This document shows positions 1-59,917 of a stretch of 59,917 nt of DNA, one piece after another. A model generated the notes under the pieces. The model made no database searches and was not told the DNA's origin. It saw nothing but the letters and a program-made list of their open reading frames with translations. This DNA is from a virus, in the IMG/VR virus record IMGVR_UViG_3300026097_000024, positions 1 through 59,917 of that record. One strand, given 5' to 3'. Each line of letters opens with the position of its first letter. Positions within the stretch are counted from its first letter, which is position 1. Both the position numbers and the translations under genes were made by a program.

Positions 1-852
1 TAATGAACCGTCATCTGTCCATGGTGTGGGGGATAACTCTAATACATCTTTAATTTTAACTGTTCCTGTACCAGGACTTTCTAAAATTAAATCTTCATTG
101 CTGGATAATGTTGAAATAATATTATCTTGAATTCTAATTTCGCCAGTTTCAAACCTAGAATCATAAAAAGTTGCTACAACTGAGTTATCTACACCAATAT
201 CTACTCTGCTGGGATTACCTGTGACACTGAAATCTAAAGCTTCTACATATGTGTCGTCTTCTTCAATTCTAGACTGAAAAACATTTCCTATTGTAAAATC
301 AACATAATCAACTACTGCTTTAGTATTAGGAATTGTATCATCATCTATTACAGTGCCAAGATTATTTCCGCTTCCGTCATAAGCAAAAATTTTCTCTTCG
401 TAATCGGTTGTTCCAGTAACAGTAATTACACCTGCTCCGGTGCTGACATACAAGTTACCTCCTGCAACTATTCCAGGAGTTTTAATCGGTAGTGTCTGTG
501 ATCCTGCTTCAAAAGTAAATGTACCTGTGCCTATGGTGCCTCCAAGGCTCCAAGATATTTGTTCATCAAACACAAACCTAGCATCAGGTAACTGTCCTCT
601 AATAATTTCTATACCAGAACGGTAATTGAGACTTGCAGGTATGCCATTGGCAACATTTTCTGAATTCAAAACAATAATATTGTCTGCCACAGACATTATT
701 GTTGACTCTACAGTTGTTGTGTTTCCTCGGACTTCAAGGTTTCCTGTAATAACCGTAGTGCCATTATCCACACCTGTGTCAAGCGTGATTGTACCGCCGT
801 CTTGCACGGCAATTTTATAATCACTGTTTGATACCCTTACAACTTTTGACAT
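1..852 (-). CDS. Fibre-like virion protein, 3' end outside the window
   Basis: The frame is open from an ATG at 852 to the window edge (284 codons, no stop). An AGGA element lies about 9 bases upstream of the start. The protein begins MSKVVRVSNSDYK and is rich in Gly, Thr, Asn and Val. It carries a segment GNLEVRGNTTTVES followed by ADNIIVLN (about residues 45-70). A very similar segment (GNLLVQGNATYLN followed by DKNIELG) lies in the tail-fibre protein at 44048. This kind of short beta-rich motif is common in fibres and tail-associated proteins of marine T4-like phages. It lies last in the head operon, downstream of the capsid gene. The fibre role is inferred from composition and the shared segment; the exact protein is not recognised. 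Confidence 0.7.
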   Translation of the reverse strand, partial: MSKVVRVSNSDYKIAVQDGGTITLDTGVDNGTTVITGNLEVRGNTTTVESTIMSVADNIIVLNSENVANGIPASLNYRSGIEIIRGQLPDARFVFDEQISWSLGGTIGTGTFTFEAGSQTLPIKTPGIVAGGNLYVSTGAGVITVTGTTDYEEKIFAYDGSGNNLGTVIDDDTIPNTKAVVDYVDFTIGNVFQSRIEEDDTYVEALDFSVTGNPSRVDIGVDNSVVATFYDSRFETGEIRIQDNIISTLSSNEDLILESPGTGTVKIKDVLELSPTPWTDDGSL

Positions 853-891
853 TTATAAATCCTAAAAACGGGGGAATACACCCCCTTATAA

Positions 892-1371
892 TTAGACTTC
901 AGTTAGTACAAGAACATTTCTTGACGAATCGTTGTCAATGTACCATGTGTAAATGTTGCCGTCAAAGTCATATGCTTTACTACCATTAATTTTTCTAATA
1001 GTAACTTGATTTCCTTGACCTACACCATTAACCCATCCTAGAATAACCATTTCTCCTTCGTCTAGGTCCGAGCTGTCATCCCAGTCTGCAAGTGTACACA
1101 CGCCGTCGCCGTCAGATGTGCTTACCTTAAATCTGTTAGGACCTTTCTGTGCTACAATGTATAGATTATCGTTTGGTGCATCGTCGCCACCTTCGTTAGC
1201 GCCGCCAGGTATGCGGGCCATAAACACCGGCATGTTCCAAGCATTTTCATTTAATTTAGGTGCAGTATTTGAGGTTACTGTGTATCCGTGAATGTTTGTT
1301 CCGTCTGCTGTAGGATCAGCAGTTGATCCACCTTGTGGACCAAAATATTTTCTTGATAGTGGGCGTCCCAT
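892..1371 (-). CDS. Conserved virion-associated protein downstream of gp23
   Basis: A 159-aa protein starting MGRPLSRKYFG. An AAGGAG site lies about 6 bases before the ATG. The C-terminal half has an alternating hydrophobic pattern (MVILGWVNGVG, then VTIRKINGSKAYDF) that suggests a small beta domain. No catalytic motif or membrane segment is visible. Proteins with this start are, as far as I recall, frequent beside the structural genes of T4-like cyanophages and related marine phages, so a structural role is likely but unproven. It has its own late-promoter-like box at 1471-1480 and a highly folded leader, and lies just beyond the gp23 terminator, so it can be transcribed separately from the capsid gene. 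Confidence 0.75.
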   Translation of the reverse strand: MGRPLSRKYFGPQGGSTADPTADGTNIHGYTVTSNTAPKLNENAWNMPVFMARIPGGANEGGDDAPNDNLYIVAQKGPNRFKVSTSDGDGVCTLADWDDSSDLDEGEMVILGWVNGVGQGNQVTIRKINGSKAYDFDGNIYTWYIDNDSSRNVLVLTEV

Positions 1372-1398
1372 TTGTTTTCTCCTTGTTAGAAGTCCGAT

Positions 1399-1454
1399 GC
1401 AGGTTCTAGCCTGCTACGCGGTGGGTACCGCATAAGTCCACCACTTTTAGGTGG
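1399..1454 (-). promoter_or_regulatory. Three consecutive hairpins in the leader of the 159-aa gene
   Basis: Between the late promoter at 1471-1480 and the ribosome site there are three perfect short inverted repeats in a row. They are GCAGG/CCTGC (1399-1403 with 1410-1414), GCGG/CCGC (1418-1421 with 1428-1431) and CCACC/GGTGG (1438-1442 with 1450-1454). Together they would fold most of the roughly 100-base 5' leader. No tRNA cloverleaf or known riboswitch core is recognised. mRNA stabilisation or translational control is possible. Confidence 0.45.
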
Positions 1455-1470
1455 CACACTTATAGACAAA

Positions 1471-1480
1471 TGTATTTATC
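1471..1480 (-). promoter_or_regulatory. Late-promoter-like box (GATAAATACA)
   Basis: On the minus strand GATAAATACA matches the T4-type late promoter core (TATAAATA), which is read with sigma factor gp55. It lies just after the gp23 terminator and before the leader of the 159-aa gene, the expected place for a promoter restarting late transcription. Confidence 0.55.
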
Positions 1481-1484
1481 AAAT

Positions 1485-1510
1485 ATAAAAAAAGGGCTCC
1501 GAAGAGCCCC
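1485..1510 (-). terminator. Rho-independent terminator after gp23
   Basis: On the minus strand GGGCTC-TTCG-GAGCCC (1494-1509) forms a 6-bp GC-rich stem with a stable UUCG tetraloop. A run of T residues follows directly (complement of the A-run at 1487-1493). It lies about 25 bases after the gp23 stop codon, a classical intrinsic terminator ending the head operon transcript. Confidence 0.9.
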
Positions 1511-1534
1511 TTATCGTTGTTACCTAAATTACTA

Positions 1535-2701
1535 TTAGCTGAACGATACATTACCGTTAGTAATAGAAACTTCACCAAGGTAATCAGCAGCGTTACCAAG
1601 AGATGACGCTGTGTTAGTTAGTTCTACATAACCGTATCTGGTCATGAAGCTAACTACTGGCTCGAATGTTTCTGGATCCAGTACAACACCGCTTGACATC
1701 AATGGGATGTATGGGCAGTAGAATGCAGCTGCATCTGATTCGCTTGAACCTTTGTAACCTACCAATACTGGTGTGCTGTCTCCAGCATAGCTGTCTACAT
1801 AAACACGCATTGCATTGTTTAGTGTACCAACAAACTTGGTATTGGTTGGAGCTTCAAAAGCGCCTTCAGTTGTACGAGCGAACGCTGAAGTAGTTGCTGA
1901 CTGAAGAATTGTAAGCGCGAATGGCGATACAACTGCCCAGTTACCAGCACCACGACGTGTACGCTGTGCAATCAAGTTACTTACGCGGTTAATTTGAACT
2001 GCTAGTGCAGCATGCTCATCACCTACGAAAGTAGCAGTACCTGAAACTGACGCTTGGTCATATGTTTCATAAGCACTTGAAAGTGAACGAAGAGAATTTA
2101 GAATTTCTTGGTCAATTTCAGCGGTAATTTCTTGAGCTAGAGCAGCCATAATTTCTGCTTCAACATCAATACCGTGTTGTGCTTGTGCATCCTGTGCAGC
2201 TTCGAATGTCCAGCGTGCGCTGAGCTTACGAGTTTTAGCTTCTACAGTTTGCTTCAAGATTTGAATGCTCATCTTACGACCTGCTGAACCTTCAAGTGCG
2301 GCTGTTGCATTAGCTACGCCTGCTGGATCAGTACCAGTACCAGAATATGCAGTACCAATCTTGAATGGTGATAGTGCTTCATCACCTGCTGTAATGTTGT
2401 CGTTAGTCTCTGAATAACGAACACGCAATGTGTGGATTTGACCCACAGGACCAGTCATAGGTTGTACACCAACAATTTCATTTGCAATCACTGTTGGCAT
2501 TACACGTCTGATTACTGGAAGAATCACACGATTTAGTGTAGCTACGTTACCGGCAGAAGTAGCACCTGCTGTTGCGGATTCTTGAAGATGCTTACGAGTA
2601 TTTTCAAGAGTGCTTTCCATAACAGATTTCTTAGTGCCTTGAAGGCCTTCAAGAAGTGCGCTTTTAGTTTCCTGCCAGCGACCTGTTAATAGTTCTGACA
2701 T
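1535..2701 (-). CDS. 23: Major capsid protein precursor (gp23)
   Basis: A 388-aa member of the T4 gp23 family, shorter than T4 gp23 (521 aa) as is usual for marine relatives. The N-terminal region of about 41 residues is charged and helical and looks like the propeptide. LQE at residues 39-41, followed by SATAGATSAGN, fits the hydrophobic-X-Glu specificity of the T4 prohead protease, so cleavage after Glu41 is predicted. The rest (VILPVIRRVMPTVIANEIVGVQPM, broken here by GPVGQIHTLRVRY) is the HK97-like fold. The gene lies directly after gp22 with an AGGAG site in the 17-base gap, and ends before a strong terminator. It forms the hexameric capsomers of the head. Confidence 0.97.
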   Translation of the reverse strand: MSELLTGRWQETKSALLEGLQGTKKSVMESTLENTRKHLQESATAGATSAGNVATLNRVILPVIRRVMPTVIANEIVGVQPMTGPVGQIHTLRVRYSETNDNITAGDEALSPFKIGTAYSGTGTDPAGVANATAALEGSAGRKMSIQILKQTVEAKTRKLSARWTFEAAQDAQAQHGIDVEAEIMAALAQEITAEIDQEILNSLRSLSSAYETYDQASVSGTATFVGDEHAALAVQINRVSNLIAQRTRRGAGNWAVVSPFALTILQSATTSAFARTTEGAFEAPTNTKFVGTLNNAMRVYVDSYAGDSTPVLVGYKGSSESDAAAFYCPYIPLMSSGVVLDPETFEPVVSFMTRYGYVELTNTASSLGNAADYLGEVSITNGNVSFS

Positions 2702-2718
2702 TTTTAATATCTCCTTTA

Positions 2719-3810
2719 TTATAATCCAGCTAGACGACGAATGTCTACTACATTTTGTTCGTCTGCTTTGTCACTAACGTTAGTTGTTTCTCTGTTGCCT
2801 GTTACTTCTTTGCCTTCTGTGAGTTGTGCCTTCTGCTTCGCTGGACTTTTACCGTCGATTACTGCCGGTAAGTACTTGTCAAACGCTGAGCGTAGCTTAG
2901 GCGTTTGAACTGATTCCAGTAAGTCTACCATAATATCTCTTTGATCCCTGGATAAAGGAGCAACGAGTTCATTAATTGTTTCACTGCGTTCTGTTGTTTC
3001 TACAATCTTCTTAATTTCAGCATCTCTGCTTTCAACAAGTTTTTTAGTTTTTACAACAGCGGTTTTTGCTTCTGCTAACTGCTTGTCTTTAAGTTCTACA
3101 ACTTTCATTAACTTTGCAGTTTCAGATTTTTCATTTAGATAACTAGTCGAGTACTCTGAAGCAAAAGCTTCAAACAACTTGCGTCCAAAATCATTTCTGC
3201 GTGCTTCTTCGATGTCTTCTTTGAGTTGATCAATTTCACTGTTAAGTTTTTTGCCAACAGTTTCTGACACCAATGATGCGCTCTTTGCAACAAAATCTTT
3301 CTTGACTTGTGCAAATTTATCTTTAGCTTCTTTCACAAGTTTTACCTTGGTTTCAGCTAAATCTTTTTTGTCTTCATAGAATTCTGCAATCTCTTTTGCA
3401 AGTGCTTCTACAACGAACTCTTCTAGTTTGGCAAAATTTGTTGCCATAACTTTTTGATCTTCGTGTAATTCTCTAACTTCTTTAGCCAAAGATTCTGTAA
3501 CAAATCCTTTCAGCAGATTTGCGTTTTCACGCATAGCAACAGCATATTTTGCCTTTGCTTCTGCAAGTTGTTTGCGATCATCCGCAAATTCAGCTATTTC
3601 AGTTGAAAGTCTTTCTTCAAGCATCTGCTCAATAGCTTCGACCATTACATTCTTGTCATGTTCGTATTTTTGAGCAAATTCCTCACGAAGTTCAGCGGTG
3701 ACAGCTTGACGATTTTCTTTAATCTTAGCATTCCACGCTTCTTCAATTTCGTTGCGCACTTCTTCAGATACTACATCATTTTCAAAAAGTGTCTTTAGTG
3801 CATCCAACAT
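2719..3810 (-). CDS. 22: Prohead core scaffold protein (gp22-like)
   Basis: A highly charged, Lys/Glu/Ala-rich protein predicted to be almost wholly coiled coil, with imperfect repeats of the form EFxEDKKxLAExKxK between about residues 70 and 160. This fits gp22, the major internal scaffold around which gp23 assembles and which the gp21 protease destroys. The position between gp21 and gp23 matches T4. Two in-frame ATGs are possible. The one at 3810 is preferred because GGGAG lies 7 bases upstream, while the one at 3816 is only about 1-3 bases from it. Several Glu-containing sites of prohead-protease type are present. Assignment rests on position and composition. Confidence 0.85.
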   Translation of the reverse strand: MLDALKTLFENDVVSEEVRNEIEEAWNAKIKENRQAVTAELREEFAQKYEHDKNVMVEAIEQMLEERLSTEIAEFADDRKQLAEAKAKYAVAMRENANLLKGFVTESLAKEVRELHEDQKVMATNFAKLEEFVVEALAKEIAEFYEDKKDLAETKVKLVKEAKDKFAQVKKDFVAKSASLVSETVGKKLNSEIDQLKEDIEEARRNDFGRKLFEAFASEYSTSYLNEKSETAKLMKVVELKDKQLAEAKTAVVKTKKLVESRDAEIKKIVETTERSETINELVAPLSRDQRDIMVDLLESVQTPKLRSAFDKYLPAVIDGKSPAKQKAQLTEGKEVTGNRETTNVSDKADEQNVVDIRRLAGL

Positions 3811-3823
3811 ATACATTCTCCCT

Positions 3824-4447
3824 TCATTGGAGTTTATTGATTATATTAATCAATGATTCTTTCAAATATTTCTGTGCCTTAGGATCTTCTTTGGTTGCCT
3901 GTGCCAGTTCATATGCCTTATACCCGCCTCGGGCATTCATTAGATGCTCGTAGATAGGCGTTGGATATGCGCCTGGAGCACTAGGTTGGGCGACAACGTC
4001 AACAGTGATAATTTCGAAATCTGAAACTTCACCGTTGCCGTCTTCGCTAACATTACCTGATCCCCTAGAGGAGACACCTAGTTTAACGTTGCTTTCCAGC
4101 ATTGTTTTTACTAATTGTCCCATAGGAGTTGGTAAAATTTTTAATTTACCGTAACCATTTGGGCCATCCATCCACATTTCTGTGATCATATGGCTTACAC
4201 GATCAAGGTTTATGTTAAGGCCTTCTGGATGATCAACTTCGCCGAGAGGGGTAAAACCGTTCATGCATTGATCGTTGAGAGTTTTGACAGCCCTGCCTAT
4301 TTCATTTACAGGATACACTCGCTGGTTTGCATTTCGAACACCACCCTGAATGCAAATACCTTTCATGTAAAGATCTTTGCCTTCATTTGTGCTTTCAAGC
4401 ACAATTTGTGCTTGATCAAATGTCAAATGCTCTCGTAAGTTTATCAT
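3824..4447 (-). CDS. 21: Prohead core protein protease (gp21)
   Basis: A 207-aa protein close in length to T4 gp21 (212 aa). Family features are visible: the MKGICIQGGVRNANQRVYP segment near residues 28-46, the histidine of GEVDHPEG (His73) and the serine of GVSSRGSG (Ser126/127). The last two are the expected catalytic His and Ser of the prohead protease family. It matures the prohead by cleaving gp22, gp67 and gp23 after a hydrophobic-X-Glu motif. AAGGAAG lies 6-7 bases upstream of the ATG. It sits between the gp67-like and gp22 genes with short gaps, so the three are co-transcribed. Confidence 0.95.
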   Translation of the reverse strand: MINLREHLTFDQAQIVLESTNEGKDLYMKGICIQGGVRNANQRVYPVNEIGRAVKTLNDQCMNGFTPLGEVDHPEGLNINLDRVSHMITEMWMDGPNGYGKLKILPTPMGQLVKTMLESNVKLGVSSRGSGNVSEDGNGEVSDFEIITVDVVAQPSAPGAYPTPIYEHLMNARGGYKAYELAQATKEDPKAQKYLKESLINIINKLQ

Positions 4448-4460
4448 TCAAACTTCCTTG

Positions 4461-5399
4461 TTAAGAGCCAATAGTTGACTTCTTGTTAGCTGCTGTTTCA
4501 CCAGCACCTTTCTTTTCTGCACCGTGACCTTTTGGCATGTTCTTCATTGACTTCGAAGCTTTGCCTCCTGGTACATTCACGTTGCCCATGTTATCTTCTG
4601 TGGGCTTGCCTTTAAATACGCCATTGCCTTTCAGTTCACCTTTGTTAGCTTCTACGCCATTTTCAGTGTCGTTGCGTGCAATATTTTGAGCTGTTCCACC
4701 CATGTCATTTTTCATATCGTCGATTGTTGACTTTGTGTTAGTACCACCTTGTTCTGTATTTGACGGTGCACCAACCTTTTCAACATATTCTCTCATAAGA
4801 TCGAGCTCATCTTGCTCTTCAACTTCTTCGTCGTCCTCTTCGAAAGCATATGATTCTTGTTCTTCGTCGTCCGTGTCGCCTTCTTCGTCGTCCATGTCGC
4901 CGTCCATGTCGCCTTCTTCGTCGTCCATGTCGCCGTCTTCATCTGACATCATTTTTTCAAACTCAGCTTTGAGTTCATCTAATGCATCTTCAAGATCTTC
5001 TACACGATCTTCTACATCGTCTTCACCTTCGTCATCCATGTCCATGTCCATGTCCATTTCATCGTCGGCGTCCATAGACACATCCATTTCTAAATCGTCA
5101 GTTTCGTCGCCGCCCATCATGTCGTCGTCAGCTTCTACTTCAAATTCCTCAAGATCGAATCCTTCGTCCATCTCTTCTTCTTCGTCGTCTTCATCTTTGG
5201 CTTCGTCGATTTCTTCTTCGTCGTCTTCATCTTTGGCTTCGTCAACTTCTTCGTCGTCTTCCAAATCAGACTCTAACAGATTTTCGTAAATTTTGCGTGA
5301 TTGTTCTACCACGATTTCATGGAAAAGCTCTTCAGCACCTTCCTTATCTTCATTGATAAGGCGCTCAAGCATTTCTTCAAACTTGTTGCGATCAGTCAT
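4461..5399 (-). CDS. 67: Very acidic prohead core protein (gp67-like, enlarged)
   Basis: A 312-aa protein. The first 45 residues (FEEMLERLINEDKEGAEELF and onwards) resemble the helical start of T4 gp67, which also has an acidic tail but is only 80 aa. After it come long Asp/Glu tracts with internal repeats: two tandem copies of DEAKDEDDEEE near residues 48-75, a DMDMDMDMDD tract, and three GDMDDEEGD-like units. The C-terminal third is Gly/Asn/Lys-rich. The start at 5399 is preferred over 5432 because AGGAG lies 7-8 bases before it. Its place between gp20 and gp21 matches T4. Probable role: internal head scaffold, trimmed by gp21. The family link is inferred from the N-terminus, acidity and position. 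Confidence 0.75.
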   Translation of the reverse strand: MTDRNKFEEMLERLINEDKEGAEELFHEIVVEQSRKIYENLLESDLEDDEEVDEAKDEDDEEEIDEAKDEDDEEEEMDEGFDLEEFEVEADDDMMGGDETDDLEMDVSMDADDEMDMDMDMDDEGEDDVEDRVEDLEDALDELKAEFEKMMSDEDGDMDDEEGDMDGDMDDEEGDTDDEEQESYAFEEDDEEVEEQDELDLMREYVEKVGAPSNTEQGGTNTKSTIDDMKNDMGGTAQNIARNDTENGVEANKGELKGNGVFKGKPTEDNMGNVNVPGGKASKSMKNMPKGHGAEKKGAGETAANKKSTIGS

Positions 5400-5512
5400 G
5401 ATTTTCTCCTGTAAATAATCTTTCTTACACAAGGTAAGGCTGTCATTTTTATTTACAAGATTACAGAAAAACTACGCTCAAACAGGCGTTTTTTGAAGAG
5501 ATTTGAGACAAA

Positions 5513-6226
5513 TTACAAAAAATCGAATGTTTTTTGAAATTCATCTACGGTGATTGTTGTTAAATTGTCAAATTTATTTAGTTCGTCGGGGCAGTAATTA
5601 TCTGGTGCTATAACTCTGTAAAACTGAATTTCTGGATGTTCTTTAACAACAGAGCAGGTCTGCCTTAGCCAGTTTCCAAAGAAGGTTGCGCCATCGTTTG
5701 ACTTTTTATAATTCACAGTATCTGCATACAGATTATTAAGTTTCTTACCATCGTTTAAACCTCTATAATCAAATCCTAAAATAAAAATTTTTTCATATTG
5801 ATGTTTAGAAGCTAACCACAAGGCAGTTGGTCCACTGCTCCATCCTTTAGAAGGATTGAAAAAATTTAGGTTTTTAATTTTTTGATACGATTTGTTAGGA
5901 TTAGTCCATACTTGGTTGCGATTTTGATATCCTGCTTTGTTTATTTCTAATATCATCTTAACATCAACAGCTACTAGATAATCCGGAGAGAATGTTCTAT
6001 ACAATGCATTGCATCCATATACTGTGCCATATGTTTGCAGATCTTTTGGATTGATAGGTTTACGACTGGTACCGTTTCCTAAAACAAATGCTATCTTTTG
6101 ATTGGTTGATACCCTAAGGTTTGACGATTGCTCTGTGATTTGTTTTGCATTTTTTTCAGCCCGGCGGGCATTACGAATTTTTTGCCATTCTTCTTTTGTT
6201 AATTGAGATTTGTCTATTTTCGGCAT
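5513..6226 (-). CDS. Unassigned protein with a GT42/DUF115-like N-terminal motif
   Basis: A 237-aa protein. After a basic, helical first 40 residues it reads IAFVLGNGTSRKPINPKDL, then VYGCNALYRTFSPDYLVAVD (residues about 44-93). The GNGxSxKxI and later CNxxY pattern resembles the nucleotide-sugar-binding start of GT42 sialyltransferases and of DUF115/MptE-like proteins. Further hydrophobic strands (KIFILGFDYRG near 145-155) fit a Rossmann-like fold. The ATG overlaps the stop of the upstream 82-aa gene by one base, so the two are translationally coupled inside the head operon. Similar ORFs occur at this place in marine T4-like phages. Enzymatic activity is inference only, and a purely structural role is possible. 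Confidence 0.65.
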   Translation of the reverse strand: MPKIDKSQLTKEEWQKIRNARRAEKNAKQITEQSSNLRVSTNQKIAFVLGNGTSRKPINPKDLQTYGTVYGCNALYRTFSPDYLVAVDVKMILEINKAGYQNRNQVWTNPNKSYQKIKNLNFFNPSKGWSSGPTALWLASKHQYEKIFILGFDYRGLNDGKKLNNLYADTVNYKKSNDGATFFGNWLRQTCSVVKEHPEIQFYRVIAPDNYCPDELNKFDNLTTITVDEFQKTFDFL

Positions 6227-6474
6227 TACACACCTTGGGCTTCAGCTTGTGCTGCCATTCCATACATTTGACGAACAAAGTCTATTTCTTCTTGTTGTTC
6301 TTTTTTGTGTAATTCAGCGGCTTTTCTAGCGCGATTTATTTGATCAAGTGTAAGACGAGTTTTTCTAACATCACTGGATTGCACAATAGATTGATCGTAA
6401 TCAGGATTATAACGATCATTTTCCACTGGTTCTAGTGTTTCTTTGTCAAAGTAAAAAAGTTCTCTTAAGATCAT
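6226..6474 (-). CDS. Small conserved head-operon protein
   Basis: An 82-aa charged, mainly helical protein (LTLDQINRARKAAELHKKEQ near residues 42-61). It lies between portal gp20 and the next head-operon gene, where T4 has the small core genes 67 and 68. No sequence similarity to gp68 can be claimed by eye. There is no ribosome site of normal spacing. Instead a late-promoter box TAAATA ends 5 bases before the ATG, so it may be made from a leaderless late transcript as well as from read-through of gp20. Confidence 0.65.
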   Translation of the reverse strand: MILRELFYFDKETLEPVENDRYNPDYDQSIVQSSDVRKTRLTLDQINRARKAAELHKKEQQEEIDFVRQMYGMAAQAEAQGV

Positions 6475-6478
6475 AAAA

Positions 6479-6487
6479 GTATTTATA
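6479..6487 (-). promoter_or_regulatory. Late-promoter box TATAAATAC, 5 bases before an ATG
   Basis: The minus strand reads TATAAATAC-TTTT-ATG inside the last codons of gp20. With the T4 late-promoter geometry the first transcribed base would fall at or next to the A of the start codon at 6474. The same TAAATACTTTTATG arrangement recurs at 12452. Confidence 0.6.
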
Positions 6488-8228
6488 TAGTTTGTTCACC
6501 AGGTGCTTCTGTCGGTCCAGGCTGTTGCTCGGTAGCAGTTTCTGGAGGTGTAGCTTCTGGTCCTTCTTCCGTTGGAGTGTCTATGTCAGCTATGTCTTCT
6601 GCACCGCTTATGTCAGAACTTATTCCTGCAGAACTGATGCCAACTCCTCGCATTTCACCTGCCGCGTCGCTTGGCTGAGGACTTAAATCTTCGTCATTTT
6701 CTTCTCGCCACAGTCGTTCATTCTCTGCAATTTCTTCAGCACTCAGCCCAAGATATCTTGACATTGCAAATCTGTTAGATATAAATGGTATCTGCTGAAT
6801 CTGAGAAAATGTAGGGATCCGCGCATTGTCTAATTCGCTTTGTCTGTATGCTGCAAAATTCTGAGGGACTTCAAATTTTAGATCAAACATTGAAGTATCA
6901 ATGTTAACACCTTTTTCTAATAGATAGCGTTTAAATTCTTGGTCAAAATCTTCTGCTATTAATCCTTGTAGTCTTTCGCAGTAATTGTTAAATCGCAGTT
7001 CTTGAATATATGCTGTACCTACTCTGCCGTCATTGTAGCTAGTTGCTCCATCATCAGCTCCGGTAGGCAGATATGAGCTCGGGATTCGTAAGCCGCGTAC
7101 AAGCTTATTAGTAAAGTATCTAAGATCATCAATTTCTCCAAGGTTTGTGCCTCCTGGCAGTGTTTCAACTTTTGATCCGCGCCCTTCTGCGGTTTGTGGA
7201 AAGAAGTAGTCTTCGTTGATTGACAAAGGATTATACGCCGAGTCTATAACATTCTGTCCACCGCCTGTTGCTGATGGAATCCTTCTTTGATGGATTTCAG
7301 TTTTTACCCGTTCAACAAATTGCATTGCAAGATGCGAAGGCATATTTCCTACATCAACATAAAATACTCTGCGTTCTGGTGCTCTTTGCACACGATAGAT
7401 AATAATAGCATCTTCTAAAAGTTCTTTTTGCTTGTAAACTTTGAATACACTTTCTAAAAGTGAATTACCAAAAGGATAATTATTGTCTAAACCTTCTGAT
7501 AAACTAAGATGCACAACATGCTCAGCATCAACGGCTACTTCACCTTCTTCAAGACTGAATCGGCTTCCGCTCATGGATGGGTAATTTCCTACCATCCCGC
7601 GAACACCACCTTCTGTATATCCGCTGCCACCTCCTGTTACATTTCCGTTAGTAACATGGGGTGTGGTTGCTACCATTTCTTTGAAGTTAAAAGAAATATC
7701 TTTGACAATGTATTGCTCTGGCTTTTTTCCTTCCGATTCATTTACAATAATTCGATTTACTTTTGCAGGATCTACATGAAACCATTTTTTTGTTTCTGGA
7801 TCTCTGATAAAAATAGAATCTCCATATTTGAAAGTGTTACGAAAAACACGAAACATTCTAGTTTCAAAATCATTAAGTTTACACCATTGTTTAAGATATT
7901 GACTGAGAATAGTTACTTCTGTGTTTGTTGCTTTTTTATGAAAATTAAATTTGAAATTTGTGCCGTTTTCTTCATTGATTTGTGTACAGAATTCTGCAAG
8001 AATATCAAGAGCAGCATTAACCTCTGAATCTAAATCCATTGTGTTGTACTGGCCATATCTTTCTATGCGGTTTGGAGAACCTACATACACATCAGGCAAA
8101 TAAGAGTTATAATTAGCCCTTGCAGGACCTGCTTGATTTCCTCCCGCGCGGCGCCCGTTAATTGGGCTATAACTACCTGACACATTATCTCCTGTGGGTA
8201 CAGGAGTGAAGTACTTTTTCCAGCTCAT
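6483..8228 (-). CDS. 20: Portal vertex protein (gp20)
   Basis: A 581-aa protein, close to T4 gp20 (524 aa), with characteristic gp20 stretches: RIERYGQYNTMDLDSEVNAA near residue 55, YRVQRAPERRVFYVDVGNMP near 280, and the SYLPTGADDGATSYNDGRVG segment near 390. The portal forms the dodecameric ring at one head vertex through which DNA is packaged and to which the tail attaches. The C-terminal 70 residues are Pro/Glu/Thr-rich and probably disordered. AGGATAATAA precedes the ATG. Only 3 bases separate it from the upstream tape-measure-like gene, so they are co-transcribed. Confidence 0.97.
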   Translation of the reverse strand: MSWKKYFTPVPTGDNVSGSYSPINGRRAGGNQAGPARANYNSYLPDVYVGSPNRIERYGQYNTMDLDSEVNAALDILAEFCTQINEENGTNFKFNFHKKATNTEVTILSQYLKQWCKLNDFETRMFRVFRNTFKYGDSIFIRDPETKKWFHVDPAKVNRIIVNESEGKKPEQYIVKDISFNFKEMVATTPHVTNGNVTGGGSGYTEGGVRGMVGNYPSMSGSRFSLEEGEVAVDAEHVVHLSLSEGLDNNYPFGNSLLESVFKVYKQKELLEDAIIIYRVQRAPERRVFYVDVGNMPSHLAMQFVERVKTEIHQRRIPSATGGGQNVIDSAYNPLSINEDYFFPQTAEGRGSKVETLPGGTNLGEIDDLRYFTNKLVRGLRIPSSYLPTGADDGATSYNDGRVGTAYIQELRFNNYCERLQGLIAEDFDQEFKRYLLEKGVNIDTSMFDLKFEVPQNFAAYRQSELDNARIPTFSQIQQIPFISNRFAMSRYLGLSAEEIAENERLWREENDEDLSPQPSDAAGEMRGVGISSAGISSDISGAEDIADIDTPTEEGPEATPPETATEQQPGPTEAPGEQTI

Positions 8229-8231
8229 TTA

Positions 8232-10502
8232 TTATCCTATACCAGAGAAGACATCTCGTCCATTCGCTCTGGTCTGTTTGTATTGCTTTTCGCCAACTTG
8301 GTGCTGTTTGTTATTTATCGCTACCAATTCTTGCATGCTTTGATTTAGGTGCTCCAGTTTATCCACCATATTTTTCTGTCCTTCCGGTGAATCATTAGAA
8401 GTTGATAGTTGGGCCGTAAGTTCCTGTATGCTTGCTCCTAGTTGGTCTATTTGTGGAGACATGTTATCTGTGCCAGTGACAGACAGTTTATCAACTTTAG
8501 GAGTCATGTTTGAAACCACCATATTGGAAAATTCAGGCTGCACAGGTGTTGATTGAACTTTAGATACATTTATTCCAAGATCAGCATTGTTTGCTGTAAT
8601 AGTATCAAAAGAACCAGTGTTAGCTGTAATTGCATTAATTTTAGAGGTGCCGCTTGCAGAAGTATTCACTTTTTTATCATCAAACAGTTTTGTTAATGGA
8701 TCAAAAAAATCACCTATAGTTTCACCAACCCTATCTAAGAAGCTTCTGTCGTCATTTCTAGGGCCGCCGCCTTCTTGTTCTACTTTTTCTGCAGTTTCTC
8801 GCCTTGTATCTAATTGATCAACCGCTTGCTGTATTGAAGTGCCTAGATTCATTGTTTCTAATTCTTTCATAGCCGCGGTTCTTTCTGATGCTGTTTTTGT
8901 TACATCCTCAAATACTGCTGCTAATTTGCTTGCTTTTTCAGCTGTTGCTTCGTCTATTGTTCCTTGTTCACGGGCAATATCAATTTGTTTACTGATTTGA
9001 TCACCAAAACCTATACTGCTTAAACTTTCTTCGACTATATTGCCTAGATCCTGTATACCTTGACTTTGCGGTCCTAATCGCTGTTCTAATGTATCTGCAA
9101 TTTGAGAAAACGCACCAGTTAATCGTTGACTTGTACTGACATTTTCTCCAATGATTTGCGCAATTTCACTGTTTGCGTTAGCAATTGCTTGTCTTGATTC
9201 ATTTACTAATTGCTGTGCATCTTGTCCTGCTAACTGACCTGCTATTTGATCAGTTTGTGTAGCGGATAAATCAGCTAACATGTCTCTGAATACTTCGGCA
9301 TGCGTTACAGTATCCCCTAAAACTTCTCCCATTTGATCAGCTCGTGCTTGAATGGCATCAATTAGAGGAGCTGTTTCTTCTAGCACATTAGCTTGTGTGG
9401 CGGCTACTTCACTTACGCCTGACAGAGTTGCCAATGTTAAACCTTGTCTACTACTGGCTTGCTCGGCTGCCGCAGCTGTGGCTTCAGCGGCTAACCTTTC
9501 TGCTTCTTCAGTGTCACCTCTGTCTAAGGCAGCCTTAGCTTGTTTTGCTAAGTCAAATGCCGCAGCATTTGTGGCAGCAAAGTTTTTTGTGGCTTCTGTC
9601 ATTGGGACGCCTGTTTGAACAATTTCGTCAAACAAGTCTCTTAAAACTTTAGGACCAGATGCTAATTCGCTTTGTGCAGCATTGTATGCTTCTTGCGCAC
9701 CAGTTACACCTTCCATTTCTAACAAACGAAGTCTAGCTTGGGTGGCACCAGCTCGTTGTCTTGCTACCAATTCATCCCTCTGTTGTTTAGCACTGCGTCC
9801 TGTTAATTTTGCTACAATGTCAAATTGTTTTGCTAGTTCCTGAGCTGCCGCTACTTCTTGTGCCGCTGTCATATTTTGCAGTCTAGATTGTCTTCGAATA
9901 AGAGCAGTGTTTTCAACTAAAAATTCATTAGCTTCTTCAATAGAGTATCCAAGATTCATAAATCCGTCTATGGCGCCTGTTTCAAACATAGCATTGCCTA
10001 ACTGTGCGGCTCTTTTTGCACCTTCTTCCACGCCGCCTGCAAACCCTGCAAGTTCCTCTGCGTTGTTAGCAACAATATTAGCAAAAGCATCTAAAGGCAA
10101 TCTAGCTTGGGCTGCAGTAGCTCGCAATGCTCCTAGGTCACCGTTCAATCCTGCACCAACTTTGGATATGCCTTGAAATACATCAGCTGTGTCGTCAAGG
10201 TACTGGGCGGCATTTGCTAAATCGCTTACTAATCCTCCCATATTTGTTATGTTGTCTGCAAATCCTTTGATGCTTGAACTTAGCGTTTCTCCGCTTAGAC
10301 CGATTGCGGCTTTTGCAGTGTCGGCAACATCGGAGATTAATCCGTCTTTGCTGCCTTTGGGAATTTTAACATTTATACCTGTGCCAGTTCCTCCGCCGCT
10401 AGGACTATCGCCAGATGGTGCTCTTGTTTGTATGCTTTTTGCAATCTTATCAGGAAGTGCATTAAGTGCGTTGAGAAGTGCTTCTGTGTCTACTTCTGCC
10501 AA
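8232..10502 (-). CDS. Probable tail tape-measure protein
   Basis: About 756 aa, Ala/Gln/Glu-rich and mostly helical, with hydrophobic-helical segments (ADTAKAAIGLSGETL, ALRATAAQARLPLDAFANI) like those of tail-length tape-measure proteins. T4 gp29 is 590 aa. Residues about 200-360 are strongly alanine-rich. The C-terminal part has ITANTGSFDTITANNADLG-type beta segments and a final coiled coil. No ATG starts the frame. TTG at 10502 is favoured because GGAG lies 8 bases upstream, while TTG at 10508 is only 2 bases from it. It is divergent from the gp26-type gene that carries a frameshift site, the usual partner of tape-measure genes. The function is inferred from composition and context. Confidence 0.6.
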   Translation of the reverse strand: MAEVDTEALLNALNALPDKIAKSIQTRAPSGDSPSGGGTGTGINVKIPKGSKDGLISDVADTAKAAIGLSGETLSSSIKGFADNITNMGGLVSDLANAAQYLDDTADVFQGISKVGAGLNGDLGALRATAAQARLPLDAFANIVANNAEELAGFAGGVEEGAKRAAQLGNAMFETGAIDGFMNLGYSIEEANEFLVENTALIRRQSRLQNMTAAQEVAAAQELAKQFDIVAKLTGRSAKQQRDELVARQRAGATQARLRLLEMEGVTGAQEAYNAAQSELASGPKVLRDLFDEIVQTGVPMTEATKNFAATNAAAFDLAKQAKAALDRGDTEEAERLAAEATAAAAEQASSRQGLTLATLSGVSEVAATQANVLEETAPLIDAIQARADQMGEVLGDTVTHAEVFRDMLADLSATQTDQIAGQLAGQDAQQLVNESRQAIANANSEIAQIIGENVSTSQRLTGAFSQIADTLEQRLGPQSQGIQDLGNIVEESLSSIGFGDQISKQIDIAREQGTIDEATAEKASKLAAVFEDVTKTASERTAAMKELETMNLGTSIQQAVDQLDTRRETAEKVEQEGGGPRNDDRSFLDRVGETIGDFFDPLTKLFDDKKVNTSASGTSKINAITANTGSFDTITANNADLGINVSKVQSTPVQPEFSNMVVSNMTPKVDKLSVTGTDNMSPQIDQLGASIQELTAQLSTSNDSPEGQKNMVDKLEHLNQSMQELVAINNKQHQVGEKQYKQTRANGRDVFSGIG

Positions 10503-10527
10503 TTTCAAATCTCCAGATTTTATGGAT

Positions 10528-10535
10528 TATAAATA
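10528..10535 (+). promoter_or_regulatory. Late promoter TATAAATA for the gp26-type gene
   Basis: A perfect T4 late-promoter core on the plus strand, 30 bases before the ATG at 10566. It lies 11 bases from an opposite-strand late box at 10547-10555. Confidence 0.7.
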
Positions 10536-10546
10536 GTTTTATTAAA

Positions 10547-10555
10547 ATATTTATC
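10547..10555 (-). promoter_or_regulatory. Late-promoter box GATAAATAT for the tape-measure/portal operon
   Basis: The minus strand reads GATAAATAT about 45 bases before the TTG start of the tape-measure-like gene. It faces away from the plus-strand late box at 10528-10535. The two promoters cross over each other in the 57-base intergenic gap. Confidence 0.6.
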
Positions 10556-10565
10556 CGGACACAAT

Positions 10566-11429
10566 ATGACCAGTTTTTTAGAAAAATACAAAAGACAACC
10601 TAAAATATATGTGGATTTACCTAGCAAAGGTGAATTTTATAACGAAACTGTACTTGAAGATGAACAATTCATCCAGATGCCCGTGTTTGGTATGACCGCA
10701 ATGGATGAAATAATGCTGAAAACACCAGATGCGTTGTTTTCAGGAGAAGCCACATCTCAGGTTATACAAAGTTGTGTGCCATATGTGAAAAATCCCTGGG
10801 CTATTGTTGGTTACGATCTAGATTTTTTGTTGATTGCAATTCGAATTGCCACATACGGAGAAGAGTTGCCTGTGGACACTACCTGTCCGCATTGTTCACA
10901 CACAACTAAAAGTGCTATAAATCTAAATACTTTACTGGAGAATTTTTCGCAATATCCTACCACCGCACAGTTTACCATGGGAGATCTAACTGTAAAACTT
11001 CGTCCTATGGATTATAGAACCACAACTGAATTCAACACGAAGCAGTATAAGCTGGAAAAAACAATGGCTAATCTAAATCAAAGTGATTTAACCAGTGACG
11101 AAAAAGATGCTAAAATTACTGAACTGTTATTCGAGAGCAGCAAATTAAATTTGTTAATTGCAGTTTCACATATTGTGTCTATTGAAGCAGACGGAGAAGC
11201 AGAAAGCAATCCAGAAGTAATTTATAATTTTATCAGTGAAAACGATTCTGAATTTTATAATTCTCTGAGAGAAAATATCAAAACACTCACAGACAGATGG
11301 AAATTACCTAACATTGATGTTCAGTGTGCAAACGAAGAATGTCAAATTCTTTATCCCACTAAGCTGAATATGGACTATTCGAGTTTTTTCGGTCTACCCT
11401 CCTCGCGCTCTCGGACTCTGAAATTTTAG
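10566..11429 (+). CDS. 26: Baseplate hub / tail assembly protein (gp26-type)
   Basis: A 287-aa protein of the T4 baseplate protein (gp26) type. It has a conserved start (IYVDLPSKGEFY near residue 14, MPVFGMTAMDEIMLKTPDALF near 38-58). Cysteine pairs CPHC (about residues 104-107) and CANEEC (about 255-260) could bind a metal ion. In T4, gp26 takes part in baseplate hub assembly. Near the C-terminus, at codons 273-275, the message contains T-TTT-TTC, an ideal -1 slippery heptamer, beyond which an overlapping frame stays open for 77 codons. The unshifted product ends at the TAG of 11427-11429. The gene has its own late promoter and is divergent from the tape-measure-like gene. Confidence 0.8.
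   Translation: MTSFLEKYKRQPKIYVDLPSKGEFYNETVLEDEQFIQMPVFGMTAMDEIMLKTPDALFSGEATSQVIQSCVPYVKNPWAIVGYDLDFLLIAIRIATYGEELPVDTTCPHCSHTTKSAINLNTLLENFSQYPTTAQFTMGDLTVKLRPMDYRTTTEFNTKQYKLEKTMANLNQSDLTSDEKDAKITELLFESSKLNLLIAVSHIVSIEADGEAESNPEVIYNFISENDSEFYNSLRENIKTLTDRWKLPNIDVQCANEECQILYPTKLNMDYSSFFGLPSSRSRTLKF
11384..11390 (+). promoter_or_regulatory. -1 programmed ribosomal frameshift site (T TTT TTC)
   Basis: In the frame of the gp26-type gene the codons are AGT TTT TTC, giving the X-XXY-YYZ heptamer T-TTT-TTC. A -1 slip re-pairs both tRNAs as TTT TTT and continues with CGG. The -1 frame has a TAA only 27 bases upstream and no start codon between that stop and the heptamer, so it looks reachable only by slippage. 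No strong stimulatory hairpin was identified by eye. Confidence 0.7.
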
Positions 11430-11623
11430 ATCTAGTCAGACAGTACGAAAATGAATCTAAACAAATCAAAGACGATGTGTATCGCATAGGTTGGTATATG
11501 CGAGGATCATTCACATATGACGATCTCATGTTTAGAATATCTCACGAAGACAGGGAAATTATCAGTAGAATTATCAAAGACAACATCGAAAGGGTCAACG
11601 ATACTAAGATGCCTTTGCTTTAG
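11390..11623 (+). CDS. -1-frame extension of the gp26-type protein (77 codons)
   Basis: After a -1 slip at 11384-11390 translation would continue as RSTLLALSDSEILDL, through WYMRGSFTYDDLMFRISHED near its middle, to a TAG at 11621-11623. This gives a 352-residue fusion (275 + 77). The frame has protein-like composition and fills what would otherwise be a gene-free gap. The first in-frame ATG is far inside it, so independent translation is unlikely. The layout matches tail assembly chaperones such as lambda G/GT, where a minor frameshifted fusion cooperates with the tape-measure protein. Its end overlaps the convergent gene by 20 bases. Expression is predicted, not shown. Confidence 0.7.
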   Translation, partial: RSTLLALSDSEILDLVRQYENESKQIKDDVYRIGWYMRGSFTYDDLMFRISHEDREIISRIIKDNIERVNDTKMPLL

Positions 11624-12452
11624 ATTTTTTTTGGGCCTGTTTGACAATTTTTTTCAATTTTGGATCTTGTAAAATATTTTTCTTAACTTGCTTAACATAC
11701 TTGTTTACAGGTAATTTTTTCGGCAGTGTATCTTCTGCTTCACCTATGTTACAGTTTGCAAAACTTATTTTAGCCAGAACAGTCGGGCCGAACATAGTAT
11801 TCATTAAAGCATTTGACAAACCTTTTACAAAGTCAGTATCTTGAGATAATTTTCCTAACAGATATGCTATGTAACCACCAGTGGCAACTCCTAATATTCC
11901 TGCCAACCATCCAAACCCGGGAACTGCGCCTAGCAGTCTACTGAAAAGGGCTATAGATGCTGCAGTTGTTCCTACTGTCGATAAAAACCCCACTAGCATA
12001 CCAGATATTTCATCAACTAAATTTACCTGTGCCGCAACTACATATCTATCTCTAGGATTACACCCGCTTGCTTCATATGCATCGCCATATCTGTCCAAGG
12101 CATCTAGTAAATCGTCAGCGGAAAAAATTAGGAAAAATATTTTACCTACTATAGTTTGAGCAGCAAATTTTGCTATACTAGCGCCTAAACTTTTTGTCTT
12201 GTCAAGTAATCCACTTTTGGTTTTTTTCTTATCATCATCTGTGTCCGCATCAGATGTTTTTGGAGTTCTATCTGGATTATTTGCTGAAAGTTTTGCATTT
12301 GCAGACTTTGCTACTTGATTGGCTTTGCCCTTGATAGGATACACACCCTTTTCCGCTCCAGTTGTAGGATCCACAACTTTCCAGCCTTTTTTAAGACCAT
12401 AGTCAGTAGGAACAACTTCAAACTGTTCGTGTATGATTTCAGATACCTTCAT
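11604..12452 (-). CDS. Unassigned protein with hydrophobic membrane-type segments
   Basis: A 282-aa protein starting MKVSEIIHEQFEVV, a start frequent among unassigned proteins of marine T4-like phages. A charged linker (residues about 65-85) is followed by hydrophobic stretches: IVGKIFFLIFSA near 105, GMLVGFLSTVGTTAASIALF near 150-170, and GFGWLAGILGVATGGYIAYLLG near 178-200. A basic Lys-rich tail (VKKNILQDPKLKKIVKQAQK) ends the protein. Two or three membrane helices are plausible. The internal charged linker and Gly-rich helices would suit either an inner-membrane protein or an injected virion protein. A late box TAAATA lies 5 bases before the ATG, with no ribosome site. No function can be assigned. 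Confidence 0.65.
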   Translation of the reverse strand: MKVSEIIHEQFEVVPTDYGLKKGWKVVDPTTGAEKGVYPIKGKANQVAKSANAKLSANNPDRTPKTSDADTDDDKKKTKSGLLDKTKSLGASIAKFAAQTIVGKIFFLIFSADDLLDALDRYGDAYEASGCNPRDRYVVAAQVNLVDEISGMLVGFLSTVGTTAASIALFSRLLGAVPGFGWLAGILGVATGGYIAYLLGKLSQDTDFVKGLSNALMNTMFGPTVLAKISFANCNIGEAEDTLPKKLPVNKYVKQVKKNILQDPKLKKIVKQAQKKSKAKAS

Positions 12453-12457
12453 AAAAG

Positions 12458-12463
12458 TATTTA
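12458..12463 (-). promoter_or_regulatory. Late box TAAATA, 5 bases before an ATG
   Basis: The minus strand reads TAAATACTTTTATG, identical from TAAATA to ATG to the arrangement before the 82-aa gene at 6474. It predicts transcription starting at or near the start codon at 12452. Confidence 0.55.
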
Positions 12464-12469
12464 GTAGAG

Positions 12470-12489
12470 AAATGAGCTTACGCTCATTT
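12470..12489. other. Perfect 8-bp hairpin AAATGAGC/GCTCATTT
   Basis: Stem arms at 12470-12477 and 12482-12489 enclose a TTAC loop. It lies just upstream (minus strand) of the late box at 12458. It could act as a weak terminator for transcripts arriving from the gp46/gp47 operon or as an RNA end-protecting hairpin, but it lacks a clear T-run on either strand. Confidence 0.45.
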
Positions 12490-12527
12490 AGTTTTCGCTT
12501 TCGCTCAAACTTGTTGATTTGTTTAAA

Positions 12528-12888
12528 GCAACGAGTGATAACGAAGTTGCTTATATTTCATGTAGATTGTTTCAGTCAGACGGAACCTGTTGTTGGGTTC
12601 CATCATCTCGAAAACTTCATGTGAGTTTTATCCAGCCGAGATCGGAAGTAGGTATTTGACTATGCTACTGGGCTCTGACCTTTCCCAACCTACGTCGACA
12701 TCAAAATATAGCTTATAAGCAATAATTTTTAAATTATAGCTAATATATAGCTAATACACTATATTTTTACCTCCCGCTTCGTTCCTGTGCTAAGGAGTTT
12801 TTGTAGCATACAGCCTGTGAGACACATCGCTTCCATCGGCAACGAGCATTACCTCGGCTGAATTGCGATGGATCGAGCCTCCTCGATC
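12528..12888. ncRNA. Candidate structured RNA region without ORFs (strand unknown)
   Basis: The 434 bases between the two neighbouring minus-strand genes hold no credible coding frame but a dense series of inverted repeats. They are GCAAC/GTTGC (12528-12550), GGAACC/GGTTCC (12582-12601), a 12-bp stem made of ATCTCG+AAAACT with AGTTTT and CGAGAT (12605-12642, one 7-base bulge), GTAGGT/ACCTAC (12648-12693), CGAG/CTCG (12843-12856) inside TCCATCG/CGATGGA (12832-12872), and GATCGAG/CTCGATC (12871-12888). An AT-rich stretch with the palindrome GCTTATAAGC separates the two folded blocks. The last hairpin directly follows the GIY-YIG stop codon. No tRNA, group I intron core or complete riboswitch was recognised. 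It could be a phage ncRNA, a long folded 3' UTR or a replication origin. Confidence 0.4.
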
Positions 12889-13324
12889 AAACAGAGTCTT
12901 TATAGCCTTTGAGAGCCTCTATTAATGTTTTTGATCCGCCTACTCGGACATTTATAATGCCATTGTAGTAGTCGTCACTTTCTAACACACGACGATCAAA
13001 CTGTTCTCTTGCCTCTATGTATGACATCTCTGCCCTACTTTTGCAGAAGTATAATATTTCTCTTGTGAACTTGTCTTCGCCTAGTGCAGAAACATCAGCT
13101 TGTAGTTTGTCTGAGCTACCCCAGTATTCACGCCAGTCTGATTCCTTGTGTCCGCGTCTTTTGTTTTTTCGGCCTTTGAGAGGTGGTTTAGTGGTTTTAA
13201 ACTTAGCTAGTTTTTTGCCTATATATTTGCGCCCGTTGGTGAGATTGGTTATCAAGTAGACAAATCCTTCGTAATGGTCGGATATACTGTCTACGGGTTT
13301 GCCTTGATAAGTCCATGTGCTCAT
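12887..13324 (-). CDS. GIY-YIG nuclease-like protein
   Basis: A 145-aa protein with a GIY-YIG-type domain. GFVYLITNLTNGRKYIGKK (residues 20-38) contains the two signature strands as FVYLI and KYIG. It is followed by WREYWGSS (about 64-71), a helix with SRAEMSYIEAREQF that supplies a conserved Glu, and a terminal YYNGIINVRVGG strand. The family includes homing endonucleases and repair nucleases, and small stand-alone members are common in T4-like cyanophages. No separate DNA-binding domain is visible. It is last in the gp47-gp46 operon, next to the structured gene-free region, so either a repair role or a mobile endonuclease is possible. Confidence 0.8.
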   Translation of the reverse strand: MSTWTYQGKPVDSISDHYEGFVYLITNLTNGRKYIGKKLAKFKTTKPPLKGRKNKRRGHKESDWREYWGSSDKLQADVSALGEDKFTREILYFCKSRAEMSYIEAREQFDRRVLESDDYYNGIINVRVGGSKTLIEALKGYKDSV

Positions 13325-13339
13325 GAACTTATATAGTGC

Positions 13340-13543
13340 CTATTTTTTGTTTCTGTTATGAATCTGATCGAAAAGCGTTTTGTTTTCTTTCTGTTTGGCC
13401 TTTGATAATTTTTGTATTTCTCTTAATTTTTGTTGAGTGGTATAGTAAGTCCTCACGGACCTTCTGGTTTCCCACTTTTCATTAGCTTTGTAATATTCTA
13501 TATAAGCCTTGGTCAATTTATCATGAGTATCGTCTTCTATCAT
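13340..13543 (-). CDS. Small basic helical protein of the gp46 operon
   Basis: A 67-aa protein rich in Lys, Gln, Thr and Tyr (LREIQKLSKAKQKENKTLF near residues 40-58), predicted to be a single long helix or coiled coil. Its ATG overlaps the gp46 stop codon by 4 bases (ATGA), so it is translationally coupled to the recombination genes. There is no recognisable family. A DNA-binding or accessory role in recombination or replication is only suggested by location and charge. Confidence 0.6.
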   Translation of the reverse strand: MIEDDTHDKLTKAYIEYYKANEKWETRRSVRTYYTTQQKLREIQKLSKAKQKENKTLFDQIHNRNKK

Positions 13544-15312
13544 TCTACTACATCTAAATCATTCTCATATGATGTAAATCCGTTTTCCTTTACTACTTTT
13601 AGGATATGATTTACACGCCCAACCAATTCATCCTTGTGCGAAATAAGGAATATATTTTTATCTCGTTCTCTGCCTATCTTTTTCAACACACTGAGAGAAT
13701 TTTCCACGCCTGCCGTGTCCATGCCTGAGTCTATTAATTCGTCGATAAACAGCAGATTAATGTTTTGATACAGACTTTCCCATACATCTCTGAATGCAAA
13801 GCTCAGTCCAAGTATCAGCCTGTTGCGTTCACCCCTGCTTAAATTATCAAAATCTAAATCTTGTCCTAGCTGTGTTATTTCCACGCTGAGATCATTTTGG
13901 AACTGAACCTGGTGAGGCAGTCCTAGACGATCCAGATAGTACGATAATCGGTTGTTTAAGTATGCCAGATTCTGATCAATAATCTTCTTGCGAATAAAGC
14001 TGTCTTTGTTGGTCAACAATTTCAGCAAGAACTCCTGATGTTCCTTAACATTTGTTAGTTCGTTAACTGTTGACCAGTCTACTGCTTGTATTGCTTCTTG
14101 ATTTAGCTCATCAATCTGTGATTGGTAAGGATCTTGTTCTTGCTTTTTACTTATCAGCATTTGACGCAAGTTATCTACATTGTTTCTGTGTTCATAGGCT
14201 TCTTTCACTGTGTCATAGTATGTAACGGGTTTTGCATCCAGGTCGCCTAGATCAGCAAGTCCTTTCAGCACTTCAGACAACTTAGCGTCAACCTCGGCTT
14301 GGTATGCCACAGCATCTTCAAGTTCTTTGGCTTTTTCGCTAAGAATTTCCTGCTTTTTGTCTTCGTGAATAGCTTGTCCACAGGTATAACAGGTTGCATC
14401 TTCGAGCTCCAACACATCTTTTTCAATTTTTTTCACTCGTTTGTCTGCCTGTATCAGCGCAGAGTCCAAGGTGCTTTTCTCTTTGTTCAGCACTGTGATT
14501 GCGTTGTTCATTTCACTCCAATTAGCAAGCTTGTCGTGTGCCAGCAGTTCTGAATCAATGTCCAAATGCTCCAGCTCTTGGATGCTGGCTTCTAGCTTTT
14601 CACAGTCTCGGTGTTGTTTTGACACCCAAGCTCGCTGTGTTCCTTTGAGATTGTCAATGGTTGATTGGATTTTTTCATTGGCTGTTTGTATAGCATTGAT
14701 ACGGGCCGTTTCTTCTTGAATAGCATCTTTGCTTTGTTTTACCTGATCTTTGAGATTTTCTGCTTTTTCAGAAAGAATAGTAATGCCCAGTAGTTGTTCA
14801 ATGATTGCTCGCTGATCATTTTGTCGCATGCTGAGGAAAGGTTCCGAGTATGTGTTCAGCGCAACAATGTGTTTGAACATGTCATGGCTCATGCCCAATA
14901 GATCGTTAACAAAATCCTGTGTTTTGCGGCTGTCGCCCTGCGACTCGTCGGTCATTTCTTGTTCTTGCTCGTCAACAAAAAATTTAAACACATTAGGAGA
15001 GCGACCTCGCTCAATCCTATAGTCTACGCCGGCTTTTTCGAAGTGTAAGGTGACCAACATCCCCTTAGAATTAGTCTTATTAATAAGATTATTCCGTTTG
15101 ATGTTGGTCAGTGCTTGGCCGTACAAAGCATAACTAAGAGCATTAATGATCGTAGTTTTACCAGTACCATTGCGCGATCCTGAATCGTCACCTCCTTGGT
15201 CTAAATTTTCACCAAGCACTAGAGTTAATTTTTCTTTGTTGAAATCCACAGCTTGGGTCTGATTCCCTACACTCATGAAATTCTTTACTGTTAAATCCTT
15301 GATGCGTATCAT
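13540..15312 (-). CDS. 46: Recombination endonuclease subunit (gp46, Rad50/SbcC-like ATPase)
   Basis: A 590-aa SMC-type ATPase, close to T4 gp46 (560 aa). The Walker A motif lies at GSRNGTGKTT (residues about 45-54). Long coiled coils flank a zinc-hook CYTC (about residue 307). The signature LSRGERNRL and Walker B LLFIDELIDSGMD lie in the last 110 residues. With gp47 it processes DNA ends for recombination-dependent replication and degrades host DNA. The ATG overlaps the gp47 stop codon by 4 bases. Both are served by the host-type promoter upstream of gp47, consistent with early expression. Confidence 0.97.
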   Translation of the reverse strand: MIRIKDLTVKNFMSVGNQTQAVDFNKEKLTLVLGENLDQGGDDSGSRNGTGKTTIINALSYALYGQALTNIKRNNLINKTNSKGMLVTLHFEKAGVDYRIERGRSPNVFKFFVDEQEQEMTDESQGDSRKTQDFVNDLLGMSHDMFKHIVALNTYSEPFLSMRQNDQRAIIEQLLGITILSEKAENLKDQVKQSKDAIQEETARINAIQTANEKIQSTIDNLKGTQRAWVSKQHRDCEKLEASIQELEHLDIDSELLAHDKLANWSEMNNAITVLNKEKSTLDSALIQADKRVKKIEKDVLELEDATCYTCGQAIHEDKKQEILSEKAKELEDAVAYQAEVDAKLSEVLKGLADLGDLDAKPVTYYDTVKEAYEHRNNVDNLRQMLISKKQEQDPYQSQIDELNQEAIQAVDWSTVNELTNVKEHQEFLLKLLTNKDSFIRKKIIDQNLAYLNNRLSYYLDRLGLPHQVQFQNDLSVEITQLGQDLDFDNLSRGERNRLILGLSFAFRDVWESLYQNINLLFIDELIDSGMDTAGVENSLSVLKKIGRERDKNIFLISHKDELVGRVNHILKVVKENGFTSYENDLDVVE

Positions 15313-16319
15313 AGTTCGTTGTAAATGTCCAATAAAAGTTTTTTGTTAAAAGAGTCTGATTCAATTGCGGATATTTCTTTGTTTACAATTTGATCAACAC
15401 TTTCAAATGCAGAAATATCAACTTCCGTGGTAATTTCTTCAATTTGTTTTTGCGGAATCAGTGTGATTTCTCTACAGCCATGCTGACTAATGTAAGTTTC
15501 CTTGATAAATTGTGCTTCTTCATAAGAAATAGGCAAATCAAGTGTAACACGCAGATACATTTTGCTTTTGATAATTTCGTCTGCTTGGTCCAATAGCTCT
15601 GACAGTTTAATTGTGCGATACTTTGGACAATTTGGCCAGTTAATATACTGTGGTTCGCTGTTGTTTTCGCGATCGATTATCATCATGCCGCGTTCGTCAT
15701 CCCAGGCATCCGCATAGTTATGGGGAAAAGCATTGCCAATATAATGAATATTGCCTTTTACTTGACGCTTGTGGAAGTGACCTGAAAACACATAATCTTG
15801 GTTTTGAAAATGTTCTGCTTTCAAATCACCATGATCTGGCATCTGTACCATTGCGTTCATGTAAAAATGCGGAAGCTCAAAGTGTCCAAACATGTATTTG
15901 GATTTAGATTTTTGAATCTTTCGCCACTCGTCGCCTACCAACCAAGGTACAAGACACACATCATCCTGCTCGGTGATTTCATTCACCACGGTGATGCCTG
16001 GAACATGCTTGCCAAATTCCACACTGTGTACATCACGCTTGTCCTTGTAGTATAAATCATGATTGCCCGGGAAGTAAAAGAATTGCTCGAATGCAGAACC
16101 CAGCTTTTCAAGACTTCGCAGTGTTGCATCCATTGTGGTAATGTTTAGACTGTTGCGATTGTGATGCCAATCGCCACAAAAGATTCCTGTTTCGCAACCG
16201 TTTTCCTTTGCTTGCGCAATAAACCAATCCACAAATTCTTCACAATCTTCATTGTGAACTTTACTATTGCCCTTAAGGCCAAAGTGTATGTCCGTAAAGA
16301 CTGCCGCTTTTTTAAACAA
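15309..16319 (-). CDS. 47: Recombination endonuclease subunit (gp47, Mre11/SbcD-like)
   Basis: A 336-aa metallophosphoesterase of the Mre11 type, the length of T4 gp47 (339 aa). Metal-binding motifs appear in order: FTDIHFG (about 8-14), CGDWHHNRN (48-56), GNHDLYYK (about 82-89), GHFELPH (about 145) and SGHFHKRQ (about 179). It is the nuclease partner of gp46. The start codon is TTG at 16319, with GGAGG about 9 bases upstream and no better ATG. A near-consensus host promoter (TTGACA and TATACT) sits about 20-50 bases before it. Confidence 0.97.
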   Translation of the reverse strand: MFKKAAVFTDIHFGLKGNSKVHNEDCEEFVDWFIAQAKENGCETGIFCGDWHHNRNSLNITTMDATLRSLEKLGSAFEQFFYFPGNHDLYYKDKRDVHSVEFGKHVPGITVVNEITEQDDVCLVPWLVGDEWRKIQKSKSKYMFGHFELPHFYMNAMVQMPDHGDLKAEHFQNQDYVFSGHFHKRQVKGNIHYIGNAFPHNYADAWDDERGMMIIDRENNSEPQYINWPNCPKYRTIKLSELLDQADEIIKSKMYLRVTLDLPISYEEAQFIKETYISQHGCREITLIPQKQIEEITTEVDISAFESVDQIVNKEISAIESDSFNKKLLLDIYNEL

Positions 16320-16339
16320 TGTATAGTACCTCCGTACTT

Positions 16340-16369
16340 AGTATAACAAAATTTGTGCTACCGTGTCAA
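16340..16369 (-). promoter_or_regulatory. Host-type sigma70 promoter for gp47-gp46
   Basis: The minus strand reads TTGACA (16364-16369), 18 bases, then TATACT (16340-16345). A perfect -35 and a 5/6 -10 lie directly upstream of the GGAGG and TTG start of gp47. This predicts early transcription by unmodified host RNA polymerase. Confidence 0.8.
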
Positions 16370-16379
16370 TGTATTTTTA

Positions 16380-16421
16380 CCGCTCTGCGGCTTTTCTGCG
16401 AAATGCGTTTTCCGCAAGCGG
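16380..16421. other. Two small GC hairpins in the gp55-gp47 gap
   Basis: CCGC-TCT-GCGG (16380-16390) and CCGC-AA-GCGG (16412-16421) lie between the gp55 stop codon and the gp47 promoter. On the plus strand each is followed by a short pyrimidine run, on the minus strand by A residues. They may mark the end of the gp55 transcript, but no strong intrinsic terminator is present. Confidence 0.35.
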
Positions 16422-16422
16422 C

Positions 16423-17247
16423 TTAATCATCGCTTTCCGCTTCGCGCTTGAGGGCTGCTTCCCATTCACCTGCGTGTTGACGAGTGTAACTAGGATTCAT
16501 GTCGTTCATTTCTAAAATATCGTCTCGAATGTTCTGGTTGCGCTTTTCTATGTTGATTACACGCACAAAACTGTTTGTAACTGCAGCTGTGTAGTAAGCA
16601 AACGGATTATTTGATTTAGATTCGTCAAACTGAAGTCCTATCTGTGCCAATTGCAAGATTGCTTGACCGCGCATTTCGTCATTGTAGGTATATCCTCGAA
16701 CATTTCCTCTTGTGGCATATCGTTCGCACAATTTAATCCACATTAAAGCTAACTTATCTGTGGCCTTTCCGTGATCCAAACAAAATTCACCTGTTTCGAT
16801 ATCTCCCTTCCAATGACTTTTACCAACGCATATTAGTTCATCATTTTCATCAAACTTATAATGTTTAAACGGAGGAAAATTTAATTTTACCTTTGTGTCA
16901 GCAATTGTTTTAGGATTCTTTTTCCTGCCAGGTTCGTCCGGAATGTGTTCGAATGTCATCACTCGAAAGATCAGTTCTTCTTTGGTAATTTTTTTATAAT
17001 CGACCTCGCAGTCGGCTTGTTTTACTTTTTCGCCTGCTTGTTTTTTTGTTTGATAATCGATATCGCCTATGCGCTTTGCTTTATTTCTTTTTGCTTCTGC
17101 AATAGTGCGAATATTAATTTTATCTAAACTTTCTAGAATAATGTCGTATCGGTCATATTCTGGACTCGAATAACTACAAAAAGTGTTTTTTGACTTGTGT
17201 ATTTCTGCAAGTATGTCCTTGTTGTTTAAATAGTTTACTTTTTTCAT
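16423..17247 (-). CDS. 55: Late-transcription sigma factor (gp55)
   Basis: A 274-aa protein, longer than T4 gp55 (185 aa) because of an N-terminal extension of about 85 residues. The sigma region 2-like core is at about residues 160-255: LMWIKLCERYATRGNVRGYT, then MRGQAILQLAQIGLQFDESK, then NPFAYYTAAVTNSFVRVIN, the last matching the region 2.3-2.4 helix that reads the -10 box. gp55 redirects host RNA polymerase to TATAAATA late promoters, many of which are seen in this window. GGAG lies 7 bases before the ATG. A consensus host promoter precedes it, as expected for a gene that must be expressed before the late genes. Confidence 0.93.
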   Translation of the reverse strand: MKKVNYLNNKDILAEIHKSKNTFCSYSSPEYDRYDIILESLDKINIRTIAEAKRNKAKRIGDIDYQTKKQAGEKVKQADCEVDYKKITKEELIFRVMTFEHIPDEPGRKKNPKTIADTKVKLNFPPFKHYKFDENDELICVGKSHWKGDIETGEFCLDHGKATDKLALMWIKLCERYATRGNVRGYTYNDEMRGQAILQLAQIGLQFDESKSNNPFAYYTAAVTNSFVRVINIEKRNQNIRDDILEMNDMNPSYTRQHAGEWEAALKREAESDD

Positions 17248-17269
17248 GAAGGCTCCAATTTATAGTGTC

Positions 17270-17298
17270 ATTATAATATACGCAGTTTATAAAGTCAA
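17270..17298 (-). promoter_or_regulatory. Host-type sigma70 promoter for gp55
   Basis: The minus strand reads TTGACT (17293-17298), 17 bases, then TATAAT (17270-17275), with GGAG and the gp55 ATG shortly downstream. This is a near-perfect vegetative promoter. Its -35 box shares a base with the opposite-strand late promoter. Confidence 0.85.
17276..17287. repeat. 12-base repeat ATATACGCAGTT, copy 1
   Basis: An identical 12-mer recurs at 22749-22760 (direct) and 47481-47492 (inverted), each time beside a late-promoter TAAATA box in an intergenic gap. Here it lies 10 bases before the late box, inside the spacer of the gp55 promoter. Confidence 0.55.
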
Positions 17299-17304
17299 TA
17301 AATA
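17298..17304 (+). promoter_or_regulatory. Late-promoter box ATAAATA for the baseplate operon
   Basis: ATAAATACTTT on the plus strand, 20 bases before the ATG at 17325, with GTAGGAG as ribosome site. It is back to back with, and overlapping, the early promoter of gp55. Confidence 0.7.
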
Positions 17305-17324
17305 CTTTACCGTAGGAGATTTAC

Positions 17325-18140
17325 ATGGCAACACGCAATCCTCAAGAATCAGTTCAGCAATTCCTTGGATCTGCTTTCAAAGCAGGAGAAAATGCTATAA
17401 CTTCTATTGCTGGAAAAGTTAAACAAGATGTTAGTGACTTTTTTACAGACACAGGATTTGGCAAGGCATTACGGTCTTCTAATTTGCTCACAGGTGCACA
17501 ACCCCAAGGAATTTCATTTGAAGAAGCTAACTGGGGCACTTCAAATAATTTAGACTGGAGAGTTAGATTAAGTGTTCCTGAAAATTTCAAAGACAGTCCC
17601 CTTATACAGCCGTTAGTTGCACAAACAAACGGTCTGGTATGGCCGTATACTCCGCAGGTTATGATAGAACAATCTGCTTCTTACAGCGCAATGACACCAG
17701 TGCATAGTAATTATCCATACTATTCGTATCAGAACTCACAAGTGAGTGCCATTAATATCATGGGAGAATACTACATAGAAAATGCTCTGGAGGGTGAATA
17801 TTGGATAGCTGCTATACATTATCTTAGAAGCGTAACAAAAATGGCCTATGGAGGAAACACAAGCAATCAAGGCGCACCTCCACCAGTAGTAAGACTTAAT
17901 GGATACGGTGATTATGTTTTTAAAAATGTTCCTGTGATAATACAAAGCTTCACAGTTGAATTGCCTAGCGATGTTGACTATATTCAGGTAGGATTAGGAG
18001 CCAACGGCAACTGGGTACCTACTAGATCTACTATAAATGTTTCTATGACACCAATATACAGTCGCAGGTCTACTACAGAATTCAATCTAGATGCATTTGT
18101 AAGAGGAGACTATGTCATTAATGGAAAAGGATATTTGTAA
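17325..18140 (+). CDS. Baseplate tail-tube cap/initiator protein (gp48/gp54-type)
   Basis: A 271-aa protein at the head of the baseplate operon. The N-terminal 60 residues are helical (VQQFLGSAFKAGENAITSIA). The rest is beta-rich: VRLSVPENFKDSPLIQPLVA near residue 80, TPQVMIEQSASYSAMTPVHS near 107-126, and a final FTVELPSDVDYIQVG. This matches proteins annotated in marine T4-like phages as the gp48 tube cap. In T4, gp48 and gp54 cap the hub and start tube polymerisation. It is followed, with a one-base overlap, by gp53. Which of gp48 or gp54 it corresponds to cannot be settled by eye. Confidence 0.65.
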   Translation: MATRNPQESVQQFLGSAFKAGENAITSIAGKVKQDVSDFFTDTGFGKALRSSNLLTGAQPQGISFEEANWGTSNNLDWRVRLSVPENFKDSPLIQPLVAQTNGLVWPYTPQVMIEQSASYSAMTPVHSNYPYYSYQNSQVSAINIMGEYYIENALEGEYWIAAIHYLRSVTKMAYGGNTSNQGAPPPVVRLNGYGDYVFKNVPVIIQSFTVELPSDVDYIQVGLGANGNWVPTRSTINVSMTPIYSRRSTTEFNLDAFVRGDYVINGKGYL

Positions 18141-18442
18141 TGGCATCCTATGAATCAACCAGTCCTTGGCATAACACTCCTATTGTGAAAGGCCAATATC
18201 TTGATATTTTAACAATTCGTCCTGTACCAGCAGAACCAGATGATATTTTATATAAAATAGAACCGCAATACACTTATAGACCTGATCTGTTAGCTTATGA
18301 TCTATATGGAAGTGAAAAATTATGGTGGGTATTTGCACAGAGAAACATGGACGTCATCAAAGATCCTGTTTATGACATGATACCAGGCACAGAAATATAT
18401 CTTCCTAAAGGAAACAGTTTAAATCAGTTGCTAGGAATTTAA
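18140..18442 (+). CDS. 53: Baseplate wedge protein (gp53)
   Basis: A 100-aa protein, about half the length of T4 gp53 (196 aa). It carries the LysM-like core of the family: TYRPDLLAYDLYGSEKLWWV (residues about 45-64), then FAQRNMDVIKDPVYDMIPG and TEIYLP. gp53 clamps neighbouring baseplate wedges together around the hub. It overlaps the preceding gene by one base and abuts the next ATG, so the three genes are translationally linked. Confidence 0.88.
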   Translation: MASYESTSPWHNTPIVKGQYLDILTIRPVPAEPDDILYKIEPQYTYRPDLLAYDLYGSEKLWWVFAQRNMDVIKDPVYDMIPGTEIYLPKGNSLNQLLGI

Positions 18443-20845
18443 ATGGCTAATTTTAATCCACAAAATTTAGCACAAAGGGCCCAACGTCTTGGAAGAGATT
18501 TAGAACAAAGATCAAACCAATTCATTGCGGACATAAGAAATTCGTCAAATATAAATGTTAATGGAGTTTTGAATGCTGTTGAAGGCACTGCACAAGAACT
18601 TCTAGGTGCAACATCTAATCCTAAACTACCTAGAATCTCAGCAACAAACAATGCAGCATCGTCTCCTACAATTCCAGTTGATAACGCACCTCCGTGGACC
18701 AATGAGCTTGAGAGATTTGCCAGTTTTAACTATATTTTTACCTTGGCTTGTCTTAATGACGACGAAATAAACAATCCTGATTCAACATACAGGATAAAAC
18801 AACCTCAAAATATCATACTAAGATCAGGCGGAACAGGTCAAAACAAGGTCAAAACAATTTACGAAAAAAACGGAGCAGTTGAGTATTACATAGATGATGC
18901 TGAAATCTCATCAATAATAGTGCCTAATCCTAAAACCAAACAAACAAACGCAACATCTTTGCGATTTACTGTGTTTGAACCATACAGTATGGGCATGTTT
19001 TTGCAGACACTACAAATAGCCGCAGTATCTGCAGGACATAAAAATTATATCGAAGCACCATATTTACTAACAGTAGAATTTAAGGGCTACGACGATAATG
19101 GTAATATTGTGCCTGCACCTAACACACGAAGACTGTTTCCTTTAAAATTTACAAATGTAACATTCAATGTATCTGAAGGTGGTAGTCAGTATACTGTGGA
19201 AGCAATTCCGTGGCACGAGTCTGCGTTTTCCGATCAAGTCCAAACAATAAAAACAGATGTTCAATTGTCTGGAAGGAATTTACAAGAAGTTTTACAATCA
19301 GGAGGATCGAGCCTTGCAAGTATACTGAATGAAAGACTGTTGAAAAATCAAGAAGCAGGACAAATTTCCACTGCTGATCAGTATGTAATCATGTTTCCCT
19401 CCGACGATAACACAGCAGAAGAACGAATTCTAGGAATAGCAGAAAACAACAATGGAGCAACTTCTAGCAGCGGAAGTCAACGACAGTTAGATCAAGACAC
19501 CCAACAACTAATATATGAAACAATCACAGGAATTGAAAATGGAAAAATACCTGCAGATTTTGATTCAAAACTATCGGAACTTTTTGGTGTTGTAATACGA
19601 AGATCCGAAATAGGTGAAAATATTAGAAATGTTGCGGAAGACACAGAAAAGGTTAACAAAATTGGAAACAGCAAGATTGTAAAGACCTATCTAGATGGCG
19701 GCAAGGTACCATTTGGTGAGGCGAGATTTACAGAAGTAGAAGGCAGTCCAGGAGTTTTTCAACGAGGAAAATTACAAATCAGTGATGAAGGCAGAATCTT
19801 AACTTTTACTGCTGGAATGAAAATTCAAGATATCATAGAAGAACTTATCTTAATAAGTGATTACGGAAGGCAGATTGCAAATGTCGAGCCAGATGAATTT
19901 AATATGGTTCCTTGGTTCAAAATTGAAACACAGGTTTATAATGTAAGTGACAATGAAGCAGTGCAACAAATAGGAAGAAAACCTAAAGTCTATGTTTATA
20001 GGGTAGTTCCATATATGGTAAGCGCCAGCCGATTTAGTAATCCCAGCAAGCCTTCTCCTAAAGTTAAAAATGTTAAAGCACAAGCGGCCAAAGAATATAA
20101 TTATATCTATACTGGGCAAAACAAAGACATCTTAAATTTTGATATACAAATTGATGCGGCATTTTTTGTCGCCTTGAATCCTATGCGCGGGCAAGCCAGC
20201 AGTGATTCAAAACAAGGATCAAAAAACGAACTAGCTGCTGGAAATGAAGACCCGGTTACAAAAACTGGCGAAGGAGATACTGAAGCCACAAGTTCCGCTG
20301 GACAAAAAAGAGTAGAAGAACGGTACAATCAAACCACAGGAAATCAAAGCAGCCCGGGAAAAGAGCATGTAGAAACACAGGTAGCTCGAGATGTAAATGA
20401 TGCAATTGTTAACAGCCCAACAGATTTAGTAATGGTAGAAATGGAAATAATGGGGGATCCTTTTTACATTGCTGATAGCGGAATGGGTAATTACAATGCT
20501 GCCAAAGACCCACAATTTATAAACATTACCAGAGATGGCAGTATGGATTATCAAACATCAGAGGTAGATGTTATTATAAATTTTAAGACACCGTTAGATT
20601 ATCAAGGCAACGGATATATGGAATTTCCGGGTGGCGGAATTGCACCTGTAGGTGCATTCACAGGCTTATACCAAGTTACTTTTGTAGACCACAAGTTTAG
20701 TGGTGGCCAGTTCACCCAGGTACTGAAAATGATTAGAAGACCTTTACAAGATTCTGAAACAACAGTTAAACCTACCACAACAGATAATAAATTTGTCGAA
20801 GAAGGAACCAAAGAAAACAAAATTGATGACGGATGGGGCGAATAA
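18443..20845 (+). CDS. Large baseplate structural protein, probable hub component
   Basis: An 800-aa protein between gp53 and gp5. Residues about 85-270 are beta-rich (ELERFASFNYIFTLACLNDD, later YLLTVEFKGYDDNGN and FPLKFTNVTFNVSEGGSQYT). The middle is low-complexity (Gln/Ser/Glu), residues 470-570 (EELILISDYGRQIANV, then VYVYRVVPYMVSASRFSN) are again structured, and the last 120 are beta-rich with QVTFVDHKFSGGQFTQVLKM. T4 places gp27, the trimeric hub to which gp5 binds, in the same functional slot. The order next to gp5 and the tube-like C-terminal pattern suggest a gp27 counterpart. This is inference, as no gp27 signature is obvious. Confidence 0.6.
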   Translation: MANFNPQNLAQRAQRLGRDLEQRSNQFIADIRNSSNINVNGVLNAVEGTAQELLGATSNPKLPRISATNNAASSPTIPVDNAPPWTNELERFASFNYIFTLACLNDDEINNPDSTYRIKQPQNIILRSGGTGQNKVKTIYEKNGAVEYYIDDAEISSIIVPNPKTKQTNATSLRFTVFEPYSMGMFLQTLQIAAVSAGHKNYIEAPYLLTVEFKGYDDNGNIVPAPNTRRLFPLKFTNVTFNVSEGGSQYTVEAIPWHESAFSDQVQTIKTDVQLSGRNLQEVLQSGGSSLASILNERLLKNQEAGQISTADQYVIMFPSDDNTAEERILGIAENNNGATSSSGSQRQLDQDTQQLIYETITGIENGKIPADFDSKLSELFGVVIRRSEIGENIRNVAEDTEKVNKIGNSKIVKTYLDGGKVPFGEARFTEVEGSPGVFQRGKLQISDEGRILTFTAGMKIQDIIEELILISDYGRQIANVEPDEFNMVPWFKIETQVYNVSDNEAVQQIGRKPKVYVYRVVPYMVSASRFSNPSKPSPKVKNVKAQAAKEYNYIYTGQNKDILNFDIQIDAAFFVALNPMRGQASSDSKQGSKNELAAGNEDPVTKTGEGDTEATSSAGQKRVEERYNQTTGNQSSPGKEHVETQVARDVNDAIVNSPTDLVMVEMEIMGDPFYIADSGMGNYNAAKDPQFINITRDGSMDYQTSEVDVIINFKTPLDYQGNGYMEFPGGGIAPVGAFTGLYQVTFVDHKFSGGQFTQVLKMIRRPLQDSETTVKPTTTDNKFVEEGTKENKIDDGWGE

Positions 20846-22287
20846 TGAATAGAGATCAACGCACTCCTAGCATTAATTTAAAAGGTAATCCGGGTCCTTA
20901 TCTAGCTGTTGTAGTAAGTCACTTAGATCCAAAATACATGGGAAGCATTGAAGTAGAGCTTCTCAAAGCAACGGACAGCGGAAACCTAACTGCTAGAACA
21001 GGGCAATTAGCACAAGTAAAGTATTTGAGTCCATTTTACGGTGTAACTCCTTATAAAGACACTACCAAAAATCAAGGATATGCATTCACACAAAAATCTT
21101 ATGGAATGTGGATGGTGCCGCCCGACATAGGTACGAATGTACTTGTGATTTTTGCTGAAGGAAATGCGGCCAACGGATACTGGATAGGATGCATACAAGA
21201 TGAGTACATGAACTTTATGGTTCCCGGTTATGCATCAACAACATATAATGAAAAAGACAGATCCAAAAAACTTCCAGTTGGAGAATACAACAAAAGAGTA
21301 GAAACAGCAAAGGGCAGAGATCCTACGCAATATGTAAAACCTGCTTATGATGATTATATTAACATTTTGCAAGAACAAGGTTTAGCAGAAGATTCATCTA
21401 GAGGAACTTCAACATCTAGTGCAAGACGAGAAACACCTTCAATGGTTTTTGGAATAAGCACTCCTGGACCATACGATCGTCGTCCTGGGTCACCCAAAAG
21501 TGAGTACGGCACCGCTGGAGCAATCAGCAATGTGCCATTCAACAGACTGGGCGGATCTAGTTTTGTTATGGACGACGGTGATGCATCCCTGCTAAGGAAA
21601 CAGCCAGCATCTGAAGGGCCTTCTGAATATGCAAATTTTGAAGCAGGCGAAACTGACGGTGATCCAACAATACCGCACAATGAATTAATTAGATTAAGGA
21701 CTAGAACAGGCCATCAGATTTTATTGCACAATTCAGAAGATTTAATTTATATAGGTAATGCAAAAGGCACAACCTGGATAGAATTAACTTCTAATGGAAA
21801 AATAGATATCTATGCAAAAGACAGTGTAAGCCTGCATACTGAACAGGATCTTAATATTACTGCTGACAGAGACATAAACATGCACGCCGGAAGAGATTTC
21901 AATGTTAAAGCAAATAACAATGTTAATCTCCAAAGTGTTAAAGATTGGCAAATACATGTAGGCGGTGATAATAAAATAACCACAATAGGAAATATAGATA
22001 TCAACAGTGGTGGCAATCATACTGAAACTGCTACTAGAATCGACATGAATGGGCCTGTTGCGGTAAAAGCCGTACCATTAAAAACTTTTGAATTATCAGG
22101 AGATTCTACTACCGCCAAAGAATCACTGCATAAAAGACTACCTCAGCATGAACCTTGGCCCCAACATGAAAATTTAAATCCTCAAAATTTTGTATTTGAA
22201 AAGACTGATATCAAAACCGCAGAATCTCCAAAAGAAGTTGATTTAGCAAGTCTTATAGTTCCTGACACTTTCCGTAAATCAACCTAG
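20845..22287 (+). CDS. 5: Baseplate hub spike protein (gp5), no lysozyme domain seen
   Basis: A 480-aa protein. The N-terminal OB-fold region (PYLAVVVSHLDPKYMGSIEV near residue 17, then YGMWMVPPDIGTNVLVIFAE near 90-109) is typical of gp5/VgrG-like spikes. The C-terminal region has regular short repeats (LNITADRDINMHAGRDFNVK near 335-355) that build the beta-helix needle. Between them is a Ser/Pro/Gly-rich linker where T4 gp5 has its lysozyme domain. No lysozyme motif is visible there. The start at 20845, overlapping the upstream stop as TAATG, is preferred to 20833 because GGATGGGG is then correctly spaced. It punctures the outer membrane. Confidence 0.88.
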   Translation: MNRDQRTPSINLKGNPGPYLAVVVSHLDPKYMGSIEVELLKATDSGNLTARTGQLAQVKYLSPFYGVTPYKDTTKNQGYAFTQKSYGMWMVPPDIGTNVLVIFAEGNAANGYWIGCIQDEYMNFMVPGYASTTYNEKDRSKKLPVGEYNKRVETAKGRDPTQYVKPAYDDYINILQEQGLAEDSSRGTSTSSARRETPSMVFGISTPGPYDRRPGSPKSEYGTAGAISNVPFNRLGGSSFVMDDGDASLLRKQPASEGPSEYANFEAGETDGDPTIPHNELIRLRTRTGHQILLHNSEDLIYIGNAKGTTWIELTSNGKIDIYAKDSVSLHTEQDLNITADRDINMHAGRDFNVKANNNVNLQSVKDWQIHVGGDNKITTIGNIDINSGGNHTETATRIDMNGPVAVKAVPLKTFELSGDSTTAKESLHKRLPQHEPWPQHENLNPQNFVFEKTDIKTAESPKEVDLASLIVPDTFRKST

Positions 22288-22288
22288 G

Positions 22289-22294
22289 TAAATA
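22289..22294 (+). promoter_or_regulatory. Late-like box TAAATA, 5 bases before gp25
   Basis: GTAAATATTACTATG: the box lies exactly 5 bases before the gp25 ATG, the same spacing as at 6474 and 12452, and no ribosome site of normal spacing is present. It may give a leaderless gp25 message. Confidence 0.4.
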
Positions 22295-22299
22295 TTACT

Positions 22300-22746
22300 A
22301 TGAGTTCTAGAGAAAAAAGTTTATACAAACAGATAACTGTTAAAGGCAATAGCAAAGTCGAAGTTGCCTCTGGAAGCCGTGCTTACCGCGGAATCAGCAC
22401 AGTCAATCCTGATAACACAAGTTGGGTTTTGTATGACATTGCTCTTATCAAGCAAGACCTCATTAATCATTTCCATATAAGGCAAGGAGAAAAATTAAGC
22501 GACCCTGAGTTCGGCACAATCATATGGGATGTAATTTTTGAACCCTTAACAGACAATCTTCGCGAAGCTATCATACTAAATGTGCAAAGAATTGTAAATT
22601 ATGATCCTAGAGTACAGGTAGAGCAAATCACTGTTGATAGTTACGAAAGTGGTATACAAATTGAATGCCGACTTGTGTACTTGCCTTATAATATTTCTGA
22701 ACAATTGAGATTAACATTCGATGAAAGTGCGGGTATCATAAACTAA
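22300..22746 (+). CDS. 25: Baseplate wedge protein (gp25)
   Basis: A 148-aa protein (T4 gp25 has 132 aa). Conserved core features are visible: LINHFHIRQGEKLSDPEFG (residues about 51-69), IIWDVIFEPLTDNLREAI (about 70-87) and VEQITVDSYESGIQIECRL. The FEP in the middle corresponds to the EPR motif region of gp25-like sheath-initiator proteins. In T4-like and related contractile systems gp25 nucleates sheath polymerisation at the baseplate. It sits between gp5 and gp6 as in other T4-like phages. Confidence 0.95.
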   Translation: MSSREKSLYKQITVKGNSKVEVASGSRAYRGISTVNPDNTSWVLYDIALIKQDLINHFHIRQGEKLSDPEFGTIIWDVIFEPLTDNLREAIILNVQRIVNYDPRVQVEQITVDSYESGIQIECRLVYLPYNISEQLRLTFDESAGIIN

Positions 22747-22748
22747 TT

Positions 22749-22760
22749 ATATACGCAGTT
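22749..22760. repeat. 12-base repeat ATATACGCAGTT, copy 2
   Basis: Same orientation as the copy at 17276 and again 11 bases before an ATAAATACTTT late promoter. The two gaps share a cassette of 12-mer, AT-rich spacer containing TCAA, then ATAAATACTTT. Confidence 0.55.
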
Positions 22761-22771
22761 AATCTAATCAA

Positions 22772-22778
22772 ATAAATA
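22772..22778 (+). promoter_or_regulatory. Late-promoter box ATAAATA for gp6
   Basis: AATAAATACTTT lies 23 bases before the gp6 ATG, with TAGGAAAG as ribosome site between them. Confidence 0.65.
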
Positions 22779-22801
22779 CTTTGTAATATAGGAAAGCGTA
22801 T

Positions 22802-25800
22802 ATGTCATCTACAGATAGACAAAATAGACTTCTGCTTGCAGAAGATTGGAAGAGAGTTTATCAAACCTTCCGCAACGCAGATTTTCAAAGTTATGATTTC
22901 GATAATCTTCGTCGAACCATGATTAACTATCTGCGCCAGAATTATCCTGAAGACTTTAATGATTATATTGAAAGTTCTGAATATCTTGCTCTCATAGATC
23001 TAATGGCTTACCTTGGCCAAAATATAGCTTTTCGTATTGATTTAAATGCCAGAGAAAATTATCTAGAACTGGCAGAACGCAGAGAGAGTGTGCTGAGATT
23101 AGCTCGTTTGCTTTCTTATAATCCCAAAAGGGTTCAAGCTGCAAATGGACTTTTAAAATTAGAAAGTATCAGAACCACAGAAGAAATAAGAGATTCCAAT
23201 AATCTAAATTTAGAAAATCAAACCATTATTTGGAATGATCCTAGTAATCCAGACTGGTACGAACAATTTATCAAAGTGCTTAACACAGCATTGCCAGTTA
23301 ATGGAACATTTGGTAGGCCGTCTAAAAGTGATAATGTAAACGGAGTGCCTACAGAACAATACAGATTGAATTCTAATAATTCAGAAGTTCCTGTTTACAG
23401 TTTTTCTAAAACAGTTGATGGCCGTAGCACAAGGTTTGAAATCACATCCACAGATATAGTTGACGGTGTTATACAAGAAGAGTCTCCGTTTCCTGGCAAC
23501 AATTTTGCACTGCTATACAGAGACGATGGTCGAGGACCAGCAAGTTCTAATTCTGGATTTTTCAGTCATTTTAGACAAGGTAGTTTAGATCAAGGCGTAT
23601 TTAATGTTACAAATCCTAGCACAAATCAAGTCATTGCTGTGGATGCTACTAATGTAAACAACAGTGATATCTGGTTATACAAATTAGATAGTTTAGGAAA
23701 TGAAGAAGAACAATGGACTCGAGTAGATGCTGTTGAAGGCAACAACATAATTTACAACAGTCTTAATAAGTCAATCAGGAACATATATTCTGTGCTAACC
23801 AGAGCAGAAGATAGAATATCTTTGGTTTTTGCAGACGGCACTTTCGGTAACTTACCCAAAGGTACATTTCGTGTATATTATAGAACAAGCCGGAAAGAGC
23901 GTGTTATAGTTACACCTGATGATATGCGAGGCATTTCAGTAACTATTCCATATATTACCAGAACCGGTAAAGTTGAAGATTTAACAATGTCCTTCGAACT
24001 AAAATACACAGTGGACAACAGTTCGACATCAGAAACGAACGCCAGTATCAAGCGTAACGCACCTTCTACATACTACACTCAAAATAGAATGATTACTGCT
24101 GAAGATTATCAGGTAGCACCTCTAAATATCAGTCAAGAAATTATCAAAATAAAAAGTGTTAACCGAACTGCAAGTGGCATAAGCAGATATTTTGATTTGA
24201 TAGATGCTACAGGAAAATACTCTAAAACTAATTTGTTTGGCACTGACGGCGTTTTATACAAAGAATTTTTATCCCCAAAAACATCTTTTACATTTAACAC
24301 CAGAACAGATGTAGAAGGCGCTGTAGCTAATACCATTACACCTATTTTAAATGATATAAAAATTAGAAACTATTATTATAATAGTTTTCCAAAGGTTTTA
24401 GTAGGAGATTTACAGGTATCTTGGACCCAGTTGAGTGCAGAAACAAATTTAAACACAGGATATTTTCAAAATCGTGATGGCATTATTTCAGAATTAGGAA
24501 CATTCACCGGAAGTATTTTAAGTTTAGTAGTTCCGGGTACACTTTGTAAGTTTGTGCCACCTCAAGGATTTTATTTCACAGAAAACGGAGAGCTTACTAC
24601 TGAAAATGTCAAAGGTTCAGTTTTATACAAGTGGGTAAAAGTGTTAAGTGTTGACGGCGCAGGAACTTCAATTCAAGACAATGAATCAGGTCCAGTCGCT
24701 TTAAATGATAACATACCAAGTTCTGCGATACTGACAGAAATAAGGACCAGTTTACCAAATGCCTTAGAAGATGATGTTGCAACACAAGTTATAGATCAAA
24801 TTTTTGCCTATAAGACATTTGGACTTAGATACTCACAAACTCAACAAGCTTGGAGATTAATTACCGACAATAATTTAAACATTGAAAGTGAGTTCAGCAC
24901 AGGAAAAACTGGTGATACAACTAATCAACAACTAGATGCTAGTTGGCTATTATTGTTTGAAACAGACGGAGAAACATATACGATTACAAATCGTGCAATG
25001 AGATATGTGTTTGAGAGCAATGAAGAAATAAGATTTTACTATGACAGCGGTGACAAAATTTATAATAACTTAACAGGAAAAATTGTAAAAGATAAAATCA
25101 CAGTTTTAAACATTAACACACAACCCGATGATATTGTTCCTTTTACAGTGGATTTTGACTGGGAGGTAGTAGAAGAATATCGTGATGCAGAAGGCTATGT
25201 TGACAGTAAAAAAATACAGATAAGTTTTTTTGATGAAGATGACGACGGTGTAGTTGATAATCCCCAGTTGTTCGAAGATATTGTAAATGAAGAAGTCTCC
25301 CCTCTATCAAAATATGTGTTTTTAGAAAAGATTATTACATCTGATGGAGTTGAAGATTTTCGATTTATAAGCAAAACCGATTTGAATCTCAAAATTAAAC
25401 AAAATAAAAACAGTCAAATTATAATAAGTCAAGAAGAAGACGGACAACTATTTTATTTTGCAGATGAAGATATTTTTCAAACATTGGATAAAGGCACGGG
25501 CACATTTACAACCATTGATAATTATCGTGCAAGATTAGGCAGAGAACAGATTAAATTCCAATATATTCATGCAGCTGATCCTAATTCAAGAATCGATCCT
25601 AGTGCTAGTAATATAATTGATATGTATGTTCTCACCAAAACATATGATACTCAATTCAGACAATGGTTAGACGGTACAATAACAAATCCTCCATTTCCAC
25701 CTAGTAGTGATAATTTGTTTACAAGTTACGGATCACAATTGAATCAAATAAAATCTTTAAGTGATGAGATCATTTATCATCCTGTTAAATATAAGACATT

Positions 25801-26212
25801 ATTTGGTTCAAAAGCTGACACTGACTTGCAAGCATTATTTAAAATTGTAAAAAATCCTGATTTGGTTCTAAATGACAATGATGTGAAATCTCGTGTTATT
25901 TCTGCAATAAATGAATTCTTTGCATTGGAAAATTGGGATTTTGGAGATAAATTCTACTTTAGTGAATTAAGCAGTTATGTGATGAATGAGCTGTCACCTG
26001 ATCTGGTTACATTTGTAATAGTGCCAACACAAGAATCACAAAGCTTTGGTAGTTTGTTCGAAATTAAATCAGAATCAGATGAAATTTTTATCAGCGGAGC
26101 CACAGTAGATGATGTAGAAATAATTGATGCAATCACTGCTACAAGATTAAAATCGTCTGGTACTGTGGTGACAACAAGCACCACATCAAATGTAGGCATA
26201 CAGAGTTCGTAA
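22802..26212 (+). CDS. 6: Baseplate wedge protein (gp6)
   Basis: A 1,136-aa protein, much longer than T4 gp6 (660 aa) as in other marine T4-like phages. The N-terminus DFDNLRRTMINYLRQNYPED, then SEYLALIDLMAYLGQNIAFR and RIDLNARENYLELAERRESV (residues about 35-100) is the conserved gp6/J-like wedge domain. A middle segment APSTYYTQNRMITAEDYQVA (about 420-440) is also typical of gp6-type proteins. The rest is beta-rich and probably an insertion. gp6 forms the inner ring of the baseplate and joins the wedges. It is placed between gp25 and the giant protein. Confidence 0.92.
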   Translation: MSSTDRQNRLLLAEDWKRVYQTFRNADFQSYDFDNLRRTMINYLRQNYPEDFNDYIESSEYLALIDLMAYLGQNIAFRIDLNARENYLELAERRESVLRLARLLSYNPKRVQAANGLLKLESIRTTEEIRDSNNLNLENQTIIWNDPSNPDWYEQFIKVLNTALPVNGTFGRPSKSDNVNGVPTEQYRLNSNNSEVPVYSFSKTVDGRSTRFEITSTDIVDGVIQEESPFPGNNFALLYRDDGRGPASSNSGFFSHFRQGSLDQGVFNVTNPSTNQVIAVDATNVNNSDIWLYKLDSLGNEEEQWTRVDAVEGNNIIYNSLNKSIRNIYSVLTRAEDRISLVFADGTFGNLPKGTFRVYYRTSRKERVIVTPDDMRGISVTIPYITRTGKVEDLTMSFELKYTVDNSSTSETNASIKRNAPSTYYTQNRMITAEDYQVAPLNISQEIIKIKSVNRTASGISRYFDLIDATGKYSKTNLFGTDGVLYKEFLSPKTSFTFNTRTDVEGAVANTITPILNDIKIRNYYYNSFPKVLVGDLQVSWTQLSAETNLNTGYFQNRDGIISELGTFTGSILSLVVPGTLCKFVPPQGFYFTENGELTTENVKGSVLYKWVKVLSVDGAGTSIQDNESGPVALNDNIPSSAILTEIRTSLPNALEDDVATQVIDQIFAYKTFGLRYSQTQQAWRLITDNNLNIESEFSTGKTGDTTNQQLDASWLLLFETDGETYTITNRAMRYVFESNEEIRFYYDSGDKIYNNLTGKIVKDKITVLNINTQPDDIVPFTVDFDWEVVEEYRDAEGYVDSKKIQISFFDEDDDGVVDNPQLFEDIVNEEVSPLSKYVFLEKIITSDGVEDFRFISKTDLNLKIKQNKNSQIIISQEEDGQLFYFADEDIFQTLDKGTGTFTTIDNYRARLGREQIKFQYIHAADPNSRIDPSASNIIDMYVLTKTYDTQFRQWLDGTITNPPFPPSSDNLFTSYGSQLNQIKSLSDEIIYHPVKYKTLFGSKADTDLQALFKIVKNPDLVLNDNDVKSRVISAINEFFALENWDFGDKFYFSELSSYVMNELSPDLVTFVIVPTQESQSFGSLFEIKSESDEIFISGATVDDVEIIDAITATRLKSSGTVVTTSTTSNVGIQSS

Positions 26213-26227
26213 AAAAGGGTAAACTTA

Positions 26228-29200
26228 ATGGCATATGAAAACGATCAAAATGAATTTCCTTTACCAGCAAATGGTGATAGTAATCGTCGTTCAGAAAAGC
26301 ATCTACCTAGATATTTTAGGACTCAGGTAAACAGCAAATTTCTATCTAGCACATTTGATCAACTAATACAACCTGGTGTAGCAGAAAAGATCAATTCATA
26401 TATCGGCAGAGAAGTAGCTAAAGCTTATCAACAAGATGATACCTACCTAACTGATGTAAGCATTGATAGAAAAAATTATCAGTTAGAACCTGCTTCTGTA
26501 ATTACAGATGAATTAGGTAATGTAGAATTTTACAAAGATTATAATGATTATATAAACCAAATTAAAAACTTTAATGGTAATACTGTAGACCACAGTAGGT
26601 TAAATGAGCAAGAATATTATGCATGGAACCCGCACATTGATTGGGACAAATTTACTAATTTCCGAGAGTATTATTGGTTGCCTAACGGGCCTCAAACTGT
26701 TAACATCGTAGGTCAGAACACAGACATAGTCAGTACATATACTGTGAGATTGTCAGATAATTTAGATAATTACGGATATGTTTTTACGCCAGACGGTCTA
26801 ACACAAAATCCTACCTTAAAACTATATAGAGGAGTGAAATATCGTTTTGATATCAACACGCCTGGCTTACCTATCACTTTCAAAACAAAAAGAACACTAG
26901 ACGAAGATTTCTTGATCGATGAAGGCATATCAATTCAGTCTGTAGAAAACGGTGTTATAGAAATAGAATTTTCGTCAGAAGTTCCTAATAATATCTATTA
27001 TGTGGCAGAAAACGACATAAATGCATCTGGATTAATCAAAGTAGCCAACATAGAAGAAGCTAGTTTTATAGATGTAGAATCAGAAATTATTGGCAAAAAA
27101 ACCTATACATCCAGCACCGGAGTTGCCTTATCTAATGGAATGAAGATTAAATTCCAAGGAGAAGTTGTGCCAGCAATATATCAGAACACTGAATGGTATG
27201 TTGAAGGTGTAGGTGATAAGATACAATTAATTAACGAAAGTTCTCTAAATGTCGCCAGCGTTTTTGCAAGCACTTTACCTATTGAATTCGATACAGAAGG
27301 TTTTGATAGATCTCCATTTGATGAAGCAATTGGGTTTCCTGCCGCAAAGGATTATTTTGTTATAAACAGAGCTTCAAAAGATGGTAATTTGTGGAGTAGA
27401 TATAACAGGTGGTTTCATAGAAGTGTAATAGAAAAAAGTGCAGAAATTAACAATCAGCAGATCAGTATTGATCAAAGCCAAAGAGCAAAAAGACCAATCA
27501 TAGAATTTGATGCTGGGCTTAAACTTGCCAATTTTGGAACATTTGCCAAGACTGATGTAGATCTTGTAGATAATTTTACAATTGACATATTTTCCACTAT
27601 AGAAGGCTCAGCTGGATATAACATTGACGGAGTGGACATTACTGATGGAATGCGGATTTTGTTCACTGCAGATACAGATATATTGGTAAGAAATAGGATA
27701 TTTGAAGTTCAGTTTATTACCTTTGCAAGCGGTTCGATTGATAATAGACAAATAACATTAGTTGATGTGACTGACACACACCCTGTTGAAAATGAAACTG
27801 TATTAGTCAGACAAGGAAATACTTTTGGCGGCACGATACTCCATTATAATGACAACAAATGGATTTTGTCACAGTCTAAGGTAAGTGTAAATCAAGCACC
27901 GTTATTTGATGTTTTTGATGAAAACGGAAACAGCTATCTTGATTCTAGTTTTTATCAAGCTTCTACTTTTACTGGTACAAAAGTTTTTAGTTATAAACAA
28001 GGTGTAGGGCCTGTAGATTCAGAATTAGGAATACCTTTAAGTTACAGAACAATAGAAAATGTAGGAGACATTACTTTTTCCTTTGATTTGTTGCAAGATT
28101 CTTTCAGTTATCAGATTGAAAATGAATCATTTACCAAAGGAACAAACATAGGGTTTGTGAGAACATATTCTAATATTGACAATTTTGATACAAAAAGTGC
28201 TTGGATAAAAGCAGAAGATCTAAGCAGTCAGCCTGTAATAAGGCAATATGTGTTTGACAATACTTTTACTTCATTTGACATAGATGTTTATGACAATAGT
28301 GCTGAAATTAACGACCTATGGATAAAAGTTTATGTAAACAACGAGTTAAAATTCCAAGACATAGATTATACTATACAAACTACACCTAATAACAATAGCA
28401 CAATATCTTTTACTAATGATTTGAACATAGGCGACATAATTGTTATAAAAACAAAAAGTTCTGCACCTAAAAACAACAACGGATATTATGAAATAGCAAG
28501 CAATTTAGAAAAAAATCCACTGAATAACGATCTTAATGAATTTACATTAGGAGAAGTGAATGATCATGTATCTAGTATTGTTGAAGAGACAGATAGCTTT
28601 AACGGGTTATTTCCTGGTGTTAGTAATTTACGAGATGCCGGGCCTATAAGCAAATACGGTAAGAAATTTATCAAGCACAGTTCTCCTTTAAATTTAGCTT
28701 TATATCATATGGTTGATAAAGAAGCAAATATTGTAAAGTCTTTGAGATATGCTCGCAGAGAATACGGAAAGTTCAAAAGATTATTTCTGCAGACAGCAAA
28801 CGAACTTGGATATGATGGCCCGGTAAAGGAGCATGTAGATAGAATTCTACAAGAAATTGTGAAAGACAAAACTGATTCAATGCCTTTTTATTTTTCCGAT
28901 ATGATTCCACTTGGTGCATCTAAAAGAATCACAATTGAAATTGAAGATGCAGACAGTCAGAATTTCTTTGGACTAAGTGAGATATTTGATTTAAGCATTC
29001 CAAGTAGGAAAGCAGTTCAGGTCTATCTTAATGGAGTACAGTTAACACATCAAAAAGATTATACATTTAACAGTGACGGATTCGTTGTGTTAACCGCATC
29101 CAAACAAATAGGTGATATAGTAGACATATATGAATATGAAACAACAAATGGAAGTTATGTACCACCTACTCCGACAAAATTAGGACTGTATCCTAAATAC

Positions 29201-32200
29201 GAACCCGTTTTATACAATGACAATACCTATTTAGAATCAACAAATGTAATACAAGGACATGATGGAAGCATAATCATAGCATACAATGATTTCAGAGATG
29301 AATTATTGCTAGAGCTAGAGCGCAGAATCTATAACAATATAAAGATAGATTACGACGTTAATTACATTGATATCCACGAGTTTAGAAACGGAGAGTATCG
29401 TAATAGTGGATTTAATAACACCGAAATCAACAATGCAATTTTAGCAGATTTTGTTCAATGGACACAATTGATTGAAGAGGATTACGCTGAAAACAACTCA
29501 TTTGAAAGATCTAATTCTTTTACTTGGAACTATAGTTCTATGACTGACAGCCAAGGACAATCTTTGCCAGGCTTTTGGCGAGCAGTATACAAACATGCAT
29601 ATGACACAGATCGTCCACACACACATCCTTGGGAAATGCTAGGCTTTTCAATAAAGCCGACTTGGTGGGACAGTCAATATGGACCTGCTCCGTATACCAG
29701 CGATAATTTGTTGCTATGGGAAGACTTAGAAAAGGGTGTAATTAGAAATCCAGGGCAAAGATTTTTGCTAGATAAAAAATATCAAAGACCTGGTCTTACT
29801 TCTCATCTTCCAGTAGACAATCAAGGAAATCTTTTAAGTCCAGCCGCATCTGGATATGCAAAAAATTATATCACAACCAATATTGATAACAGCTTTGAAT
29901 TTGGAGATGAATCGCCTGTAGAAACTGCTTGGAGAAGAAGTTCAGAATATCCATTTGCTTTTATTACAGCATGGGCATTGACTCAGCCTAGTAAATTGTT
30001 TGGTGCAGGATTTGATAGATTTAGACAGGTAAGGAATATTGCCGGAGAGCTAATTTATACTCCTACACAAACTCATATTAGGTTAGAAGATTTAATTTTT
30101 CCAAACACAGAAAATGAGTCGGAACAGAGATTTACAAGTGGATTGGTAAATTACATCGCTGGTTATATGACAGCAAACATCACAACTCCTTTTGAAAACT
30201 ATCAAGATAAAATTAAAAAAATAGGCAATCAAATTGGTTTTAAACTTGGCGGGTTTACAGATAAGAGTAAATTTAATCTTATTTTAGACAGCAGGACTCC
30301 ACTAAATCAGGGTAATGTTTTCGTCCCTGAAGAAAACTATAAAGTATTTCTGAACACTAGCACTCCTATAGATACTATAAACTATAGTGGAGTAATAATA
30401 GAAAAACAACCAGGCGGCTATGTGGTTAGAGGATATGATCAAGAACAGCCCGTTTTTAAAGTTTATCCTACAATAGCTTTAGAAAATGACCCTGTGATAA
30501 CTGTAGGAGGCATATCAGAATCTTTTGTTACTTGGGATAGCAATAAAACCTACACCATTGGACAAAATGTAGAATATGAAGGATCTTATTACAGAGTAGC
30601 AGAACAGCATACAAGCAGTCCTAGTTTTGATATAGACAAGTTTTCTAAATTACCCTCACTACCTCTCATAGGTGGTAGAAGTGCAGTGTTTAGAAGGAAG
30701 TTTTTTGAAAACAAAGTATCAGAAATTCCTTATGGCACTTTGTTTCGCACTGTACAGGATGTTGTAGATTTTTTACTAGGTTATGAGCGATATCTTGAAA
30801 CATCTGGATTTATATTTGACTACTTTGACGAAGAAGATGAAACAGTAAACGATTGGAAGAAATCAGCCAAAGAGTTTATGTTTTGGACTACGCAAAATTG
30901 GGCTGCTGGATCGGTAATAAGTTTAAGTCCTGGTGCCAAACAAATTAAATTAGTTTCAGAATATTCAACAGTTGACAATATATTTGATAGTTTCTATGGT
31001 TATACATTATACAAAGCTGACGGTAAAAAATTAGTAGAAGAATTTTCGAGTCTGAGTAGACAAAATCCAAACGAATTCATTTTGAAACCAAAAAACACAG
31101 CAGATGGCATCTATGCAATAAAACTGCCTTTAGTTCAAAAAGAACATGTGGTGCTGTTAGATAATAGAACTGTTTTTGGAGATATTATATATGATCTAGA
31201 ACCAGGATATAGACAAGAACGAATAAGAGCTTTAGGTTATAGAACGGCTGACTGGGACGGCAGTTTGAACATTCCTGGTTTTATATACGATGATGCACCT
31301 GTAACTGAATGGGAACCCTGGAAAGACTATGCAATCGGGGATCTTGTTAAGCACAAAGAATTTTACTATGCTGCAGATAATAAAATAGCAGGAAAAGAAT
31401 CTTTTGACAGTTCAGAGTGGAATAGATTACCAAAAGAACCAGCGCCTGTCCTGTTAACCAATTTCGATTATAAAATTAATCAGTTTGCAGATTTTTATGA
31501 TCTAGACAGTGATAATTTTGATATCGAACAGCAAAGATTTGCACAACACTTAATAGGATATCAAAATAGAAACTATCTCGCAAATATTATTAATGACGAT
31601 GTTAGTCAATATAAGTTTTATCAAGGTTTCATTCAGGACAAAGGAACAAAAAACTCTTTAACAAAGCTATTCGATGTGTTAGGTAACACAAACAAAGACA
31701 GTCTAGAATTTTACGAAGAGTGGGCAATAAAATCAGGTCAATATGGTGCGGCAGATGGATTTGACGAAGTAGAATTTTTACTAGATGAAGAAAAATTTAG
31801 GCTTACTCCGCAACCTATTGAATTAGTGCAAACAGTTTCTGGCGAAGAAACTGACTTAATTTATAGGATAAGACCTTTCGAAGTATATCAAAAACCAGAA
31901 AACTATAATCACGCTCCGTTCCCTACTGTTTATATTAACGACGGGTACACAAAAAATAGTGGATATGTGAACCCGGAAGATGTTCAACATGTTGTATCTG
32001 ATTATGATGCTATATTGAATATAAATTTTAAAGATTGTAAAAATAATGATTATGTTTGGGTAGGAAATGAAAAATTATCCTGGAATGTTTACAAACATTC
32101 TCGCACAAACCTCAATATTGAAAGCTTAATTCAAGGCGAATCGGAATTTACCATTGTTTTAGATTCTACACCTAGAGATATACAAGTCGGAGAAATACTA

Positions 32201-35200
32201 GGTGTGTATGATCTAATTACTACAGAAATTACACCAGAAGACAGCACATATCAATCGATTACCCAGACTACAGCGGCTATAGGTAATTTTTACAAGGTGA
32301 AAGATGTAATTGTAAACAAAATCATCTTAGAAACAAACGAACCAATCGACGATATAGAAAAATGTAAAGGCAAAATTAGTAGATTCATAAGTGCAAGAAA
32401 AGCCGATTTATCAACTGCAAATAGTTATGCTGAAAGTGGTTTAGAAAACAATGACATTATATGGATCGACGATGCAGGTAACAATCAATGGACAGTGTTA
32501 CAGAAAAATAGCGGATTCAACGAACTAGAAACAATATCAAATCATGAGGGTGACAGCACTGACCATGATTATGCACAAACCGTATCGGCAAATAATTCTA
32601 ACACAGTTATTGCTGTAGGAGCTCCAAATAACCAAAACGGAAAGGTATACATTTATTACAGAGGAAGTAATTCGTCAAACTGGAAACTTACACAAACACT
32701 GGAACCAAGTGAGGTAGCTGATCCTGGCCAAAGATACGGCGAATCTGTATCAATTTCACCAGATGGTAAGTATCTGGTTGTAGGATCTCCTGACGCATCT
32801 AATGTGAAAACAAATTACAAGCAAAACTATGTAACCACAAATGATTACGCCGCAGGAGATATTGTAAAATTTCAAGAAGTTCTCTGGCAAGCCGTGGTAG
32901 ATGTTGAAGGAGCAGAGTCTAATATTCAATTTGGAAGTTTTGACGGAGTAGCACAATCTATAGAACGGTTGAATATTGGCACATCGTCGTCGCAAAAAGT
33001 TAACACTATTCTTACAGGAAATTATCCATTTACTAATCAAACAACTGACCATTTAATAATACGAGCACCAGAAGATATGTATGAAGGATCTGCCATCGGC
33101 GATCAAATTAAGTTAAAATGGAATCTCTTGACTTTTGCAAATCAAGACCAAACAGAAATCGAGGCAAGACAACCGTTTGACAACGAAATCGCTGGAATTA
33201 ATGGTGCATTTTTGACAGACAAACACGAAATAAGATTCAAAATTGATGCAATTTTATATATCGATGCTTCTACAAATGTTCCAAATATAGGAGATAGAGT
33301 AGAGGTAGAAAACGCTTTTGGCACAGTTGAATATACCTACCTTGAAGGTGCAAGATTAACAATTTATCTAAAAGATGTAAATGGACAATTCCCTGTAGCA
33401 GATAGTTTGTTTACTTCTGAAGGAGACTTTGTAGGCGAATATGAAAGAGCTGCTCCTGCAGAGACAATAGATACATCAGATGTATATGGCGGATTTTGGG
33501 CTATAACTGTCCCAGACTACAATGTAAACACAAACACGGAAGATGAAGGTAGAGGCTTGGTTTATGTTGATTTTATTCCAAACAATCAAGCTGATACAAA
33601 TAGATTTTATTATAACATATTAGATTTTGAAACATCGACAATTAACAGTGAAAATACAATTAACAGTTATATACAGGCACTATCCTATCAATCGCCTGCA
33701 GGAGGTGCTGGCGGCAGCACCGATGCTTTCTTATCTGATTTATTTGTAGTACGAGCACCAAAAGTTCTAACTGATAATTTAAATATAGTCAGTGAAGGAA
33801 ATCAAAACAATGATGAAATTGATTTGCATATGCCATTGCTGCCGAGATTCTATGTAGATTTATCACAACCACTAGATAATAATGTAGAATATTTTGTTAT
33901 TCTAAATGGAGTAAGAATAGACGATCCTTTCTTTGGAACCACATTACAGACTAATCCAAATGCTGAAACATCAACAATAATCGGCGACGGTGCAACCACA
34001 AGAATCTTCTTTGATGACTTAGGTATAGAATTTGCGCCTACTGATCTATTGCAAATACAAAGAAGTGGAACATTAGTAAATGTAGTATCTGTGAATCCAT
34101 TTGGTACTGTTTTACAAGATATAAATCTTAGCTATGCTTCATTTAATCGTAGACACACTATCTACGATCTATGGGACGGTTATATAAACTTTGATTTTAC
34201 CGTTTTTAACCCAGCCACTGGAGAACCATTCGAGCCTAGAGTAGGTGATACTGTTGTTGATGTAACAACAGATGCGGAAGCGGTTGTTACTTTTTATCAG
34301 AGAAACGGGTCTAATGTTACAATATTTGTAAAAGCAGTTACAGGAAATTGGAGCCTAGGAAATCAATTTGGAGATAATGCAGAAATTAAATATCTAGGAA
34401 CACCTGGAGATCCCGATCCTGCGTATCGTAATGATCAAGTTATGGGTCAAACACAGTTTACAAGTCTTGGTTTTGATTCTGCAGGAATAGGCAAATTAAT
34501 TGTCTTAAGCAATGTAGAAAATATACCTGTTTCAAATCAATCTGTGATTATTGATAATGAATATTGGCTCTACAGAGAAGGAAATGTTTTAGGTATACCT
34601 AGATCAGCTAGTATCCCAAGTTTAGATAACAATGACTGGCAAAGAACATTTAACATACCAGCAACAAGTACCGGCACCGTCAGCGGATTGGTAAAAGAAG
34701 GACTTTATTCAGTTTACATTGCAGAAGGCAGCGGCAGATTTAGTTTGGTTAATGATTTTTCAGTACCAGAAAAACAAAATAATTTTAGATTAGGTGCAAA
34801 AGTAAAATTACGCGAATTTAATGATTTGTATAGATTATTTGTTCAAGCCACAGGTGATCAAAATTTAACAGGTAACGACGAGGATTTCACATCTTGGGGT
34901 AGAATATATTTTGTTAATCAAGGCATTGACAATTTCAGCAATAGGTGGAATTGGGATTTTGCAAGAAACAAAAGATTTATAGGTCAGTTTGTAACATCAG
35001 TTTCTTATGTTGAAAACGATATAGTATTTCATAACGGTGAATTGTATGTAGCTACTACAAATATCGCGCCTGGATCTTTCAATGCTAATGACTGGCGACT
35101 GATACCAGATGAAGACCGCACAGAATTTGTAGGTTACATACCTAACGATACTGATTTGGTGTTAGGAGAAGATTCTAGCTCTATTTTGTCTGCCACTGAA

Positions 35201-38200
35201 GATTTACTCGTTTTTGCAAAAGATTTTGATACATCAGAAAACGGAGAAGTACTGGTAGTTTCTAATAATAACAGAACCAGTGCTCCTAACGAAGTTCTAA
35301 TTTATAGGTCATTCAACGGCAACTACTTAAAATCTCAAGTGATCGAAGCTCCTAATAATTTTGTAGGATTTGGAGATGTGGTTAGTATAAGCTCAGATGG
35401 TACTGTTATTGCAATAGGTTTACCGTTTGACGATACTTCTAAACTAGACCAAGGACAAGTTAATATATACCAGCAAGTTGATGGTAGTTTTGTACAAACA
35501 CAGACTCTAAATAGCCCTAATAATGAAAGTGCCGAAATGTTTGGCAGATACCTTGATTTTGATAATAACACTTTAATAGTCACAGGAAAAAATGCAGACA
35601 GTTCAGAAATTACTACTTTCGACACAAATACTACAATTTTTGACAATGGGTTTACAAAATATAAAAATTATGACAACGACAGCGGTGTAGTGTATGTATA
35701 TGAAAGGATTAATAATACATTAGTTTATGCACAAACTTTATCTTACAATGACAATGCTGTAGATTATTTTGGTAGAAATATCACAATAAAAAATAATCAT
35801 ATATATGTTGGCTTGCCTAGATATCAAAGCGAATTAGGTAGACAAGGATCTTTAGTAGATTATAGTCGGAATCAAAATATTACGGTTTTGGAGCAAATAA
35901 GGAATCCTAAATTCACAGTCAATCTAGAAAAGATCAAAAAAGTAATTTTATACGATACAAAAGAAAATGAATTACTTACATATCTTGATTATATTGATCC
36001 TATCCAAGGTAAGATAGCAGGCCCTGCCGAACAAGAAATAAGTTTTAAAACCTATCTTGATCCTGCTACTTATACAATAGGCACTATAGACCTAAATGTA
36101 AACAACACTAATAGTTGGGGACCTGAGCAAGTAGGTCGAGTTTGGTGGGACTTGACGAATGCTAAATTCATTAATCCTTATCAAGGAAATGTTATTTTCA
36201 GTGCAAATAATTGGAATACTTTATTCGATTCGAACACCATAGATATTTACGAATGGGTAGAAAGTAATATTTTGCCTAATGAATGGGACGAAATATCTGA
36301 TACCGAAGAAGGAATTTCTCGTGGAATAAGCGGTAAAAGCAGATATGGCAATTTAGTTTATGTTCAAAAACAGGTTTATGACGAAGTAGCTCAGAGTTTT
36401 TCCAATAAATTTTATTTTTGGGTAAAAGGCAAAACCACCGTTCCTAATGTAGAATGGAGAACTATATCTATAGATAATGTTGCAAAATTAATTTCTGATC
36501 CTGCCTCCCAAGGTTATAGGCATGTGAATTTTATAAATGAAAACAGTTTTGTTTTACATAATTGTGATAATTTTATAAAAAACAAAGATGTATCACTAAG
36601 CGTACAATATTGGACAATAGACGATCAAGAAAATAATATTCATAACCAGTACCAAATTGTCACTGAAGGTTTAGCAACCAGCATACCTAAGCGGGATATA
36701 GAAAGGAAATGGTTTGATAGTTTGATAGGATATGATGAGCAGTTCAGGAATGTTCCTGATCCTAACTTATCTATAAAACAAAAATATGGAATACTGAACA
36801 GACCTAGACAAAGTTGGTTTGTAAATAGATTTGAAGCACTAAAACAAGTTATTGAAAGAGTTAACACTGTATTACTGCAAAATTTAATTATCGACGACAA
36901 AGATATATCTCCTTTATTGGAAAGCGACCCTCCTCCGTCTAGTCTTACCAATCTCTATGATACAACTGTAGATACAGTAGCAGATTTAGATTTTGTAGGC
37001 GTTGCAAGGGCGCAAAGGGCTGTTCTAACTCCTGTGATAGAAAACGGAAAAGTTACAAGAGTTATAATTGAAAATGCAGGAAGGGGTTATTTAGTTCCTC
37101 CTACAGTTACCATAGCGGGTCAAGGATCTGATGCAGTTATTGAAACAACAATAGATTCTTTGGGTAAAATTGATAGTATTACAATTCTAAATCAAGGATT
37201 TAATTATGACAGCAATACAGTGTTATCGGTAAGAAGATTTACTGCTTTAGTAACCAACGACGAAACTATACAAGGTAAATGGGCTCTATATGAAAGAAAC
37301 AGCGATACTAGGGAGTGGTTAAGGATTGAAAGTCAGTCTTATAGTGTGCCTTTATATTGGGAATACGCAGATTGGTATGCTAAAGGATTGAGTGAATTTA
37401 CAAATATTGATTATCTAATCGAAGAAAGTTTCCAATTGCAAAGCCTCGAAGATAATATAGGTGATATTGTAAAAATTTCTAATATAGGCACAGGAGGATG
37501 GCTGTTATTGGAAAAAATCGATAATCAAAACACTCCTGATTATACCGTAAACTATAAGACTGTAGGTAGGCAAAACGGTACCATTCAATTTAAAGATAGT
37601 CTGTTTGATAACAAAGTAAGTCTGGTTGGGTTCGACAGTATAAGTTACGATACAAAATTCTTTGATGCTCAACCCACTATAGAAACTCGTAAAATTCTCA
37701 ATGCAATAAAAAACAATTTATTAATTGATGAACTGTCCATTGAATACAATGCTTTATTTTTTGCAAGCATAAGATATGTTTTCGCTGAGCAAGGATATGT
37801 CGATTGGGCATTTAAAACAAGTTTTGTAAAAGCAAAACATAATGTCGGTGATTTAAGAGAAGATATTACATTTAATAACGATAATTTGCCTAGCTACGAG
37901 CAATACTTAAATGAAGTAAAACCATATAAGACAAAATTAAGAGAATATTTAAGCAGTTACGAAAAAATAGATAACACACAATCTGTTACCACCGACTTTG
38001 ATTTGTCGCCGACTTATAATGAAGATTTAAAACAGATCTTACCGCAAATCGTCAGAGTAGAAAATAATAATATCATAGGAACCAATGCTGATTTCGAAAC
38101 ATATCCAAATAGACATTGGCTTGAAAATGTTGGATACGAAGTAACAAGTATTGAAATAGCAGACGGGGGATCGGGGTATACATTCCCGCCCGTGATAACG

Positions 38201-41200
38201 CTCGAAGGCGGCGGCGGTTCAGGCGCAGAAGCAAGAGCATTATTAGGCAACAATGGAGTTATTACCAGTGTTGTAGTCACAAATAGTGGACAAGGTTATA
38301 TAAGTGCCCCTAGTGTACAAATTGAAGGCACCCAAACTGAAGACGGCACTCCTGCAAGATTGTCTGTGGTAATCGGTAATGGTCTTGTAAGAAGCATGCA
38401 TACTGCTCTGAAATTTGACAGAGTCAGCGGAATTTTTCAAATTACAAAACTTGCAGAAACTGAAACTTTCACAGGATCAGGTTCCCAATATATATTTCAA
38501 CTCACATGGCCAATGGACCTACGGAACACAACGATAGAAGTGGTTGTTGACGGAAATCTTGCTTTGAGTAGTGAATATCGATACTATAATAAGAAAGATA
38601 CAAGCAAAGGATATGACAGAAACTTTGGCACAATAGAATTTACTAATCCGCCTCGATCTGATGCGAATATTTCAATTAGTTACAGGAAATCTATTGACCT
38701 GTTGTCCGCACAAGATAGAATAAATTTGTTTTATGATCCTGCAACAGGGCAGTATGGTAAAGATCTTAGCCAATTAATGGATGGAATTGATTATGGCGGT
38801 GTTGAAGTAAAAAGCTTTGAATTTAGTGGAATATCTGGATGGGACACAGACGATTGGTACAATGGTATATGGGATACTTACGATACCACATTTGATGACG
38901 AAATTTTTGAGCTTGATGGTTCGACACTTGCATTAGATCTTGCTCAGCCGTTAGCACTAGGAGTGACCTATAACATCTATAAAAATAATGTGCGAATAGA
39001 CGATCCGTTGTTCGGAACAGGAAACGAAACTAATCCTAATGCTCAGATTCCTAGCTTTGTAGGCGACGGACAGGTACAAACTATCAATTTAGGAGATTAT
39101 GATATCTCTGCAAATGCAGGTGATATTTTTGTGGTGAGAAAGATAGACAGTGACGGAAGTTTCCTACCAAGTCCAGATACATATGATACAATTGTACAAG
39201 GTGGTAACCTGGCATATTCCACAGCCACCGGTCTGAATGCAGAAGACATTAACATAGATGGCGACGGGTTCGTCACTCCAACTACTTCAAAAGGTCCAGA
39301 AGAAATTGTGCCAGGACAGTTGTTAGATACTGTGGATATTCAAGTTTACGAGCAACCAACTCAAGGTAGTAGTTTAATTACCATGCGCAACTATATTGGT
39401 AATGGAAATAACAAAACATTCAATCTAGGTACAATGCCACTCACCGAAGAATCTCTGTTTGTAAAAGTAGATTATTCTATTATATCCAAAAACGATTATG
39501 TTATCGATTACGACAATAATACTGTTACTTTTGATACTGCTCCGGCGAATGATACTAGAATTACTATATTGATTCTAGGAACATCAGGAAACCGTGTTTT
39601 GGATATAGATTCATTCATAGGTGACGGGTCTACAAATGACTTTTTAACAAATGTAAGGTGGAGAGAAGACATAAATTATTTTGCAACTGCAAACGGAAAA
39701 TCACTTCCTAGCATATTAGTTGAATCGGATGATGCTTTTGAAGTATCTGGAAATGTCGTAATAAGATTTGCTGAACCGCCTGCAGAAGATGCAGAGATAA
39801 ATTTTGCAATATTCGAAGGAGATCAACAAAGTTATAGCACAGTAGTAATTGATGAATTTGAAGCAGACGGCAGTACAACTGCTTTTGACTTAAGCCAACC
39901 TCTGTTTGGAAGCAGTCCTGGAAACTTTTATACCATAGTAAAAGTAAACGATAAAGTATTAAATGCAGGGTACAATGAGATATTTGAAGTGTCTTCTCTG
40001 AGAGAATACCAACTTAAATTATATCAAATACCTACTGGCACTGTAAACGCAGGGGAAGTAGAAGTATATTTGAACAACGAAAAACTTAATTTCTTACAAG
40101 ATTGGAGTTTTGAAGGCGCAGGAGCATTTGATCCTTCGGTGTCACTAGACACTCAGGCAGGGAGCACAATTATTCTCAGCGAGAATATAGGATTAATCGG
40201 CGACAAATTGAGAGTTTTTATAATAAGCAATGGCGAATATCGATTTGGGTATTTTGAAGATTCTACAACTGACGATTATGAATCATTTGTGTCTACTCCT
40301 GGTACTTTGCATCTTGACGATCCTTACAACCACGGTGATAATATAACAGTTTATCAATTTAGTAATGACATACCTCAAGGAATAGATAGACAAAACTACG
40401 ACATAATAGAAAGGACACCGTTAACATTCCAATCAGAAGATTATTACGAATTACGACAACTTCGTACAGGATTGATACCACTTCGCAGTGAAACTTTAGA
40501 TGCACAGTATGTGTGGGTTGTTAAAAATGGAAGTTTACTCAATCCGAGTGTTGATTATGATGTCACAGAAAACCGTAGATATGTGAAACTTGTAGACCAA
40601 TTGAACGAAAATGATGTTATTGAAACAATACATTTTGCAAATGTTCAGCTAAAAAACAAGTTTGGATGGCGTCAATTTAAAGATATGTTAAATAGAACTG
40701 CTTATTATAGGATTGACAATACCACAGAAAATATTTTAACAAAGGAACTCCGTTGGTACGATAGAACTATAATACTAGATCGCGCAGATAACTTACCTAA
40801 TCCAACCAGTACACTGCCAGGAGTAGTTTTTATTAATGGAGAAAGAATAGAATACTTTGTTAAAGATGGAAATGAATTAAAACAATTGAGACGCGGCACT
40901 TTAGGCACAGGAGTACCAGAAGTTCACCAAGTGGGTTCAGATGTACAGGATCAAAGCAGAAATACTATAATGCCTTACAGAGACGAAACAGTAACACTTA
41001 TTTTTGATGGCGACGAAACAACTAATACATTCGAACTTGATTTTATTCCTTTGAGAGTAGACGAATTTGAAGTTTTTGTAGCTGGACGCAGGCTCAGAAA
41101 AAATATGATCGATTCTTATCAATTTGAATATACTCAAAACGGGGAAGTGGTATCAGCAATTGCACAAGATTCTCCAGAGGGTGATGTGGTTCTTCCACCT

Positions 41201-41377
41201 GAATATACGGTGGAAAATAATATTCTTACATTGTTAGAGTCCCCAGGTGTAAATCAAAAAGTAATGGTTGTGCGCAAAATTGGAAAACTGTGGACAGATC
41301 CTGGAACACCTCTTAGCGACGCAGACACAGACATTGGAAGATTTTTAAGAGCAAAAACAGTTGAATTACCTCGATAA
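26228..41377 (+). CDS. Giant 5,049-residue baseplate/tail protein in the gp7 position
   Basis: A single uninterrupted frame of 15.1 kb. The first 150 residues (HLPRYFRTQVNSKFLSSTFD, EYYWLPNGPQTVN) match the start of large wedge-associated proteins that replace T4 gp7 (1,032 aa) in marine T4-like phages. Recurrent modules follow. Four short aromatic/Gly units like chitin-binding CBM5/12 folds lie at about residues 1434, 1693, 2203 and 2924. FG-GAP/propeller-like repeats lie at about 2118-2190 and 3000-3190. Two GxGYxxPPxVTI units lie at about 3618 and 3980. A duplicated NGVRIDDPFFGT-type segment lies at about 2555 and 4250. It probably forms the baseplate rim and receptor-contacting arms. The domain calls are by eye. 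RBS AAAGGG lies close upstream. Confidence 0.85.
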   Translation: MAYENDQNEFPLPANGDSNRRSEKHLPRYFRTQVNSKFLSSTFDQLIQPGVAEKINSYIGREVAKAYQQDDTYLTDVSIDRKNYQLEPASVITDELGNVEFYKDYNDYINQIKNFNGNTVDHSRLNEQEYYAWNPHIDWDKFTNFREYYWLPNGPQTVNIVGQNTDIVSTYTVRLSDNLDNYGYVFTPDGLTQNPTLKLYRGVKYRFDINTPGLPITFKTKRTLDEDFLIDEGISIQSVENGVIEIEFSSEVPNNIYYVAENDINASGLIKVANIEEASFIDVESEIIGKKTYTSSTGVALSNGMKIKFQGEVVPAIYQNTEWYVEGVGDKIQLINESSLNVASVFASTLPIEFDTEGFDRSPFDEAIGFPAAKDYFVINRASKDGNLWSRYNRWFHRSVIEKSAEINNQQISIDQSQRAKRPIIEFDAGLKLANFGTFAKTDVDLVDNFTIDIFSTIEGSAGYNIDGVDITDGMRILFTADTDILVRNRIFEVQFITFASGSIDNRQITLVDVTDTHPVENETVLVRQGNTFGGTILHYNDNKWILSQSKVSVNQAPLFDVFDENGNSYLDSSFYQASTFTGTKVFSYKQGVGPVDSELGIPLSYRTIENVGDITFSFDLLQDSFSYQIENESFTKGTNIGFVRTYSNIDNFDTKSAWIKAEDLSSQPVIRQYVFDNTFTSFDIDVYDNSAEINDLWIKVYVNNELKFQDIDYTIQTTPNNNSTISFTNDLNIGDIIVIKTKSSAPKNNNGYYEIASNLEKNPLNNDLNEFTLGEVNDHVSSIVEETDSFNGLFPGVSNLRDAGPISKYGKKFIKHSSPLNLALYHMVDKEANIVKSLRYARREYGKFKRLFLQTANELGYDGPVKEHVDRILQEIVKDKTDSMPFYFSDMIPLGASKRITIEIEDADSQNFFGLSEIFDLSIPSRKAVQVYLNGVQLTHQKDYTFNSDGFVVLTASKQIGDIVDIYEYETTNGSYVPPTPTKLGLYPKYEPVLYNDNTYLESTNVIQGHDGSIIIAYNDFRDELLLELERRIYNNIKIDYDVNYIDIHEFRNGEYRNSGFNNTEINNAILADFVQWTQLIEEDYAENNSFERSNSFTWNYSSMTDSQGQSLPGFWRAVYKHAYDTDRPHTHPWEMLGFSIKPTWWDSQYGPAPYTSDNLLLWEDLEKGVIRNPGQRFLLDKKYQRPGLTSHLPVDNQGNLLSPAASGYAKNYITTNIDNSFEFGDESPVETAWRRSSEYPFAFITAWALTQPSKLFGAGFDRFRQVRNIAGELIYTPTQTHIRLEDLIFPNTENESEQRFTSGLVNYIAGYMTANITTPFENYQDKIKKIGNQIGFKLGGFTDKSKFNLILDSRTPLNQGNVFVPEENYKVFLNTSTPIDTINYSGVIIEKQPGGYVVRGYDQEQPVFKVYPTIALENDPVITVGGISESFVTWDSNKTYTIGQNVEYEGSYYRVAEQHTSSPSFDIDKFSKLPSLPLIGGRSAVFRRKFFENKVSEIPYGTLFRTVQDVVDFLLGYERYLETSGFIFDYFDEEDETVNDWKKSAKEFMFWTTQNWAAGSVISLSPGAKQIKLVSEYSTVDNIFDSFYGYTLYKADGKKLVEEFSSLSRQNPNEFILKPKNTADGIYAIKLPLVQKEHVVLLDNRTVFGDIIYDLEPGYRQERIRALGYRTADWDGSLNIPGFIYDDAPVTEWEPWKDYAIGDLVKHKEFYYAADNKIAGKESFDSSEWNRLPKEPAPVLLTNFDYKINQFADFYDLDSDNFDIEQQRFAQHLIGYQNRNYLANIINDDVSQYKFYQGFIQDKGTKNSLTKLFDVLGNTNKDSLEFYEEWAIKSGQYGAADGFDEVEFLLDEEKFRLTPQPIELVQTVSGEETDLIYRIRPFEVYQKPENYNHAPFPTVYINDGYTKNSGYVNPEDVQHVVSDYDAILNINFKDCKNNDYVWVGNEKLSWNVYKHSRTNLNIESLIQGESEFTIVLDSTPRDIQVGEILGVYDLITTEITPEDSTYQSITQTTAAIGNFYKVKDVIVNKIILETNEPIDDIEKCKGKISRFISARKADLSTANSYAESGLENNDIIWIDDAGNNQWTVLQKNSGFNELETISNHEGDSTDHDYAQTVSANNSNTVIAVGAPNNQNGKVYIYYRGSNSSNWKLTQTLEPSEVADPGQRYGESVSISPDGKYLVVGSPDASNVKTNYKQNYVTTNDYAAGDIVKFQEVLWQAVVDVEGAESNIQFGSFDGVAQSIERLNIGTSSSQKVNTILTGNYPFTNQTTDHLIIRAPEDMYEGSAIGDQIKLKWNLLTFANQDQTEIEARQPFDNEIAGINGAFLTDKHEIRFKIDAILYIDASTNVPNIGDRVEVENAFGTVEYTYLEGARLTIYLKDVNGQFPVADSLFTSEGDFVGEYERAAPAETIDTSDVYGGFWAITVPDYNVNTNTEDEGRGLVYVDFIPNNQADTNRFYYNILDFETSTINSENTINSYIQALSYQSPAGGAGGSTDAFLSDLFVVRAPKVLTDNLNIVSEGNQNNDEIDLHMPLLPRFYVDLSQPLDNNVEYFVILNGVRIDDPFFGTTLQTNPNAETSTIIGDGATTRIFFDDLGIEFAPTDLLQIQRSGTLVNVVSVNPFGTVLQDINLSYASFNRRHTIYDLWDGYINFDFTVFNPATGEPFEPRVGDTVVDVTTDAEAVVTFYQRNGSNVTIFVKAVTGNWSLGNQFGDNAEIKYLGTPGDPDPAYRNDQVMGQTQFTSLGFDSAGIGKLIVLSNVENIPVSNQSVIIDNEYWLYREGNVLGIPRSASIPSLDNNDWQRTFNIPATSTGTVSGLVKEGLYSVYIAEGSGRFSLVNDFSVPEKQNNFRLGAKVKLREFNDLYRLFVQATGDQNLTGNDEDFTSWGRIYFVNQGIDNFSNRWNWDFARNKRFIGQFVTSVSYVENDIVFHNGELYVATTNIAPGSFNANDWRLIPDEDRTEFVGYIPNDTDLVLGEDSSSILSATEDLLVFAKDFDTSENGEVLVVSNNNRTSAPNEVLIYRSFNGNYLKSQVIEAPNNFVGFGDVVSISSDGTVIAIGLPFDDTSKLDQGQVNIYQQVDGSFVQTQTLNSPNNESAEMFGRYLDFDNNTLIVTGKNADSSEITTFDTNTTIFDNGFTKYKNYDNDSGVVYVYERINNTLVYAQTLSYNDNAVDYFGRNITIKNNHIYVGLPRYQSELGRQGSLVDYSRNQNITVLEQIRNPKFTVNLEKIKKVILYDTKENELLTYLDYIDPIQGKIAGPAEQEISFKTYLDPATYTIGTIDLNVNNTNSWGPEQVGRVWWDLTNAKFINPYQGNVIFSANNWNTLFDSNTIDIYEWVESNILPNEWDEISDTEEGISRGISGKSRYGNLVYVQKQVYDEVAQSFSNKFYFWVKGKTTVPNVEWRTISIDNVAKLISDPASQGYRHVNFINENSFVLHNCDNFIKNKDVSLSVQYWTIDDQENNIHNQYQIVTEGLATSIPKRDIERKWFDSLIGYDEQFRNVPDPNLSIKQKYGILNRPRQSWFVNRFEALKQVIERVNTVLLQNLIIDDKDISPLLESDPPPSSLTNLYDTTVDTVADLDFVGVARAQRAVLTPVIENGKVTRVIIENAGRGYLVPPTVTIAGQGSDAVIETTIDSLGKIDSITILNQGFNYDSNTVLSVRRFTALVTNDETIQGKWALYERNSDTREWLRIESQSYSVPLYWEYADWYAKGLSEFTNIDYLIEESFQLQSLEDNIGDIVKISNIGTGGWLLLEKIDNQNTPDYTVNYKTVGRQNGTIQFKDSLFDNKVSLVGFDSISYDTKFFDAQPTIETRKILNAIKNNLLIDELSIEYNALFFASIRYVFAEQGYVDWAFKTSFVKAKHNVGDLREDITFNNDNLPSYEQYLNEVKPYKTKLREYLSSYEKIDNTQSVTTDFDLSPTYNEDLKQILPQIVRVENNNIIGTNADFETYPNRHWLENVGYEVTSIEIADGGSGYTFPPVITLEGGGGSGAEARALLGNNGVITSVVVTNSGQGYISAPSVQIEGTQTEDGTPARLSVVIGNGLVRSMHTALKFDRVSGIFQITKLAETETFTGSGSQYIFQLTWPMDLRNTTIEVVVDGNLALSSEYRYYNKKDTSKGYDRNFGTIEFTNPPRSDANISISYRKSIDLLSAQDRINLFYDPATGQYGKDLSQLMDGIDYGGVEVKSFEFSGISGWDTDDWYNGIWDTYDTTFDDEIFELDGSTLALDLAQPLALGVTYNIYKNNVRIDDPLFGTGNETNPNAQIPSFVGDGQVQTINLGDYDISANAGDIFVVRKIDSDGSFLPSPDTYDTIVQGGNLAYSTATGLNAEDINIDGDGFVTPTTSKGPEEIVPGQLLDTVDIQVYEQPTQGSSLITMRNYIGNGNNKTFNLGTMPLTEESLFVKVDYSIISKNDYVIDYDNNTVTFDTAPANDTRITILILGTSGNRVLDIDSFIGDGSTNDFLTNVRWREDINYFATANGKSLPSILVESDDAFEVSGNVVIRFAEPPAEDAEINFAIFEGDQQSYSTVVIDEFEADGSTTAFDLSQPLFGSSPGNFYTIVKVNDKVLNAGYNEIFEVSSLREYQLKLYQIPTGTVNAGEVEVYLNNEKLNFLQDWSFEGAGAFDPSVSLDTQAGSTIILSENIGLIGDKLRVFIISNGEYRFGYFEDSTTDDYESFVSTPGTLHLDDPYNHGDNITVYQFSNDIPQGIDRQNYDIIERTPLTFQSEDYYELRQLRTGLIPLRSETLDAQYVWVVKNGSLLNPSVDYDVTENRRYVKLVDQLNENDVIETIHFANVQLKNKFGWRQFKDMLNRTAYYRIDNTTENILTKELRWYDRTIILDRADNLPNPTSTLPGVVFINGERIEYFVKDGNELKQLRRGTLGTGVPEVHQVGSDVQDQSRNTIMPYRDETVTLIFDGDETTNTFELDFIPLRVDEFEVFVAGRRLRKNMIDSYQFEYTQNGEVVSAIAQDSPEGDVVLPPEYTVENNILTLLESPGVNQKVMVVRKIGKLWTDPGTPLSDADTDIGRFLRAKTVELPR

Positions 41378-41380
41378 ATA
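41373..41380 (+). promoter_or_regulatory. Late-promoter box GATAAATA
   Basis: GATAAATACATT overlaps the stop codon of the giant gene and precedes GCAGGAAAA and the ATG at 41399. It allows the fibre genes to be transcribed independently of the 15-kb gene. Confidence 0.6.
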
Positions 41381-41398
41381 CATTAGCAGGAAAACAAA

Positions 41399-42013
41399 AT
41401 GACAGATAGATTTAATGACATGAACGGCGTTTTATTACAAGGACACATTAAAATACATGATCCCAATTCTGGTGAAGTTTTAATAGATAAAAGAAACGCA
41501 ATTCATTATGAAAATATGAGTATTAGCCTTGCAGAAAGTCTAGGTAATGGAGGCCAAGGTTGGATCTATGAAATGGCGCTAGGAAATGGTGGAACTTCTG
41601 TTGATCCAACCGGCATCATAACCTATCTTACCCCGAATTCAACCGGAACAAATGCTAGTTTGTATAATCAAACTTTTTCTAAAGTTGTTGATGATAGATC
41701 TGTTAACAATGTAGACCCTGTTAGAAACAAAATAGAAACTCGACATGTAAGTGGTACAAATTACACAGATATATTAGTGACATGCTTGTTAGATTATGGT
41801 GAACCAGCAGGTCAAGATGCATTTGACAATGCCACTGATATTGATAGTTTATATGTTTTTGATGAACTAGGATTAAGATCTTACAGCGATGCTGGCACAG
41901 GTAGATTGTTAACACATGTTGTTTTTCATCCTGTGCAAAAATCGCTGAACAGATTAATACAAATTGATTATACTGTTAGGGTACAAAGTTTAACAGGTTT
42001 TAATGAGGGGTAA
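41399..42013 (+). CDS. Conserved structural protein before the fibre genes
   Basis: A 204-aa protein with the stretch NGVLLQGHIKIHDPNSGEVL (residues 9-28), NAIHYENMSISLAESL (about 35-50) and IYEMALGNGGTSVDPTGIIT (about 56-75). From memory this arrangement is conserved in marine T4-like phages just upstream of the short tail-fibre genes. It is beta-rich and lacks enzymatic motifs. Its place between the giant wedge protein and the fibres suggests a connector or baseplate protein, possibly the gp8 slot, but similarity to T4 gp8 is not evident. Confidence 0.65.
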   Translation: MTDRFNDMNGVLLQGHIKIHDPNSGEVLIDKRNAIHYENMSISLAESLGNGGQGWIYEMALGNGGTSVDPTGIITYLTPNSTGTNASLYNQTFSKVVDDRSVNNVDPVRNKIETRHVSGTNYTDILVTCLLDYGEPAGQDAFDNATDIDSLYVFDELGLRSYSDAGTGRLLTHVVFHPVQKSLNRLIQIDYTVRVQSLTGFNEG

Positions 42014-42017
42014 TTGA

Positions 42018-44048
42018 ATGGCATACGAAATATCATATACTGATCGAGCCAATAAAGGCACAATTACCATTGAAGATGGAGTTCTTAATCAGGAAACCAG
42101 TTTAAATATTCCAGGAAGAAATACAACCGCCTACGGAACAGCCATCGGCGAAAATTTTTTACATCTGTTAGAAAGTTTTGCAAATAACACAGAACCTGAT
42201 CGTCCAGTAGAAGGACAACTTTGGTACGATACATCCCTAGGTGCGGAACAATTAAAAGTCTATGATGGCACTAATTGGGTACCTGCCGGCGGGATTATAC
42301 GAGCAACAACAGAACCTGATGCAGTAAATAGTCAAATTGGGGATCTTTGGGCAGATACCGATAACCAACAACTATACTTATTCACAGGATCAGGATGGAT
42401 TCTAGTAGGTCCCCAATTCAGTGCGGGATTAGCAACAGGAGCAACGCCTACTAACATAATAGGCACTGACAATAATGAATACACTGCAATTATTGTTGAA
42501 GTATCGGCACAACCAGTTGCAATAATATCTAGCCAAACATTTACTCCTAAAACTACCATTCCGGGATTTACAACGATTAATCCAGGCATAAATTTGTCCA
42601 CACGAAATATTTCAGGCGACGGCGAACCGAAATACTATGGAACTGCACAAAAGGCAGAAAGCTTGATTGTAGCGGGCGAAACTGTCGATGCAGGTCAGTT
42701 TGTGAGAAAAGATGTTACAGGAACAACCTTATTTCCAATCAATATACAAAACAACCAAGGAATAAACTACGGTGTAAATGCAGAACTTAATATAGGTGTA
42801 GAAGGAACAGCTGGCATTATTCAGCATCAAATTGAAGGGTCTAATATTGATATTCGAGTACGCAATTCGGGTACAACACAAACTGTAATGCGAGTAGACT
42901 CTAGCCTAAGAGTAGGAATTAACAATGAAGCACCTGACGAAGCTTTAGATGTTACAGGTAATGTGCAAACTAGCGGAAAAATACTCCTTAATGACACTAC
43001 CGAAAGTAATACATTTGGTACAGGTAGTCTAATAGTCAAAGGCGGAGTAGGTATTGCTAAAAATTTAAATGTTGCAGGTGATGTTCAATTCACTAATTTA
43101 ACAACTACACAGAACATTGTGCCTGACACAAACAACACCCGCAGTTTAGGCACTGCATCTGCAAAATGGCGGGAAGTAAATGCTACAACTTTCAAAGGAA
43201 ATTTAGAAGGTAATGTAAGCGGCACGATTACAGGCAGAGCGGGTTCTGCTGATAAAATTACATCGGCAACTACTTTTAGAATGACAGGAGATGTTATCGC
43301 AGATGACTTTATCTTCGACGGACAAACCGGCGGAAGCACCAAGACTTTCACGACCACAATAAGTAACCAAATAATTGCAGCTAAAGATCCTGTTCTAAGT
43401 TCTCAAGTAGATGACGAAATTTTATTAAACAGGGTTTCAGGAAATACCGGATTATTTAAAATCAGTAGAAGAAATTTTTTGTCCGCGGTACCTACAAATC
43501 CACCCGGAGTAATATTGCCTTTTGGAGGTAACGCAGCTCCTTCTGGATGGCTACTTTGCGATGGTAGCCAGTACAGGATTGCAGATTATCAAGCTCTATT
43601 TGATATAATTGGATATAATTTTGGTGGGCGGTCTTCGTTGCCAACTGGCGTGTTTAAAGTACCAGATTTAAGAGGCAGGATGCCATTAGGAGCAGATAAT
43701 ATGGGAGGCACCAGTGCTAATACAAACACTGCACCTTCTGCAGATGTAATTGGCGCTACTGATGGATCAGAAACAAATAACATTCTTGTTGAGAATTTGC
43801 CAGAGCACAAACATAATCTAAGAGGCGACAGCGGAGATCAGTATTATGCAATTCGTGATGTAAGTGGTACACCTAATGACGATGAAGCAATTGTTTATGA
43901 TGCGCCTACAGCCACAGGAAATGGACAAGCTTTATCAGACAGCGGCGGCGTTATTACCGGCATAGGAGAAACACTTGGAACTCCTTTAAACATAATGAAT
44001 CCAACAGTGACTTTAAATTATATAATTTATACAGGTAGGAGTTCTTAA
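42018..44048 (+). CDS. Tail fibre with C-terminal tail-collar domain (gp12-like)
   Basis: A 676-aa protein. Residues about 1-125 form a module shared with the next two genes (AIGENFLHLLESFANNTEPD, then GQLWYDT and KVYDGTNWVPAGG). The centre has tail-fibre repeats (ALDVTGNVQTSGKILLNDTT near 310). The C-terminal 180 residues begin PPGVILPFGGNAAPSGWLLC (about 494-513) and contain VPDLRGRMPLGADNMGG and LPEHKHN, the signature of the phage tail-collar domain of T4 gp12. It is therefore probably a short receptor-binding fibre. Its stop codon overlaps the next start (TAATG). Confidence 0.85.
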   Translation: MAYEISYTDRANKGTITIEDGVLNQETSLNIPGRNTTAYGTAIGENFLHLLESFANNTEPDRPVEGQLWYDTSLGAEQLKVYDGTNWVPAGGIIRATTEPDAVNSQIGDLWADTDNQQLYLFTGSGWILVGPQFSAGLATGATPTNIIGTDNNEYTAIIVEVSAQPVAIISSQTFTPKTTIPGFTTINPGINLSTRNISGDGEPKYYGTAQKAESLIVAGETVDAGQFVRKDVTGTTLFPINIQNNQGINYGVNAELNIGVEGTAGIIQHQIEGSNIDIRVRNSGTTQTVMRVDSSLRVGINNEAPDEALDVTGNVQTSGKILLNDTTESNTFGTGSLIVKGGVGIAKNLNVAGDVQFTNLTTTQNIVPDTNNTRSLGTASAKWREVNATTFKGNLEGNVSGTITGRAGSADKITSATTFRMTGDVIADDFIFDGQTGGSTKTFTTTISNQIIAAKDPVLSSQVDDEILLNRVSGNTGLFKISRRNFLSAVPTNPPGVILPFGGNAAPSGWLLCDGSQYRIADYQALFDIIGYNFGGRSSLPTGVFKVPDLRGRMPLGADNMGGTSANTNTAPSADVIGATDGSETNNILVENLPEHKHNLRGDSGDQYYAIRDVSGTPNDDEAIVYDAPTATGNGQALSDSGGVITGIGETLGTPLNIMNPTVTLNYIIYTGRSS

Positions 44049-45949
44049 TGACTTATAGACTAAACAAAACCAATGGAGATCTATTGGTAGATCTAGTAGA
44101 CGGGCAAATTGATAATTCTACCACGGACATAACCCTTGTAGGCAGAAATTATAAAGGTTTTGGTGAGTTTATTAATGAAAATTACATCAAACTACTAGAA
44201 AACTTTTCTAGTACAAGTGCTCCTAGTAATCCACTAGCAGGACAATTATGGTGGGACACCAGTGATCAACGATTAAAAATATACGATGGAGCGACATTCA
44301 AAGCCGCAGGCGGCCCTATAGTTAGCAATCAACAACCCCAAATGGTCGCAGGTGACTTATGGATAGATAACGAAAATAATAAACTGTATTTCTTTGACGG
44401 CACTGACTTGGTTTTAGTAGGCCCGGAATATAATGCTGCGCAAGGTAAGACAGGTTTTGAAGTAATTTCAGCAATTGATTCTACAAGTGTTGATCGAACA
44501 TTATTAATGCTCTACATAGGTGGAACGCTACAAGGAATTTTTGCAAATGCAACTTTTTATTTGCAACCACAGACTATTCCAGGATATCCTGCAGATCCAA
44601 ATGATACAGCGAGTCCAAACAGGCAATTGATACAGGAAGGTTTTAATCCTGTCAGTGCATCTGATTTTAATTTTAGAGGAATATCAGATTCCGCTAGAGC
44701 ATTAGTTGACGATGCAGGTTTAGAAAAAACAGCAGCTAATTTTATTCCATCTGATGCAAATGGTTTTACTACCGGCAGTCTCAAGGTACAAAATAGTGCA
44801 GGTCTAAGTGTCGGAGTAGGCGACACTGAATATGTTATATTAAAAGTAATTGGAAATACTAGCATTTTAGAAAATCAAATTTCTGAATCTGACATGCAAT
44901 TTAGAGTACGACTAGGTAACACCTTTTATCCTAGCATGTATGTAGATACTAGTGAATTAAAATTAGGAATATGGAATACTACTCCGTCTGCGGAATTAGA
45001 TGTTACAGGTGCAGGCAAGTTCAGCGGCGATTTAACTGTAGGCGGTAACTTGCTGGTACAAGGTAATGCAACATATTTGAATGTTTCGACTTTAACAGTA
45101 CAAGATAAAAATATAGAACTAGGACTTTTAGATGACAGCACAGAAGGAAATGATGCCGCTATAGACGGAGCAGGAATAATAGTAAGGTCTACTGACGGAA
45201 GTAAAGATTTTACCTGGGAGCAAACTACCGGTAATTGGACATCAAATCAAAACATTGATATATTGAGCGGCAGATCTTATAGAATATCCGACAACTTAGT
45301 TTTAGATTCTACAACACTAGGCCCAACTGTTACCAACAGTAGTTTAACTAGTTTGGGAGTTCTAACAGATTTAACAGTTGATGACCTATATATCGACGGA
45401 GCATCAATAGAAAGAATAAACGGCACCGGAATAAACATTGTAGCAAAAGGTGATATTTTAGTTGACAGTCAAAAAATTAACGGTGTAGTTACTCCCGATA
45501 GAGGAACAAGGCAGGGAGACTTTACATACAGTGGTGGCGATTCTGGTAATTATATTACAACCAAGTCATATGTTGACACTGCTTTAGAAAACGAGCCAAT
45601 TGTTATGGCTTTAGACACAACAGGGTTAAGTGTTCCTAGCGCCGGCAATCCGTACACTGATGTTGCAGGTATTTTAGAATCTTTATATCCTGCAATAGCT
45701 AAAGCAGGTTCCGTTGCAAAAGTACATTGTACATCTTATGCCGGCGCTACTGTTTCAGGTATTGATGTCCAATCCGCAATGACTAAAAGTTATATAAGTG
45801 TTGATAAAGACAACAATTTATCTAGTGAATCAGTTGTTCAAGATGTAAATTTTGCATCTGCTAGTGGTTCGGCGTCATTATCGCCAACTAGATCACTTAT
45901 GACATTTACTTCAAATGGCGGCTCCTGGGTTTGGCAAAACACAGTATGA
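44048..45949 (+). CDS. Tail-fibre paralogue 2
   Basis: A 633-aa protein. The first 125 residues repeat the N-terminal module of the preceding gene (GFGEFINENYIKLLENFSST, then GQLWWDT and KIYDGATFKAAGG), so both probably attach to the same site. Around residues 310-365 AELDVTGAGKFSGDLTVGGN leads into GNATYLNVSTLTVQDKNIEL, a segment also seen in the partial fibre-like gene at the start of the window. The C-terminus ends in a beta-rich SLMTFTSNGGSWVWQNTV and has no collar domain. One-base overlap with the upstream gene. Confidence 0.78.
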   Translation: MTYRLNKTNGDLLVDLVDGQIDNSTTDITLVGRNYKGFGEFINENYIKLLENFSSTSAPSNPLAGQLWWDTSDQRLKIYDGATFKAAGGPIVSNQQPQMVAGDLWIDNENNKLYFFDGTDLVLVGPEYNAAQGKTGFEVISAIDSTSVDRTLLMLYIGGTLQGIFANATFYLQPQTIPGYPADPNDTASPNRQLIQEGFNPVSASDFNFRGISDSARALVDDAGLEKTAANFIPSDANGFTTGSLKVQNSAGLSVGVGDTEYVILKVIGNTSILENQISESDMQFRVRLGNTFYPSMYVDTSELKLGIWNTTPSAELDVTGAGKFSGDLTVGGNLLVQGNATYLNVSTLTVQDKNIELGLLDDSTEGNDAAIDGAGIIVRSTDGSKDFTWEQTTGNWTSNQNIDILSGRSYRISDNLVLDSTTLGPTVTNSSLTSLGVLTDLTVDDLYIDGASIERINGTGINIVAKGDILVDSQKINGVVTPDRGTRQGDFTYSGGDSGNYITTKSYVDTALENEPIVMALDTTGLSVPSAGNPYTDVAGILESLYPAIAKAGSVAKVHCTSYAGATVSGIDVQSAMTKSYISVDKDNNLSSESVVQDVNFASASGSASLSPTRSLMTFTSNGGSWVWQNTV

Positions 45950-45960
45950 GCACATATACG

Positions 45961-45968
45961 ATAAATAT
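45961..45968 (+). promoter_or_regulatory. Late-promoter box ATAAATAT
   Basis: CGATAAATATAAT in the 41-base gap before the third fibre gene, followed by TTAGAGGGG as ribosome site. Confidence 0.55.
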
Positions 45969-45990
45969 AATATATTAGAGGGGTTCGCAA

Positions 45991-47478
45991 ATGGCGTATA
46001 CTATTGATAGATACAATAACACACTGTTAACGGTTGTAGAAGACGGAACAATCGATCAAACTACCGATCTAAAACTAGTAGGAAAAAACTATGCTGGATA
46101 CGGTGAAATTCAGAATGAAAATTTTGTATTTTTGTTAGAGAACTTTAATGGTGCTAATCCACCTCCTAAGGCAGTAAGCGGTCAAGTTTGGTTTGATAGT
46201 GGTACTAAAAAATTAAAATTCTATGACGGTAGTAAATTCCGTACAACAGGGGGTGCAGAAGTCAGTGATTCTATACCTAGCGGACTTACAGAAGGCGATT
46301 TTTGGTGGGATACTGCAAACGAGCAACTATATGCCTATAATGGTACAGATTTTATTCTTGTAGGACCGCAAGATGCAGGAGATGGTGTTACACAGATGCA
46401 ATCCCGCACTGTCCGCGACACTCAAGGCACAACAAGATCTGTAATTGTTTCTCTTGTTAACGATGAAATTATACATGTAATAAGCTCTCAGCAGTTTACA
46501 ATAGATAGTTCTGATGCAGAAAACGCTATTCCTGGGTTTGATGTAATAAGACAAGGTTTAACACTTAAGAATACAATTAACTCTACAGGCGGCGCAACTA
46601 GCACGAATCATCGTTTTTGGGGCACAGCGTCTAATGCGGATAAATTAGGCGGCATCAGCGCATCTAACTATGTGCAGTCAGGAAATGCAAGTTTTGCATC
46701 TTTAGTAAGTTTTGCTGACGCTGGAATAGCAGTCGGCGATTCGAACGATCTAAAAATCAAAATAGAAAACGATAATCAAGCAGTTATAGCAAATGAAGTA
46801 GGCACTTTGATAAGTTTTAGAGCAAAGGACGGCCTTGGCAACATAAAAAATTCGCTGAGAATTGAAGCAAACAGTGTAATTCCGGGATTGCAAGCAGACG
46901 GTGTAACTACAGAAGTAGTAACACTAGGGTCAGCTTCTAGACAGTTTAATAATGTTTTTGCAACTACATTTACAGGCACTGCGACAACAACCAACACTTT
47001 AAAGGTATCCGGAAACGAAAGATCAGGATCAACAAGCGCGACTGCAAATACAGTAGCAGTTAGAGATTCAAATGCAGATATTTTTGCTAATTTATTCAGA
47101 GGAACAGCAACCAGTGCTAGATATGCAGATTTAGCAGAAAAATACACAACTGATCAAGAATATGTTGTTGGTACTGTTATGGCAGTATGCAGTCACAACG
47201 ATCACGAAATGGAGTTAGCGAACGCATCTGATGTAGTAGCAGGTGTTATATCAGAAAATCCTGCTTATTTGATGAATGCAGAAGCAAACGGCCAACCAGT
47301 TGCACTTAAAGGACGAGTACCTGTGCGAGTGTATGGTCCAGTGGAAAAGGGTGACAAAGTTTTTGTAGAACAAGACGGTGTTGCAAGTGTATTAGGTAAT
47401 GGCGACCTAGTAGGTATAGCACTAGAAACTAATTTAACTCAAGAAGAAAAATCTGTAGAATGCTTCTTAAAGGTATAA
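45991..47478 (+). CDS. Tail-fibre paralogue 3
   Basis: A 495-aa protein with the same N-terminal module (GYGEIQNENFVFLLENFNGA, GQVWFDS, KFYDGSKFRTTGG). The C-terminal 125 residues (ARYADLAEKYTTDQEYVVGT, VVAGVISENPAYLMN, KGRVPVRVYGPVEKGDKVFV) differ from the other two. They resemble the terminal domain seen after fibre repeats in other phages and in some bacterial surface proteins, where it can serve as a trimerisation or self-processing tail. Three tandem genes with one shared base and three different tips suggest alternative or mixed fibres. Confidence 0.8.
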   Translation: MAYTIDRYNNTLLTVVEDGTIDQTTDLKLVGKNYAGYGEIQNENFVFLLENFNGANPPPKAVSGQVWFDSGTKKLKFYDGSKFRTTGGAEVSDSIPSGLTEGDFWWDTANEQLYAYNGTDFILVGPQDAGDGVTQMQSRTVRDTQGTTRSVIVSLVNDEIIHVISSQQFTIDSSDAENAIPGFDVIRQGLTLKNTINSTGGATSTNHRFWGTASNADKLGGISASNYVQSGNASFASLVSFADAGIAVGDSNDLKIKIENDNQAVIANEVGTLISFRAKDGLGNIKNSLRIEANSVIPGLQADGVTTEVVTLGSASRQFNNVFATTFTGTATTTNTLKVSGNERSGSTSATANTVAVRDSNADIFANLFRGTATSARYADLAEKYTTDQEYVVGTVMAVCSHNDHEMELANASDVVAGVISENPAYLMNAEANGQPVALKGRVPVRVYGPVEKGDKVFVEQDGVASVLGNGDLVGIALETNLTQEEKSVECFLKV

Positions 47479-47481
47479 ATA
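47474..47481 (+). promoter_or_regulatory. Late promoter TATAAATA
   Basis: A perfect TATAAATA overlapping the stop codon of fibre 3, 29 bases before the ATG at 47510, with TTGAGG as a possible ribosome site. Confidence 0.65.
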
Positions 47482-47492
47482 ACTGCGTATAT
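47481..47492. repeat. 12-base repeat, inverted copy (AACTGCGTATAT)
   Basis: Reverse complement of the 12-mer at 17276 and 22749. It begins at the last base of the TATAAATA box, so the orientation and spacing relative to the late promoter differ from the other two copies. Confidence 0.5.
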
Positions 47493-47509
47493 AACTTGAG
47501 GTTAAAAAT

Positions 47510-48451
47510 ATGAGTGTAAATTCTGGCGGTGATATCAATGCCGCAGACTACAATGGATTGCAAAGCAGAATAGCTAATATATTAGGTAATGGTTCTGGAA
47601 CTTCCGGGTACGGACAAAGTCTTTCAAGTTCTCAAGTCACTGCAAATGTGTCTGATGTTACTGCTGCAAGGATGGATCAGTTAAGAATAGACATGAATAA
47701 GGCTTATGCGCATCAAGAAAACACTAATTCAACATTGGGTAATATACAAGTAGGAAATATTATTGGTGCTGATGCAAGTAATACCGGGTCTACTGCTGGT
47801 GTAGGCACAAGTAATATGACAGATTCCAACAAAGGGATGAATGATTATTTTTCTTTAATGACAACTATCGAAAATAATAAATTTAAAATTGATCCAAATC
47901 AAGCTTCTGTCGAACCTGCAATTACTAGCCAACGCACTACAGCTTGGAACGGAACTATTACCCATTCATTTACTGTTACTTTTAATAATGCTGATCATCG
48001 TAGGCATTTTTTTAATGCTGGGGGAGAAATAAGATTTACTGCAAACATTTCAGGAGGCAGCGGTTCTAAGACCAATGACTGGAGAACAATGTTATCTAAT
48101 ATGGGTATCATAAAATTTAATTATACCAGTACAGTTTCAACAGGCACAGGCACAGGATCTACAATTGGCAATTATGATCTGGATGGTACTTATACACAAA
48201 TATTTCAAAAAACTGGTAGCGGTGTCTATGCTGAAAACGATTATATTGTTAACGCACGGGCTAATTCAACAAGTCAAATAGAGTTTGAAGTAAGATTTCA
48301 AGATGATGATACTGGAGATCAAACTGGTTCAGGTCCTCCTGTAGATGAAAATGTAAACGGAACAATAACTAGCACTATTCAGCAGTTTCGTGCAACTGGG
48401 GCAAATGTTGAAGTAGCAAGTCCTAGCTATTCAAATACCTCCACGCTCTAA
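47510..48451 (+). CDS. Conserved structural protein at the end of the late operon
   Basis: A 313-aa protein rich in Ser, Thr, Asn and Gly. The N-terminal half (GGDINAADYNGLQSRIANIL near residue 6, GYGQSLSSSQVTANVSD near 33) is typical of a virion protein family found at the end of the baseplate/fibre cluster in marine T4-like phages. From about residue 145 a jelly-roll-like part follows (HSFTVTFNNADHRRHFFNAG, GGEIRFTANISGGSGSKTND). It contains no enzymatic motif. A virion location is inferred from the family's usual context and the late promoter. Confidence 0.7.
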   Translation: MSVNSGGDINAADYNGLQSRIANILGNGSGTSGYGQSLSSSQVTANVSDVTAARMDQLRIDMNKAYAHQENTNSTLGNIQVGNIIGADASNTGSTAGVGTSNMTDSNKGMNDYFSLMTTIENNKFKIDPNQASVEPAITSQRTTAWNGTITHSFTVTFNNADHRRHFFNAGGEIRFTANISGGSGSKTNDWRTMLSNMGIIKFNYTSTVSTGTGTGSTIGNYDLDGTYTQIFQKTGSGVYAENDYIVNARANSTSQIEFEVRFQDDDTGDQTGSGPPVDENVNGTITSTIQQFRATGANVEVASPSYSNTSTL

Positions 48452-48458
48452 ATATTCT

Positions 48459-48487
48459 TTGACTTTCTTTTATTTTTCATATATAAT
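48459..48487 (+). promoter_or_regulatory. Host-type sigma70 promoter for the radical SAM/glycosyltransferase operon
   Basis: TTGACT (48459-48464), 17 bases, TATAAT (48482-48487), followed by an AGGAGG ribosome site and the ATG at 48505. This is a near-consensus vegetative promoter placed exactly at the switch from late structural genes to the accessory operon. The late TATAAATA box is absent here. Confidence 0.85.
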
Positions 48488-48504
48488 ATGATTAGGAGGT
48501 TCTT

Positions 48505-48855
48505 ATGGACGAAAGACTTAAAAAAGCTCTTGATTTTTCCAACTACATGGTTACTTTAAATAATCAAAAAAGAGTATTACAGGAAACATTTTATCAAGAT
48601 AGTATTTTGTATTACAAAGGTGGTCAATTCACTGTAAATAAGGAACTAATATGTTTTTGTCGAACAATGTTAGATTCAAATCAAGATCGAATAGTTATAG
48701 TAGATGATAATGACATACCTATTGAAATAGAAGATTTAGAGTCTTTTATGGAAGAAGTGTATGAAACTTACTTTTCTGCATCCAACAAATTTCTTATAGA
48801 ATATAACAAACTTAAAAAAAATAGAAGCGTGGAAAAATTGATTGAACATGAGTAA
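48505..48855 (+). CDS. Small conserved protein opening the accessory operon
   Basis: A 116-aa acidic protein, MDERLKKALDFSNYMVTLNN, with a central YYKGGQFTVNKELICFCRTM (about residues 36-55) and an acidic helix IEIEDLESFMEEVYETYF. Similar small ORFs are found near the structural clusters of marine T4-like phages, without known role. It is the first gene behind the strong host-type promoter and its end overlaps the next ATG by 8 bases. Confidence 0.65.
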   Translation: MDERLKKALDFSNYMVTLNNQKRVLQETFYQDSILYYKGGQFTVNKELICFCRTMLDSNQDRIVIVDDNDIPIEIEDLESFMEEVYETYFSASNKFLIEYNKLKKNRSVEKLIEHE

Positions 48856-49741
48856 GGGTATTCTAGTATTTGCTAGAAACAACAGTCAAGTTGATTATGT
48901 GAAACAAGCTTATTTTCTAGCAAAACAAGCAAAATCAATTTTAAATCTTCCAACAACTGTTGTTACAGACAGCATAGAATACCTTGTTTCTGCCTATCCA
49001 GATTATACAGAAGTATTTGATAAAATTATAAGCATTGTTTGGAAAGAAGAAGAGTTGAATGAAAACACAACTTTGAGTAAAACAGAAGAACATACCTGGA
49101 AAAATTATTTTGACGGAGTATTTTCTCAAAAAAAACTAGAGTTTAAAAATGAAACACGAACTCTAGCTTACGAATTAACTCCATATGAACAAACACTATT
49201 GCTTGACAGCGATGTAGTGTTAATAGATGATAGTTACCTATATTGTTTTGAACAAAAACAAAATTTTTTAATTTATGACACTGCTTATGATTTAGCTGGA
49301 TTCAGAGATTATTCAGAATTTGATTTTGTAAGCGATACAGGTGTAAAGTTTTATTGGGCAACCTGTGTATTTTTTAGGAAAACTATTGAAAATAAAATAT
49401 TTTTCGATTTATTGCAACACATACAAGAAAATTGGAGGCATTATAATTCTATCTTTCAAATAAATCGCAGTGTGTATCGCAACGATCATGCATTCAGTAT
49501 AGCAATACATATTATGAATGGATATCAAGATGGTAATTTTGCAGGATCTATGCCTGGTAAATTGTTTTATACAACAGACAAAGATATATGTTGGCAAATT
49601 AAGGATGATGAAATTCTAATGTTATTAGAAAAACAAAATCATCTAGGTGAATACACTATGTGCAAATGGAAGGGTAAAACATTGCATGTGATGAACAAAT
49701 TTAGTCTTAACAGATGCATAGATGAGATTATAAATGACTAA
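48848..49741 (+). CDS. Glycosyltransferase-like protein 1 (GT-A type, DSD motif)
   Basis: A 297-aa protein. It opens with GILVFARNNSQVDYVKQAYF (residues 4-23), like the nucleotide-sugar domain start of GT8-type enzymes. LTPYEQTLLLDSDVVLID follows (about 110-127), whose DSD is the expected metal-binding DxD motif. A later WATCVFFRKT and the RNDHAFSIAIHIMNG helix are also glycosyltransferase-like. The ATG at 48848 is preferred over a TTG at 48842. It overlaps the preceding and following genes by 8 bases each. It is a paralogue of the next gene. Donor and acceptor are unknown. Confidence 0.7.
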   Translation: MSKGILVFARNNSQVDYVKQAYFLAKQAKSILNLPTTVVTDSIEYLVSAYPDYTEVFDKIISIVWKEEELNENTTLSKTEEHTWKNYFDGVFSQKKLEFKNETRTLAYELTPYEQTLLLDSDVVLIDDSYLYCFEQKQNFLIYDTAYDLAGFRDYSEFDFVSDTGVKFYWATCVFFRKTIENKIFFDLLQHIQENWRHYNSIFQINRSVYRNDHAFSIAIHIMNGYQDGNFAGSMPGKLFYTTDKDICWQIKDDEILMLLEKQNHLGEYTMCKWKGKTLHVMNKFSLNRCIDEIIND

Positions 49742-50564
49742 GGGATTTGTATTATTTGCTGTTGGAAAAGAATATGTAAAACAAGCATATTTGTGTGCAA
49801 TGAGTATTCGTGCTACGGGAAATGAATATCCCATTAGTTTGATCACTTCAGATAGTGTTGTACCAAAATACAGTTCGATATTCGACAAAATTATAGATAT
49901 ACCATGGTACAAAGAAGATAACAGTAGATTTCAAATCGAGCACCGATGGAAAATCTATCATGCTAGTCCTTATGATCAAACCATAGTGCTAGATACAGAT
50001 GTATTGGTCCTACAAAGTCTTGATGTCTGGTGGAAATTTTTAGATAATTATGACTTATATTATCTCGATAAAGCCTATACATATAGAAAACAGCGCATAA
50101 CTACAGACTACTACCGCAAAGCATTTACAGCAAATAAATTGCCAAATATTTATAATGGAATTCATTATTTTAAAAAAAGCGAATTTGCACATAACTTTTA
50201 TAAATGGTTAGAACTTATAGCAAATAATTGGGAACTATTTTACGGACAATATTGTAAAGAACATTATCCAAAAACTCCTAGCATGGATATATCGGTTGCT
50301 ATTGCTAGTAAAATAATGGATTGCGATCATAAAATTACTAATAAAAATAATGAATTTCCTATGTTTATTCATATGAAACCTCATGCACAAAACTGGCATA
50401 ATGTAAGTGAATCATGGCAAAATAAAGTAGGAGTTTATCTCACTGATGACTTGCAATTAAAAATAGGGAATTATCTGCAAAATACTGTGTTTCATTATAC
50501 AGAAAATTCGTTTGTTACTGATAAAATTGTGCAACAATATGAAAAATTTTTAGGTAGAAATTAG
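49734..50564 (+). CDS. Glycosyltransferase-like protein 2 (GT-A type, DTD motif)
   Basis: A 276-aa paralogue of the preceding protein. Residues 3-22 (KGFVLFAVGKEYVKQAYLCA) and SPYDQTIVLDTDVLVL (about 78-93, DTD motif) align with it. IYNGIHYFKKSEFAHNFYKW (about 140-160) is typical of the acceptor side of GT8-like enzymes. A late PMFIHMKPHAQNW contains the histidine expected after the second metal-binding region. The ATG overlaps the previous stop region by 8 bases. The tandem pair suggests two successive sugar additions. Substrates cannot be read from the sequence. Confidence 0.72.
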   Translation: MTKGFVLFAVGKEYVKQAYLCAMSIRATGNEYPISLITSDSVVPKYSSIFDKIIDIPWYKEDNSRFQIEHRWKIYHASPYDQTIVLDTDVLVLQSLDVWWKFLDNYDLYYLDKAYTYRKQRITTDYYRKAFTANKLPNIYNGIHYFKKSEFAHNFYKWLELIANNWELFYGQYCKEHYPKTPSMDISVAIASKIMDCDHKITNKNNEFPMFIHMKPHAQNWHNVSESWQNKVGVYLTDDLQLKIGNYLQNTVFHYTENSFVTDKIVQQYEKFLGRN

Positions 50565-50565
50565 T

Positions 50566-51141
50566 ATGAATAAGATGTATGTGTGTTTTGATTATAATAC
50601 AGGTGAAATTACACGAATTACAAACAAAGTAGAGCAAAATGAAAATTATGTAGAAGTCGATAGTGAGGATGTGAGGCCATTACAAACAGGCGAAGAATTA
50701 ACATCCTCATACATTGTAAAATATAATTTAAAAGATAATATCTATGAATTTAAAGCCAAAGATAATTTTGAAGTTGATAGTCTAGATATAAACGACATAA
50801 TTTATAAGATTCCAGAAGATACTGTTCCTGATGCTGATTTAACAATAATACAAGATTTTGAAAATACATGTTGGAAATTTTACATAGGTAAAAATTTTAA
50901 AAAAAATATTACTAATCAAGTGGTAAATCTAAATAGAAAATTACACTTTAGCATTACTGCAAAAGACGATCCTAATGTTTTATACAAAACATTTATTTTA
51001 GATTTTGCAGAAACAGTAAGACAACATTATGCGGTTTTGCCTTTTACAGAGTTGTTCGAATACGAACCAGTAGATATAAGCATCTATACAACCAAAAAAT
51101 TTAATACATACCAATTTAAAAGGATTAAGGATGGCAAATAA
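50566..51141 (+). CDS. Unassigned 191-aa protein in the accessory operon
   Basis: An acidic, mixed alpha/beta protein (MYVCFDYNTGEITRITNKVE at the start; KLHFSITAKDDPNVLYKTF near residues 125-145). No motif or membrane segment is recognised. It starts 1 base after the preceding stop and overlaps the next start by 11 bases, so it is tightly coupled to the pathway. The N-terminus (CFDYNTGEITRI) is reminiscent of a small beta domain found in fibre-associated proteins, but the operon context favours a partner of the neighbouring enzymes. Confidence 0.6.
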   Translation: MNKMYVCFDYNTGEITRITNKVEQNENYVEVDSEDVRPLQTGEELTSSYIVKYNLKDNIYEFKAKDNFEVDSLDINDIIYKIPEDTVPDADLTIIQDFENTCWKFYIGKNFKKNITNQVVNLNRKLHFSITAKDDPNVLYKTFILDFAETVRQHYAVLPFTELFEYEPVDISIYTTKKFNTYQFKRIKDGK

Positions 51142-52066
51142 ATTTAGAGTAACAGACTGCGACATAATTTACCTTAGCTATGATGAACCTAACGCAGAAA
51201 AAAATTATTCAGATCTTTGTCAAAAGGTTCCATGGGCGAAGCGTGTACATGGTGTAAAAGGATCTGATTCAGCACACAAAGCATGTGCTGAGATATCAGA
51301 AACAGATAGATTTATAACTGTAGACGGTGACAACATTATAGATCCTGAATTTTTAAATCAAGAATTAGACTTTACTGATCATGCAGACTTAGAACATAAT
51401 GTTATAAGCTGGTGTGGACGAAATGTAGTAAATAGCTTGATGTACGGAAATGGTGGCGTGAAATGTTGGCCAAAGAACTATGTGCTAAACATGCGAACGC
51501 ACGAAAATGCTGATCCAAATAATCTCCATGCACAAGTAGATTTTTGTTGGGATGCAAAATATATTCAAATGAATAGTTGTTATAGCACAATTTACAATAA
51601 CGCAACTCCCCAGCAAGCATGGAGAGCAGGGTTTCGTGAAGGTGTAAAACTTGTGCTAGACAGGGGCGTCAGGTTAGAAAAGACAAATTTTTTACAAAAT
51701 GCACATTGGAAAAATTTACATATGTTATATGTATGGTGCATGGTAGGTGCAGATGTTGAAAACGGACTCTGGGCAATTTACGGAGCACGAAAGGGATTGT
51801 TCTTAACAATGTGTACAGATTGGGATTATGTTCAGGTAAGAGATTTTGATTATTTAAACGATTACTGGGAAAAAACTACAAAAACTATAGCAGAAAAAAA
51901 TCTTATGGAAGAAATACACAAGCTAGGCGAACTTTTAAAGTGTAACTTGAATCTTTCTATAGCTAAAAATCCGTTAGACGGAGAACAAAACAAATTCTTT
52001 AAAAGTTTGTATCAAAATCCTAAAAGAAATCACAGATTAAAACAATTAATTATAGATCCAGAATGA
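51131..52066 (+). CDS. Glycosyltransferase-like protein 3 (GT-A type, DGD motif)
   Basis: A 311-aa protein. CDIIYLSYDEPNAEKNYSDL (residues 10-29) and DRFITVDGDNIIDPEFLNQE (about 59-78) give a Rossmann-like first strand and a DGD metal-binding motif. Then come WCGRNVVNSLMYGNGGVKCW (about 95-114) and QQAWRAGFREGVKLVL (about 160-175). The same motifs recur in the shorter protein at 58009, so the two are paralogues of a family distinct from the GT pair at 48848/49734. It overlaps both neighbours. The target sugar and acceptor are unknown. Confidence 0.68.
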   Translation: MANKFRVTDCDIIYLSYDEPNAEKNYSDLCQKVPWAKRVHGVKGSDSAHKACAEISETDRFITVDGDNIIDPEFLNQELDFTDHADLEHNVISWCGRNVVNSLMYGNGGVKCWPKNYVLNMRTHENADPNNLHAQVDFCWDAKYIQMNSCYSTIYNNATPQQAWRAGFREGVKLVLDRGVRLEKTNFLQNAHWKNLHMLYVWCMVGADVENGLWAIYGARKGLFLTMCTDWDYVQVRDFDYLNDYWEKTTKTIAEKNLMEEIHKLGELLKCNLNLSIAKNPLDGEQNKFFKSLYQNPKRNHRLKQLIIDPE

Positions 52067-53445
52067 CAAACGAAGAAAGAATTAAGATACTTGAGGATAA
52101 AAGAAAAAAAATAAACAGTATTAGTACGAGTTTTTGTACGGCGAAATGGCTTCAAACTACTCTATATCTACAGAATGGGTATAATCATAGTTGTCACCAT
52201 CCTGCTCCGCACAAAATTCCACTAAAAGAAATAGAAGCAGACCCTGCAGCATTACACAACAGTCAGTATAAAAAAGAACAAAGATTAAAAATGCTAACAG
52301 GAGAACGACCTAGTGAATGTAGCTATTGCTGGAAAATAGAAGATTTAGGCAAAGATTACTTTAGTGATAGGCATTACAAAACAAGCGATACATGGGCCTG
52401 GAATAGGATTGACGAAATTGCCACAAGTGATCCCGCAAAAAATGTATATCCTAGTTACTTAGAAGTATCATTTTCAAATGCATGTAACTTTGCATGTGCT
52501 TATTGTAGTCCAGAGATTAGTTCGAAATGGATGGAAGATATTAAAACGCACGGCCCGTATCCAACTAAACACGGAGCTCATCATTTAGACTATCTAGAAA
52601 AGTCAGGCAAAATGCCTTATAAGAATCGAGATCACAATCCTTATGTAGAAGCATTTTGGAAATGGTTTCCGGACGCATTGCCGCATCTTAAAGTGTTGCG
52701 AATTACGGGCGGCGAACCTACAATGAGCAAAGATACCTGGCGACTATTAGATTATCTAATTGAGAATCCGCACCCAGATTTAGATGTTGCTATCAATACC
52801 AATGCGTGTGTTGAGGAAAAATTAATTGATCGGTTGATTCAAAAAATTAGCGCACTAAAACAAGTTGGTACTAAGGTAGATGTTTATACAAGTTTAGAAA
52901 GCACAGGTAAACAGGCAGAATACGCAAGAGACGGCATGGATTTTTACCAGTGGAAAATTAATGTACATCGCTTGTTAAAAGAAACAGATACTACTGTAGC
53001 AATCATGACCACAATAAATATTTTAAGTTTACCTAGTTTTACAGATTTCTTAGAAACTGTAATGCAATACAGGAAACTTTATAATAAAGCTTTTGAAAAC
53101 AATCGCATCCCTATAAGTATAAACATAATGCATTGGCCACCGCATCTGCAATGCTCATTGTTAAATCGAGAGACCAGACTACAATACGCAGATGTAATTG
53201 AATCATTCGGAAAAAGTTGGCTTAAATATTATTCGCCAGATAAGTATGCACGCATATACCTAGAGGAATTTAACCAAATACAAAGATTTTGTGATTATTT
53301 GCGCAACACAGAATCAGTTTATGATCATAGATCCGATTTTGTAAGATACATACAAGCATACGATAAAAGAAGAAATAAAAATTTTGCCGCAATTTTTCCT
53401 GAATATTGCCATTTAATCGAGGAATGGAATGCCAAAGAAATCTAA
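52063..53445 (+). CDS. Radical SAM protein 1 with N-terminal cysteine (twitch-like) domain
   Basis: A 460-aa protein. The radical SAM cluster motif CNFACAYC (Cys141, 145, 148; Cx3Cx2C) is followed by ITGGEP (residues 214-219), the SAM-binding glycine motif. Before it are four further cysteines, Cys25 (SFCTAKW), Cys44 (SCHHPAPH) and Cys86/Cys89 (ECSYCWKIED), a spacing that suggests an auxiliary iron-sulphur site of twitch/SPASM type at the N-terminus. The protein is expected to be cytoplasmic and to generate a 5'-deoxyadenosyl radical. The substrate could be a peptide or a sugar. It is the first of three related genes; the ATG overlaps the GT gene by 4 bases (ATGA). Confidence 0.85.
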   Translation: MTNEERIKILEDKRKKINSISTSFCTAKWLQTTLYLQNGYNHSCHHPAPHKIPLKEIEADPAALHNSQYKKEQRLKMLTGERPSECSYCWKIEDLGKDYFSDRHYKTSDTWAWNRIDEIATSDPAKNVYPSYLEVSFSNACNFACAYCSPEISSKWMEDIKTHGPYPTKHGAHHLDYLEKSGKMPYKNRDHNPYVEAFWKWFPDALPHLKVLRITGGEPTMSKDTWRLLDYLIENPHPDLDVAINTNACVEEKLIDRLIQKISALKQVGTKVDVYTSLESTGKQAEYARDGMDFYQWKINVHRLLKETDTTVAIMTTINILSLPSFTDFLETVMQYRKLYNKAFENNRIPISINIMHWPPHLQCSLLNRETRLQYADVIESFGKSWLKYYSPDKYARIYLEEFNQIQRFCDYLRNTESVYDHRSDFVRYIQAYDKRRNKNFAAIFPEYCHLIEEWNAKEI

Positions 53446-54874
53446 CGAAAGCCTACAACAATATCAGTCTAGAGTTTTAGACAGCAAAAGCAAAAGTTTT
53501 TGCGGCGCTAAGTGGTATAACGCAACTACATGGTTAGGCAGCGGTACAACAGCAAGTTGTCATCATCCTCCTGCACACAAAATTCCCTTAGTAGAAATAG
53601 AAGAAGACTATACAGCTATTCATAATACTAAACACAAAAAAGAAATGCGGCGCATGATGCAAAACGGAGATCGTCCTAGTGAGTGCGAATATTGTTGGAA
53701 AATGGAAGATATGGGCAAAGATTCTGTGAGTGACAGAACCTTTAAAAGTATTATTTACTCTGAAGCAGAATTGCACGAAGCATACGAAACAGATCCAAAT
53801 CAAAGTGTTAATCTAAAAACATTAGAAATTGCATTCGATAGAGTATGCAATCTTGCATGTAGTTATTGCAATGCTAGTTTCTCTACCACATGGGCTAAAG
53901 ATATTAAACAGAACGGTCCATATCAAAATCTAGTAAGCGACGGAGCAGGTGCATTTCACCAAAATGGTGACTGGGCACAGCCGTACAACAACGATGAAGA
54001 CAATCCATACATTCAAGCGTTTTGGAAATGGTGGGATAACGGACTAAACAATAGTTTAGAAGAATTACGCATCACTGGCGGCGAGCCTTTGATGAGTGGT
54101 AATACTTGGAAATTATTTGATTGGTTTAACAAACAAAATACTGATATGCGGTTTGCTATAAACACTAATCTTATTGCAAAAAAGAATATCATAGACGAAC
54201 TAATTAAAAAATCAAAAAATATTAAAAACTTTCACATTTATACAAGTTGCGAAGCAGTACACGATCAAGCAGAATATATTCGTGATGGTTTAGATTATAA
54301 TCTATGGTTAGAGAATGTGAAGAGAATCTTAAATGAAACAGATGCAGAATTACATGTAATGATGACTATCAATAGTTTATGTTTGTTTAGCATTACAGAC
54401 TTTCTTGACCAAATATATGAATTAAAAAAAATAAAAAAAAGCAAAACTCCCACAGTAAGTTTAAACTTATTGCGTTTTCCTAGCTTTCAATCTCCACTAG
54501 TTTTGCCTAATTATATCAAAGATTATCTCCATGCTAGATTAGAATATTGGTATAGTAAAAATAAAAATAAAGAACTTTGGCAAGAACACGAACAGGCCAG
54601 TATAGAACGCTTAATGGATTATCTTGTAACTGTGGATGCTCCACATCGCAGAACAAGTAACCCTATTACTCTTTGGCGAGATTTTAAAACATTCTATAAC
54701 CAGTATGATATGCGTAGGAATAAAAGCATTTATGTTTTTCCTAAGATATTGACTGATTGGATGGATAATATTCCTAATACAGATACAGAAATAAAGGAAC
54801 TAGCAGAAAAAGAAGGATGGATTTTAAAACCAGATCCAGAAAATATTGACGATGCACTTTCATCCTACGATTAG
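53429..54874 (+). CDS. Radical SAM protein 2, paralogue of the preceding gene
   Basis: A 481-aa protein. All key cysteines fall at nearly the same positions as in its neighbour: Cys25 (SFCGAKW), Cys44 (SCHHPPAH), Cys86 and Cys89 (ECEYCWKMED), then CNLACSYC at 140-147 and ITGGEP at about 215-220. This indicates gene duplication followed by divergence. The two share IHNTKHKKEMRRMM-like and NPYIQAFWKWW segments, but the C-terminal halves differ. It overlaps the previous gene by 17 bases. A 5'-deoxyadenosyl radical chemistry is expected. The different C-terminus suggests a second substrate or a heteromeric partner. Confidence 0.85.
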   Translation: MPKKSNESLQQYQSRVLDSKSKSFCGAKWYNATTWLGSGTTASCHHPPAHKIPLVEIEEDYTAIHNTKHKKEMRRMMQNGDRPSECEYCWKMEDMGKDSVSDRTFKSIIYSEAELHEAYETDPNQSVNLKTLEIAFDRVCNLACSYCNASFSTTWAKDIKQNGPYQNLVSDGAGAFHQNGDWAQPYNNDEDNPYIQAFWKWWDNGLNNSLEELRITGGEPLMSGNTWKLFDWFNKQNTDMRFAINTNLIAKKNIIDELIKKSKNIKNFHIYTSCEAVHDQAEYIRDGLDYNLWLENVKRILNETDAELHVMMTINSLCLFSITDFLDQIYELKKIKKSKTPTVSLNLLRFPSFQSPLVLPNYIKDYLHARLEYWYSKNKNKELWQEHEQASIERLMDYLVTVDAPHRRTSNPITLWRDFKTFYNQYDMRRNKSIYVFPKILTDWMDNIPNTDTEIKELAEKEGWILKPDPENIDDALSSYD

Positions 54875-54888
54875 CAAAAAATTTAAAC

Positions 54889-56154
54889 ATGACGATACAT
54901 TTTAAAGATTCAAATAATTTTTGTGTAGCACCGTGGATGCATCTACATGTGATTAATGATGGGAGAGCATTTGCTTGCTGTCAGACTCCTTTGACTGACG
55001 AGAATAGTTTTGGCAATATTAAGCATCAAACCCTTTTCGAAGTTGTAAATAGTAACCGTGCAAAAAACATGCGCAAAGACATGCTAGAAGGTAACCCTCT
55101 TCCAAGTTCATGTGAGCGTTGTGTTGCAAAACAAAATCATAACATGAATACAATGCGTACAGGATTAAACAGCAAGTGGTTTGACGAAACAGCAGACCTC
55201 ATTGCAAGTACAGCCGATGACGGAACAATACCAGAGCTACAATTAAAATATTGGGATTTTCGTTTCAGTAACTATTGCAATCTCGCTTGTACAACGTGTA
55301 GTCCGTTGTTTAGTACACAGTGGAGTAAAGATTTTAAAAAATTACATCCAGGTGCTGACAAGTACAGCGAAACACGCTTGATTGATTTAAAAGAGGCAAA
55401 CAAATTTTGGGATGATATAGAATATAATCTTGATGCTATGAGCGAGATACACTTTGCAGGAGGTGAACCTTTAATTATGCCAGAGCATTGGCGTATTTTG
55501 GATCTACTTGTTGAGCGTGGAAAATTTAATGTCAATCTAAGGTACAGCACAAACGGCACAACACTTGGAACTAAGAAACAGAATGTCTTAGAGTACTGGA
55601 AGAAGTTTAAGTATGTACATCTAAGTTTAAGCATCGACGGCGCAGGCGATGCATTCGAACACATTAGGTACAAAGGCAAATGGGCATCTACACTTGAAAA
55701 TCTTAAAAAGATTCGATACAGTGGAGCAGTAGACTTTTGGTATCATCCTACCGTTAGTGTGCTTAATATTTTCCGTATTACAGAACTTCACGAAGAATTG
55801 CACAAGAAAGATCTTATCCCTCTAGAAAGTGTACATCCTGAAAGAAGATTTTGTATGGAAAATTATTGGGTAGATAGATTTCATATAAATCCATTGTTTA
55901 CACCGGATTATTATGCTATTACTGTAATGCCTGAAATACTAAAAGAACAAGCAGCAGAAAAATTGACCAAGTATGGTAAAAAATTAGAAGCAGATACGGG
56001 TATTCCATTTCATGGTTGGCAAGGTATCATAGACTTTATGTACCAAGCAGACAATAGTCATTTGTGGCAACAGTTTAAATTGAAATCAAAAAAAATTGAC
56101 TATGTAAGAAACACAAATGTGTTCAAGATAAGTCCGGAATTGCTTTATGAGTAG
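54889..56154 (+). CDS. Radical SAM protein 3 (more distant relative)
   Basis: A 421-aa protein. CNLACTTC (Cys130, 134, 137) and FAGGEP (about 188-193) are the radical SAM core. An N-terminal NFCVAPWMHLHVINDGRAFA leads into CCQTP (Cys12, Cys30/31), and SCERC follows (Cys75, Cys78). The arrangement is as in the two preceding proteins but with closer spacing and a CC pair instead of CHH. A later STNGTTLGT and SLSIDGAGDAFEHIRY (about 220-265) fit later strands of the radical SAM barrel. It starts 14 bases after the previous stop. Proteins of this type occur in other marine T4-like phages, without known function. Confidence 0.85.
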   Translation: MTIHFKDSNNFCVAPWMHLHVINDGRAFACCQTPLTDENSFGNIKHQTLFEVVNSNRAKNMRKDMLEGNPLPSSCERCVAKQNHNMNTMRTGLNSKWFDETADLIASTADDGTIPELQLKYWDFRFSNYCNLACTTCSPLFSTQWSKDFKKLHPGADKYSETRLIDLKEANKFWDDIEYNLDAMSEIHFAGGEPLIMPEHWRILDLLVERGKFNVNLRYSTNGTTLGTKKQNVLEYWKKFKYVHLSLSIDGAGDAFEHIRYKGKWASTLENLKKIRYSGAVDFWYHPTVSVLNIFRITELHEELHKKDLIPLESVHPERRFCMENYWVDRFHINPLFTPDYYAITVMPEILKEQAAEKLTKYGKKLEADTGIPFHGWQGIIDFMYQADNSHLWQQFKLKSKKIDYVRNTNVFKISPELLYE

Positions 56155-56983
56155 CATACCAAAACAAACATTGTCTAATTGGTCGCGATTGACACCTGCA
56201 AATGTGAATACATTGGAGGATTTAAAACCTTTCGGCGCACTAGACCTAAAAATATTTAATCAGGTAATAAAAGAACAATCTATACCGCCCTATCAAATAA
56301 AAATTTTGCAACCCCGAGAAAGTAAATTCTGGAAGAAAAATCCATGGCAGTATACCATAAATGAATACAATTTTCGTGATGTATGGGATTTCGAAGATAC
56401 TAGAAAACGCATAGGCTTTTTTGGTTGCAGTTTTACTGCAGGAGAAGGTATAGAATCGTCTGATTTACATGTGAACATAGTGGCCAAACATTTTAATCTA
56501 AATGTTTTTAACTTCGGAGCAGGAGGGGCAAGCATTGAACGGGTTGCAAGAACCTTTAGTGCAGTCAATGGTTTGTTAGATTTAGATTATGCCGTTGTAA
56601 CTTTACCTACATGGTATAGACAATTGCACATTGATGAATTAGGTAATATGGTAAATCTAATTCCTTCTTGGATTTGCCAAGGATATAAAAAATTAGGAAG
56701 AATAATGACATCTTTAGATGAAGATTATTATGCCATTAGAGCAGCATCTAATATAAATTGGATTTATGATATTGCTAAACATAAAGGTATAAAAATATTA
56801 TTCAGTTCTTGGGATCACACTACTAATGAATTTTGCAAACACATTGCCACAGATTATACCATTAATCCTTTTCCTAATATAGATGACAAAAAAGCAAGAG
56901 ACAGGTTACACCCGGGAGTAAAATCGCAACAGGCACATGCAGATCAAATAATAAAGGGAATAAATGATAGAGCTTGGATTTAG
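56147..56983 (+). CDS. SGNH-hydrolase-like protein
   Basis: A 278-aa protein. RIGFFGCSFTAGEGIESSDL (residues about 88-107) provides the nucleophile block, with Ser95 in GCSFTAGEG. FNFGAGGAS (about 121-129) is the second glycine-containing block, and DRLHPG (Asp252, His255) is the catalytic DxxH block near the C-terminus. The usual GxND block is not clear: VVTLPTWYRQ lies where it is expected. Family members are esterases, often deacylating or acetylating sugars, which would suit the neighbouring glycosyltransferases. No signal peptide is seen. It overlaps the radical SAM gene by 8 bases and the next gene by 20. Confidence 0.7.
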   Translation: MSSIPKQTLSNWSRLTPANVNTLEDLKPFGALDLKIFNQVIKEQSIPPYQIKILQPRESKFWKKNPWQYTINEYNFRDVWDFEDTRKRIGFFGCSFTAGEGIESSDLHVNIVAKHFNLNVFNFGAGGASIERVARTFSAVNGLLDLDYAVVTLPTWYRQLHIDELGNMVNLIPSWICQGYKKLGRIMTSLDEDYYAIRAASNINWIYDIAKHKGIKILFSSWDHTTNEFCKHIATDYTINPFPNIDDKKARDRLHPGVKSQQAHADQIIKGINDRAWI

Positions 56984-57929
56984 AAATATTGAAAATGATG
57001 TTAAATTTATCTATATAGAGCCATACAAAACAGAGTTAGCAAATGTTTGGCTTAGCCAGCTTGACAGATTGTTAGAAACACACAGCGAAAAGATATTTCA
57101 AAAAAATTTTAGTCTTTTGGGATTTCACAACAATTATAGAACTATAGAACACATTTGTGATGATCTTGAGCGCAGCATTGCTGTCATAAACAAATATTCC
57201 GATTATAAAATTTTACAAGATTTTTCTCCGCTAAGATATGGTTACAATCAAGAACTACTTAATCTTTTACATCATCATTTCGAAGTTACTCAAGGACAAT
57301 TATGGAATCCGGGTAGTGTAATAGCTCAATCAAACGGGGCAACTAGATTATCGATCTGTTATCTCAACCATTGTTGTCACGAACTTGAAGCGTGGTATGA
57401 CACCGCCGCCTTAAAAAATACAAAATGTTTTAACGGTTATTTTTATTATAATCTTTTAGGAATACAAGAGCGCATAGAGTTAGACCCTAAATTTAAATCG
57501 CAATTCGTAAAAAACATTGAGGACGGGCTAGTATATTTGCACTATGCACAAACAGGAAAGACTTGGTATGAAGCATATTTAGACAACGATGATATTGTGG
57601 GAACTGATGGTATATCAGAACACCGAGTAATAAGCGGAGAATTTAACTGTTATTTTGGCACAGGTTATGAATTACCTACAGACGAAAAATTTACCATTTG
57701 GTTAGAAAGTAAAGGAGTAGATCCAAACGATCAACAACTTGCACTTGGTTATGCGCCTATAGGACAAATAAAAAATTGTCCCCACGATGAAGCCCAAGAC
57801 TTTTTTAAAGAATTTACAGACTTTTACAGTATACGATATAATAATCGTACAATTGAATATGATTTTAGGCATACAGACGAAATTTACATAAAACTTCTTA
57901 CAGACTTATGGAGTAAATGGGGCCAATAA
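56964..57929 (+). CDS. Unassigned 321-aa protein, last gene of the accessory operon
   Basis: No family is recognised. The protein has a His-rich element LLHHHFEVTQGQLWNPGSV (about residues 100-118), a double-Cys element LNHCCHELEAWYD (about 133-145), and a C-terminal aromatic SGEFNCYFGTGYELP (about 216-230). The many conserved-looking His, Cys and Asp residues would fit a metal-dependent enzyme, but no known motif is complete. Its ATG overlaps the SGNH-like gene by 20 bases, the deepest overlap in the operon, which points to coupled expression and possibly to a complex with the products upstream. Confidence 0.6.
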   Translation: MIELGFRNIENDVKFIYIEPYKTELANVWLSQLDRLLETHSEKIFQKNFSLLGFHNNYRTIEHICDDLERSIAVINKYSDYKILQDFSPLRYGYNQELLNLLHHHFEVTQGQLWNPGSVIAQSNGATRLSICYLNHCCHELEAWYDTAALKNTKCFNGYFYYNLLGIQERIELDPKFKSQFVKNIEDGLVYLHYAQTGKTWYEAYLDNDDIVGTDGISEHRVISGEFNCYFGTGYELPTDEKFTIWLESKGVDPNDQQLALGYAPIGQIKNCPHDEAQDFFKEFTDFYSIRYNNRTIEYDFRHTDEIYIKLLTDLWSKWGQ

Positions 57930-57952
57930 ATATTCCTTAAAAATAAAAGGAC

Positions 57953-57968
57953 TTTTGTAATTACAAAA
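57953..57968. other. Perfect 16-base palindrome TTTTGTAATTACAAAA
   Basis: It lies between the end of the accessory operon and the promoter of the next gene, 5 bases before that promoter's -35 box. It could be a protein-binding operator or a weak transcription end. No GC-rich terminator stem was found here. Confidence 0.4.
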
Positions 57969-57973
57969 ATTTG

Positions 57974-58002
57974 TTGACTAGTGTGTTAATATATGTTAGA
58001 AT
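57974..58002 (+). promoter_or_regulatory. Host-type sigma70 promoter for the last glycosyltransferase-like gene
   Basis: TTGACT (57974-57979), 17 bases, TAGAAT (57997-58002), immediately before the ATG at 58009. A leader of only about 0-5 bases would result, so this message may also lack a ribosome site. Confidence 0.7.
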
Positions 58003-58008
58003 AATATT

Positions 58009-58692
58009 ATGTATGATTTAGTTTTTATTTCTTATAATGAGCCTAATGCTGAAGAAAACTACAATAATCTTAAACAGAGGTTTCCTACAGTTAAACGTGT
58101 AGACGGTGTGCGGGGAATACATCAAGCACATATTGCCGCAGCTAAAAAATGCTTTACCAAAATGTTCTGGGCAATCGATGGCGATGCAAAAATTTTAGAG
58201 TCTTTTGATTTTAATTATAAAACACAAGATTATAATATAAAAACAGTCCATGTATGGCATAGTATAAATCCAATAAATGGATTAGTATATGGCTATGGCG
58301 GGGTAAAATTATTGCCTAGACAGCTCACTTTATCCATAGATATTTCAAAACCTGACATGACTACTAGTATTTCAAAAAGTTTTAAAACAATGCCTGAAAT
58401 ATCAAATATAACAGCATTCGATACTGATCCTTTTAACGTTTGGAAAAGTGCATTTCGCGAGTGTGTAAAACTTTCAAGTAAAACAATTCAAGGTCAAGTA
58501 GACAAAGAAACAGACCAGAGACTAGAAACTTGGTGTACAAAAGGTATCGAAAAACCATTAGGAAAATTTGCTATAGCAGGTGCCAATGAAGGACGGAAAT
58601 ACGGAAAAGAAAATGCAGGAAACGAAAACGCACTTAGTTCGATTAATGATTTTGACTGGTTGCAAGAATTGTTCCAGCAACAACAAATCTAA
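58009..58692 (+). CDS. Glycosyltransferase-like protein 4, paralogue of the protein at 51131
   Basis: A 227-aa protein. LVFISYNEPNAEENYNNLKQ (residues 4-23), KMFWAIDGDAKILESF (about 51-66, DGD motif), INGLVYGYGGVKLLP (about 89-103) and WKSAFRECVKLS (about 144-155) line up with the same elements of the 311-aa protein at 51131. It lacks about 80 residues in the C-terminal part and may be a reduced copy. It has its own promoter and stands apart from the operon. Its last 50 bases overlap the convergent methyltransferase-like gene. Confidence 0.65.
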   Translation: MYDLVFISYNEPNAEENYNNLKQRFPTVKRVDGVRGIHQAHIAAAKKCFTKMFWAIDGDAKILESFDFNYKTQDYNIKTVHVWHSINPINGLVYGYGGVKLLPRQLTLSIDISKPDMTTSISKSFKTMPEISNITAFDTDPFNVWKSAFRECVKLSSKTIQGQVDKETDQRLETWCTKGIEKPLGKFAIAGANEGRKYGKENAGNENALSSINDFDWLQELFQQQQI

Positions 58693-59260
58693 TTCCACGC
58701 TCGTCTGTGATTTCGTCTTCTGATAAAACGATTGAGTTTGCCGGAAGTTGAGATTTTAAATCTGTCATCGAATTTACACAATTCACATGTCCTTCAATAT
58801 CATGCATGTTGTTAGAAGTAAACACAAAGTTTGTGTTTTTCGGCCAATACGGCCAAGTGTTCATCGGAGGCATGTGTTCGCATGAAGTGTTTATGAAAAG
58901 ATCTGTGTCGTGATATCTTTTTAAATCTAAATTAAAAACATTGCCAGGAATATATTCTACATTATCTATATCGGGGAACAATCTGTTTTTGGCTATCTTT
59001 AAAACCTGTTCGTCCAAGTCAATGCAACTTATGCGTTTCACCTTGTCACACAGCCCTGGAATAAGAATGCTACCATACCAACTTCCGAAAATAATGACTT
59101 CAGAATCCGTGTTTACAAAGTGATTCCCTTCAACAAGTTCTAGCACCCGCGATTTAGATTTGAACTGGTTGTCGCTGAATGAATCTATAATATCTAAACC
59201 ATACTTGGGTTTTTCTTTAATGGTTTTTAAAGCATTTCTAAAAATAGTTTCTGTGATCAT
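58643..59260 (-). CDS. SAM-dependent methyltransferase-like protein
   Basis: A 205-aa protein. Class I methyltransferase elements are visible: SEVIIFGSWYGSILIPGL (residues about 53-70, the SAM-binding glycine loop, with one Gly replaced by Trp), RISCIDLDEQVLKIAK (about 76-91, acidic ribose-binding residue Asp81), YIPGNVFNLD (about 103-112) and the fourth strand DLFINTSCEHM. The acceptor is not indicated. It is transcribed towards the glycosyltransferase gene, overlapping its end by 50 bases. Its ATG overlaps the carbamoyltransferase stop codon by 4 bases, so the two are an operon. A sugar methyltransferase would fit the context. Confidence 0.65.
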   Translation of the reverse strand: MITETIFRNALKTIKEKPKYGLDIIDSFSDNQFKSKSRVLELVEGNHFVNTDSEVIIFGSWYGSILIPGLCDKVKRISCIDLDEQVLKIAKNRLFPDIDNVEYIPGNVFNLDLKRYHDTDLFINTSCEHMPPMNTWPYWPKNTNFVFTSNNMHDIEGHVNCVNSMTDLKSQLPANSIVLSEDEITDERGIRFVVAGTILATSQNH

Positions 59261-59917
59261 TTTTTTTTCACCACCCAGTTACCAATGACTAGAATATCTA
59301 GTCCGGACTTTTTAAATGTTGCAACAGCATCCGCGGGAGTTTCCACAACGGGCTCCTGACAGTTGAAGCTGGTGTTTAGCAACATAGGAATACCTGTTTG
59401 CCTGTAAAACTCACTGATTAGATCATAGTATCGTTGATTCTGTTCTCTGGTTATCGTTTGTATTCTAGCCGTGCCGTCGACGTGAGTGACACCTGGAATC
59501 GCATCGCTGATCACGGGCACTATTCGACTCATGAAAGGAGATGGCTGATTGGTGTTAAAATAATCTTGATAATGTTCTTCTAGCACACTGGGTGCAAATG
59601 GACGAAAGTCTTCTCTCATCTTGACGCGGTTGTTTATGATGTCTTTTATGTCAGGATTTCTAGGATCAGCTAGAATACTGCGATTGCCTAACGCTCTATT
59701 ACCACTTTCTGAACGACCCTGATACCAGCCCACAATCTTGCCAACCGCAATGGCTTCTGCTACTCTTTTATACAACTCGTCGTCGTCAAGCCGTTCGTTA
59801 TGTAATCCTTCTAACACATCAAGTTCAAAATCATGTTCTTGTCCTGCATATACGGTCGGCTCGTGGATGTTTTTGTTAATCACATAATCTGCATGCATGT
59901 AGACCCCTAATGCCTGT
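59257..59917 (-). CDS. Carbamoyltransferase (NodU/CmcH type), C-terminal part
   Basis: The frame is open through the window edge, so the start lies outside; at least 219 residues are present. IVGWYQGRSESGNRALGNRS, then ILADPRNPDIKDIIN and REDFRPFAPSVLEE are the C-terminal domain of the NodU/CmcH family, which carbamoylates sugars or antibiotics using carbamoyl phosphate and ATP. Also present is IPMLLNTSFNCQEPVVETPA, the late family motif. The frame upstream of the first in-window ATG (59898) stays open and in family style, so that ATG is probably not the true start. It is coupled to the methyltransferase-like gene by a 4-base overlap. Confidence 0.88.
   Translation of the reverse strand, partial: QALGVYMHADYVINKNIHEPTVYAGQEHDFELDVLEGLHNERLDDDELYKRVAEAIAVGKIVGWYQGRSESGNRALGNRSILADPRNPDIKDIINNRVKMREDFRPFAPSVLEEHYQDYFNTNQPSPFMSRIVPVISDAIPGVTHVDGTARIQTITREQNQRYYDLISEFYRQTGIPMLLNTSFNCQEPVVETPADAVATFKKSGLDILVIGNWVVKKK

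Follow-up and report, generated by a model that had tools for sequence, protein, structure and literature searches.

What would an uncultured T4-like marine phage gain from an operon of radical SAM enzymes and glycosyltransferases placed directly behind its tail-fibre genes, and on which molecules would these enzymes act? The question is raised by the window, the whole stretch of 59,917 nucleotides analyzed here (IMG/VR record IMGVR_UViG_3300026097_000024; Table 1). Judged by the portal, the nearest cultured relatives of this phage are the jumbo phages Phosso and Atu_ph07 (52-53%). A search of 50,697 cultured phage records returned no homologues of A, C or E, and the best cultured-phage matches of the radical SAM proteins reach only 20-26%, in KVP40-like and K566-like Vibrio phages. 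All ten open reading frames that the earlier note had placed in one operon are present, with successive spacings from A to J of -14, -8, +1, -11, -4, -17, +14, -8 and -20 bases, matching the described overlaps of 4-20 and gaps of 1-14 bases; K follows after 79 bases. A-J (48505-57929) is a real ten-gene operon.

Table 1. Features of the operon, its flanking genes and its promoters
Feature	Coordinates	Strand	Assignment	Basis or remark
t1	42018..44048	+	tail collar / tail-fibre-like	PHROGs tail families phrog_9116, 8763 and others
t3	45991..47478	+	tail-fibre-like	phrog_19602 tail fiber protein, E 2e-14
TATAAATA	47474..47481	+	T4-late-promoter-like site before t4	pattern scan; overlaps t3 end
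t4	47510..48451	+	conserved fibre-region gene just upstream of operon	precedes A in most A-anchored loci
TTGACT-17-TATAAT	48459..48487	+	sigma-70-type promoter	conserved in 101/125 relatives
A	48505..48855	+	116 aa, first operon gene	conserved family, alignment A6
B	48842..49741	+	GT8-type glycosyltransferase, paralogue of C	alignment A3; profile to glycogenin, E 4e-9
C	49734..50564	+	GT8-type glycosyltransferase	alignment A3, profile; phrog_1903; weak NF045582
D	50566..51141	+	191 aa, fastest-evolving member	alignment A7
E	51131..52066	+	GT-A-fold glycosyltransferase-like, invariant DxDN	alignment A1; model; Foldseek
F	52063..53445	+	twitch-domain radical SAM	NF033640 E 2.7e-100; 7 cluster Cys invariant 45/45
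G	53429..54874	+	twitch-domain radical SAM, F paralogue (42% identity)	NF033640 E 1e-89; 7 Cys invariant 39/39
H	54889..56154	+	third twitch-domain radical SAM	NF033640 E 7e-111; SPASM E 3.5e-10; 8 Cys invariant 25/25
I	56147..56983	+	SGNH-hydrolase-like	Ser95, Asp252, His255 invariant
J	56964..57929	+	321 aa, phage family	alignment A2
TTGACT-17-TAGAAT	57974..58002	+	second sigma-70-type promoter, before K	10/12
K	58009..58692	+	fourth glycosyltransferase-like, own promoter	same protein cluster as E
L	58643..59260	-	possible class I methyltransferase	HcgC E 0.0016, below cut-off
M	59257..59898	-	carbamoyltransferase C-terminal part, cut by contig end	PF16861 E 5e-68

The near-consensus host-type promoter reported ahead of A is found there and is borne out by footprinting. 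At least 10 of 12 positions match in 101 of 125 distinct regions upstream of A (99 with the 17-base spacer), compared with 0 of 114 control stretches taken from within the gene upstream and with 4% of shuffles, ruling out a chance promoter. The pattern TTGACN-(16-18)-TATAAT occurs twice in the whole window, where shuffling gives an expectation of 0.42, and the other copy precedes gp55. While gp47 (TTGACA-18-TATACT, 11/12) and gp55 both carry this promoter type, its restriction to these two genes was slightly too strict, since an 11/12 match (TAGACA-18-TATAAT) precedes the major head protein gene (1535-2701) and a 10/12 match precedes K, where at least 10/12 is retained in 57% of K relatives. 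A late promoter before A is also ruled out, as the late motif TATAAATA is present there in only 2% of relatives, against 25% before t4. In L039, L049 and L103, a late-like motif (TATAAATA, CATAAATA or similar) replaces the sigma-70 site. The conserved promoter, by its type, suggests that the operon is expressed early; the stronger proposal that the products act early and are not virion parts went too far, because the block sits directly behind the tail-fibre genes and could modify fibres.

The earlier note had advised a search for the same gene order in other phages, and it is found in many of them. Across IMG/VR loci, the stable core consists of A-B-C-D-E and then a twitch radical SAM enzyme, directly after tail-fibre genes. 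Of 79 A-anchored loci, 76 have t4 directly 5' of A, and in 61 of 66 a radical SAM gene adjoins E; the order persists in phage contigs L155, L161 and L164 despite an E-H identity of just 29-54%. Nearly every comparison gives a dN/dS of about 0.05-0.3, and this purifying selection, together with the conserved order, rules out neutral decay or chance reading frames; absence or decay of the cluster, the outcomes named beforehand as contrary to a coherent pathway, are excluded by the same wide conservation. The island could still be loose cargo, a hypervariable region behind the fibres that gathers host-derived genes with no joint function. Genes downstream of the A-F core do vary strongly between relatives, and large T4-like genomes carry lipopolysaccharide genes of unproven function (PMC3037559). 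However, core order kept over deep divergence, invariant catalytic cysteines and strong purifying selection make this very improbable, and for the A-F core it is already disfavoured.

The three radical SAM enzymes predicted in the operon are confirmed, since F, G and H all pass PF04055 and NF033640; they score 336, 301 and 371 bits over nearly the full NF033640 model, whose curated cut-off is 170 bits. Judged from their sequences, all three are members of this one known subfamily (N_Twi_rSAM), with which they share an auxiliary-cluster domain N-terminal to the radical SAM core. The CxxxCxxC motif and four N-terminal auxiliary-cluster cysteines show no variation across the sequences compared (45 of F, 39 of G and 25 of H). 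Vibrio phage K566 has three twitch radical SAM genes of its own, two scoring above the NF033640 cut-off and one falling slightly short of it. The subfamily is a name with no known reaction, whereas the F-G tandem and the linkage to fibres are context found here. Neighbouring F and G genes are also seen in further large phages and on Bdellovibrionota chromosomes. In F-anchored loci, the two genes lie within 3.5 kb of each other in 93 cases and slightly further apart in 3 more, an adjacency that is no proof of an obligate pair because the sampling is query-biased. An obligate pair is in fact rejected, as 51 A-anchored loci have just one radical SAM gene in the slot (mostly at 34-40% identity) and 8 have a pair. 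A FastTree tree intermixes phage and bacterial members (26 changes) on long branches, and for this reason no direction of transfer is claimed. Since phages and predatory Bdellovibrionota both carry the pair, its uncharacterised radical SAM reaction can be tested in either setting.

In more distant phages, the F-G pair is accompanied by genes for GT7, GT2, NAD-dependent epimerase, aminotransferase and methyltransferase, and LamG domains are present either as fusions to F or in the stretch that separates F from G. The cellular-type loci that contain F relatives number 58 and come mostly from Bdellovibrionota; a Glycos_transf_1-member family occurs in 19 of them, carbamoyltransferase in 11, ABC ATPase families in 18 and ABC-2 permease families in 16. 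PqqD-like proteins occur in 9 of these loci, hinting at a peptide substrate there. The operon might accordingly make a natural product, such as a modified nucleotide, peptide or glycopeptide directed against the host or competing phages, with F-G as maturases; F, G and H do show weak similarity to peptide maturase, MoaA and viperin models. Yet PqqD-like proteins are absent from phage loci, no short Cys-rich or repeat-bearing precursor is present in this lineage and intergenic space is almost nil, rendering a natural product improbable. A RiPP-type maturation cassette was rejected for the window lineage, where neither a precursor nor a Cys-rich tail was found.

The three glycosyltransferases attributed to the operon hold up, B and C as GT8 enzymes by profile and E as GT-A by fold. 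The nearest solved enzyme to B/C is glycogenin, whose nucleotide-sugar-binding half they match (profile positions 6-106), including the DxD motif with its invariant D89, whereas their C-terminal halves have no match. The predicted model of E (pLDDT 85) retrieves SunS/ThuS, WrtF and other GT-A enzymes in Foldseek (probability 0.95-1.0, E ~1e-4, low TM ~0.3), and D65 and D67 are invariant in alignment A1. An adjoining fourth glycosyltransferase, methyltransferase and carbamoyltransferase had also been proposed. K qualifies by kinship to E, on which the fold test was run, and M covers positions 318-526 of 528 in phrog_1601, but the methyltransferase assignment of L is weakly supported.

The SGNH-like protein of the earlier description is likewise recovered in I, which retains both the Ser and the Asp-x-x-His blocks of SGNH/GDSL hydrolases with its triad invariant among 15 sequences, although it scores 13.9 bits against Pfam Lipase_GDSL_3 (PF14606), below the cut-off of 27; a sequence-profile search found no solved relative. 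Relatives of D share 21-43% identity (dN 0.5-0.8). Library searches gave no match for A or t4. J has no match in a fold search of the PDB, and its BFVD fold matches, down to E 6e-17, are all uncharacterised phage proteins. One J relative lies near an F relative in Bacteriovoracaceae. Assignment of J as a 2-oxoglutarate oxygenase was discarded (top fold matches at probability of at most 0.03), and Atu_ph07 AUZ94948 was not accepted as its homologue (profile E 0.23). By hydropathy, no membrane helix or signal peptide is present in A-M.

The earlier note could name no characterised phage system of this composition. Fibre-linked islands of glycosyltransferases and radical SAM genes have in fact been reported: the host recognition clusters of pelagimyophages contain glycosyltransferases, GT8 being most represented, and radical SAM cassettes, with a proposed role in host O-chain modification (PMC7029224). 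The window shares with such pelagimyophage and cyanomyophage clusters a glycosyltransferase-rich island adjoining tail-fibre genes in a T4-like marine myophage, together with radical SAM genes. It differs in that no fixed A-B-C-D-E-radical SAM core under a conserved promoter of its own is described for those clusters, and in that its nearest cultured portal relatives are jumbo phages. Clusters of the pelagimyophage type are bounded by VrlC and the neck gene gp14; the gp14 family PF11649 matched no record, but it matched no control genome either, and the contig ends at 59917. Seroconverting prophages, with their O-antigen glycosyltransferases and acetyltransferases, also alter a surface glycan that phages recognise (PMC12373910), through loci of one or a few genes, whereas the T4-like phage here has an operon of ten that includes radical SAM enzymes.

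The most likely reading, tentatively held, is that this fibre-linked, host-promoter-driven operon tailors a glycan on the host surface. As the promoter suggests, host RNA polymerase would transcribe it ahead of the late gp55-dependent genes. A host glycan would be assembled or lengthened by cytoplasmic GT8 and GT-A enzymes, namely B, C, E and the neighboring K; F and G, in each of which one auxiliary cluster accompanies the cluster that cleaves SAM, would act jointly on a sugar or glycoconjugate; H would contribute a further radical step, I could trim or transfer an acyl group and J may be an accessory enzyme. The product would change the envelope glycan recognised by the phage's own fibres, reducing re-adsorption and superinfection, and this would account for the linkage of the operon to the fibre genes. 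The reading draws on the promoter footprint and scarcity of late motifs before A, the GT8/GT-A folds, the conserved order under purifying selection, the glycosyltransferases, sugar enzymes, ABC-exporter genes and carbamoyltransferases around F-G, the lack of membrane helices and signal peptides in A-M, and the pelagimyophage precedent. Against it, the operon has no polymerase, flippase or lipid-carrier gene, PqqD-like proteins accompany some cellular F relatives, and glycogenin and SunS/ThuS put sugars on protein, though these relatives do not fix the acceptor of B/C and E.

Possible too, with a lower probability, is that fibre proteins of the phage itself, t4 or D for instance, are what the glycosyltransferases and radical SAM enzymes modify in the cytoplasm. 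Virion fibres would then carry sugars and radical-SAM-installed changes, and early enzymes would be ready for late fibres. The near-constant position of t4 before A, the protein-modifying relatives of B/C and E and the LamG domains near F and G speak for it, as do the glycoproteins in virions of the jumbo phage XacN1 (PMC5852040). The operon promoter, however, is host-type and not late-type, the most suitable operon protein, D, shows little conservation, and no operon protein of this lineage has a CHxxCH-type tail or Cys-rich C-terminus. Whether host receptor or own fibres, a concrete route for lytic marine phages to change either would follow if the respective reading is true. The operon links radical SAM chemistry with the recognition of hosts by phages, and it does so in a lineage that has no cultured representative for these genes.

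In Atu_ph07 and Phosso, the same position after a fibre gene is occupied by a cupin, by SPASM radical SAM enzymes that come nearest to the peptide maturases DynA/PapB, and by a small protein whose C-terminal CHxSCHxSCHxSRxRR is near-invariant. A precursor-like protein with a conserved core motif beside maturases is thus confined to the jumbo-phage cassette and is not seen in the window lineage. This cassette appears to act on a phage protein, which lends some weight to fibre modification. The Atu_ph07 enzymes are at most weak against NF033640, so the cassette's resemblance to the window operon is one of analogy, not homology. That the two are branches of a single strategy, in which fibre-linked radical SAM enzymes and glycosyltransferases furnish the phage's own fibres post-translationally with radical-installed crosslinks or sugars, seems rather doubtful. 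Related cassettes in cultured jumbo phages of Agrobacterium, Sinorhizobium and Burkholderia provide a system that is testable now.

Genes A to J lie close together, neighbours overlapping by 4-20 bases or standing 1 and 14 bases apart, behind a near-consensus sigma-70-type promoter (TTGACT-17-TATAAT). Footprinting supports this site well beyond the window. Among the matches listed, at least 10 of 12 positions are kept in 101 of 125 distinct regions upstream of A, with the 17-base spacer in 99 of those 101, versus 0/114 control stretches within the upstream gene at 10/12 and 4% of shuffles. The fibre-region gene t4, directly before the operon, is preceded in the window by the T4-late-type motif TATAAATA (pattern scan), which among the matches listed occurs before 25% of t4 relatives versus 2% of A relatives. 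The footprint and the late-motif counts together lend evolutionary support to a host-type promoter separating the fibre genes from the operon; by analogy with T4 biology, it would act early. Gene K, a relative of E just downstream, has a promoter site of its own, conserved in 57% of K relatives. In L039, L049 and L103, three of the most divergent homologous loci among the matches listed, the sigma-70 site is missing upstream of A and a late-type motif (TATAAATA/CATAAATA) lies near its start; the same operon could have switched promoter type there.

The compact ten-gene operon and promoter described in an earlier note are thus upheld, as are its three radical SAM enzymes and three glycosyltransferases. 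F, G and H are all members of the twitch-domain subfamily NF033640; the three cysteines of the SAM cluster, and those of the auxiliary cluster, are invariant across 45 F, 39 G and 25 H sequences. F and G are paralogous (42% identity) and may act jointly. B and C are also paralogues, whose joint profile has glycogenins as its sole PDB matches (E 4e-9). The structure-based search suggested in that note was fruitful for E, whose predicted model (pLDDT 85) gave GT-A matches (probability 0.95-1.0, E about 1e-4, TM about 0.3), the best being the peptide S-glycosyltransferases ThuS and SunS and the fucosyltransferase WrtF. For J (pLDDT 79), the fold search found no relative in the PDB and clear ones among uncharacterised phage proteins. 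The SGNH-like protein, I, carries the expected motifs yet scores under the Pfam cut-off, while A and D matched nothing searched. Hydropathy revealed no membrane-helix- or signal-peptide-like stretch in any of the proteins, from which a cytoplasmic location is expected for all.

The 59,917-base IMG/VR contig carries a T4-like gene set (portal, head protease, major head protein, gp46/gp47-type nuclease subunits, gp55, baseplate wedge and hub), and no tRNA genes were found in it. By portal, the cultured phages most like it are two jumbo phages, Sinorhizobium Phosso (53%) and Agrobacterium Atu_ph07 (52%), followed by PA5oct-like Pseudomonas phages. In the window, the baseplate wedge gene and the fibre genes are separated by one ORF of 5049 codons, which corresponds in position to the giant structural protein of Atu_ph07.

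F, J, A and E were used to search IMG/VR, and all four yielded loci; some share one contig, so that locus counts are not independent, and counts for A and E hold among the matches listed. On that basis, t4 lies directly upstream of A in 76 of 79 loci found with A, and A-B-C-D-E order is intact in 72, the rest being cut or lacking some genes. In 61 of 66 loci the gene after E is NF033640-like, standing alone in 51 and paired in 8, so the F-G pair marks the window's sublineage rather than the whole group. The same order recurs in L155, L161 and L164, with E to H at 29-54% identity, on contigs that binning had assigned to Pelagibacter, Rickettsiales and betaproteobacterial MAGs. The absence from related phages and neutral decay envisaged in the earlier note are not what is seen: nearly every comparison gives a dN/dS of about 0.05-0.3, with D (up to 0.63) and a single value for A (0.31) lying higher. 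That the operon is cargo without joint function seems very unlikely.

Among published descriptions, the pelagimyophage host recognition cluster comes closest, likewise combining glycosyltransferases with radical SAM cassettes (PMC7029224). Unlike that cluster, the operon belongs to another phage lineage, with a fixed core order, a conserved promoter of its own and tandem twitch enzymes. We infer that a glycan is the substrate and the host surface the target, and tentatively favour a reading in which the operon would remodel a host-surface glycan, matched to the phage fibre.

A strong rival, somewhat less probable, is that the enzymes modify the phage fibres themselves, and it is retained mainly because of a cassette at the corresponding place in jumbo phages. 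In Atu_ph07 and Phosso it lies downstream of the giant structural gene and of a fibre that shares its N-terminal type with the window's fibre genes, and comprises, in order, a cupin, a SPASM radical SAM protein, a small protein and more radical SAM proteins; in FLC6, genes for a virion structural protein and a GIY-YIG protein precede the cupin, radical SAM and small protein. Although the small proteins have divergent bodies and are no more than about 20-46% alike, all three phages share a near-invariant ending of ~16 residues in them (CHxSCHxSCHxSR(S/G)RR), with close variants in IMG/VR contigs. NCBIfam models matched neither small protein nor cupin; the radical SAM protein next to them most resembles the DynA, PapB and DarE peptide maturases, far under their cut-offs. 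The cassette looks like RiPP-type maturation of a fibre-associated protein. No such tail was found in the window lineage, whose radical SAM proteins belong to a different subfamily, which makes the cassette an analogy.

Coordinates of the operon, its surroundings and the loci compared with it
Feature	Record	Position (strand)	Locus
5049-codon ORF	window	26228-41377	
t4, fibre-region gene	window	47510..48451 (+)	
sigma-70-type promoter, upstream of gene A	window	48459-48487	
operon, genes A-J	window	48505-57929 (+)	
K, relative of E	window	58009..58692 (+)	
Atu_ph07 cassette	MF403008.1	117995-123646	L333
Phosso cassette	PV764938.1		L334
FLC6 cassette	LC592711.1		L335
further cassette loci			L337, L338, L339, L341, L344
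J relative	Bacteriovoracaceae genome	9788-11185 (-)	L132
three clustered twitch-type radical SAM genes	Vibrio phage K566	7977-14713	L107

Beyond the window's lineage, a scan of 84,980 species genomes gave 65 loci, for the most part in Bdellovibrionota MAGs. Several are chromosomal by context, including L144 on a 936 kb contig, whose neighbours we take, from reading the sequences, to be folD-, gcvH- and purT-like, and L123 and similar loci with presumed rplU-, obg- and gpmI-like genes. F and G are adjacent in L151, L138 and L130, and reversed in L144 and L150. Relatives often lie in polymer-export settings: of 58 loci treated as cellular for neighbour-family counts, 30 share a ~320-aa family (by reading, presumably nucleotidyltransferase-like) and 19 have a family that includes a Glycos_transf_1 member. 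An ABC ATPase family is present in 18 of the 58 and an ABC-2 permease family in 16, while carbamoyltransferases number 11 loci and PqqD-like proteins 9. In L132, a J relative (29-31% identity) lies two genes from an F relative and near ABC exporter genes, PqqD, a SPASM radical SAM protein and a group 1 glycosyltransferase. This setting points to surface-polymer biosynthesis, possibly with a peptide component. A diffusible product of the operon appears improbable, scarcely less so than mere cargo.

Large phages further removed from the window likewise have the F-G pair (36-48% identity). In these, F frequently carries a fused LamG-like domain, a LamG-type gene separates F and G in 33 loci, and the surroundings include GT7-LamG, GT2, methyltransferase, epimerase and aminotransferase genes. 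A conserved 64-89 aa protein (ALEKIANSLDSLTVWFEEIDKDEW..., family f17, L041-L083) adjoins the GT7-LamG enzymes and the pair. The cultured Vibrio phage K566, a possible laboratory model, has three clustered twitch-type radical SAM genes, two over the NF033640 cut-off and one just under, and a fourth on the opposite strand. The 275 kb record behind L294 (G009) has 12 places in one phage genome that match the twitch radical SAM profile; other relatives have 10-11.
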